37,316 nucleotides of DNA from Thermoanaerobaculia bacterium. GTDB taxonomy: Bacteria > Acidobacteriota > Thermoanaerobaculia > Gp7-AA8. Under the pieces are notes generated by a model that was not told where the DNA came from, searched no databases, and saw nothing but the letters and a program-made list of their open reading frames with translations. Each line of letters begins with the position of its first letter. Position 1 is the stretch's first letter. Positions 1 to 37,316 of this stretch are shown here, piece by piece. The position numbers and the translations under genes are program-made. Location of the stretch: positions 1-37,316 of the forward strand of contig JADGNZ010000057.1 in assembly GCA_017883205.1 (NCBI GenBank), in the 5' to 3' direction.

Positions 1-263
1 AGCACGGGTGTCGTTCTCGTACAACCCTCTCACGCGTCGTAACTCTTTGAACCTTTGACTCTCTCTATCCCCGTGTCAGACTGTTTTGGACAGCAGTGCT
101 TCGCCACACACACCGCGAGCCGGTGTTCCTAGATTCGAGAAGCCACATTGTCATCGATGCGGTGTCTTTACATGGTGGAACCCATAAGAGACGACGCTTA
201 CCGTGACCGGTCCGGGTCCACGTTCGGTCGACTATCAGAATTTGCGTTGAGGAGATCGGCAGC
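1..263. other. Upstream region, no supported gene
   Basis: No convincing coding region is visible before the regulator at 264. One frame is open from base 1 to a TAA at 40-42, which could be the last codons of a gene outside the window, but 13 codons are not enough to call it. I looked for a sigma54 -24/-12 promoter (TGGCAC-N5-TTGC) because the next gene resembles a sigma54 activator, and found none. The SD for the next gene (GAGGAG, about 250-255) is clear. Confidence 0.5.
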
Positions 264-2033
264 ATGCTATGCATCGTGGCTCGCTACGAGGGCCGGGTTC
301 TCCGTTTCGAGCTTCCACCGGGACGCCTTCGTTTGGGTTCGGCGCCCGATAACGACCTGTGCATCCCTTTTCCGGGCATTTCGCGGCGGCATGCACAGAT
401 CGAGCGGACGGAGCGTGGCGCTCTGATTCGCGACCTCGGATCCAAGAACCTGCTCGTGGTCAACGGCGCCGCGGTGACCATGGTGGAATTGCCTCTCGAC
501 GCGACGATTCGCGTCGGCCGCGCGACGCTGTCGTTCGAGGAAGCAGGGACAGCCGATCTGCAGATCGCGATCGAGGTCGCGGAGACTGCCACCAGCTCGC
601 CATCCGAGGAGACGCGCACTGAGCATGACTCCTCGACCGGCGGCCCGGCGGCAGCACTGCAACTCGTTCGCAATTACGAGGGAATGTCGCACCGCTTGTT
701 TCTACGAGCTCTTAGCACGAGACTGGACGAAGCGCGCGAAGTCCTCTCCGCCGAAACGATGGCGCTCGGGAGCTGGGCCGAAGACGGCAGAATCTCGATT
801 CGATCGATTGCCGGCTCCCTTCCAGACGAAGAGATTCTGAAACGAATCGTCCCAGGCCGGCGCAGACGTCAGATCACGAGACGACAATCCGCCAACATCA
901 TCGAGTCCGTTCACGGCCGGCGCTGGTGCATGGCCGTCTTCGGGCACGATCAGCGTCCTGCACAATGGCAACTCGACTTCATTGAATATCTGGCCCGCAA
1001 ATCCTTTGGGCCGGAATCCGAGCCGGCGGCTGCGGGCGCTTCGCCCGACGCGCCCCTGCCCGTTCCCGCTTCGATGGTGATCGGAACCTCGGCGCGAATG
1101 CGCGCGGCGATGGAGCAGCTCCGCTCCACTGCAGGGAGCGATCTGGACGTGCTGCTCACGGGAGAGACGGGCACGGGGAAAGAGCTCTTTGCACGGCTCG
1201 TTCACGCGGCCGGAAAGAATGCGTCAGGTGCGTTCGTGGCCATCAACTGCGCCGCAATTCCGTCCGAACTGCTCGAAGCAGAGCTGTTCGGAGTGCATGG
1301 CCGCGTTGCGACGGGCGTCGACCCGAGGCCCGGCCGCTTTGCGCAGGCAGAGGGCGGCTCGCTCTTCCTCGACGAGATCGGCGAGCTTCCGGACCGCCTT
1401 CAGGCCAAGCTGCTGCGCGTGCTTCAGGAGCGCGAGATCCTACCGCTCGGTGCCGTCAATCCGCGTCCGATTCATCTTTGCGTGATCGCCGCGTCGAACC
1501 GCAATCTCCTCCAACTGTCGCGCGACGGCGCATTCCGGCCCGATCTGTATTATCGCCTGAGCGCTCTTCGGTTCGACCTTCCCGCATTGCGCGACCGGCG
1601 CGAGGATATCCCCTGTCTCACACTGACATTCGCAAACGAGGCCGCCGCGCGTCATCACAAGAACGTGCGAGGCATTAGCCGCTCCGCGCTCGCGGCGTTG
1701 ATCGGCTACGACTGGCCGGGGAACATCCGCGAGTTACGCAATCAGGTCCAACGGGCGATGCTGATCTGCGAGCCGAACGGGCTTCTCGATGCATCGCACT
1801 TCGAGCTGGAGCCGCCCCCGAATCCGCCGCCAGACGCTCCCGGCGCCGTGCTGGCGCAATCCTCGCCGGCCGAACCGCTTGCGCCGCTGCAACTGCAGGT
1901 CGAATCGCTCGAGCGCGGCGCCATCTCCCGCGCTCTCCTCCAGTGCAACGGTAACCGCAGCGCCGCAGCACGGCTGCTCGGCATCACGCGCAACGGACTC
2001 GCACTGAAGATGCGAAGGCTGGGACTCTCGTGA
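264..2033 (+). CDS. FHA domain / AAA+ sigma54-activator-like / Fis-type regulator
   Basis: A 589-aa cytoplasmic transcriptional regulator. Residues about 20-92 form an FHA phosphothreonine-binding domain (GSAPDNDL, then ISRRHAQI and DLGSKN). After a linker of about 170 residues comes an AAA+ domain of the sigma54 enhancer-binding type: Walker A GETGTGKE (300-307), Walker B SLFLDEIGELP (366-376) and arginine-finger region FRPDLYYRL (424-432). A Fis-like helix-turn-helix ends the protein (about 549-589). The GAFTGA loop that contacts sigma54 is absent; the equivalent stretch (about 345-351) reads GRVATGV. It may therefore not remodel sigma54 polymerase. The ATG at 264 follows a GAGGAG SD. The next gene is a Ser/Thr kinase overlapping its stop codon, so FHA recognition of kinase-phosphorylated threonines is the likely input. 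Domain calls are firm; target genes are unknown. Confidence 0.93.
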   Translation: MLCIVARYEGRVLRFELPPGRLRLGSAPDNDLCIPFPGISRRHAQIERTERGALIRDLGSKNLLVVNGAAVTMVELPLDATIRVGRATLSFEEAGTADLQIAIEVAETATSSPSEETRTEHDSSTGGPAAALQLVRNYEGMSHRLFLRALSTRLDEAREVLSAETMALGSWAEDGRISIRSIAGSLPDEEILKRIVPGRRRRQITRRQSANIIESVHGRRWCMAVFGHDQRPAQWQLDFIEYLARKSFGPESEPAAAGASPDAPLPVPASMVIGTSARMRAAMEQLRSTAGSDLDVLLTGETGTGKELFARLVHAAGKNASGAFVAINCAAIPSELLEAELFGVHGRVATGVDPRPGRFAQAEGGSLFLDEIGELPDRLQAKLLRVLQEREILPLGAVNPRPIHLCVIAASNRNLLQLSRDGAFRPDLYYRLSALRFDLPALRDRREDIPCLTLTFANEAAARHHKNVRGISRSALAALIGYDWPGNIRELRNQVQRAMLICEPNGLLDASHFELEPPPNPPPDAPGAVLAQSSPAEPLAPLQLQVESLERGAISRALLQCNGNRSAAARLLGITRNGLALKMRRLGLS

Positions 2034-3016
2034 TGAACCGGCGCGCCGAGACGGAAACTGTCGATGTCTTCTGCGGCAGCCTCAGCGCAACGGTTGCGAT
2101 CATGCCGCCCGGCACGCGTCTCGGGTCCCGTCATACGATTCGCAACGTCCTCGGCATCGGCGGCTCCTCCGTCGTCTATTCCGCCGACGACTCCACGACC
2201 TCCTGTGCCGTCGCCGTGAAAGTCCTGCGGCCTGACCGGTCGACGGAGGCGGCGCTCGTGCGCTTCCGGAACGAGGCGGCGGTTGCGCGGGCCGTCGATT
2301 GTCCGCACCTCGTGCGTGTCTTCGACTACGCCGAGGGACCGCCCACGTATCTGACCATGGAGCTCGCGCACGAGGGATCGCTTCGGCATGCTCTGAAGGA
2401 CGGACCGTTGCCCGTCGGCCGGGCGATCGAGATTGCCGGGCAGGTCCTTCGTGCGCTGTCTGCACTGCACGGCCGCTGCATCGTCCATTGTGATGTCAAG
2501 CCCGGAAACATTCTCCTCGACGCTGGTGGACGGGTCCTGCTCGGCGATTTCGGACTGGCCCGTCAAACGAATGCATGCACAGCGACCGATGGAAACGGGA
2601 GCCTATTCGGGACGCTCGAATATCTCGCCCCTGAACAGGCGTTGGGAGGGAGCGTTGACGCTCGCACCGACCTTTACTCCCTCGGGATCGTCCTGTTCGA
2701 GATGCTCACCGGATTGGTACCTCACTGCCGCGCATCCTCATTGGGAACGCTGCTCGCGCACATTCAGGAGCCGGCCCGGAATGTACGGAACCTACGCCCC
2801 GCGATCCCTCGTTGGCTCTCCGCGCTGATCGCGTGTCTTCTTGAGAAGCAACCGCGAAAACGCTATGTCTCGGCCAACGCTGTACTGCACGACATCGCGC
2901 GGCGCTGCGCGCATTACGGCCCTGCGGTTGACATTGTGCAGGATCGTGGCAGGTCTGCGCACATTGTTGGCACTGGACGCCCATTGACTTGGCGATTTGA
3001 ACCGGAAATGCCGTGA
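2033..3016 (+). CDS. Soluble serine/threonine protein kinase (non-RD type)
   Basis: A 327-aa Hanks-type Ser/Thr kinase. Visible motifs are the glycine loop GIGGSS (about 41-46), the lysine in VAVKVL (K63), catalytic loop HCDVKPGN (152-159), DFG (172-174) and APE (199-201). HRD is HCD, so it lacks the arginine that usually links activity to activation-loop phosphorylation. No transmembrane segment or sensor domain follows the kinase core, unlike PASTA kinases; about 30 residues trail it. The chosen ATG at 2033 shares one base with the stop of the FHA regulator; a GTG at 2030 would add one residue and give a 4-bp overlap. This translational coupling makes the FHA protein the most likely partner or substrate. 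That is inference from context and the known FHA/kinase pairing. Confidence 0.92.
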   Translation: MNRRAETETVDVFCGSLSATVAIMPPGTRLGSRHTIRNVLGIGGSSVVYSADDSTTSCAVAVKVLRPDRSTEAALVRFRNEAAVARAVDCPHLVRVFDYAEGPPTYLTMELAHEGSLRHALKDGPLPVGRAIEIAGQVLRALSALHGRCIVHCDVKPGNILLDAGGRVLLGDFGLARQTNACTATDGNGSLFGTLEYLAPEQALGGSVDARTDLYSLGIVLFEMLTGLVPHCRASSLGTLLAHIQEPARNVRNLRPAIPRWLSALIACLLEKQPRKRYVSANAVLHDIARRCAHYGPAVDIVQDRGRSAHIVGTGRPLTWRFEPEMP

Positions 3017-3095
3017 ATTTGCGGGCACAGACGGTGCAGAAACACAGCACGAAATCGGGGTCGTCCACCATAAACCAACATATGGAGGGTTTTCT

Positions 3096-3506
3096 ATGTC
3101 TCGTGTGAGGCTTTTCGTTTCAATGCTCCTTCTCCTGGGTGCGTTTGCGGCGTTTGCGGATGACCCGCCGCCCGGAACCGTCGTCCAGCGCAAGTGGCTG
3201 CGTCCGTGTCTCGACTCGGGCTCGGTCACGTACGAACAGTACGAGTACAAGTGCACAACCACCGAGTCAAACGTTCAGGTCTACAACTTCTACACGCATA
3301 ACGAATACCTGAAGGACGCCGTCTACCGCGTCGATCGCTCGCCTGTTTCGGAAAGCAAATTGTATGCATACGCGGTCAAGCAGTCCGTGGAGGTATCGGA
3401 GCCCAGACCGCTCGACAACTCGGCGGCTTTGGTCTATCAGCGCGAGACGCGCGAGGTGCAACGTCCGGTGGTCAAGCAGGGGTGGGCCTACAAGAAGAAG
3501 GACTAG
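3096..3506 (+). CDS. Small exported protein, unknown function
   Basis: A 136-aa protein. The ATG at 3096 is preferred over an upstream in-frame start at 2997 because it has an SD (GGAGGG, about 3084-3089) and gives a clear Sec signal peptide (MSRVRLFVSMLLLLGAFAAFA). The mature part is polar and tyrosine-rich, with two cysteines near the start (in RPCLDSG and EYKCTT) that could pair. It ends in a basic KKKD tail. I recognise no family. It lies 79 bp after the kinase gene and 3 bp before the metalloprotease-like lipoprotein gene, so it is probably in the same transcript. Confidence 0.75.
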   Translation: MSRVRLFVSMLLLLGAFAAFADDPPPGTVVQRKWLRPCLDSGSVTYEQYEYKCTTTESNVQVYNFYTHNEYLKDAVYRVDRSPVSESKLYAYAVKQSVEVSEPRPLDNSAALVYQRETREVQRPVVKQGWAYKKKD

Positions 3507-3509
3507 CGG

Positions 3510-4637
3510 ATGCCGCGGCGGCCCGTAGTCAGCAAGCGCTCCGGCCGGTTCGGCCGTCTCTCCGTGCGAGCGGCCGCTGCAGCGATCACCGGAGTCCTCT
3601 CGTTTCTCTCATGCACATCAGTGGACGGCCCCGACCAACCACCGACACCGATCGCGACTCCCGGCCGCAACGCCAACCACTGGTACGCGGTCGGGATCGC
3701 ATCACTGCCCGGACACACCGCCGCCGTGATCGCCGATCTCACACTCCTGCTCGATGGCCGTCTGTGGCCCGGCTTCACGCTCGCAGCGCATCCGCTGCTG
3801 ATCGATGTCACCGGCGAGGCGTTGTACTGCATCGGCCGTTGCGTGCCCGGGCTGGCCGGTCCCCTGCGGGCAACCGAGATCGCCGGCCGTTTCAGCGCCC
3901 GCTACTCGTTCGTTCCCGGCACCGAGGTCGGACTCGCGGATGCGCAGACGGTTCTCGTCGTGCGGCTCGACCCTCGCGAGCATCTGAAGGACATCGTCTT
4001 CACGGCCATTCACGAAGGTTTTCACGCCTACTACCAGGCCGACCGCGAGGACGATGTGCCACTTGAGATGCGCCTTCCCGACAACGCGCAATCCGGTGCC
4101 TACGCGTCGCGTTCCGAGCTTCAGAACGCATACACCACTGAGGCGGAACGGACCGGGCTTCTCTCGCGCGAGATCCGCACGCTGGCGTGGGCCGCGCGAG
4201 CCGGCGCGAAGAAGCGCACCGAAGACGCCGAGGCACGCGCCTGCGTCGACGAGTTCATCGAGCTGAGGCGGTTACGCCATCGCGACCTACCGACTCCCGC
4301 CGTGGAGGAGGATATCTGGGAGCGAACCGAAGGGATTCCGCTCTATCTCGAGCGCGAGGGCGCGACTCTGCTCGGTCGTCCCGACACGAGCGTTCTCGGA
4401 CAGACGATCGACTACGGGATGGTTCCGGATCTCTCGATGGTGCCGTACTTCTCGATCACGGGCGCACTCGAGGCCGTGATCCTCGATCAACTTACGCGGG
4501 ACGAATGGCGCACCTGGGTGTTCCCCGGGCGATCGGGAGAAGGGCTCACGCTGTTCGACGCCGTCGTCCGCGCCCGAAGCTCACTCCCGCACGACACGTC
4601 CGCACCATGTCCCGCCAATGCAGGAACCCAACCATGA
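3510..4637 (+). CDS. Putative zinc metallopeptidase lipoprotein (HExxH)
   Basis: A 375-aa exported protein. The N-terminus is basic, then hydrophobic, ending in FLSC (Cys35), which fits a lipoprotein signal. Residues 168-172 read HEGFH, a gluzincin HExxH zinc-binding and catalytic motif, in the context FTAIHEGFHAYY. A later TEGIPLYLE segment (273-281) could carry the third zinc ligand, as in HExxH proteins that place a Glu in a downstream helix. I cannot name the peptidase family. The start at 3510 is 3 bp after the previous stop, with an AAGAAGGA SD inside that gene's end. Its stop overlaps the next start by ATGA. Likely periplasmic or outer-membrane anchored; substrate unknown. Confidence 0.75.
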   Translation: MPRRPVVSKRSGRFGRLSVRAAAAAITGVLSFLSCTSVDGPDQPPTPIATPGRNANHWYAVGIASLPGHTAAVIADLTLLLDGRLWPGFTLAAHPLLIDVTGEALYCIGRCVPGLAGPLRATEIAGRFSARYSFVPGTEVGLADAQTVLVVRLDPREHLKDIVFTAIHEGFHAYYQADREDDVPLEMRLPDNAQSGAYASRSELQNAYTTEAERTGLLSREIRTLAWAARAGAKKRTEDAEARACVDEFIELRRLRHRDLPTPAVEEDIWERTEGIPLYLEREGATLLGRPDTSVLGQTIDYGMVPDLSMVPYFSITGALEAVILDQLTRDEWRTWVFPGRSGEGLTLFDAVVRARSSLPHDTSAPCPANAGTQP

Positions 4638-6061
4638 ACATGTATCGTCTCTTGACTCTCACCACCGCCTTGTCCGCCCTCGCCCTCGGTGCTGCGGCTC
4701 AGTCCACGACGCTTCCGGCTCCGGTTCGCGTCTCCGATCCGCCGTCACTGTGGAAGTGCGAGCGTCCTGCCGAGGCGCCGGCGTGGCTTGCCGCGGAGGG
4801 AGTCACGACGCCTCCGCTCCTCGCCTGCCGCGACGACAGCGGGGCGATGCTGCTCCTCTCCTTCACCGATCTATCGGCCTCGCGCACCGGCTACTCGGTC
4901 GATGCGCTCGTCAGCGGGGCCGAGGAGCAACTGCCCGGTTCGTGGCACGTGCAGAAAAAGAGCTCCGGGTTCGCGACGAGGCAGACGCCGTCCCGGCTCG
5001 GCGTCGCGCATGTGAGACTCGTCGGGAGCGGGAACGGCATGACCTTCGCGGCCGGGGGATCCACGCCGACGCTGGTCCTGATGGAACAGGTGCCACTCGC
5101 GTACTCCGAGCCCTCGACGAAGACGCGGCACCAGTACATCCTCGCGTTCGAGCTTCGGACGCCGTTGCCGCCCGAAGCGCGGCGGAAGGCGGCCATCGCC
5201 GAGCGCGAAACGCAGCTCGAGCGCTGGGTCGACACTCTCGCCGTCGACAACTCGGTGGCCTTGCTGCAGCCTTCGGAATTCGCGTTCCTGGCTTCGGCGG
5301 CCGCTCCTCCGGCGCCCACTTCGTCGAAGGCCTCTGCCGCGCCCGTCGCTTCGCCACCTTCGCCGACGGAAGCGATCGCAAAGGCGTTCCTCGCCGCCGA
5401 CTCCGGCGAGCTTGCCGAGACGACAGTCCGCGAGTTGGAGGAACTGGCGCGTACGGACTCGACCCTCGGCTCCGCCGCCACGGAAACCCTGCGCCGCGCC
5501 CGCCGGCGTGCCGCCGCCGAGCGCACCCCGGAGGTCTGGCGGGCGATCGCGACCAGCACGCCGAAAGATGCCCTGCCGGCGCGTGTCGCGATGTTTCTCT
5601 CCGCCGCCCTGATGAACAACGACGCCACGGCCGCCAACGCGGTGATCGCCTCCGCTACGGAGAGCTCGCTGACGCTCACGAGCTTCAGCGACGGCGACAT
5701 CCAGTCGATCCTCGAGGCTCTCCAGTCCTCACCCGATCTGCTGGCGGACCGCGGTGGGCCGGTGCTCGCCATCGACCCGGCCCGCGACGGCGACCGTCTC
5801 GTACGACTGCTGGCGCGATCCGGAGTGACGTTCGTCGACATCGCGACAACGGCTCGACCGATGCCGCCAGACGAAACGCGCTGGAAATTGCTCAGCTCGA
5901 TGCCCGCGAGCTCTCTGCCCGTGTACGTCCGATCGGGCCGGAATCTCGGCCGCCTCATCCGTGACGGCGCGACCGCCCGCTTCGAACGATTCGCGAGTCT
6001 CGTTGATGTCGCACGTGCCACGCGAGCCACCGGCGCGCGGAACAGCGCCATTGCGCAGTAA
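4634..6061 (+). CDS. Exported Ala-rich protein, unknown function
   Basis: A 475-aa protein starting at ATG 4634, which overlaps the preceding stop as ATGA and has AGGAA 8 nt upstream. An open frame continues further upstream, but that part is a shadow of the lipoprotein gene. The signal peptide is MNMYRLLTLTTALSALALGAAAQ. The N-terminal half (about 24-215) contains two cysteines (WKCERP and LLACRDD) and looks like a folded domain. A Pro/Ala/Ser linker follows (about 225-250), then a helical C-terminal half rich in Ala, Arg and Glu. I recognise no domain. It is the last gene of the FHA/kinase operon and may be a secreted output of it. Confidence 0.72.
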   Translation: MNMYRLLTLTTALSALALGAAAQSTTLPAPVRVSDPPSLWKCERPAEAPAWLAAEGVTTPPLLACRDDSGAMLLLSFTDLSASRTGYSVDALVSGAEEQLPGSWHVQKKSSGFATRQTPSRLGVAHVRLVGSGNGMTFAAGGSTPTLVLMEQVPLAYSEPSTKTRHQYILAFELRTPLPPEARRKAAIAERETQLERWVDTLAVDNSVALLQPSEFAFLASAAAPPAPTSSKASAAPVASPPSPTEAIAKAFLAADSGELAETTVRELEELARTDSTLGSAATETLRRARRRAAAERTPEVWRAIATSTPKDALPARVAMFLSAALMNNDATAANAVIASATESSLTLTSFSDGDIQSILEALQSSPDLLADRGGPVLAIDPARDGDRLVRLLARSGVTFVDIATTARPMPPDETRWKLLSSMPASSLPVYVRSGRNLGRLIRDGATARFERFASLVDVARATRATGARNSAIAQ

Positions 6062-6180
6062 CTTGCGCGGAGTGAACGAGTCGCCGGACCCGCTCTTCAA
6101 CCGCCTCGCACTGGCCGAGGGCGATGGATGTGACGGCAATCTCGGAGATGATTGCATGAACGCGAGGTGATGTCTCACTT

Positions 6181-6473
6181 GCGCGCTCAGGGAGAGCAGC
6201 CGCGCGCTCGGAGCTCGCAATTGCGCGCTTAGCAATCGAAAATGCGCGCTCGGAGATAATATCTATATGCTCAGAGAGTCTTACTCCGCGCGCAGAGAGC
6301 GTAAATGCGCGTGCTGATAGTTCAACAGCGCATTCAAGGATTGTAATAGCGCGCATGGGGTATCGAGCTGCGCGTGCAGTGATCGCAAATGCGCGCTTGG
6401 AGTTATCGTTGCGCGCTCGGACAGCGCAAATGGGTGCTCTGGGAGTATCATTGCGCGCACCGAGAGTCCGAAG
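6181..6473. repeat. Degenerate tandem array of 21-bp repeats (14 units)
   Basis: Unit starts, aligned on GCGCGC, lie at 6181, 6202, 6223, 6244, 6265, 6286, 6307, 6328, 6349, 6370, 6391, 6411, 6432 and 6453. All units are 21 bp except the one at 6391, which is 20 bp. The rough consensus is GCGCGCTCGGAGATCGCAAA plus T. Weaker units seem to continue to the left (6139-6180, perhaps from 6118). On the minus strand a frame is open through the array and reads heptapeptides of the form S/P-E-R-A-x-x-I/L (SERAFSI, AKRAIAS, SERAAAL, SARAFTL). The 20-bp unit shifts this frame for the units nearest 6453. There are no spacers, so it is not CRISPR. It could be a decayed heptad-repeat gene or a non-coding minisatellite. 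It ends just before the SD of the gene at 6485. Confidence 0.85.
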
Positions 6474-6484
6474 GAGGCAGGTGC

Positions 6485-6982
6485 ATGGCCGCAAAGCAGA
6501 AATCGACGCCTGAGGATGTGGTCGAGCGGTTGCGGGAGATCCAGGCGGAGATCGACGAGATCAAATCGCTGTCATTCGCGGAGCGAAGGGACCTCCGCAA
6601 CAAGATAAAGACGTCCGATGCCGCCCTCCAGGCGTCGGTGAGCATCATTGGAGCGTCCGACAACGTGGCGCACGCGATCGGCCGGTCGGTCGAAGACGTT
6701 CTCGAGATCTTTTCCGATCGCCGGCGGTGGTACGCGGTCGAGAGTGAGCTGCGCACCCTCCTGAACGGTGTCTCCAGTACCAATCTCGTCCGCCGCTACC
6801 AGCTCGAATTGATCGCAGGGCACGCGTACACGATCGCCGCGCGGCTGGCACGCGATCCAGCGAACGCAATCCTGATTCCGCTTGTGGAGGAGGTGCAGCG
6901 GCTCAGGAAGCTGGAACGGCGCAGGAAACCGGCCAGCCGCACGGAACCCGAAGCGCCGCCGGAGCCGGAGGAAGAGCCGTAA
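6485..6982 (+). CDS. Small charged, partly coiled-coil protein, unknown
   Basis: A 165-aa cytoplasmic protein. The ATG at 6485 follows a strong SD (AAGGAGG, about 6470-6476); the longer frame upstream reads through the 21-bp repeats and is not believed. Residues about 8-45 are heptad-like and charged (EDVVERLREIQAEIDEIKSL). The middle is helical and the tail is Pro/Glu-rich (PEAPPEPEEEP). There is no signal peptide, transmembrane segment or recognised domain. It is followed by convergent genes and stands alone between the signalling operon and the AAA+ operon. Confidence 0.7.
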   Translation: MAAKQKSTPEDVVERLREIQAEIDEIKSLSFAERRDLRNKIKTSDAALQASVSIIGASDNVAHAIGRSVEDVLEIFSDRRRWYAVESELRTLLNGVSSTNLVRRYQLELIAGHAYTIAARLARDPANAILIPLVEEVQRLRKLERRRKPASRTEPEAPPEPEEEP

Positions 6983-6991
6983 TCGGACGTT

Positions 6992-7018
6992 CTGTGGTCG
7001 GTGTTGCCGACACCGCAG
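6992..7018. terminator. Hairpin between convergent genes
   Basis: CTGTGGTCGG (6992-7001) can pair with CCG plus ACCGCAG (7007-7009 and 7012-7018), leaving a TGTTG loop, a 2-nt bulge and one G-U pair. It sits between the converging stops at 6982 and 7093. There is no clear T-tract, so it may act as a weak bidirectional terminator or only stabilise the 3' end. Confidence 0.35.
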
Positions 7019-7092
7019 AGTCCACTATCGGAGAGATCGCAACACGAATGGCGGATGAGCTCACGACCGCGTGGCCGTGAGCAGGAGTACTC

Positions 7093-8640
7093 TCAAACGA
7101 GCACCGATCTGCGCGCGCGTTGTTGTCCTTCACTCGCGGGAGCGTGAACGCCCGATGCCGGCACCGCCCGTTCGCGTCCCCAGGCGCGGATACTCTCGAT
7201 GGCTTCCGGATTCGTCTTCGAAAGCGGCACGATATTTCGGAACACCTTCCGCAAATACTCCTCGTCGACGACTGCGTCTCCCTTCAATACCGCCTCGCGC
7301 GCTGCCTCGGCTACGGCCGCCTGAAGATCGCTTCCGGCGAATCCCTCGGAGAGCTCGACGAGATCCGAGACGATCGCTTCGTCGAACGTGCGCCTCAGGT
7401 GCTTCTCCAGGTAGAGCGCAATGATTTCGCCGCGCTCCGGCGCAGTCGGCAGATCGACGAAGAACAGCTCGTCGAATCGCCCGCGCCGGAAGAGCTCCGG
7501 CGGAAGCTTTGTGATGTCGTTCGCCGTGCTCACGACGAATACGCGCGCGCGGCCTTCCTGCAGCCAGTACAGGAAGTGCCCGACGATGCGCGACGAAGTC
7601 CCGCCGTCGCTTCCGCCGGAGCCGGCGAGCCCTTTCTCGATCTCGTCGATCCAAAGAATGCACGGTGCGACGCGGTCCGCCGTTGCCAGCGCCTCCTTCA
7701 AACGACCCTCCGACTGCCCGAGGTACTGGCCGTGAATGTTGGAAAGATCGAGGCGATACAGAGGCAGGCTCCAGTTGTCCGCGATCGCCTTGGCCGACAG
7801 CGACTTCCCGCAACCCGGGACGCCGACGAGCAGTACACCGCGGGGCGGACGCAACCCGCGGTCGCGCAAATCCATCGTCAACAACGGCCGCTGCTTGTCC
7901 AGCCAGGCGCGCAAGCCCGAGAGACCGCCGACGGACACGTCGCCTGCCGTGACCTTGACCCTTTCCAGTCCCGCGATATCGGAAAAAATGCGGTCCTTCA
8001 CTTTCGCGAGCTCGCTCAGATCCGCTTTCGTGATCGAGCCTTTGGCCAGCAATGTGGCGAGCGCGTTCTCCGCTTCGATCCGCGTCACGCCGGCCAGAAT
8101 CGCCGCCGCTTCGGACAGCTCGGCATCCTGCCAGTCGATCGGAAGCCCGCCACGGTACGGCGTGAGGCACTCGGCGATGATGGCCCGCATCTCATCCTCG
8201 TTCGGCGGATCGAGTGTGAGGCTCATTCCCTGCCTCTGCAGGCGCCCCCAGATCGGAGACGTGGTAATGACGATGATCACTCCCCCGCGCTCGGTCGCTG
8301 ACGCCGCGACGTCGAGCAGTTGCCGGCTCGTCGGCGTGTCGTCGCCAAGATCCTGCGTCTCCGTCAACACGAACGTCAGGTTCTGACGTTGCACGATCTG
8401 CTGACTGGCGAAATCGAGCGCTCCGGGGACGGACCGGTCGTCATTGACCGCGCGATTGGTCGCGATGTCGCGCGTCCCCTGTGACAGCGTGTGAACGTAG
8501 ATCGGAATGTTCAGTTGCGGGGCGAGCTGTCGAAGCAGATCGAGCGCGCGGTCCCGCTCATCCGTGCGGAACGAGATGAACGGAATCCTCGCTTTGAGGT
8601 ACAGAAGCATGGTCTGCCGGCAGGACTGAAAGTCAGGCAT
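7093..8640 (-). CDS. Ycf46-type AAA+ ATPase
   Basis: A 515-aa AAA+ ATPase. The N-terminal half (about 1-210) matches the non-catalytic region of Ycf46-like proteins, with a degenerate nucleotide-binding look (LTFVLTETQDLGDD and VIIVITTSPIWGRLQ). The active AAA module has Walker A GVPGCGKS (273-280), Walker B ILWIDEIEKG (about 328-337), a sensor-1 region (VVSTAND) and the arginine-finger segment FRRGRFDE (384-391), followed by a lid helical domain. There is no protease domain or transmembrane segment, so it probably remodels or unfolds a partner. The start at 8640 lies 6 bp after the preceding gene. It is the last gene of a five-gene operon with a coiled-coil membrane protein, a plausible scaffold or substrate. 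Family assignment is confident; role is not. Confidence 0.88.
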   Translation of the reverse strand: MPDFQSCRQTMLLYLKARIPFISFRTDERDRALDLLRQLAPQLNIPIYVHTLSQGTRDIATNRAVNDDRSVPGALDFASQQIVQRQNLTFVLTETQDLGDDTPTSRQLLDVAASATERGGVIIVITTSPIWGRLQRQGMSLTLDPPNEDEMRAIIAECLTPYRGGLPIDWQDAELSEAAAILAGVTRIEAENALATLLAKGSITKADLSELAKVKDRIFSDIAGLERVKVTAGDVSVGGLSGLRAWLDKQRPLLTMDLRDRGLRPPRGVLLVGVPGCGKSLSAKAIADNWSLPLYRLDLSNIHGQYLGQSEGRLKEALATADRVAPCILWIDEIEKGLAGSGGSDGGTSSRIVGHFLYWLQEGRARVFVVSTANDITKLPPELFRRGRFDELFFVDLPTAPERGEIIALYLEKHLRRTFDEAIVSDLVELSEGFAGSDLQAAVAEAAREAVLKGDAVVDEEYLRKVFRNIVPLSKTNPEAIESIRAWGRERAVPASGVHAPASEGQQRARRSVLV

Positions 8641-8646
8641 GGTTGC

Positions 8647-9177
8647 TCACAGGAGAATGCGCCGGCCCGGTACGGCTTGCGCCGTCGTGACAGTGGCGGA
8701 ATCGGTTTTGCCAGAAAGAGAAGCAGGAACAACGACGGTCAACGGATTGTCGCGGAGCGCCTTGAGCAGGACATCCGCGCGATTGCGCTGTGCGCTGGCT
8801 TCGAGCGACTCCTGCGTCTGTGCCGCGAAGCGCGCCACTTCGCCCGCGAAATGCTCGCGAACACTCTCCGGCGCGCAGGGCATCGCGGCGGCCGCGTGGA
8901 GCGGCGCGAGCGCGCGACGCGCGCCGAGGAGTGCCTGCGAAACCGAAAACGCGTCGCCGCGAGAGCGATCGAGTGCGAGTTGCAAACGGGACGTGACCGT
9001 TTTCAGCCGGGCATCGAACGCTTCCGCGACACGTGCGGTCCAGCGCTCGGCGACGACGTTCGTCCACTCGAGCGTCCCGGCTAGCAGAAGCTCGAGCACA
9101 GAATCGTCGCCGTCGCGGAACCGCACGAGGAGCGGCACCCACTCGGCATACGTCGCCGGTGCAGAGACGGCCGTCAT
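8647..9177 (-). CDS. Helical protein of the AAA+ operon, unknown
   Basis: A 176-aa, largely helical protein with no signal peptide, transmembrane segment or recognised domain. It is rich in Ala, Arg and Glu; the middle (about 50-130) could form an antiparallel helical bundle. Its ATG at 9177 overlaps the stop of the 54-aa gene as ATGA, and its own stop is 6 bp before the AAA+ ATPase gene. The tight coupling suggests an adaptor or partner of the ATPase; that is inference from position only. Confidence 0.7.
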   Translation of the reverse strand: MTAVSAPATYAEWVPLLVRFRDGDDSVLELLLAGTLEWTNVVAERWTARVAEAFDARLKTVTSRLQLALDRSRGDAFSVSQALLGARRALAPLHAAAAMPCAPESVREHFAGEVARFAAQTQESLEASAQRNRADVLLKALRDNPLTVVVPASLSGKTDSATVTTAQAVPGRRILL

Positions 9178-9338
9178 TTATTCACCGGCCGCCGCCGCAC
9201 CAGCAGCAGGTCCGAGGGAACGAGATCCCACGGCGGAAGCTCCTTCGCAAGCGGCAACTCCGGCGCGGCATTGCTCGGCGGCGTCTCCGGCTTGGGCGGG
9301 ATGACCTCGCCGAGAATCGGTCGTGCAGGTGTGGTCAT
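9174..9338 (-). CDS. 54-aa Pro-rich small protein of the AAA+ operon
   Basis: A small gene starting at ATG 9338 with a good SD (AAGGAG about 10 nt upstream). A longer frame begins further upstream but runs back into the neighbouring gene. The protein is about 20% proline, with segments PARPILGEVIPPKPETPP and LPPWDLVPSDLLLVRRRP, and no cysteines or membrane segment. Its stop overlaps the next start as ATGA, which strongly supports real translation. It looks like a disordered linear peptide that could bind a neighbouring protein. No family recognised. Confidence 0.65.
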   Translation of the reverse strand: MTTPARPILGEVIPPKPETPPSNAAPELPLAKELPPWDLVPSDLLLVRRRPVNK

Positions 9339-9351
9339 GGCATTTTCTCCT

Positions 9352-11073
9352 TCACGCGATTGATACACGTTGCTCGGGGCGCTGCAGGACGAATTGTGGA
9401 GAGCTGAGAGATTCGAGAAGCGCCGTGACATCGGCCGAACGCGCATCTTCGGCCGTGACCTCGAAGCGGTAGTCGGCAAGCTCGGCCAGAACTGCCTTGA
9501 GGACGGCGGCCGCCTGTTCATGCTCCTTCTCCAGCGCCTGGCGGGCCTCGCCCCGCTGGCGATCGAGATCTCTGAACTTCCAGAAGAAGAACGCTGCCGC
9601 GGCCGCGATCAGCACCAGCCCGATCAGAATCGCCGTACCGCCGCCGGTCATGATCAGGCCACCGATGAGAATGCCGGCGATGAGCACGATCCATGCGGCG
9701 GGTGTCAGCGACACCGCCTTGACGGCCGTATCGATCTTCGCGTCGTAATGCTTTCGAAGATCGGCCGCGAGCACTTTCTCGTTCGATCCGTCGGTGCTCG
9801 TACCCGACCACGACACAATGGTCAGTCTGGCCTGCCGCGGCATCTCCATTCGGTCGCGCGCGACGAGGTCATTGTGTGCCGCCATGATCCACTCTCGCGA
9901 CCGGGACACGGCGTAGCGCTGGGTGGCGCGCGTAGCGCCTAGTTGCTCGGGATTCATGGCCGAGTTGGTGAGCACCGCCGCAAAATTCGTGCTTGCCTGA
10001 TGAATTTCGGCTTCCGCGTCGAAGCGGGCCTTCGCTGCGTCCCTGTCCCCGTCCTCTTCCTTGATGAGCGCGAGCAGGCGCTCCTCGCCGCGGTAGGGCA
10101 GCTCTTCGTCATCGAAATTCGCGACCAGTGAGTCGAGCAGAGAATCACACGCGGCCTCGATCGACGGCGGAACGACCAGCTCTCCCGTAAAGAGACTCAT
10201 GAAGAAACCGTGGACCGCCCGATTGCGACGCGCGGCGCAGAGCGCTTTCATCAGCTGCGGCGCGTTTCCGGCGTATTTGCGGAGCGTCGGATAATCGCCG
10301 TCTCCCGGCCTGGGAGTCATCACGTCGAGTTGCGCAGCCCAGCGCTTCCGCTGATCGTCGAGGAAGCCCGCCTGCTCCTCGAGCTCGGTCAACCATTGCT
10401 CGATGACGCTCGAACAGGCGACCAGGGCGCCGCCCCCGAACACGCCGTTGGCGAGTCCGTCGAGCATGACCACCACCTCGCGATCGATGGCCATCGGGTT
10501 CTGCATCTGAAAATAGCGGCTCAGCCAACGGGTGAGTGCTTCGCTGCGCCGTGCGCGGCGGCAGACGAGCGCGAAGAAGAGCGACGTCTTGTTGTCGTCG
10601 CGGCGAATGGACTCGGCCACGCCACGCTCGGCGAGCGGCCGGTCGTCCTTGATCCAGGCCGATAGCGCCACCAGCGCGGGGGCGAGCCAGTAGTTCGGCG
10701 TGGTGACCATCAACTGCTCCGTCACGGTATGAATCGTGTTCTGACGGATCATCTGAAGATCGGTGGCCTGCAGAATGCCAGTCGTCGTGCGGCGCACGAT
10801 GTCGTGGTGGCCGAACTTCTGCTCGATCTCCTGCCGTACCCGAACGATCTCCGTCGCGGCGAACTGCTTCTGCTTGTCCTTCCGATCGGCCGCGACGAAT
10901 TCCTGAAACTGCTCATGGAGGTCATCGAGACGATCTTTCGTCAGTTCCTGCTGCCGGTAAACAGCGACCACCTGCTCGGACACGGCTCCGACGTTCGTGT
11001 TGACAACGTCGAGGTTGTGCTCGAGCCGGCTGATGTGTGAATGGACGCTACTGAGATCAATGACATCGGACAT
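9352..11073 (-). CDS. Coiled-coil and membrane-anchored protein, unknown
   Basis: A 573-aa protein. The N-terminus (about 5-85) is a long coiled coil (HSHISRLEHNLDVV, then QQELTKDRLDDLHEQF). A large helical middle domain (about 90-455) follows, with no enzyme motif that I recognise. Residues 459-500 form a hydrophobic hairpin of two transmembrane segments separated by TGGG. After it come a short coiled coil and a C-terminal tail of about 70 residues. The ATG at 11073 has an AGAGGAG SD. It lies 16 bp after the first gene of the operon and 13 bp before the 54-aa gene. Topology suggests most of the protein is cytoplasmic and tethered, a possible platform for the Ycf46-like ATPase. Confidence 0.78.
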   Translation of the reverse strand: MSDVIDLSSVHSHISRLEHNLDVVNTNVGAVSEQVVAVYRQQELTKDRLDDLHEQFQEFVAADRKDKQKQFAATEIVRVRQEIEQKFGHHDIVRRTTTGILQATDLQMIRQNTIHTVTEQLMVTTPNYWLAPALVALSAWIKDDRPLAERGVAESIRRDDNKTSLFFALVCRRARRSEALTRWLSRYFQMQNPMAIDREVVVMLDGLANGVFGGGALVACSSVIEQWLTELEEQAGFLDDQRKRWAAQLDVMTPRPGDGDYPTLRKYAGNAPQLMKALCAARRNRAVHGFFMSLFTGELVVPPSIEAACDSLLDSLVANFDDEELPYRGEERLLALIKEEDGDRDAAKARFDAEAEIHQASTNFAAVLTNSAMNPEQLGATRATQRYAVSRSREWIMAAHNDLVARDRMEMPRQARLTIVSWSGTSTDGSNEKVLAADLRKHYDAKIDTAVKAVSLTPAAWIVLIAGILIGGLIMTGGGTAILIGLVLIAAAAAFFFWKFRDLDRQRGEARQALEKEHEQAAAVLKAVLAELADYRFEVTAEDARSADVTALLESLSSPQFVLQRPEQRVSIA

Positions 11074-11089
11074 GCGTGGTCTCCTCTGC

Positions 11090-11566
11090 TCAAGAGCTCA
11101 AAACCGATACAGCACCATCCGCCGCCACCGCGCGGATGGTGCTGACGTAGATCTCGATGAATGCGTAAGCGCCGTGAGCGGCGATGGACCGGGCTCGCTC
11201 AAAGAGCGGAGGCATCGAGCGCCCGTGCTGAAAGTGCTCGGTGATTCCGCCGGCAAGGTCACAGATGTGTACTTCGTAGGGAGGCCCGAGGAAGCATCTG
11301 GAGACGACTCCGAGCGGACGCTCATCGACTCCGAGCTCGGGAAACTCCGCGGAGATCGCGTCGAGCAACTCCTGAAGACCGGCGGCGTCTTGTTGATGCG
11401 TGCCCGCATCGAGCCGCTGCATGCGCTCCAGATATGCCGGCGAGCGCTTCTGACGAAGACGCTGCGAGATCTGCGCCGGAGAGAGGTGTGTCTTCACGGC
11501 CGCCGGTCTCCCGCCGACGGTGAGCGAAGGGCTGCGTGTTTCCGTCCCCAGAATCGAACGCGGCAA
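11090..11566 (-). CDS. First gene of the AAA+ operon, 158 aa, unknown (TTG start)
   Basis: I chose a TTG start at 11566 because AGGAGG lies exactly 6 nt upstream (11573-11578). The frame is open 40 codons further upstream, but with no SD. The product begins PRSILGTETRS and has a basic helical stretch (about 25-55, SPAQISQRLRQKRSPAYLER). The rest is a mixed domain with FLGPPYEVHICDLAGG and a hydrophobic C-terminal end (AFIEIYVSTIRAVAADGAVS). There is no signal peptide and no recognised family. It precedes the coiled-coil membrane protein by 16 bp and should be transcribed with it. Confidence 0.6.
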   Translation of the reverse strand: MPRSILGTETRSPSLTVGGRPAAVKTHLSPAQISQRLRQKRSPAYLERMQRLDAGTHQQDAAGLQELLDAISAEFPELGVDERPLGVVSRCFLGPPYEVHICDLAGGITEHFQHGRSMPPLFERARSIAAHGAYAFIEIYVSTIRAVAADGAVSVLSS

Positions 11567-11770
11567 TCGGAACCTCCTGGCCTGAGTTGAGACGCGGTTC
11601 TCTTCAAGGACACCGAACCGCTCGTTTTGTGGTGTGTGGCTGAACACCTCACCCACTTTGGGTTCAGTTCCGTGTCTATCCAACACGCGACAGATCAGAT
11701 GCGTGGCGACGGAAATCGAGAAGGCAGAAGGCGAGCCGGCCGGGGCGTCACGTCGAGGTCCGTCCGCGGG
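11567..11770. promoter_or_regulatory. Divergent intergenic region
   Basis: About 200 bp between the start of the AAA+ operon (minus) and the caspase-like gene (plus), so promoters for both directions must lie here. I cannot pick a convincing -35/-10 pair. A short inverted repeat, CTGAAC (11640-11645) and GTTCAG (11662-11667), could be an operator, but 6-bp arms can arise by chance. Confidence 0.35.
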
Positions 11771-13183
11771 ATGAAGACGCTTACGCTGATCCTGCTCGCC
11801 GGCATGGGCATGGTGGCCGCGGATATCGCGAAGGGGCAGGACACACGGTCAGTCAGGCCCCTCAGAGTCGCGCTTCCGAAGCCGGCATTCGACCCCACAC
11901 AGTCCGTGGCGTTGTTCGTCGGCATCCGCACCTTCCGAGATGACGAGATGCTTCAGAGCGTGCCGTATGCGGTCGACGATGCGATCGATCTCGCGTATGT
12001 CTTCTCGGTCGATCCGCGCGTGGCGCTGGTCCGCCCGAATCGCGTAGCGCTCGCACTGTCGGACGAAAACCCACGAAAAGAGATCTCGAAACGGCGCCTC
12101 GCGGAATTGAAACGAAAGGGCGCGATCGTCGTGACGGCCACCCAATCGCAGATCCTGAAGGTCCTGAACCACCAGGCGGGGTTGGCGGGAGTCGATGGAA
12201 TCTTCATCGTCTCGTTTGCAACGCACGGATACAGCAATGAGGGCGCCCAATACCTGCTGGCAACGAACTCACTCCTGGGCGAGCGCGACACGGCCATTCC
12301 CACGGCCAGAGTTCTCGATCTCGTCGCGGTATCCAATGCCGGTCGATCCCTCGTCCTGATCGACACCTGTCGTGAACGCGTGCGAAGGCAGCGCTCACCG
12401 GTCCCGGAGCCACTTTCGGCCGCACCGCTGATTCAGCGAATGGGACTGACAGCCGGGCAGGTGGTTCTGTACGGCGCCGCCGCGGGACGATGGGCATACG
12501 ACGACGACATCCGCCAGAATGGCGTATTCACCGGCGCCGTGCTGGACGCTCTTCAATGCCGCGCGGGGTCCGATGGTAACGGCCTCGTGACCGTCAACGA
12601 GCTTTCGGATGCGGTCGAGCGCAACGTGCTCCGTTGGATTCGTACGAATCGGGACCCGTCGATCCGCAACGCCACTCAGGCCAGCATCGACGGCGCGGCG
12701 CGAACGATGCCGCTGGCCACCTGTTCACGGCGCCCGCCACCCGATCCTCCCGTGATCGCGAAAGGCACGGGAGCAGTTTCACCTTCACCTCTCTCCACAC
12801 ACCGCACGCCGCTTCGGCCGCTTCTGGCGCAATGCAGGGCCGACGGCGAGACGCTCAGAAAACTATACGACTCGCGCACACCCGACCAATTCGTCGCGTC
12901 GTATCTGCGCTGGCGTGATGGCTGCGCCGCCGTGCTGCGCGACCTCGACCAGAGATTGCCACAAACGGCCGCTCAGGCCAGTGAGACTGTTCGATTCCTG
13001 TCCGTCGCCAACTTCTGGTGCGCGACAACATGCCCCGACGCGCTGTCTGCAGGGAAATGCGCCCTCTTCCGAGAAGAGCCTCGAGCGGAGCGCTGTTTCT
13101 GGGATCTCGACAAGGCCATCAGACAGGTCGACGACGTTCTCGTTCGCAATCCGTCTGCGCTGAGGACTGGGGAGTCTCCATGA
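11771..13183 (+). CDS. Exported caspase-like (C14 family) protein
   Basis: A 470-aa protein. ATG 11771 gives a clean signal peptide (MKTLTLILLAGMGMVAADIA); an open frame continues upstream without a signal. The caspase fold starts at SVALFVGIRTF (about 45-55). The catalytic His is in FATHG (His152; the usual motif is GHG) and the catalytic Cys in LIDTC (Cys200), the standard spacing and context for peptidase C14/metacaspase-like enzymes. A Pro-rich linker (about 320-350) leads to a C-terminal domain of about 120 residues with several cysteines (FWCATTC and GKCALF). No strong SD is visible. Its stop overlaps the next gene's start (ATGA), so the two are made together. Likely periplasmic; substrate unknown. 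Confidence 0.82.
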   Translation: MKTLTLILLAGMGMVAADIAKGQDTRSVRPLRVALPKPAFDPTQSVALFVGIRTFRDDEMLQSVPYAVDDAIDLAYVFSVDPRVALVRPNRVALALSDENPRKEISKRRLAELKRKGAIVVTATQSQILKVLNHQAGLAGVDGIFIVSFATHGYSNEGAQYLLATNSLLGERDTAIPTARVLDLVAVSNAGRSLVLIDTCRERVRRQRSPVPEPLSAAPLIQRMGLTAGQVVLYGAAAGRWAYDDDIRQNGVFTGAVLDALQCRAGSDGNGLVTVNELSDAVERNVLRWIRTNRDPSIRNATQASIDGAARTMPLATCSRRPPPDPPVIAKGTGAVSPSPLSTHRTPLRPLLAQCRADGETLRKLYDSRTPDQFVASYLRWRDGCAAVLRDLDQRLPQTAAQASETVRFLSVANFWCATTCPDALSAGKCALFREEPRAERCFWDLDKAIRQVDDVLVRNPSALRTGESP

Positions 13184-13845
13184 TGAGCTCGTGCCGTATT
13201 CGCTGGTCGATCATCGCTGTCGGCGCTCTATTCAGCGTCGCAGCCGACGCACAGACTGTATGCGCACCTACACCGGCGGAGTACCGCAGTCTCGATTTTG
13301 GCGAGGCGCGCTTCGCGGTCGAGGAAGATTGCCGGCACAGGTTCACGCAAGACGAGCAGTTTTTCCTTGCGGGGATCGCACACCGCCTCCGATCTGCCTG
13401 CAAGCTGCCTCGGGATCGAGAGGGCCGCGCGCTCGTGGAACGGTTCACAAAGGCGGCAGCTCTGACTCTCGATTTACAGAAGCGGCAAGAACGCCTCGAC
13501 AACGGCGTCCCGTCGCACCCCGATCGCGCATCAGCGTTTGCCGCAGGGGGGTCAATGATGGACAACCTGGCCTGCAACGGGCCGGAAGCGGCACTCCTCG
13601 CCCGCGGCCTCGTCCTCTATCTGAAGCGAACGTCCGGAAGCTCCCGCTTCGTTGCAGGTTGCGTCGAGATCTACACGCAGCGCTATGCGGAGAAGGAATG
13701 CCGATGCATTGCCGGCGCCGTGCGGCCCGTCTTTCCGGACGTCGATCAGCGTTTCTTCGACAGAGAGCTCATCAAACAGAGCATCCATCAGTCGCCGCAA
13801 GTGGCCCTGAAACTCATGGTGTCGTGCGGTGTCCAGCAGTATTGA
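13180..13845 (+). CDS. Secreted Cys-containing protein coupled to the caspase
   Basis: A 221-aa protein. The ATG at 13180 overlaps the caspase stop (ATGA), with a GGGGAG SD; a second ATG at 13183 is equally possible. A longer upstream frame only mirrors the caspase gene. The signal peptide is about MMSSCRIRWSIIAVGALFSV, cleaved near ADAQ. The mature protein has about eight cysteines (TVCAPT, EDCRHR, SACKLP, NLACNG, GCVEIY, ECRCI, SCGVQQ), consistent with disulfides outside the cytoplasm. No family recognised. Translational coupling suggests an inhibitor, activator or substrate of the caspase-like protein; this is inference. Confidence 0.72.
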   Translation: MMSSCRIRWSIIAVGALFSVAADAQTVCAPTPAEYRSLDFGEARFAVEEDCRHRFTQDEQFFLAGIAHRLRSACKLPRDREGRALVERFTKAAALTLDLQKRQERLDNGVPSHPDRASAFAAGGSMMDNLACNGPEAALLARGLVLYLKRTSGSSRFVAGCVEIYTQRYAEKECRCIAGAVRPVFPDVDQRFFDRELIKQSIHQSPQVALKLMVSCGVQQY

Positions 13846-13909
13846 CGCCCGCGAGCGCCGGCGAGAACCGCATGCATTCGCCCGAATCATCCATGAGTAT
13901 TCGCGTCGT

Positions 13910-16666
13910 TCACCCGCTCGCGACCGCCAGCAGCTCATCCGAGACACGCTCCGCAAGCTCCGTGATGATGACGCTCGCCGCCGCATGACGCGCATCCAAT
14001 TCGCCGAGGCGCGCGGCGGCGAGATAGCAGTCGAGCACCAGCAGCACATCCTTCCGTGGATTCAGTTGCAAACCTTCCCACATGCGGGAGCGGACGATCG
14101 GCCCGAGCCTTTCCCGCAATTCGGCATCATCGGTCAGCTCGGCCACGTCAACGAGTTCTGTCAGCGACTGGCGCAACACCGGACGCGAAACGAGCGACGA
14201 TGAGCACACAAAGTTACGGACGCGCTGCGGATCCGGCCCCGGCCGGCCGTGCCGCCGCAGCAACTGCCAGGCAGCGATCACGTCGGCTACGAGATTCGCG
14301 GTTCCATGCTCCAAACGCTCGTCGAGCAACGTCTCGATCCGGTCGAGCATCCGCTCGAATGGAAAGGCGTCGCGAAGCTCTGTCTCGTCGATGATGGCCG
14401 CGGCGAAAACTGTCCAGTACATCGAGGCAGGCAGGCGCGGCGCGACTGCGACGGTATCGTTCGAGACGATCTGACGAAGAGTGTGCTCGATGCGATTCCG
14501 CCACCGCTCCAGCACGGCGTGCTCACCCGTCGCGCGCGCGAGCCGCACCAGGGTCAGAAGCGGCTCGAGCGGCCATACCGCCTCCGGCTGCGGCAGGATC
14601 GCATCAGGAAAACGGTGATTGCGAAGCCACAGCGCGAGGGATGCGTGCAGGCGGTGCGCCGCCGCTGGACTTGCGGTACGGGCGGCGGCCAGCAGTCTCT
14701 CGAACAGATGGAGTCGGTTCGTGTCGAGCAGGCGCGCCGATGGACCGCGGTATGCGTCATACCGATCGGGAATGACGAGGATGAGAGCCATCACGCCGAG
14801 CATGCTAAAGAGGGCGACGGTGGTCGCCGGCTGACCGGCCAGCAGGCGCCGGCTTGCCGGCATCAGCAAAGCGCCGCAGAGCACGAACCAGGGGATCGTT
14901 ACGAGCTGCACCGCCGCCGCGGCCGCTGCTGCGCGAGCCAACGTTGTTTTTGAGACATCGACGTAGAAGTTGCGCCAGAACACCCGGAAACCGTAGACGG
15001 GCGCGCCGGTGACAAACAACGCCATTGGAACGATCGCGCGCAGGGCCGGACTTGTACTCCTGGCCATAGCACTGCTGACAGCGCCCACCGCCATCGACAT
15101 GAGCGCCAGTGGCACCCACCCGCCGCTGCGAAACGAACCGGCACCAATCAAACGCGAGGCGATCACGCTTAGGGGAACTTGCACCAGCGCCAGGGTCGCA
15201 AGGAACGGAACGATGACGACCCACGACGAACGCGGCGTTGTTTGCAGCTCACCACCGCCATCGCGGATTCCAAGCAGCGTCGATCCCCAGAAACATAGAC
15301 CTACCGGCAGTGCGAGCACGAGAAGGAGCCCGAGCACCTGAACCGTTGGGATGGATGTGCCACCGAAGTGAGCATGAAAGCGGTTCAGCATGAGCGCCGA
15401 GGTGCCGAACGCAAGATAGAAGACAATGCCGGCGACCACACTCGTTCGGGTGAGCTTGAGCGTCCGCACACTCATGCGTGCCGGATCAATCCGCAGCCCG
15501 CAAAACATCGCCCCCGGCACACTGATCCACAGCGTGATTGCCAGCAGCACCATCGTCGATGCGTCCGGCCGCAGGTACATCCACGGAGTCAACGCGAGCA
15601 TTACGGCCACTACTGCGGACATCGACAAGAAGGCGCATTGCATCCCCGTCAGCGCCGCCCACAGCACCGGCTGCGGCGCGTCGCCGGCGCGATTGGCCAC
15701 TCTCTCCGACCGCTGGTGAATGTCGTCGCCTTCCGGCCAGACAAGACCGATAAGCCGCGAGAGCAATCCGCCGCCGTCACGCGCAGGGGCGTGAACCTTC
15801 AGGTCTGTCATCAGTTTCTCGAGCTCCGTCGGATTCGAGAGGGCTCGCCGGCGTCCACGCCGCTCCAGCAATCGTGCCGCATCGGCAGGAGACAGCGTTT
15901 GCATTGCCCGCCAATCCGCCAGCCGTTCACGCTCCGCAATGAACTGTCGCGCGATCAGGCTCTGCGTAATGAACACCACAATGATTGACGTGGCAACGAC
16001 CAGTGGCCGGACAGACGTTCCACGGTCAAGGAAAAGAGAGAGGGCCGCCGCGGCGGCCCCGGCGAGCCACACGATCTGCGCGACGAGCATGCTCCGCACG
16101 AAACGGAACGTGCGATGATCGCCGTTCAGCACGTGCGCGAGCTCGTGCAGAACGATGAAGCGCGCCAAGCTCGCGGCCAACTCGGCGCCCGCGCTACCCG
16201 CCTGCCGATGCCTCTCGATCCATACCGCGACGTCGCGGCGGACACGCACGACCAGGCGTCCCTCCTGCGCCAGGGCCACACCGATGCCGGGACCATCTCC
16301 GCTGACAACGACTACGTCGAGCGAAGCCATGCCGAGACGCGGCGCGCCGCCCAGGAGCTGCTTCAGATCGTCGACTACCAGCTTCAACGACTGCGGCGCG
16401 GCGTGATCGGAGACACTTACGGCGCTCTGCCGAAGCATCGAGATCAGCGCGATCGCGACCGTTGCCGTGGCAGTGCAAAGAAGAACCAGCGACCCGTCGC
16501 GAATCCCGATAGCAAGTGCCGACGCATTCGCAAGGACGAGCGCCCATGCACCAAGAGCGCTGATCAGTTGAATCGGGACGAGATTCGCCGGCCTTCGCGC
16601 TGGTCGATCAGCGATGATCGTTACGACCAGCGCGAGGAGCGTTACGAATATCACCACCGCATTCAT
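13910..16666 (-). CDS. Large membrane M48-type metallopeptidase
   Basis: A 918-aa polytopic membrane protein. Start ATG 16666 lies 10 bp after the preceding gene; the frame open further upstream overlaps that gene. Three hydrophobic segments (about 2-18, 31-55 and 60-78) precede the protease domain. The zinc motif is HELAH (174-178, in FIVLHELAHVLNGDH), and the third ligand is likely Glu247 in ERERLADWRA, matching the M48 E-x-x-AD pattern (HtpX/Ste24). More transmembrane segments follow (about 195-240 and several between 330 and 650). The last 250 residues are soluble and helical. This is far longer than HtpX (about 290 aa), so the C-terminal half is an added module. It probably cleaves membrane or periplasmic proteins, and sits last in a minus-strand run with a caspase and a CHAT protease. 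Confidence 0.85.
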   Translation of the reverse strand: MNAVVIFVTLLALVVTIIADRPARRPANLVPIQLISALGAWALVLANASALAIGIRDGSLVLLCTATATVAIALISMLRQSAVSVSDHAAPQSLKLVVDDLKQLLGGAPRLGMASLDVVVVSGDGPGIGVALAQEGRLVVRVRRDVAVWIERHRQAGSAGAELAASLARFIVLHELAHVLNGDHRTFRFVRSMLVAQIVWLAGAAAAALSLFLDRGTSVRPLVVATSIIVVFITQSLIARQFIAERERLADWRAMQTLSPADAARLLERRGRRRALSNPTELEKLMTDLKVHAPARDGGGLLSRLIGLVWPEGDDIHQRSERVANRAGDAPQPVLWAALTGMQCAFLSMSAVVAVMLALTPWMYLRPDASTMVLLAITLWISVPGAMFCGLRIDPARMSVRTLKLTRTSVVAGIVFYLAFGTSALMLNRFHAHFGGTSIPTVQVLGLLLVLALPVGLCFWGSTLLGIRDGGGELQTTPRSSWVVIVPFLATLALVQVPLSVIASRLIGAGSFRSGGWVPLALMSMAVGAVSSAMARSTSPALRAIVPMALFVTGAPVYGFRVFWRNFYVDVSKTTLARAAAAAAAVQLVTIPWFVLCGALLMPASRRLLAGQPATTVALFSMLGVMALILVIPDRYDAYRGPSARLLDTNRLHLFERLLAAARTASPAAAHRLHASLALWLRNHRFPDAILPQPEAVWPLEPLLTLVRLARATGEHAVLERWRNRIEHTLRQIVSNDTVAVAPRLPASMYWTVFAAAIIDETELRDAFPFERMLDRIETLLDERLEHGTANLVADVIAAWQLLRRHGRPGPDPQRVRNFVCSSSLVSRPVLRQSLTELVDVAELTDDAELRERLGPIVRSRMWEGLQLNPRKDVLLVLDCYLAAARLGELDARHAAASVIITELAERVSDELLAVASG

Positions 16667-16676
16667 CAAGACGGCC

Positions 16677-17141
16677 TCACGCGCCTTCGCCACCGCTGTC
16701 CGTGCTGCCAACGCGGTACGTTGCCGCGGCGATCGCTTGCACGACGCCCTCCGCCGACACCGGCACTCCCTCTCGCCGGCCGAGCAGTTCCGCGACCCTC
16801 TCGACGGTTTCCCGCAGCCTGGCGTTCTCCACGATGAGGCCGTTGAGCATCGCCAGGAGCTCGGCGTTGTGACGCGATTCACGCTGTGATGAGAGCCATT
16901 CCTGGATGACACGAAGCATGCCCCAGCTCATTACCGTCTTCATATATGGCACGAGCGACTTGAAGAGCTCCAGCAGCACCGAATCGACGGCACCGGTCTC
17001 GAAACCCAGATCCGTCGGCGAGGTTGTCCCGACCAGCGGATCACCGCGATCCGATCGTTCCAGGAGCAGAGGTGCCGCGTACTCCAGTTCCGGAATCAGC
17101 TCTCCGAGTATGGCTGCGGTGATCGTGTCTTCACGGGTCAT
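16677..17141 (-). CDS. Small helical protein upstream of the M48 protease
   Basis: A 154-aa protein starting at ATG 17141. The open frame runs up to 17249, but the upstream part is Arg/Pro-rich and looks non-coding. The SD is weak (GAGGAT about 15 nt upstream). The sequence is mostly helical: an acidic start (EDTITAAILGELIPELEYAA), a middle hydrophobic stretch (LFKSLVPYMKTVMSWGML) and a coiled-coil-like segment near 95-125 (NGLIVENARLRETVERV). There is no signal peptide or recognised family. Only 10 bp separates it from the M48 gene, so it may be a cytoplasmic partner of that protease. Confidence 0.65.
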   Translation of the reverse strand: MTREDTITAAILGELIPELEYAAPLLLERSDRGDPLVGTTSPTDLGFETGAVDSVLLELFKSLVPYMKTVMSWGMLRVIQEWLSSQRESRHNAELLAMLNGLIVENARLRETVERVAELLGRREGVPVSAEGVVQAIAAATYRVGSTDSGGEGA

Positions 17142-17286
17142 ATCGTCGGCCCATTTATCCTCCGCGGAAACGCACGAGTGCGGCCTCCATCGCGGCGCAG
17201 CCAGCCACGACGTGCCCGCAGCAGGCCGCCGTCCGCGAGGAGGTCGCATCAGGCAAAGACACCGATGCGGCGCTTTTGTGGCGCTG

Positions 17287-19500
17287 TCAGCGTTTCCGGG
17301 AACGACGCGGGCGGACCGACTCGATCACGATGCGTTCGATCGACCACGTGGCGGGTGTGAGGATGGGCGCGCCGCGGTTGGTCGAGCTGGTGAGCGCGAC
17401 GAGACGCCCGAGCGCGGTGGTCGTCGCCGGCATCGGACCGCGGACGCCGTCCCACTGCAGGATCCACGGATCGCCGAACGGCTCGTCCGTCGCGAGAAGA
17501 ATGTACGTGTCGACGCCATACGGCGGCGCAATCTCGAACTTTGCGCCGAGCGGGATCACCGGTGGCGCGGCGGCACCGGCGAGCGGAAAATGATTCTCGA
17601 CCGAGCCGCTCACCGGAAAGAGAAGCGTGCTCTGGCCGTAGCTGTCGATCGTGAAGATGTAGACATGGCGGCGGCCGGTCCGCGCGCCAACCGGCGCCGG
17701 GGCGCGGAGCTCGAGCGCGTACGCATCATGGCCTTTCACGCTGCCGCCATCGGCAACGAGTTGCTGATCGCGTTCGCCACGCAACCCGAGGCGGTACGGC
17801 CAGCGCGCCTCGGGCGGCGACTCGAGGAGATTCCAAGCCTCGATCTTGTGAAGCCGCAAGGCCCGGTTGCGGAGCACGGAGGCCAGATCGCCGCCCGCAT
17901 CGCTGATCCAGGTGGTTCGCAGCGGCAGACCGGACGCGCGGCGGTCGCTGCGCACTGCGTTCGGGCGCACCCACGCGTACTCGACGTGATGACGAACGAA
18001 CCGCCCGGCCAGGACGTAGTCGGCATCTTCGGCATTGCCGATCACCTCGATGACGGCGGTGTCCGCGATCTGCACGGCCATCATTCCGGTCGCCGGGAGT
18101 TGGGCGAACAGCGAGGTTCCACGTCGAAGCCGGGTCAGCGCGTTCAGTGCGTCGTCGTCAGACTCGAACGAGCTGGGGTGGCCGCCGGCTTCGAGAAGCT
18201 CCCATCGCGGGCCGGCGCGGCGTAACAGATGCTCCGGCGTGCGGACGGTTGGATCGTTGATCCATTTCAGGCCGTGTTCCGCCGCAACCTTCGCGGCGCG
18301 GCGGGCGAAGACGGCGATGTCTGTGTCACTGCGCGGGATCGCCACGCGCAGCGGACGGGGCGGCGGCGCGGCCCAGCCGGTGAGCTCGAGCAGGTCTCCG
18401 CTGCGGACGTGCGCCGCGGCGGGAACGTGCGCTTCGCAGCGTCCGAGTCCGAGGAGCGCGGTGACGGTGAGGGGCGCTTGCGAATGCTCGCCGGCAACTC
18501 GCAGCTCGCTTCCGATGGTGATGCCGTGCGCCCATCCGCCGGAGATCACGGCCGTGCTGTCGCGAACGCGCTCGATGGCGAGCGTCGTACGGGCAGAGCG
18601 AGTCGTGTCGCTGACGCCGAGGAAGGGCATGCGTCGCTGGGCGGCATTGCCGGCCAGAACCGGATTCTGGAACGGCATCGCCGCGCGCAGCCGCGCCTGC
18701 GCTCGCAGGAACGTCTCCATCGCCGGCTCATCCACTGCCGCGTCCCTCATCGCCCGCATCCACGCCCAGGTGAATGCGCCGTGCATCGTCTTCTGGTCGT
18801 CACGAACCTCGCGTGCCTCTTCGTCGTCGTGCGCGGCGCTGATGACGAGCGCGCCGCGGTTCTCGGGACGGGGGCCGTAGTCACCGGCGTCAGCGATGTC
18901 GCGCAGATCGGGATGAATGCCGCGCGGCCGCGCGAGCGTGAGAAGTCCGCGCGCGGCGGAGCCGCTGTGACAGGCATCGATCATGACGGTGAGGTGCGCG
19001 CCGCGATCGAGAATGGCGTTGAAGATGCGCCGAAGCTCCTTGTCGCGGATGTCCAGCGCGCCGCGGCGCGAATCCGCAGGGATGATCGACTCGTCAAGCT
19101 TGTCGGGCTCGTCGGATCGCGAGTTCTTTACCTGCGATCCGTGGCCCGCGTAGAAGAAGAAGACGATGTCGTCCGGCGTAGCTCTCGCGGCGAGAGCGTT
19201 CGCGGCGGCGAGGATCGCGGTCCGTGTCGCCGCCTGGTCGTTGAGCGTGACGATGTCACGCGCGTCGAAGCCGCGCAGCAGCACGAGGAGCTCGCGCATC
19301 GCGATCGTGTCGTTGACCGCCCCGGAAAGATTCGGCCAGTCGCGGTCTGGCGCAGCAGCGCGGATCATCGTCAGCCGCGACGCGGTGTAGTCGTTGATGC
19401 CGATGAGCAGAGCCGATCGATGCGGCGCGGCTCGCGCCACAGGTTCAACGAGCACCAGTGAAGCAACGATCGCAACGATGCTAGCCAGTCTCACCGGCAC
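17287..19500 (-). CDS. Exported caspase (peptidase C14) with C-terminal DUF4384-like region
   Basis: A 737-aa protein. GTG 19500 is chosen because GAGGAG lies 8 nt upstream; GTG 19494 would give a 4-bp GTGA overlap with the preceding stop. The signal peptide is MPVRLASIVAIVASLVLVEP, cleaved near ARAAP. The caspase core begins at SALLIGINDY (29-38). The catalytic dyad is His120 in YAGHGSQ and Cys177 in MIDACHSG, a textbook C14/metacaspase pattern. The middle (about 300-600) is beta-rich and not recognised. Residues about 609-675 (HVYIFTIDSYGQSTLLFP, then VIPLGAKFEIAPPYG) resemble DUF4384, a domain often found after bacterial caspases. It overlaps the upstream 131-aa gene and probably acts in the periplasm. 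Confidence 0.9.
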   Translation of the reverse strand: MPVRLASIVAIVASLVLVEPVARAAPHRSALLIGINDYTASRLTMIRAAAPDRDWPNLSGAVNDTIAMRELLVLLRGFDARDIVTLNDQAATRTAILAAANALAARATPDDIVFFFYAGHGSQVKNSRSDEPDKLDESIIPADSRRGALDIRDKELRRIFNAILDRGAHLTVMIDACHSGSAARGLLTLARPRGIHPDLRDIADAGDYGPRPENRGALVISAAHDDEEAREVRDDQKTMHGAFTWAWMRAMRDAAVDEPAMETFLRAQARLRAAMPFQNPVLAGNAAQRRMPFLGVSDTTRSARTTLAIERVRDSTAVISGGWAHGITIGSELRVAGEHSQAPLTVTALLGLGRCEAHVPAAAHVRSGDLLELTGWAAPPPRPLRVAIPRSDTDIAVFARRAAKVAAEHGLKWINDPTVRTPEHLLRRAGPRWELLEAGGHPSSFESDDDALNALTRLRRGTSLFAQLPATGMMAVQIADTAVIEVIGNAEDADYVLAGRFVRHHVEYAWVRPNAVRSDRRASGLPLRTTWISDAGGDLASVLRNRALRLHKIEAWNLLESPPEARWPYRLGLRGERDQQLVADGGSVKGHDAYALELRAPAPVGARTGRRHVYIFTIDSYGQSTLLFPVSGSVENHFPLAGAAAPPVIPLGAKFEIAPPYGVDTYILLATDEPFGDPWILQWDGVRGPMPATTTALGRLVALTSSTNRGAPILTPATWSIERIVIESVRPRRSRKR

Positions 19501-19886
19501 GGCTGCAGCTCCTCGGCCTCGCGTTGTGTGAGATTTCCGTACGTTCGGACGCGGCCGATGCGGTCGCGGTAGGCTACGCCGCGGAAAGAGCGCGCGCTGA
19601 ACTGCCGCACGCCGCCGTCGACTACGGCATACGGGCCGGTACCGTAATGAATCGCCTCCACGAGCGAGTCGTTGAGCACCATCGATGTGTCGACGAGGAG
19701 GACGCTGCAGTCTGCGCCGGCGGCGACGCCGCGGATGTTCCATTTCGCCAGCCGCGAGGCCGCGCAACGCCGGGTGAGCAGCGAAGCGGCGGCGATGCGC
19801 TCGTCGCGCGGTGACTGCTGCTGCCGGGGCGCACACACGGTTGCCATCACACACATCGTGAGTCCTACGCTTCTGAAGAGGTCCAT
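19491..19886 (-). CDS. Small exported protein coupled to the caspase
   Basis: A 131-aa protein with ATG at 19886 and a weak GGAAAG SD. The N-terminus (MDLFRSVGLTMCVMATVCA) looks like a short signal sequence; Cys18 is not in an ideal lipobox, so lipidation is uncertain. The mature part has the feel of a compact beta domain (WNIRGVAAGADCSVLLVDT, then GVAYRDRIGRVRTYGNLT) and two further cysteines. No family recognised. Its stop lies inside the start region of the caspase gene, so the two are translationally coupled; a propeptide-like, inhibitory or substrate role is possible. Confidence 0.7.
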   Translation of the reverse strand: MDLFRSVGLTMCVMATVCAPRQQQSPRDERIAAASLLTRRCAASRLAKWNIRGVAAGADCSVLLVDTSMVLNDSLVEAIHYGTGPYAVVDGGVRQFSARSFRGVAYRDRIGRVRTYGNLTQREAEELQPCR

Positions 19887-19916
19887 GCGCTTTCCGCGTC
19901 GTTGTCGATGGAAATG

Positions 19917-19946
19917 AACGGTCCGCCGCGCGAGCGGCGAACCGTT
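19917..19946 (-). terminator. Strong hairpin terminator between CHAT1 module and caspase genes
   Basis: On the minus strand AACGGTTCGCCG and CGGCGGACCGTT form a 12-bp stem (one U-G pair) with a 6-nt loop CTCGCG, followed by a modestly T-rich CATTTCC. It begins 12 bp after the stop of the partner gene at 19958 and ends 31 bp before the next start. It would end or attenuate transcription of the CHAT1-partner unit and partly insulate the caspase genes. Confidence 0.65.
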
Positions 19947-19957
19947 CCAGGAAATGT

Positions 19958-21034
19958 TTATGGCTCGATGTAGCCCGGCGGGCAGAGCACGCGCTCATAC
20001 GCGGCGCGTCCGATGTCCAACCGCAGACCGCTCAGCAGTGGGGACCAGACTGCCGACTGCGGATGCACATCCGACCAGGCGGCCGTCGGGTATGACGGCG
20101 AACCGCTGGCCGCGCCGGCGAACGGCACGAGGCGCGTCTCCTTCGCGGGAGGATCCTGCATCAGGTCGTAGTACGCCTCGAAGTGCTTCCCAACCTGCGG
20201 CGCGTTGTTGTTCGCCGAGGCGGGAGGGACGAACGGCGGGAAATTGAGGACCGCAATCTCCATCGAGTTGTTCGCGTCCGGCGTGAGCGTCATCGACCGG
20301 CCGGCGTCGCCGTTGAACTTGCTCTCGACGATCTCGATGCCGCTGCCTGCAATCTCGACCTCGGCGCCGACCCACGAGGCGATCGCCTGCGTATACGCCG
20401 AGTCGCTGCCGGAGCCGTCGAGCCGCGAGAAGTGAACCGGCGTCACGTTCGAACCGATGCGCGTGACGGTGTAGGTGAAGAGACGGCCGCTGCGCAGATG
20501 GAAGCGTGCGACGACGGTCGACGGTGGAACCGACGCGAGCACCGCGGGATCGAGCGCGCAGCCGGAAGGGCAGACCTTCTTGAGGTCCGCGATCCAACTG
20601 ATGTCTTCGCGCTCGGCAGACGTCGAAGGAATCATCGACGGCTGACCGTCATTGAACGCGCGCGCGGTCGACGTGACCGAGAGCGCCGGCAGGTCGGGAT
20701 CGCTGCTGCTCGCTTTTTGCAGCGAGATGTCCGAACCGGAAAGCATCCACGCGCCTCCTCCGCCGGCCGCAGCTTCGAGCGAGTCCTGCGCCGTCGAGAG
20801 AGACTGATCGGCGTAGACGAACTGTGCGACGCCGCTGTCGCGCGTCGGGCAATCGCCGCTGCAAGAGCCGGCACGCGCGATGAGGAGTGGCTTGTGCTGC
20901 TGGAGTACGCTGCCGTCCGAGAGGTGGTGACTGTGGCCGGCTGCGAGGAGGAGGACCGTCATTTCGTGACCGTCCTGGCTGGGTGTAAAGACCATGAGAC
21001 CGCTGAACAGAATCTTGAGAATGAAGCTAGTCAA
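19958..21034 (-). CDS. CHAT-associated partner protein 1 (FE-x-YYD family), TTG start
   Basis: A 358-aa protein. TTG 21034 is chosen because AAGGAG (21043-21048) is 8 nt upstream, and TTGA overlaps the CHAT1 stop by 4 bp; the open frame continues upstream only as a shadow of CHAT1. The N-terminus (SFILKILFSGLMVFTP) is hydrophobic but is not a typical signal peptide. Most of the protein is beta-rich. It is homologous by eye to the 287-aa protein at 27258-28121: shared blocks are GLMVFTP/GMVTLTP, VVARFHLRSGRLFTY/IAAQFFLESGNVYAD and HFEAYYDLMQDPP/DFELYYDISRGGPP. Both sit directly after a TPR-CHAT gene. Family and function are unknown to me; a CHAT substrate, activator or chaperone is the natural guess. 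Confidence 0.75.
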   Translation of the reverse strand: MTSFILKILFSGLMVFTPSQDGHEMTVLLLAAGHSHHLSDGSVLQQHKPLLIARAGSCSGDCPTRDSGVAQFVYADQSLSTAQDSLEAAAGGGGAWMLSGSDISLQKASSSDPDLPALSVTSTARAFNDGQPSMIPSTSAEREDISWIADLKKVCPSGCALDPAVLASVPPSTVVARFHLRSGRLFTYTVTRIGSNVTPVHFSRLDGSGSDSAYTQAIASWVGAEVEIAGSGIEIVESKFNGDAGRSMTLTPDANNSMEIAVLNFPPFVPPASANNNAPQVGKHFEAYYDLMQDPPAKETRLVPFAGAASGSPSYPTAAWSDVHPQSAVWSPLLSGLRLDIGRAAYERVLCPPGYIEP

Positions 21035-24000
21035 GGTGGTTTCTCCTTCGTGATATCTCCTACCGGCGCAAAGGGCGAAGAGGCGTACCCAATCGCTTGG
21101 AACGGCGCCCAGGTGAGTCCCGAACTGAGGCCCGGATTGTTGCTCCGGAGCAATTCGAGTTGAGCCTGTCGGAGCGCCGCCGCCGCATCGCTGCCCTGTC
21201 GATAGTGACGATGAAAGGACACTAGAAGGCGCGTCGCTGTGGCGTCGTCGATATCCCATAGAGCGCCGACCACCCCCGGAACGCCGGCACCGATGATCGG
21301 CCGAACGAGCGGGGCAATGCCCTCCGCGCCGACCGGCAGCCCTCCGGCACTGCTGCAGGCGCCCAGCACGACCAGGCGGGTCTTATCGGTGTGCAACTCC
21401 CTGATCATCGTCTCAGCATTGAGCACGCCGTGGTCGCCACCCGAGGGAGTGAACAGAAGAAATGATTGTGATGGTGCGCCGCCGTTGACAATGCCATGCG
21501 CAGCGATATGAATGATGGCACTGCCGCCCGCCCGCCGTAGGAACTGCTCAGCCGTTGCAGCACCGCCGGTCAGCACCTCGGAACCGGCATACAACTTGTG
21601 GATTTCGACGGCTTCGCGCTCTGCGTTCGGAAGGGGGTCCAATCCTCGGGCAAGCGTGAATTGCCGGTCGAACGCAGGGTTTCCGATCAGCAGGGCGGAG
21701 GCATCGCCCGAATGCAGCTCGCGGTCGCGAAGGACCGCAAACACGTAGAGCAGCGCACTGCCCGAAATCGTCAGTGTGTGATCTTCGATCAAATACTTCT
21801 TCGTTTCCGGATCGCGTAACGCCCCAAACGGAAGGCCGCGTAATTCACGGTCCGGCACAATGACGATGTTCGCGTCAGCGACGCCTGACGCACGATTCAC
21901 CGATTCGAGAACCTTCTTCAACAGAGAGTCATACGGTGCGTCCAGGCCCGCTTCGAACGCATGCGCGTCCCTTGTTCGAGCCGCGTTCTGCAGGGCGTCC
22001 GTCCAGCGCTTTACGTCGCTGCGGCGAGCCGTCAAAGGTTGGACCATGAAGAGATTGCGGCCAAGTACCCAGGCCACCGTTTGGTCCTCGAAGACCCGAT
22101 ATTCGATGAGGAACGTTCGGGGCGGCAGATGTTCCTGCAGCTTGCGGATCTCGAAGTCGTCGGGATGCGCGGCAAGCTCGAGAAACGCCGCCGGCGCCTT
22201 TGGCAGCTTGCGGACGAGATCGAGCGGCTCAAATGCACGCGCGCGATCGGCATAACGGAATGCTTCGTCGGCCCGGCCTTCGCTGATCAATTGTCGGATC
22301 AGAAGGTCGTAGGTCTCGTCGAAACGGGTGAAATATGCATTCCAGAGGTCGTCGCGCCGTCCTGGCTTCCTGCCGCCCAGCAGCGCATCTTCCTCTTTGT
22401 GCAATTCTTTCAGCGCTGCGAGCCGGTCGGCCTCCGCTTCGGCGGTCCGTCCCAGGCGTCGAAAGGCCTCGGCGCGCTCAGCCAAGAGCGACGCGCGAAA
22501 CGTTACATATTCTCCTTTTGCCGCGACCTCGATCGCATGTGTCAGCGTGGACACTGCCCGGCTCGGGTCGGCGTGCAGTGCCGCTTCCCCCTGGACTTCC
22601 GCAAGGCGCGCCTCCAATGAGCGGCTAACGCTGGCATCGACCGCCGGCGTGTGTGCAGCAATCGCCGCGTCCACATCGCGCTGCGCTGCGTCATAACGCT
22701 GCAGCGTGAGCTCGATTGCGGCACGCTCGCGAAGGGAGATCGCGAGAAAAACAGTCGGTGCCCGGGCGGCGCTATTCACGCAGTCGTTTTGGTACAGCAG
22801 TGCAGCCTCGGGATGGCCGAGGTCGAGCGCGGCGTTGGCAGTAACACCCATGAGAAGAAAGTGCGTCTTCCAGTTGAGCAGCCGAGGTGCGTCTTTCACA
22901 GCCAGAAATGCTTCGCGCCACGCAACATCTTTGAGACCGACTACCGACATGGCGCTGATGGCGCGTGCGTCCGCCGCCTCACGGTCCTCCCAATCGCCGC
23001 ATCGGCCATACGCCGCCATCGCGGCATCGTAAGACGCGAACAATTCGTTGTACCGGCTGAGGAACTGATTCGTGTTGAGCCGGTTCAACTCTACGCGGGC
23101 GACGACCATCGGATACCGGTGCGAGCGGGCCTCCGCCTCGACTGCGTCGAGCTCTTTCAAGGACGGCTCATAGTCGTTCGTCAGCAAGGGGGTTTGTCCG
23201 GCATGACCAATGCGGGCAAGCAGATATTGTGGGCTGCCGGCCTGCCGCAGCAAACGCGCCGCTTCCTCGTAAAGCGGTGCCGCAGTTCCGGGGCCGAGCA
23301 CACGTTCGGCCGCACGAGCTCGTGCGAAAAGGACGTGCCCTCGCTTCAAATCGGCAAGAACCGCCGGGGGCGCATTGACAGCCGCTGCGGCGACGTCGAC
23401 GAAATAACGGTCATTGAAGAACCGCGACAGTGCCTCGGCGAACACCTTGACGCGCGAAGCCTGCTGCAGCGACGGCGAGTCCGCCCATCGTGCGAGCACG
23501 TCCTCCTCGAAGTACTGCTGCGACGTTGCCGGAAACGCCTCAATGAGGCTGACCGTCTTTGGTACGTCGTGCGCATCGATCGCAGCATCGATCTGCGTCC
23601 GAATACGCGCCCACTGGTGCTCGCCGTCTTGCGCCGTCCTCTGTATGAGCGCCAACCGGTGCGCACGCGCCTCGTCCGTCCATTCACCGCGCTCCGTCGC
23701 CGCCGCGCGCTGCCACGCCTCGATCGCATCGCCATTCAAGGACAGCGCCTCGAGGATCAGCGCCAGATTGAATTGCGCGCCTTCCGGCTGCGGCCGCATC
23801 GCCACGGCGCGCTGCGCCTTGTCGAGCGCGCGTAGCAGGTCCGCCGGACTGTCGTTCCGTTGCGCGCGGACGTAGTAAGCGCCGGCCAGATCGCTCATCG
23901 CTGCCGCCTCCGCGCGTGAGAAATTCTCCAGCACTGCGATTGCCGCGTCGGTGCATTGGGGGCGCGAAACCAGCATGCGGTTCGCCTCCTCGCGCGAATC

Positions 24001-24222
24001 GATCACATTATCGCAGCGGCCGGCGGCGATCGGCGCAGCCGCACATTGCGCCTCCGCCACCACGTGTCCGGGCGATAATTTGCGGGTGCACGAGTGCCAC
24101 GAGCGCGTCGTCGTCAGCCGCGGCTCGAACGTTCGCCCCCACATGCCGCCCGCGCCGGTGTCTTCATGATGGCAGGCCCCGGCAAACAGCAGCAGCGCAA
24201 CACAAGCAGTGAGGGCTTTCAC
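21031..24222 (-). CDS. TPR-CHAT protease 1, possible lipoprotein
   Basis: A 1063-aa protein starting at GTG 24222. There is no clear SD, but this start gives a signal sequence (MKALTACVALLLFAGAC) whose Cys17 could be lipidated; the frame further upstream is antisense to the sigma factor gene. Residues about 100-650 are helical TPR-like repeats (for example LAGAYYVRAQRNDSPADLL). The C-terminal CHAT domain (about 770-1050) has the catalytic His909 in IIHIAAHG and Cys956 in VVLGACSSAGG, then VVGALWDIDD, all standard for CHAT, a caspase-fold protease. TPR-CHAT proteins are proposed regulated proteases in bacterial conflict or death systems. It overlaps its partner gene by 4 bp and is divergent from an ECF sigma gene. 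Confidence 0.9.
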   Translation of the reverse strand: MKALTACVALLLFAGACHHEDTGAGGMWGRTFEPRLTTTRSWHSCTRKLSPGHVVAEAQCAAAPIAAGRCDNVIDSREEANRMLVSRPQCTDAAIAVLENFSRAEAAAMSDLAGAYYVRAQRNDSPADLLRALDKAQRAVAMRPQPEGAQFNLALILEALSLNGDAIEAWQRAAATERGEWTDEARAHRLALIQRTAQDGEHQWARIRTQIDAAIDAHDVPKTVSLIEAFPATSQQYFEEDVLARWADSPSLQQASRVKVFAEALSRFFNDRYFVDVAAAAVNAPPAVLADLKRGHVLFARARAAERVLGPGTAAPLYEEAARLLRQAGSPQYLLARIGHAGQTPLLTNDYEPSLKELDAVEAEARSHRYPMVVARVELNRLNTNQFLSRYNELFASYDAAMAAYGRCGDWEDREAADARAISAMSVVGLKDVAWREAFLAVKDAPRLLNWKTHFLLMGVTANAALDLGHPEAALLYQNDCVNSAARAPTVFLAISLRERAAIELTLQRYDAAQRDVDAAIAAHTPAVDASVSRSLEARLAEVQGEAALHADPSRAVSTLTHAIEVAAKGEYVTFRASLLAERAEAFRRLGRTAEAEADRLAALKELHKEEDALLGGRKPGRRDDLWNAYFTRFDETYDLLIRQLISEGRADEAFRYADRARAFEPLDLVRKLPKAPAAFLELAAHPDDFEIRKLQEHLPPRTFLIEYRVFEDQTVAWVLGRNLFMVQPLTARRSDVKRWTDALQNAARTRDAHAFEAGLDAPYDSLLKKVLESVNRASGVADANIVIVPDRELRGLPFGALRDPETKKYLIEDHTLTISGSALLYVFAVLRDRELHSGDASALLIGNPAFDRQFTLARGLDPLPNAEREAVEIHKLYAGSEVLTGGAATAEQFLRRAGGSAIIHIAAHGIVNGGAPSQSFLLFTPSGGDHGVLNAETMIRELHTDKTRLVVLGACSSAGGLPVGAEGIAPLVRPIIGAGVPGVVGALWDIDDATATRLLVSFHRHYRQGSDAAAALRQAQLELLRSNNPGLSSGLTWAPFQAIGYASSPFAPVGDITKEKPP

Positions 24223-24264
24223 GATGAGTGGACTATACGAAATGACGGGTGAGAGCGGTTGGTC
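24223..24264. promoter_or_regulatory. 42-bp divergent promoter region, CHAT1 / ECF sigma
   Basis: Only 42 bp separate the CHAT1 GTG (minus) and the sigma factor ATG (plus). Promoters must overlap each other or extend into the coding regions, and CHAT1 may have a very short or leaderless mRNA because no SD precedes it. The sigma factor has GGTGAGAG (24248-24255), 9 nt before its ATG. Shared control by the ECF factor is likely but not shown by a recognisable motif. Confidence 0.45.
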
Positions 24265-24810
24265 ATGATTGTAGACGGCGGCAGCCCGTACGACGAGCGC
24301 TTCGAGGCCATCTACCGGAAGTGCTACGCGCGTGTGTTTCGTTACTTTCGCACCAACCGCATCGCCGACGACGAAGCGCACGACCTTTCGCAGGACACGT
24401 TCAAGCGGCTGTATGAACGGATGGACCAGATTCGCAACGATGACCCCTGGCCGTTCCTGGCCACGATCGCGAAGACGATCCTTCTCAACCGCGTCCGTGC
24501 CCGGCAGACGCAGAAGCGCAGCGCGACGATGGTCGAGATCGACGATCCCGAGTTGTTGTTTGCTGAGCCAGCCGCACCGGCGGAGCTCGACTACGCCGAC
24601 CGGCAGGCTGAAGAGGCGCTTTGGGAACGAGTGCGCAGGGCGGTAGCGTCGTTGCCTCCGGGGCAGTGCGAGGCTCTCCGCCTCTGGATCGAAGGCTTCC
24701 AATACAACGAGATCACAAAGATCCTCGGCATCTCCATGGATGCCGTGAAATCGCGGCTGCGCGATGCGAAGAGATTCCTTCGCGAGCAGCTCGGAGAAAA
24801 ACCCTCATGA
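24265..24810 (+). CDS. ECF-type sigma factor
   Basis: A 181-aa RNA polymerase sigma factor with regions 2 and 4 only. Region 2 (about 11-80) includes FRYFRTNRIADDEAHDLSQD and the core-binding helix. Region 4 (about 122-175) ends in the helix-turn-helix YNEITKILGISMDAVKSRL. ATG 24265 has an SD (GGTGAGAG, spacing 9); TTG 24259 is less well spaced. Its stop overlaps the next gene (ATGA), which encodes a membrane protein suited to be its anti-sigma factor. It would direct polymerase to a small regulon, possibly including the divergent CHAT1 gene. Class is certain; signal and targets are unknown. Confidence 0.93.
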   Translation: MIVDGGSPYDERFEAIYRKCYARVFRYFRTNRIADDEAHDLSQDTFKRLYERMDQIRNDDPWPFLATIAKTILLNRVRARQTQKRSATMVEIDDPELLFAEPAAPAELDYADRQAEEALWERVRRAVASLPPGQCEALRLWIEGFQYNEITKILGISMDAVKSRLRDAKRFLREQLGEKPS

Positions 24811-25604
24811 AAACAACGATGAACCGATCCGACTGGCAGGCCGTCCGCGACGCGATGATCGCCGACGACCGAGCGAGCCTCGGCGAACCGCCGAGCGTCG
24901 ACGAGCTCCTCGCGTACGAGCGCGGCGAGCTTTCCAAGGAAAATGCCGAACGCGTTCAGCAACTGCTCGTTGCCTATCCCGAGCTCGCCCGCGCATACGC
25001 CACCCCGTTTCCATCCGACGACGCCAAACCCGGCGACTCCGATTACCTCGCCGGCGACGTCATCGACCGTCAGTTGATCGCGTTTCGCGCCGGCAACCGC
25101 AGCAGCGCCGCGAACGTCGACGGCGACGGTTCGAACGGGCGCCTGCTCCAGTTTTGGCTCCGAGCATCGGCGAGCGTCGCCGCGATCGCCGCCACCGTCG
25201 CCATCGTCTTCGGCGCGATGCTGTGGCGCACCCGCACCGAGCTGCTGCGGCCGCACGTCCTGCCGGAGGCAGCCATCCTGACGCCCGACGGCCGCCGAGG
25301 CGGGGCTGAACAGCCGCAGGCGGCGATCACCCCGGCCGGGGATTCCCTCCTGCTCGTCGTCTCGCTGGTCGGCCCGACCGACTACGAAACGTACCGGCTC
25401 GAGCTTGTCAGCACCGAATCGCACAAGCGCCTCTGGTCGAGCGACCCCCTGCGCGCGACGATCAGCAACAGCTTCAACGTCGAGGTCCCGTCCCGCGCGC
25501 TACCGGCCGGCACGTACCAAGTGATCGCGTACGGCCTGCGTGGGAACGCACAAGAGCAGGTCGCGACGTATACGATCGGCATCCGGCGTCCGCCATCCCC
25601 GTGA
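24807..25604 (+). CDS. Probable membrane anti-sigma factor
   Basis: A 265-aa protein starting at ATG 24807 and overlapping the sigma gene (ATGA). The cytoplasmic N-terminal part (about 1-112) has SVDELLAYERGELSKENAERV, laid out like the anti-sigma domain of zf-HC2 proteins but without the H-x3-C-x2-C zinc residues. One transmembrane helix lies near 116-140 (SVAAIAATVAIVFGAMLW). The periplasmic C-terminal part (about 141-265) is beta-rich (SLLLVVSLVGPTDYETYRLEL), probably sensory. Position and topology support an anti-sigma role; sequence evidence for the binding domain is moderate. Confidence 0.8.
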   Translation: MKTTMNRSDWQAVRDAMIADDRASLGEPPSVDELLAYERGELSKENAERVQQLLVAYPELARAYATPFPSDDAKPGDSDYLAGDVIDRQLIAFRAGNRSSAANVDGDGSNGRLLQFWLRASASVAAIAATVAIVFGAMLWRTRTELLRPHVLPEAAILTPDGRRGGAEQPQAAITPAGDSLLLVVSLVGPTDYETYRLELVSTESHKRLWSSDPLRATISNSFNVEVPSRALPAGTYQVIAYGLRGNAQEQVATYTIGIRRPPSP

Positions 25605-25894
25605 ACTTTGGAAACCGTGGAAGCGTGGCCGCGGACTCAGATCGTCGCTCAAGTCGGGGGATGACGGGGCTCTCGATAGACTCGACGACGGTTCACCGGT
25701 CGGCATGACCAGAACCCGGGGAACACATGCGCGCGCTATCGCTAGCTAGGTGTGATGGCCCCAAGCCTACAAGAAAGTGGGCGACCGCGAGCAGGGCCGC
25801 CGCGCTCTACAGAAAGGCGGCGTCGGCGACAGCTCACAATCCGCCAGCCGCGTTCGCGCGTCCCGTGGCGATAAGGAAGATCAAGAGTAGATGA
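25605..25894. other. 290-bp intergenic region, no gene seen
   Basis: Lies between the 3' ends of the anti-sigma gene (plus) and the subtilase gene (minus). Short frames occur in both directions but none has an SD, a plausible composition or an overlap with a neighbour. I see no long hairpin or repeat. The stretch around 25640-25680 is G-rich and could hold the terminator of the sigma operon, but I cannot define one. Confidence 0.5.
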
Positions 25895-27244
25895 TCAACC
25901 ATCCGATTCGTCCGATGCAATGCTCGCGCGCGGTGGTCGCTGTTTCTTCAAACGAACCGCCGCGCCGACCATCTCCTCGCAGTTCACGAAATTTCCAATC
26001 GGCAACTGGCTGGAGACATTCGGTTTCAGACTTCCGAGAATCTTAATCAGGTCGGCGTTAGTGAGTGCGTCATTGACGCTGACTGTCAATGCGATCGCGC
26101 CTGCCGCCTTGGCTGACGCGCCCGACGTTCCGCCATATCGCCTCGTGTAGTCTGTCTTCGAAGCGCTACCGCACGTCACATCAAGGTCCGGTTCGCCCGG
26201 AGCGGCGACGCTTACCCGGTAACCGTAGTTGCTGAACAGGGCTCGGGCATTAACCAAGTCGTCATACCCGGTCGCCGCGACCACAATGGACCCGGTATCC
26301 GGAATGGCCTGCCCGTCCTCACCGATGTCGGCGGAGACATTACCGTTCCCAGCAGGAATACAGACGAATACATCCGCAGCTACGGCGCGCCTCACCGCGC
26401 CTTGAACGACGACGGACGTCTCGACGCTGTATAGCATTCCGCTCTGAATCTCGACGTTGATGACTTTGCGCATTTCCGACGGCCTGCTCACCACCCAGTC
26501 GATTCCTGTCGCCCAGGGATTCACCAAGCCGGACGGCGGCTCGGGTCCGTCGTTACCGACGATACCGGCCTGCACCAGCCACAATGTGCACTCTGGTGCG
26601 AAACCGGCAATGCCGGCGCCGTTTGCACTCGCTCCGATCATACCGGCGGCGCCGGTACCGTGCGTCAGGTTTCCCATGCTCACGTCGTCACTGCCGTCCA
26701 ACACATTGTGTAGCCCATCCGCGGCGTATCGTCCTGCGAGATCCTCGTGTTCCAGGTAGAAACCCCAATCGACGTCGGCCACGACGACGCCTCCGCCTAG
26801 TGTCTGCTCCCACGCGCTCAGGGCGTCACAACGATAGAGGTACCACTGTGTCGGCGGATTCTCGTGCTTTTGATCATCCGGGCCAATGTAAGGGTCAGCC
26901 GGCAATGCCGAGGCCGGAATGAACATCGGCCGCCGAGCCGCCGCCACGACGCCAGGCCTTGTTCTCAATTGATGCGCGACTTCGTCGGAGCTGCGGTCGA
27001 GTGGAACCCGCACGGCGACGAAACGGTCGCGGCGCGGCTGGAGATCATCCACCAGCTCTGTCGCCCCGCCGAAGGCAAAAGCGGCGCGGATATCGCCATC
27101 GTCGACTCGGCCAGTAAGAAAGCCCAGCTCTCCATCGTTGACGGCCTGAATGAAGGCGACGATGTCTTCTCTCGGGACCTCTGGCGCAAACTCGATCTCG
27201 ACGACTTTGCTGTCACGCCGATCGATACCAGCAAACGAAACCAT
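25895..27244 (-). CDS. Subtilisin-like (S8) serine protease without a signal peptide
   Basis: A 449-aa protein. ATG 27244 follows GAGAGGAG; a longer open frame lies upstream but overlaps the partner gene. The catalytic triad is visible: Asp159 in VVVADVDWG, His195 in LTHGTGAAG and Ser374 in YGGTSGAS, with oxyanion Asn300 in CIPAGNGN. The Ser motif is GTSGAS rather than GTSMA. Residues 1-110 resemble a propeptide (VRVPLDRSSDEVAHQL, then VVAAARRPMF), which suggests a zymogen. No signal peptide or transmembrane segment is present, unlike most subtilases, so it is probably cytoplasmic. It lies 13 bp after the CHAT2 partner gene; activation by, or action on, that module is a reasonable inference. 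Confidence 0.88.
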   Translation of the reverse strand: MVSFAGIDRRDSKVVEIEFAPEVPREDIVAFIQAVNDGELGFLTGRVDDGDIRAAFAFGGATELVDDLQPRRDRFVAVRVPLDRSSDEVAHQLRTRPGVVAAARRPMFIPASALPADPYIGPDDQKHENPPTQWYLYRCDALSAWEQTLGGGVVVADVDWGFYLEHEDLAGRYAADGLHNVLDGSDDVSMGNLTHGTGAAGMIGASANGAGIAGFAPECTLWLVQAGIVGNDGPEPPSGLVNPWATGIDWVVSRPSEMRKVINVEIQSGMLYSVETSVVVQGAVRRAVAADVFVCIPAGNGNVSADIGEDGQAIPDTGSIVVAATGYDDLVNARALFSNYGYRVSVAAPGEPDLDVTCGSASKTDYTRRYGGTSGASAKAAGAIALTVSVNDALTNADLIKILGSLKPNVSSQLPIGNFVNCEEMVGAAVRLKKQRPPRASIASDESDG

Positions 27245-27257
27245 GATCGTGCTCCTC

Positions 27258-28121
27258 TCAACCACCGTTCTGAAGCGGTGGGCATCGATCCGTTCCGGGG
27301 ACCGGACCACTGCCCAGGTAATGGGGGATGGGCCGACGATTGGGAGGTCCGCCCCGCGAAATGTCATAATAGAGTTCGAAATCGACGCCCTTTTGGTGCG
27401 CGCCACTCGGGACTCCGTCAGGCACCTGCTGAAGAACTCCTATCGGCGCGCTGCCGAAATAGACCTTCATCATTCGCTGGCCGGTGTCGAACTTCAGACG
27501 CATTGGTTCTTGAGGAAGCTGATTGGACAGGGCGTTTGAGAGGATCGTAAAGGCCACGTCGGCATCCTGCAGTTCTATTTCCACCACCAATTCGTTCCGG
27601 AACACGATCGGCGCCGGATCGGGATCACCAGCACTCTTGAAGTAGACCTTTTCTGCGTTCCCGTCAGCATAGACGTTGCCGCTTTCCAAGAAGAACTGAG
27701 CGGCAATTGGACCTATGTTCTTTGGCATCGGCGTGGCGAAATCCGGCTCCATGACCGCCCCGGAGTTGAGCGACCGGATGTCCGCGATATCGCTCATCGA
27801 CGAGTCGAATGCAATCTTATGAGTCTGCGGGTCTCGCTCCAGCCACAGCCGCTCACTGTCGAGGATCCATCCGGCATACCCGAATTGATTGGCGGCAAGA
27901 TCGATGGCACGCCAGCTCGCACTCTGAACGATGTTTCGCTCTTCAGCCAACACGAACGCCACATGTTTTTGAATGCTCTCATTAGGATAGTTGAGTGACG
28001 TGCGCCGCGTCGGATTGTTCATCATCACGAATGTCGCGCTGCTCCTCGTGTTCGGATAAGGGATCGATCCCGGCGTGAGCGTCACCATTCCTGTGGCGGC
28101 CAACTGAAGTGTACGGGTCAT
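27258..28121 (-). CDS. CHAT-associated partner protein 2 (FE-x-YYD family)
   Basis: A 287-aa protein with ATG at 28121 and a good SD (GAGGAG). There is no signal peptide; the sequence is beta-rich. It is homologous to the 358-aa protein at 19958-21034 along its length, with the shared C-terminal motif F-E-x-Y-Y-D (DFELYYDIS here). The N-terminal block GMVTLTPGS matches GLMVFTPSQ there, and MEPDFATPMPKNIGPIAAQF aligns with a similar stretch. It sits 17 bp after TPR-CHAT protease 2 and 13 bp before the subtilase. Cys occurs only near the C-terminus. Function unknown; conserved pairing with CHAT is the main clue. Confidence 0.75.
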   Translation of the reverse strand: MTRTLQLAATGMVTLTPGSIPYPNTRSSATFVMMNNPTRRTSLNYPNESIQKHVAFVLAEERNIVQSASWRAIDLAANQFGYAGWILDSERLWLERDPQTHKIAFDSSMSDIADIRSLNSGAVMEPDFATPMPKNIGPIAAQFFLESGNVYADGNAEKVYFKSAGDPDPAPIVFRNELVVEIELQDADVAFTILSNALSNQLPQEPMRLKFDTGQRMMKVYFGSAPIGVLQQVPDGVPSGAHQKGVDFELYYDISRGGPPNRRPIPHYLGSGPVPGTDRCPPLQNGG

Positions 28122-28138
28122 GTTCTCTCTCCTCTGCG

Positions 28139-31100
28139 TTATCGGCAATTTCCGGCGATGTATACGAACGAACTCCATGAAGGGGGCGCATGTTCCCGGA
28201 TTGCGGCTCGTTGCGCCTCGTTGAGCGCAGCAGCCGGATCACTTCGCATGAGCTGTGGGTACAACCTCCGGATGAACGATTGCGCGTCATCATCTCCAAC
28301 CGGCCCCATGGCGGCAATGAAACCTGTCGCTCCTGCGCGGGCGAACGCATCACCGATGCTGCTCCACGCTTCCAGGTGTTTCCCCGATCGCAGTGCGCCC
28401 TCGCACGCCGAAAGCACGATCAGCGGGTGGCCGCGAAGACGCCACCGAGCGATGTCACGCCCGTAGAGCCGCTGGCCCCCGTCCAGTTGGAGAAAGGAGA
28501 GGCCGGGAACCGTCGCATTCGGGACACCGTGCCCGGCGAAATGAATCAGCGTCGCACGAAGCGCGAGCGAACTGATCTCGCCTGCCGTTTTAGCGTGCTC
28601 GCTGGCCGTGCCGTTCGCTTCGAGCGTGCGCTGTACCCCCGCGATCTCGGGGCTCACCTGCGGAAGGGGCCGCAAACTCGAACCACCCGGGTCGGCGGCA
28701 CCGATCAGGAGCGCCATCGACTTCATCCCGGCGGGGCGCTCTTCACATGTTGCAGATTCCCTCAGGGACGGTAGCAACGCGACGATGAAACTCTGAGCAA
28801 GGTACCGCCCGTCAGGGCCGCGGAGCGCCGCGATCGGCACCGTCCACAAAGCGTCGTCGGGCACTACCAGCAGTCGGGCCGCACCGGAGATGATGTCCCA
28901 TTGTGGGATAACCAGAAGTTGGGCGAGACGAAGCGCCGCTTCCTTACCGCGCCGCGTAGCCGGTTCGCCTGTTGACTCAACGACCAGTCTCCGCATCTCA
29001 GCGGCGGCGTGAGGATGGACGAGGGCGTGAATTTGCTCTTTCCGGACGGACCAGGAGATCACATCTTCTCCTGCAACGTAAAAAATCAGCGCGGCGGAGT
29101 CCGACGGTATCACCGGATCGATAGCGGCATCTGCGACGGGATAGCCATTCAGGCGGCGGCTCGATCTGCGGGCGCGCTCGCTGAGGGCCAACGCCTGTCG
29201 TGCCCGCCCATTCTTGACACACAAGAGGATTGCCTGGTCGTAGAGCGAGATCAGCGGCTGCACGGCCAGCGGCGAACGCCAGATCGCTTCGTCGTCGGAG
29301 GGAAGGCGCGCCTCGAGAGCGTCGATGGTTGCAATCAACACATTGATGGCAGCAGCAGAGTCATTCGCCAGCACGCTGCTGAGGCCCAAGGTCGTATCCG
29401 CGACGTCGGCAACGGTTCCGAGGCTCGATTGCGTGCGCGTCAGGATGCGGAGGGCTGCCGCCGGGTCGCTCTGCACCATCTGCTGCGCCGCCGTGGTTTC
29501 AATCCGCGTCATGCTCGCCTGCCGCACAACGTCGTCGCGAATCCGAGCCGCCGCGGTCTGCGCGGCAGTGAGGTCTAGTTCCGCCGCCCGTACATCGGCT
29601 AGGGCATGATGGAGCATGCTGCGAAGGCGAAGAGTTGCCGCCAGGCCGACATCGTCTTGCGCACTCGTATCGACCGTCACCAAGTGATCGAGCAGCAATC
29701 GCGCCATGGCGAAATGCCGGCTGCGAATTGCCGCCAAAGCACCTTCGACTAGGATTCCATGGCGCCAACGCACAGACTGAACAGACACGTGGAGCCCAAA
29801 GGCTCTAAATCGGTCACTCCAACTGTCATCAAAGAGCCCAATGCCGTCTTCCGCTTGCGCTCGCAGCACCGTAACCGCAGCGAGCAATTCGATCTCCCGT
29901 GTCGCCTGGAATCGCTCAATGGCCGAAGCGTAATCGCGGACCGAATCGCGCGGATCGCCTGTTTCCATCGTGACCAGCCCGCGAATCCAATAAGCACGCC
30001 CGCTGACCGAGGGACAACGCCTGGCGAGCGTTGGATCTGTGATGAGGACCTCGACAAGGCGCCCGGCAAGGACGTAATTTCGATTGACGAAATGGCAACT
30101 CGCCAGTGTCGTCGCCGCGAGATGGCGAAATGGAAACGAGTGCGCCTCGAACAGATGCAGCGCGTGTTGCGATTGCTCGATCGACTTGCTGTATTGGGCC
30201 TGCTCGTACAGCGAGCGACTACGCTCGTACGATAGTTGCGCACGTGCCGCATCATCGAGAACGGCCGGCGTTGCCTGCGCGCGCTGAAGAGCGATTACGT
30301 GGTCGGCGAGAAGGAAATCGCCACTCACCATTGCAACGATACGTGCGGCTTCAGCGATGGCTTGCAGCTGACGGGGAGCCCCAGCATCACGTCTCAACCA
30401 TGCATGGGCCCAGTCGGAGAGCGCGCTCTCCTCCAACCATTCCCGCGATTGTTGCGGAAACTCCGCGACCACCAATCTCAACGTGTTCTGATTGGAATTC
30501 GCAAGAGCGGAGATCAGGCTGGATCGGGCATCGCTCCACGATCTCGCGGCCATCCTCGCAGACAATGCGCCCCTCCTGTGCATCGCTTCGGTACGCCACG
30601 ACGACCGACCATCCCGTCCAGCGTAATCGGTCCAAACGTCCGCCGCCATTTGGTTGAGGCCGATCGCGGACACGGCAAGCGCATGATTCCAAACCGCTTC
30701 ATCGGACTTCCATATCGCACGAGCCCTCGCCGCAGCCTCGACTGCGTCGAGACGATCTCGGGTTTTGCCTCTCGCATTAAGGGCCACGCAAAAATCGTTC
30801 AAGAGAGGTCCCTCATTCGATCGGCGGATCGCCTCCGATACGTCCGCACTTCCTGTTGCGTTTTGCAGGGCTTCTCGGAGTTGCCCAACCGCACGATCGT
30901 ATTTCCCCAGCAATAGGTACGCAATTCCCAAGCGGTGCTGGAGCGACGGCATGGTCTTTCCGGCGTTCGCCTTTTCGAGAATGTCGACCACGGAGATCAC
31001 ACGCCCCCGGAATTTAGAGACGGACGATACGTCCTCTTTCGCGGAACCAACGAACGGTCGGTATCGAAAGCCGCCACTCAGCCGTCCTTCAAGCGGTCGA

Positions 31101-31312
31101 TAGTGAAGGTCGGCCGCAGCGCCGGTGAGAGCCTGAAGCAATCCAACGGTGTCGTGATCGATACGCTCTCGGGACGTGTCTCTCACAACGACAATCAGCA
31201 GCGCTGCGACGCCGGCACCGAGCAAGAGCAGCCAGACCATCAAGCCGTGCGCCCGTCGGCGATGCAGAGGCTCGTGCGCGCGAAGATTGAACGGAGAGGG
31301 CCCGTTTCCCAT
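28139..31312 (-). CDS. TPR-CHAT protease 2, membrane anchored
   Basis: A protein of about 1057 aa. The start is uncertain: ATG 31312 has GAGGCGG close by; GTG 31390 (1083 aa) and ATG 31243 are alternatives, none with an ideal SD. One transmembrane helix (about 25-44, MVWLLLLGAGVAALLIVVV) follows a basic segment, predicting the rest outside the cytoplasm. TPR-like helices fill about 100-720. The C-terminal CHAT domain has His928 in IHFAGHG and Cys970 in IVLSACEGA. It is a paralogue of CHAT1: FPQQSREWLEESALSDWA here matches FPATSQQYFEEDVLARWA there, and VPDDALWTVPIAALRGPD matches VPDRELRGLPFGALRDPE. It heads an operon with partner 2 and a subtilase. Confidence 0.87.
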   Translation of the reverse strand: MGNGPSPFNLRAHEPLHRRRAHGLMVWLLLLGAGVAALLIVVVRDTSRERIDHDTVGLLQALTGAAADLHYRPLEGRLSGGFRYRPFVGSAKEDVSSVSKFRGRVISVVDILEKANAGKTMPSLQHRLGIAYLLLGKYDRAVGQLREALQNATGSADVSEAIRRSNEGPLLNDFCVALNARGKTRDRLDAVEAAARARAIWKSDEAVWNHALAVSAIGLNQMAADVWTDYAGRDGRSSWRTEAMHRRGALSARMAARSWSDARSSLISALANSNQNTLRLVVAEFPQQSREWLEESALSDWAHAWLRRDAGAPRQLQAIAEAARIVAMVSGDFLLADHVIALQRAQATPAVLDDAARAQLSYERSRSLYEQAQYSKSIEQSQHALHLFEAHSFPFRHLAATTLASCHFVNRNYVLAGRLVEVLITDPTLARRCPSVSGRAYWIRGLVTMETGDPRDSVRDYASAIERFQATREIELLAAVTVLRAQAEDGIGLFDDSWSDRFRAFGLHVSVQSVRWRHGILVEGALAAIRSRHFAMARLLLDHLVTVDTSAQDDVGLAATLRLRSMLHHALADVRAAELDLTAAQTAAARIRDDVVRQASMTRIETTAAQQMVQSDPAAALRILTRTQSSLGTVADVADTTLGLSSVLANDSAAAINVLIATIDALEARLPSDDEAIWRSPLAVQPLISLYDQAILLCVKNGRARQALALSERARRSSRRLNGYPVADAAIDPVIPSDSAALIFYVAGEDVISWSVRKEQIHALVHPHAAAEMRRLVVESTGEPATRRGKEAALRLAQLLVIPQWDIISGAARLLVVPDDALWTVPIAALRGPDGRYLAQSFIVALLPSLRESATCEERPAGMKSMALLIGAADPGGSSLRPLPQVSPEIAGVQRTLEANGTASEHAKTAGEISSLALRATLIHFAGHGVPNATVPGLSFLQLDGGQRLYGRDIARWRLRGHPLIVLSACEGALRSGKHLEAWSSIGDAFARAGATGFIAAMGPVGDDDAQSFIRRLYPQLMRSDPAAALNEAQRAAIREHAPPSWSSFVYIAGNCR

Positions 31313-31382
31313 CCGCCTCACGGCCGCATGATTGTCAGTAAGTCGACGACGATCGATAGGACATCCTCCCTCGCTCGCGGCT

Positions 31383-31851
31383 TTAGCCACCTATACCCAG
31401 ACAAAACGCTGCGGACGCAGACGAGTATCCAGCAAGAAGGCTCCTGATTACTGTGCTCGGACTGAGTTCATTATAGCAGCGCACCGCTGCTCTTCGACAA
31501 GCGCGATCGCCGGGTTCGGCGAATCCGCCGTCGCGTGCCCGTTTGCACCGAAGAAGACGAACCGCTAAGCCGACGGCTTGGAGCGCGGCGCGTTCCTCGG
31601 CCAGCTCTCGCATGACCTCTGAGATTTTCGCCACCTGCGATGTGCGCAAGGACTTTGCGGGGAACCCTGACGCGGATCGTCGACACGCCGGTGCATGTGG
31701 AGACGAACGCGTCATTCTCTCTCGTCGAGCCAACACTCCTGCTGCTCGTCCTCCCCCACAAGAACTCAGGCGCGGTGTCTACTTCACCTACTTCACCTAA
31801 ACCGACCGTGATGCCATAGAGCACCCGATCAGGCCAAACCTCACCGAACAC
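31383..31851 (-). pseudogene. Possible frameshifted gene remnant upstream of CHAT2
   Basis: Two minus-strand frames look coding and join near 31630-31640. The first (from about 31851) carries VSTIRVRVPRKVLAHIAGG; the second continues with KISEVMRELAEERAALQAVG and AVRLLRCKRARDGGFAEPGD down to a stop at 31383. Third codon positions are GC-rich in each, as in real genes here. The join lies at GGTGGCGA, so one base gained or lost would fuse them into a protein of about 140-150 aa. There is no good SD at the GTG at 31851. It may be a decayed gene of the CHAT2 operon, a sequencing error or chance. Confidence 0.3.
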
Positions 31852-32105
31852 CTCCGTCCGCTCCCTCGACTGAATCTAATCCGCCGCATGTTAGCCCGCA
31901 CCCTAGCGACGTAAACACCCCACACATTCGCCCGTCTGTAACTGCGCAGCGCCCATCACGGCACGGGTTCTGCGTCTTGGAGTTATTAGCGACCTTGCTT
32001 AGCTATTGGCAGGCGGACTGGTGGGTCAGATCGACGCGGTAGGTGGGGCGGTTTGGAGCCCCCTCGGCGCGATCCAGGCTCATCAGGAATTGTGACGGAG
32101 GAATT
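31852..32105. other. 254-bp region upstream of the propeller gene
   Basis: No gene is supported. It should hold the promoters for the plus-strand propeller gene and for the minus-strand CHAT2 operon or the remnant before it, but I cannot choose -35/-10 elements with confidence. The SD of the next gene (GGAGG, about 32097-32101) is clear. Confidence 0.4.
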
Positions 32106-33518
32106 GTGTGGCGAAGCTTTGCTTCGAGGAAGTCAGCAAGCGTGGGCGTGCTCCTGCTGATCTTGGTTTGCCTTCCCGCGGTGGCGCAGAACATCACTGG
32201 ATCGAACCCGGCCGGGAGGCGGCGGGCGTTGGTGGGGCCGGCGAATGATTGGACGAAGTACTGCGGGTCGCTTTCGATGGATGGGAATGCCGATGGTGAG
32301 CGGATTTTCTCTCCGGCGTCTGTTCCAGGCCTGCAGTTGCTTTGGTCGCAGAAACTGAGTGGGCCGGTTGCTTCGGCGCCGTCTGTTGCGGGGGGCAAGG
32401 TCTACGTCGGCGATTGGGCTGGTTTCGAGTGGGCGCTCGATTCGGCCACGGGCAACGTCATCGCATCTGCGGACCTCGGCACAACCACGAGCGCCAATTG
32501 CAATCCGTCGGTCGTCGGGATCTCTTCGTCACCCGTCATCGAAGGGAACGTTCTGTATCTCGCAGGCGGCGATGACGGCTTCTACGCGCTCGATGTCGAC
32601 ACGCTGAAGATCATCTGGCGGCAGTCGCTTGGCGACAACTCCGCGGCAGGTGGTTATTACGGATGGTGCTCGCCGGCGATCGCGGGCGGCAAGGTTCTGC
32701 AGGGCATCTCCAGCAACTGCGACAACCCGTTTCCGCGCGGGGCTCTGGCCTCGCTCGACCGCACGACCGGCGAGGTGCTGCAAACAACGTACTTCGTTCC
32801 CGAGGATCTCGTCGGCGGAGGCATCTGGACTTCGCCCGCGGTTGACACCGATCACAGGAAGATCTTCGTGACCACCGGCTCCGCGCATTCGTTCGCGGAC
32901 GGCGATGCGTTCTCGATGGTCCGACTCGACCTCGACACGCTTCTGATCGAAGACCGATGGAAACTGCCGGCCAATCCCGACGAGACATGGGACGCTGACT
33001 GGGGCTCCTCCCCCACCCTCTTCACCGACGCCGCGGGACGAGAGCTTGTCGGAGCCGGGCAGAAAGACGGCGGCTACTACGCCTTCGATCGCAACAACCT
33101 CGCCCGCGGACCGGTCTGGGTTGCACCGATCGCAATCAAAGGCGAGGTTCCGCAAAATGGTGAGGGAACGCTGTCCACCGCCGCGTTCGACGGCACGACT
33201 CTTTTCGTCGGTGGCGGACGGCCGCCCGACAGTGTCGACGACTCCGTTCTCGGCGCGGTGACCGCGGTCTCGCCGGCTGACGGCACGATCCTCTGGCGGC
33301 ATACGTTCAACGGGCCGGTCATCGCACCCGTGTCGTTCGCGAACGGCGTCGTCTTCGCGGTCGGCGGCAAGTCTGTCGTCGCGCTGGACGCGAGCAATGG
33401 CGCCGTTCTCTGGTCCTTCGAAATGAAGTCGCTCGGCTTCGGCGGAGTGGCCATCGCGCGCGGCCGCGCGTTCATCGGCGACCTCTTCGGAAACGTTTAC
33501 GCGTTCGGAATCCGATAG
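32106..33518 (+). CDS. Exported PQQ-like beta-propeller protein
   Basis: A 470-aa protein. GTG 32106 is preferred over an upstream in-frame start (32043) because GGAGG lies a few bases before it and it gives a signal peptide (MWRSFASRKSASVGVLLLIL, cleaved near AVAQ). The mature protein is built of PQQ-type blade repeats: GGKVYVGDWAGFEWALDSAT, GNVLYLAGGDDGFYALDVDT, GVVFAVGGKSVVALDASNG and others, covering about 80-465. Such eight-bladed propellers occur in quinoprotein dehydrogenases and in BamB-like scaffolds. I do not see the Cys-Cys or calcium-ligand signature of the dehydrogenases, so a binding role or a cofactor-free enzyme is possible. Two cysteines near the Asn-rich segments may pair. 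Confidence 0.85.
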   Translation: MWRSFASRKSASVGVLLLILVCLPAVAQNITGSNPAGRRRALVGPANDWTKYCGSLSMDGNADGERIFSPASVPGLQLLWSQKLSGPVASAPSVAGGKVYVGDWAGFEWALDSATGNVIASADLGTTTSANCNPSVVGISSSPVIEGNVLYLAGGDDGFYALDVDTLKIIWRQSLGDNSAAGGYYGWCSPAIAGGKVLQGISSNCDNPFPRGALASLDRTTGEVLQTTYFVPEDLVGGGIWTSPAVDTDHRKIFVTTGSAHSFADGDAFSMVRLDLDTLLIEDRWKLPANPDETWDADWGSSPTLFTDAAGRELVGAGQKDGGYYAFDRNNLARGPVWVAPIAIKGEVPQNGEGTLSTAAFDGTTLFVGGGRPPDSVDDSVLGAVTAVSPADGTILWRHTFNGPVIAPVSFANGVVFAVGGKSVVALDASNGAVLWSFEMKSLGFGGVAIARGRAFIGDLFGNVYAFGIR

Positions 33519-33590
33519 GAGCTCGCGCGGCAGAAACTACGAAGCCGTACTTCACGCAAGCGTCGACGAATTTCGACCTCCGCCCTCACA

Positions 33591-33635
33591 GCACTCGGGC
33601 GAGGACGCCCGAGTGCCCGCGGTCGAGACGACCGC
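33591..33635. repeat. Two tandem perfect hairpins (REP-like)
   Basis: GCACTCGGGCG (33591-33601) pairs perfectly with CGCCCGAGTGC (33606-33616) around AGGA. Two bases later GCGGTCG (33619-33625) pairs with CGACCGC (33629-33635) around AGA. No T-tract follows. The paired arrangement resembles repetitive extragenic palindromes and may also protect or end the propeller mRNA. Confidence 0.7.
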
Positions 33636-33713
33636 ACTCCTTGCAACGCAGGGGCTCCCAATGGACGGTAGTGCGAACCTCAGCTACTATCCGCGCCGGT
33701 CCAAAGTCCAAGA

Positions 33714-35912
33714 ATGCCCCGCACGATGGTCGGCGTCGTTGCCTGTCTCCACAGGTCTGCTCAGCGAACGCTTTGCGCGCTCGCAGTGCCAGTGGTTCTT
33801 CTCGCAGTCGCGCCGTTGCGTGCCGAGACGATTCACGAGTCTGCCGTCGGAATCACGATTACCGTCGAGCACGATGGCCACTACTCGGTTCGTGCTGCCG
33901 ATCCCAACTGGGTCTTCGACGGCGTGCTCCCCACTCCTGCCTCGGACGTCAAGATCGCGGACGGACACGACGGCATCGGCGACTTCCACGAAATCTCGTT
34001 CACGTTCGGCAACGATCGGGAAGGCTCGATCCGGTCGTATCCGGCGAAGGCCGCCGTTCTGTTCACGGACCGCCACACAACGCAGTCCGCGAACGAGGCA
34101 GGATTCCCGACGCTCTCCACCTCACCCGCCGCTCCGTTCCACCTCTCGTTCTTCGGAAAGTGGTCGGCGTTCCATTTCGATCTTTCCGGTACCGAGGGAC
34201 CGTGGGTGAGCTTCGATGACGCGGGGCACTCGTTCATCCTCTCCCCCGCCTCGGACTTCATGGTCGCCAATCTGAATCGCACCGCAGATGATCAGATCGA
34301 GAGCCGCATCAGTCCGCGCATCGCCACGATTCCACAGGGGCTCGCGCATCGAACACTGCTCGTCGTGGCGAACGGGATCAATCGCGCGTTCGACTCGTGG
34401 GGGCAGGCGCTCACCGACCTGAACGGAAAAACGCGGCCTGCCAACGACGCCGATCCATCATTGAAGTACCTCGGCTACTGGACCGACAACGGCGCCGCGT
34501 ACTACTACGACTGGGAGCAGACGCTCGGCTACACGGGCACGCTCCTGGCGGTGAAGGACGAGTTCGCGAAAGCCGGCGTCTCCCTCGGCTACATGCAACT
34601 CGATAGCTGGTGGTATCCGAAAGGCGAGAACGGCGATTGGGATCGGCCGCCCGAGAAGGGGCCGCAGGGGATCCTGCGCTACGAGGCCCATCCCGAAATC
34701 TTTCCCAAAGGACTGGCAGCCTTTCAGAACGATCTTGGCTTGCCGCTCATCACGCACGCACGATGGATCGATGCGAAAAGTCCGTATCGCCAGCAGTACA
34801 AGATGTCGAACAACGTCATCACCGATCCCGCCTACTGGATGAGCGTTGGCAGCTACCTCCGCGATAGCGGCGTCTTCGGCTACGAACAGGATTGGCTGGA
34901 TGTGCAGGCCACCGCTGATTACAAGATCGACGACCAGAACGCATTCATGGACAACATGGCGCTGTTGGGCAACCGGTTCGGCCTTTCGATGCAGTACTGC
35001 ATGGCCACGCCGCGCCACTTCCTTCAGAGCTCGAAGTACGACAACATCACCACGATCCGCGTGAGCGAAGACAATTTCACGCGCGATAAGTGGGATCAGT
35101 TCTTCTACAGCTCGCGCCTGGCCTCCGCACTCGGCGTCTACCCATTCACGGACGTCTTCGGAAGCAACGAAAAGATTCACCTGCTGATCGCCACGCTCTC
35201 GGCGGGCATCGTGGGGGTCGGTGACCGCATCGGCGAGATCAACGGAGACAACCTTCTTTACGCCGTGCGTCCGGATGGCGTCATCGTCAAGCCCGACGTC
35301 CCGGCCGTGCCGACGGACGAGAGCATCGTGAACGACGCGCACGACGCGGGCGAGCCGCTCGTCTCTTTCACCTACACCGATCACGGCCCGATGCGCGCGC
35401 TGTATGTGTTTGCGCATCCGCGCACGGCGGATCGCACGGCTACCTTCACGCCCGAGGCGCTCGGCCTCGGCGGCAATGTCTATGTGTACGACTGGATCGC
35501 AGGCAAAGGCCGCAGAGTCGCCGGCAGCGCGCCGTTCACGCAAGTCATCCACGGCGATCCGGCCTATCTCGTGGTGGTACCGGAAGGAAAATCGGGGATC
35601 GCATTTCTGGGCGATCTCGGGAAGTTCGTGCCCCTCGGAAAGAAGCGCGTGTCCGAGCTTTCGGATGATGGCGTCCTCGAGGCCAGGCTCGAGTTTGCGC
35701 CGGGCGAAACGTCGATCACGGTTGAGGGATGGGCGCCGTCAGCTCCCCTTGTTGACGCCGAAGAGGGCCGGATCGGCGTGCTCTCGTTCAACGATCAAAC
35801 GAAACGTTTCCGCGTCGAGGTGTTCCCCGGCAAGGCTGGTTTCGCGCGTATCCGGGCACTGATCCCTGATACGGATAAGATCGATGGCCCCGACTCCGGG
35901 ATCAACCCGTAA
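33714..35912 (+). CDS. Exported glycosidase, clan GH-D-like (GH36/raffinose-synthase-like)
   Basis: A 732-aa protein. ATG 33714 (or 33726) gives a long signal peptide with hydrophobic core LCALAVPVVLLAVAPL and cleavage near RAE. An N-terminal beta-sandwich (about 38-245) precedes a TIM barrel (about 250-560) and a C-terminal beta domain. Barrel motifs include LGYMQLDSWWYPKG (291-304), FGYEQDWLD (388-396, Asp393 a candidate nucleophile) and RVSEDN (449-454, Asp453 a candidate acid/base), which recall alpha-galactosidase and raffinose-synthase-like enzymes. The exact family and sugar are unknown. The SD is weak. The next gene starts 48 bp after its stop. Confidence 0.7.
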   Translation: MPRTMVGVVACLHRSAQRTLCALAVPVVLLAVAPLRAETIHESAVGITITVEHDGHYSVRAADPNWVFDGVLPTPASDVKIADGHDGIGDFHEISFTFGNDREGSIRSYPAKAAVLFTDRHTTQSANEAGFPTLSTSPAAPFHLSFFGKWSAFHFDLSGTEGPWVSFDDAGHSFILSPASDFMVANLNRTADDQIESRISPRIATIPQGLAHRTLLVVANGINRAFDSWGQALTDLNGKTRPANDADPSLKYLGYWTDNGAAYYYDWEQTLGYTGTLLAVKDEFAKAGVSLGYMQLDSWWYPKGENGDWDRPPEKGPQGILRYEAHPEIFPKGLAAFQNDLGLPLITHARWIDAKSPYRQQYKMSNNVITDPAYWMSVGSYLRDSGVFGYEQDWLDVQATADYKIDDQNAFMDNMALLGNRFGLSMQYCMATPRHFLQSSKYDNITTIRVSEDNFTRDKWDQFFYSSRLASALGVYPFTDVFGSNEKIHLLIATLSAGIVGVGDRIGEINGDNLLYAVRPDGVIVKPDVPAVPTDESIVNDAHDAGEPLVSFTYTDHGPMRALYVFAHPRTADRTATFTPEALGLGGNVYVYDWIAGKGRRVAGSAPFTQVIHGDPAYLVVVPEGKSGIAFLGDLGKFVPLGKKRVSELSDDGVLEARLEFAPGETSITVEGWAPSAPLVDAEEGRIGVLSFNDQTKRFRVEVFPGKAGFARIRALIPDTDKIDGPDSGINP

Positions 35913-35960
35913 CGCCTGATCGTCAAAGTGCGCGACAGCGCCCGTGAGAGAATCGATCTC

Positions 35961-37097
35961 ATGCCGCGACGGACGGTGTGCAGCGTTCTTCTTGCGTTCG
36001 CGGTCAGCCGGGCGGCGGTAATTCTCCTTCTGATCGTCGGGTCGCAGATTGCGTTCATCGGGAAGGATTACTCCACCGTCTGGCGAACCGAGGTATCGCT
36101 CTCGACCGGCAGAGTCCTGCCCGAGCTCTCGCGGCTGGCTATGGTCGGCGATCCCTGGTTCTATCGATGGATCGCCATCAGCGGCTACGAATCGAAGACG
36201 CCCGACGGCGCGCCGAAGAATACGTGGGCCTTCTTTCCCCTCTATCCCCTACTGATCCGCGCACTCGGCGGGGGCGGTTCCAGGTTTCCGATCGTGGCGA
36301 TGGCCATCTCGAACGCCGCACTGCTCTTCGCGCTCCTCGCGGTTGCAGCGGCGGGCCGCGCGCTCGGTCTTGCCGATGAGGAGACGGAACGAGCCGCGTG
36401 GTACATCGCGCTCTTTCCGACGAGCTATTTCTTCTCGCTTCCGATGACGGAGTCGATCTTTCTGCTGCTCTCCGCCGCTGCCTTTCTCGCAGCGGCACGC
36501 GAGCGCTGGTGGGCTTCCGGGATCGCCGGCGGTCTCGCGAGCGCGACCCGAGTCATCGGTATCTGCCTCCTTCCTGCGCTTCTCCTTCTTCCTTATCAGC
36601 GCTCCACGCGCCCAACGCGGCAGCACCTTTGGCTTCTGCTCGTCCCGCTCGGTATCGCGGCGTTCGTCGCGTTCCTGTACGTTCGCGCGGGAGATCCGCT
36701 GGGCTTCGTCCACGCCCAGACTTTGTGGGGACGGGTGGGATCCCCGGCCATCGACCTTTCGGCGCTTCCCAAAGGTCTCGTCATCAGCCAACCGTGGAAC
36801 TTCGTGGCGCTGAATGTTTCGGCAGGGCTGCTGATGCTCGCCGCGGGCGTTTCGTTTCTGATCCGCAGGCAGTGGTCATTTGCCGCATACACACTGCTCT
36901 CAGTCGCTGTGCCGCTGAGCTCCGGCTCGGTGCAGTCGCTCGCTCGCTACGCGCTCGTCGACTTCCCGATGTTCTACTGGCTGGCAATCGTCTGTCGTAC
37001 GTCCGCGCGCGATCGCGCGGTGACCGCGACCTTCGTCGTCATCCTCGGCTGGATGATCGCGCTGTTCACGCTGCGGCTCGACTTCACGCTGGCGTAG
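35961..37097 (+). CDS. PIG-V-like integral membrane mannosyltransferase
   Basis: A 378-aa polytopic membrane protein. ATG 35961 has a GAGAGA-type SD; a GTG at 35928 would add 11 polar residues. About nine hydrophobic helices are visible. Family hallmarks are GDPWFYRWIAISGY in the first loop, TWAFFPLYPLLIRAL, PTSYFFSLPMTESIFLL and SATRVIGICLLPALL, as in PIG-V-type (GT-C fold) dolichyl- or polyprenyl-phosphate-mannose-dependent transferases. It would add a sugar to a lipid or protein on the outer face of the inner membrane. It follows the glycosidase by 48 bp and may be co-transcribed. Confidence 0.82.
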   Translation: MPRRTVCSVLLAFAVSRAAVILLLIVGSQIAFIGKDYSTVWRTEVSLSTGRVLPELSRLAMVGDPWFYRWIAISGYESKTPDGAPKNTWAFFPLYPLLIRALGGGGSRFPIVAMAISNAALLFALLAVAAAGRALGLADEETERAAWYIALFPTSYFFSLPMTESIFLLLSAAAFLAAARERWWASGIAGGLASATRVIGICLLPALLLLPYQRSTRPTRQHLWLLLVPLGIAAFVAFLYVRAGDPLGFVHAQTLWGRVGSPAIDLSALPKGLVISQPWNFVALNVSAGLLMLAAGVSFLIRRQWSFAAYTLLSVAVPLSSGSVQSLARYALVDFPMFYWLAIVCRTSARDRAVTATFVVILGWMIALFTLRLDFTLA

Positions 37098-37115
37098 GAG
37101 ATTGAAAGAAATGAA

Positions 37116-37177
37116 ACCACAGAGACACTGAGGACGCAGAGTGAAACCGTACTCTGCGACCTCTGCGTCTCCGTGGT
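37116..37177. repeat. Long imperfect palindrome, MITE/REP-like
   Basis: Two 27-bp arms (37116-37142 and 37151-37177) are inverted copies matching at 23 of 27 positions around an 8-bp loop. The arms begin ACCAC-R-GAGAC and end GCAGAGT. This type of CCACAGAGAC-rich palindrome is scattered between genes in many bacterial genomes. It lies 18 bp after the mannosyltransferase stop and 15 bp before the convergent gene's stop, so it can also act as a shared terminator. Confidence 0.75.
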
Positions 37178-37192
37178 CCAAAGAGTTCGCCG

Positions 37193-37316
37193 TCAATGCT
37201 TCGCGGCCCGGTGTCTTGGTGGCGCGGGCGAGCTCACGTTGATCGTCACCGTGGAGGTGGTCGTGCCGGCAACGTTGAATGCGGTCAAGAGATACGTCGT
37301 CGTCTGCCGCGGCGAC
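37193..37316 (-). CDS. 3' end of an Ig/FN3-like repeat protein (partial)
   Basis: The last 40 codons of a minus-strand gene running out of the window; the stop is TGA at 37195-37193. The translation QTTTYLLTAFNVAGTTTSTV followed by TINVSS is the typical final strand pattern of bacterial Ig-like or fibronectin-type surface domains (TYTLTATNAAGT-like). It ends in a basic, Pro-rich tail (PAPPRHRAAKH). The frame is open to the window edge. Probably a secreted or surface protein; the rest cannot be seen. Confidence 0.6.
   Translation of the reverse strand, partial: SPRQTTTYLLTAFNVAGTTTSTVTINVSSPAPPRHRAAKH

Follow-up and report, generated by a model that had tools for sequence, protein, structure and literature searches.

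We define a superfamily of beta-rich proteins whose genes are strongly linked to those of TPR-CHAT proteases. It was found in a 37,316-base stretch of DNA (the window), one contig of a 6.37 Mb genome, which carries two modules on the minus strand. Each module comprises a TPR-CHAT gene, a partner gene of the new superfamily, and a third gene for a protease. We propose that the partner is a client, probably a substrate, of a membrane-anchored TPR-CHAT protein within a protease relay; our estimate of the probability of this reading is about 0.45. It draws on features found in the sequences: the partner family, its linkage to CHAT genes, its C-terminal tail, the catalytic-type residues and hydrophobic anchors of the CHAT proteins, sigma-like neighbours, and fusions of partner and caspase domains.

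In each window module, the relay would combine an anchored TPR-CHAT protein, a dedicated beta-rich partner, and an exchangeable hydrolase. The partner would be organized as a beta-domain, a variable linker, and a short tail whose cysteine is nearly invariant. This tail would be read by the CHAT protein and cut or pulled off the body. The partner would thereby be switched and would in turn switch the hydrolase encoded downstream; the outputs would be a caspase in module 1 and a subtilase in module 2. The same switching event would reach transcription via a sigma factor and its anti-sigma counterpart, a part that may be played in certain relatives by a zinc-finger anti-sigma domain fused to the CHAT N-terminus. 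From the features above we infer tail recognition, cleavage, the direction of the relay, and its trigger. To our knowledge, natural substrates of CHAT proteases are known in few cases; the tail provides a short peptide handle on what these proteases recognize. An anonymous gene pair thus becomes a defined superfamily with a strong genetic tie to CHAT proteases. Should the relay prove real, one envelope-anchored module would unite proteolysis, a sigma factor, and an exchangeable second protease, a parallel to Craspase without CRISPR.

The two modules of the window

Module 1 is built around CHAT1 (21031..24222, minus strand), which matches the Pfam CHAT family with E 5e-53 and 180.8 bits (cut-off 24). 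By eye, its N-terminus carries a lipoprotein-like leader, VKALTACVALLLFAGAC, and alignment places a His (AAHG) and a Cys (LGACS) at the catalytic-type positions. Partner1 (19958..21034, minus strand) has 358 aa, ends in the tail ...VLCPPGYIEP, and starts at a TTG that overlaps the CHAT1 stop. The third gene (17287..19494, minus strand) encodes a protease of the caspase type (Peptidase_C14, E 7.5e-22); it appears to carry a signal peptide, and its inferred start is a GTG at 19494 or 19500. Divergent from CHAT1 lies a gene for an ECF-type sigma factor (24259..24810, plus strand; Sigma70_r4_2 2.6e-8, Sigma70_ECF 2.2e-7, Sigma70_r2 5.4e-7), together with that of a likely membrane anti-sigma factor (24807..25604, plus strand; ATG at 24807 inferred). 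The latter has one hydrophobic segment by eye, no Pfam match, and relatives in the same position at loci L016-L024.

Module 2 follows the same plan. CHAT2 (28139..31312, minus strand) matches Pfam CHAT with E 3.7e-41 and 141.9 bits (cut-off 24), has an N-terminal membrane segment, MVWLLLLGAGVAALLIVVV, and shows the catalytic-type His (FAGHG) and Cys (LSACE) in the alignment. After a spacing of 17 nt comes partner2 (27258..28121, minus strand), with 287 aa, the tail ...DRCPPLQNGG, and a single Cys, located in that tail. The third gene (25895..27244, minus strand) encodes a subtilase (Peptidase_S8, E 1.3e-22) on which no leader peptide was seen; an inner ATG puts its inferred start at 27244. An initial annotation of the window had placed TPR-CHAT genes at these positions and a partner directly 3' of each; the Pfam matches and the gene spacing bear out both statements. 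It had also noted three blocks in the same order in the two partners, and these are present: SGLMVFTP and TGMVTLTP, FHLRSG and FFLESG, FEAYYD and FELYYD.

The same annotation viewed the modules as the result of a duplication that had retained the pair. The two CHAT proteins are indeed homologous (23% identity, E 1e-17); a local duplication is rejected because the CHAT proteins are distant, the partners are distant too (~20% identity), and the closest relatives of partner1, in other genomes, are much nearer, at 61% identity. On a tree of CHAT domains, CHAT1 clusters with CHAT proteins of other genomes, and CHAT2 occupies a long branch of uncertain placement. The host genome holds at least five CHAT-partner modules. 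As judged by these distances, the modules of the window are old and divergent, and not the outcome of local duplication.

A partner superfamily and its linkage to CHAT genes

The relationship between the partners emerges only with deep profiles. By BLASTP, partner1 and partner2 match marginally (E 0.005), and an initial profile-profile comparison gave a probability of 3.7%, a failure due to a partner2 profile of two sequences that was too shallow. Wider profiles resolved the problem: disjoint profiles of the partner1 and partner2 groups align across most of their length (99.5%, E 2.5e-23), and a profile of a third group, the tail-branch group, matches the two at 98.5% and 97.3%. In addition, a profile of ten partner1-type sequences retrieves partner2 at E 2.8e-5 from 599 ORFs, where all unrelated ORFs have E of at least 1.6. 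The shared family claimed from the window alone therefore survives the profile-profile test, once the profiles are deepened.

We then collected members more widely. Across 119 genomes, the window's own included, matches at E <= 0.01 were obtained for partner1 in eight and for partner2 in three; weak matches in two of them (G102, L026; G027, L028) gained no confirmation from the profile and were dropped before counting. Sampling 80 stretches around CHAT matches and collecting the genes behind CHAT brought the set to 43 proteins. When each protein was removed together with its BLAST relatives and searched for among 3208 ORFs, 42 of the 43 were recovered at E <= 3.1e-4 and outscored every non-member, the best of which in all runs reached 0.0029; the values for partner1 and partner2 were 4.6e-20 and 7.1e-12. 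The single miss, L112, lies behind a CHAT gene and scored E 8.9; it is absent from all later profiles and from the sets of 54 and 55 members used below. One extra profile match with the tail, L081 7802-8563, was added as a member, and with it in the full profile the best non-member among the 3208 ORFs has E 0.045.

Most members are only 15-24% identical to partner1. They are united by the profile, an N-terminal F-x-G hairpin, H47, N264, P304, and the tail Cys (partner1 numbering); partner2 deviates at two positions, with N264 replaced by Ser and F10 by Ala. Named relatives that carry the family are Acidobacteriota assemblies, some labelled gp7, and profile members occur in at least 13 of 396 genomes drawn from this phylum, a lower bound since at most six candidates were scored per genome.

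Known families offer no match. None of 42 members matches Pfam at E <= 0.01, in agreement with the earlier view of the family as unrecognized; a CBM46 match of partner1 is weak and far below its cut-off. For the two window partners, NCBIfam gave only sub-threshold matches and PADLOC none. Against PDB sequences, one partner profile (A4) had no match at E <= 1 and another (A6) only implausible ones (best E 0.027). A literature search that covered few subscription journals found no paper on the family. The AlphaFold model of partner1 is mostly beta strands (mean pLDDT 89.4, pTM 0.91); that of partner2 is weaker (70.7, pTM 0.75), with a similar strand order by eye. Foldseek found no PDB fold at E <= 0.001 for either model, and partner1 has no match at that threshold among predicted viral folds. 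Among the chains compared with VIA-align nothing exceeded Z 2.3, and the two rows at that value are both entries of one carbohydrate-binding module. The models thus suggest a fold that is undescribed, a missing match being no proof of it.

The genetic linkage to CHAT is strong. Of all 55 members (56 rows in the linkage table), 50 adjoin a TPR-CHAT gene and 51 lie within two genes of one, with 27 of the 55 taken from loci harvested at CHAT; the enrichment expected from the window is confirmed. The first 14 relatives (L016-L025, L027, L037, L038, and L039) were found via similarity alone, and 13 of these, all except L037, directly adjoin a TPR-CHAT gene. A profile search in other families of the phylum later added ten members: nine adjoin CHAT and one, L220, is one gene away. 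Within 15 genomes, a subset of 18 known from the window's family, 38 of 41 profile members (43 match rows merged to 41 genes) stand beside CHAT, as counted with a profile built partly from CHAT-adjacent genes. The three exceptions are L081 7802-8563, which is a second tail-bearing gene adjoining a partner gene; a partner copy split across two frames on contig 88 of genome G002 (L228); and a gene on contig 518 of genome G011 (L229). In adjacent pairs the CHAT gene comes first and the spacing is -58 to +179 bases; only at L039 and L132 does the partner precede it. Linkage is not reciprocal: CHAT matches occur in 28 of 40 related genomes, and 34 of 84 CHAT ORFs of at least 700 aa have no partner, with L137 counted as partner-bearing.

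As a further point for the relay, CHAT and partner distances are correlated, with r 0.58 for 50 pairs and r 0.45 for a thinned set of 42, values reached in 0 of 5000 permutations each. On the CHAT tree, which omits six truncated or odd CHAT proteins among the 34 without partner, the partner label changes 5 times, versus a mean of 23 for shuffled labels. Co-inheritance of neighbours explains the correlation as well as binding would; that operon-mates inherited together also give matching trees is a point against the relay.

Could the pairs be plain operon hitch-hikers, with no functional link? Shared inheritance alone can yield linkage among close relatives. However, the linkage persists in other families of the phylum and with very divergent partners, the CHAT gene precedes the partner in all but a few cases, and partners are found fused to proteases; we consider this explanation extremely unlikely. 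A mobile or viral origin was also considered and rejected: tblastn with two members gave no match on plasmids, and viral contigs held no confirmed relative.

Conserved residues, the tail, and the CHAT proteins

In an alignment of 54 members, P304 is kept in all 54, G12, H47, N264, and C351 in 52 each, and G183 in 51. The spacing from P304 to C351 is variable (median 23.5 residues, range 3-69), and the equivalent of C351 mostly sits five to seven residues before the C-terminus, where the last residue is Pro in 32 of 54 members. Of the 54 members, 50 have a Cys among their last 16 residues, versus 115 of 843 other genes; L122, one of the four misses, is a piece cut from a fusion. Two members, L025 and L027, have no tail Cys, which counts against the relay. 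In the partner1 model, residues 341-350 have a mean pLDDT of 59 and the tail, 351-358, one of 85, as it should be if a flexible linker leads into a tail that is docked.

The form of the tail varies by branch: it is C-S-N-x-x-[YFW]-P in one and C-P-P-like in others, with a C-P-P form in partner1 and partner2. A strict version of the C-S-N tail occurs in 16 of 41 members versus 2 of 754 other genes, and both of the latter turned out to be members: L132, a caspase fusion, and L081 7802-8563. Searched for as a DNA pattern in seven genomes, a strict tail had 14 matches. Family genes end at 11 of these, and at the remaining three no ORF of at least 60 aa ends in this way; the same pattern in reverse had 5 chance matches, a point against the relay. 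The strict tail is thus almost confined to the family.

The near-invariance of H47, N264, and C351 in proteins so divergent also fits a different role, in which the three residues make up a Cys-His-Asn site that docking of the tail closes, and the partner is an enzyme or an acyl or thioester carrier. It would agree with this role that L027 has lost both H47 and C351, and that the only Cys of partner2 is the one in the tail. Nevertheless, partner2 has Ser at N264, L025 keeps the His without the Cys, no enzyme fold matches at E <= 0.001, and it would be unusual for a catalytic Cys to sit on a mobile tail. We judge such a role quite unlikely. A combined version is somewhat less doubtful, if still unlikely: the Cys tail may be an address tag dedicated to a class of membrane-anchored TPR-CHAT proteins, some with an anti-sigma zinc finger at the N-terminus, which would cut or transfer it and thereby switch a partner with a new H47/N264/C351 active centre. 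The transfer would be of the kind that clan CD transpeptidases carry out. If true, this version would reveal envelope signalling relays of a family not seen before, with protease outputs that can be exchanged.

Features of the CHAT proteins bear on the relay, our preferred reading. In an alignment of 78 domains, the catalytic-type His and Cys are present in all 50 partner-bearing CHAT proteins, and this argues for catalysis; a regex had suggested that some lack His or Cys, a loss of catalysis that the alignment does not bear out. The 28 other CHAT proteins also keep both residues (28/28), a point against the partner as client. The element FPxxS..EE..L..WA, initially noted in the TPR part of both window proteins, is real: its regex matches 18 of 50 partner-bearing CHAT proteins versus 1 of 28 others. 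We inspected 41 CHAT proteins, 40 of them with a confirmed partner, for anchors. A hydropathy rule detects a hydrophobic segment near the N-terminus in 32; of the remainder, six have lipoprotein-like leaders by eye and three are ambiguous. Most partner-bearing CHAT proteins therefore look membrane-anchored and, by a topology judged partly by eye, outward-facing.

Two observations bear on where and how the partner might be cut. CHAT proteins appear to be exported, and so do the caspases of module 1; in eight caspases of this type that were inspected, the start resembles a leader by eye. Yet a leader is visible, again by eye, in only 5 of 54 partners and the window subtilase lacks one: their locations conflict, a point against a simple relay. 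In addition, no conserved cleavage site was found, which also counts against the relay.

Third genes, sigma factors, and known systems

The place behind the partner is filled in various ways. We scanned 20 third-gene proteins, hand-picked and in some cases chosen because an earlier comparison had flagged them: nine have matches in peptidase families (4 trypsin-like, 2 subtilase, 2 papain-like C39, and 1 fungalysin) and one matches a lipase. Among the rest are a cupin, two methyltransferase-like proteins, a glycosidase, L122, and proteins with no match. Since these neighbours span peptidases, a lipase, and others, the occupant of the third place can be exchanged and need not be a protease. Two loci encode fusions in opposite orders: in L122 the partner domain precedes a caspase domain that falls just under the Pfam cut-off, and in L132 a caspase precedes the partner domain in one reading frame.

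These fusions, and the fact that partners adjoin proteases of several clans (peptidases in 9 of the 20 hand-picked proteins, besides the lipase), would also be expected if the partner were never cut, and instead acted as an adaptor or inhibitor: it would bind the hydrolase of the third gene and use its tail to dock that hydrolase on CHAT, much as an inhibitory subunit may be fused to its enzyme or lie beside it. The next genes scanned at L025, L100, and L123 nonetheless encode no protein hydrolase, and protease binding is therefore not a common role there. We regard the uncut partner as a tenable if somewhat unlikely alternative.

Sigma factors supply a further connection. Sigma-like genes, recognized by mutual similarity, lie near at least 21 of 49 partner-bearing CHAT genes versus 3 of 35 others; the 21 is a lower bound, as the window's own divergent sigma factor was missed and L137 was sorted on the wrong side. 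Pfam sigma region 4 matches the L100 gene above its cut-off and the L039 gene below it. At L103, L081, and L100 the CHAT protein reads zf-HC2, membrane segment, TPRs, CHAT, with a sigma-like gene directly upstream; the zf-HC2 match exceeds the Pfam cut-off in L103 and L081 and falls below it in L100. This arrangement and the excess of sigma-like genes could also mean that the partner serves the CHAT protein as a sensor in the envelope or as a ligand, whose state controls the sigma factor via the anti-sigma domain, and that CHAT is a sensor rather than acting on the partner. The His and Cys kept in every aligned partner-bearing CHAT protein speak against this reading, as does the lack of a visible leader on most partners, and we hold it to be very unlikely.

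The relay reading has its closest parallel in Craspase/CASP (type III-E: Csx29, Csx30, Csx31, and CASP-sigma), which likewise has a TPR-CHAT protease, a dedicated partner, and an ECF-type sigma factor. Csx29, a TPR-CHAT protease, cuts Csx30; it recognizes the C-terminal domain of this partner, whose last 20 residues it requires, and Csx30 in turn restrains a sigma factor (PMC10028731). By analogy with this recognition of the C-terminal part of Csx30, we propose that the tail may be recognized in the window modules. The systems differ in several respects. A Pfam scan of 20 window proteins, the modules included, found no Cas7-11/gRAMP domain; window-type CHAT proteins look membrane-anchored, with the anti-sigma role in a separate gene or at the CHAT N-terminus; and partner profiles have no sensible match among PDB chains by sequence search. 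PDB chains should include Csx30.

Part of the gene association is already in print: ECF54 genes occur in a conserved context with carboxypeptidase, subtilase, and CHAT genes, for which proteolytic control has been proposed, although the ECF54 section of that article names no partner protein (PMC8999054).

The partners also resemble bacterial gasdermins in some respects. Both are beta-rich proteins encoded beside a protease gene, which for gasdermins is that of a caspase, trypsin, or CHAT protein, and in both a C-terminal peptide matters or appears to matter. In contrast, no gasdermin is among the best 50 Foldseek matches listed for each partner model or the VIA-align rows listed, and the conserved Cys of the partner is at its C-terminus. 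Finally, the caspase/trypsin conflict systems of multicellular prokaryotes are gene clusters with multiple proteases. They differ from the window modules, in whose proteins neither Pfam nor NCBIfam scans named an NTPase core; the likeness lies in the window caspase, which has a sub-threshold EACC1-type match of 50.7 bits (cut-off 140).

Leader peptides and the residue after the catalytic-type His

Inspection by eye places a leader peptide before the conserved hairpin in five partners, those of the related-genome stretches L037, L087, L093, L108 and L225; all other partners in the set have their N-terminus directly at this hairpin, though their CHATs, judged partly by eye, look exported. In the alignment of 78 CHAT domains, the catalytic-type His is followed mostly by Ala, Thr or Ser in the partner-bearing members, and mostly by Gly in those without a partner. 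Both CHAT1 and CHAT2 of the window have Gly at this position. The window's genome (G000) holds nine CHAT matches, five with an adjoining partner-family gene.

Fused and unpaired partner-family genes

Partner-caspase fusions represent both possible domain orders: the partner domain precedes the caspase in L122 (6866-8485), and follows it in L132 (9303-11798). A partner-family gene at 7802-8563 (- strand) of L081 is tail-bearing with a C-terminal CSDSHYP, and no CHAT of its own was found within that stretch; a highly repetitive SVDGSKSTVDATK-type ORF (8536-9204, - strand) lies ahead of it, and a normal CHAT-partner pair faces it. Another, at 5579-6472 (- strand) of L228, is broken across two reading frames, ends in CSNPAYP and has no CHAT in the 14 kb taken; it looks like a decayed copy.

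Further genes in the window

A second caspase-type gene (11627-13183; Peptidase_C14, E 3.9e-7) lies on the + strand, opposite to module 1. Similar ORFs (E 8e-27 or better) occur near several partner1-type modules (L016, L017, L019-L021 and L023). The module 1 caspase is adjoined by a large membrane protein (13910-16912, - strand) with a weak M48 peptidase match, at 19.3 bits against a cut-off of 20.3. An FHA/sigma-54 activator gene (264-3016, + strand) overlaps a protein kinase gene.
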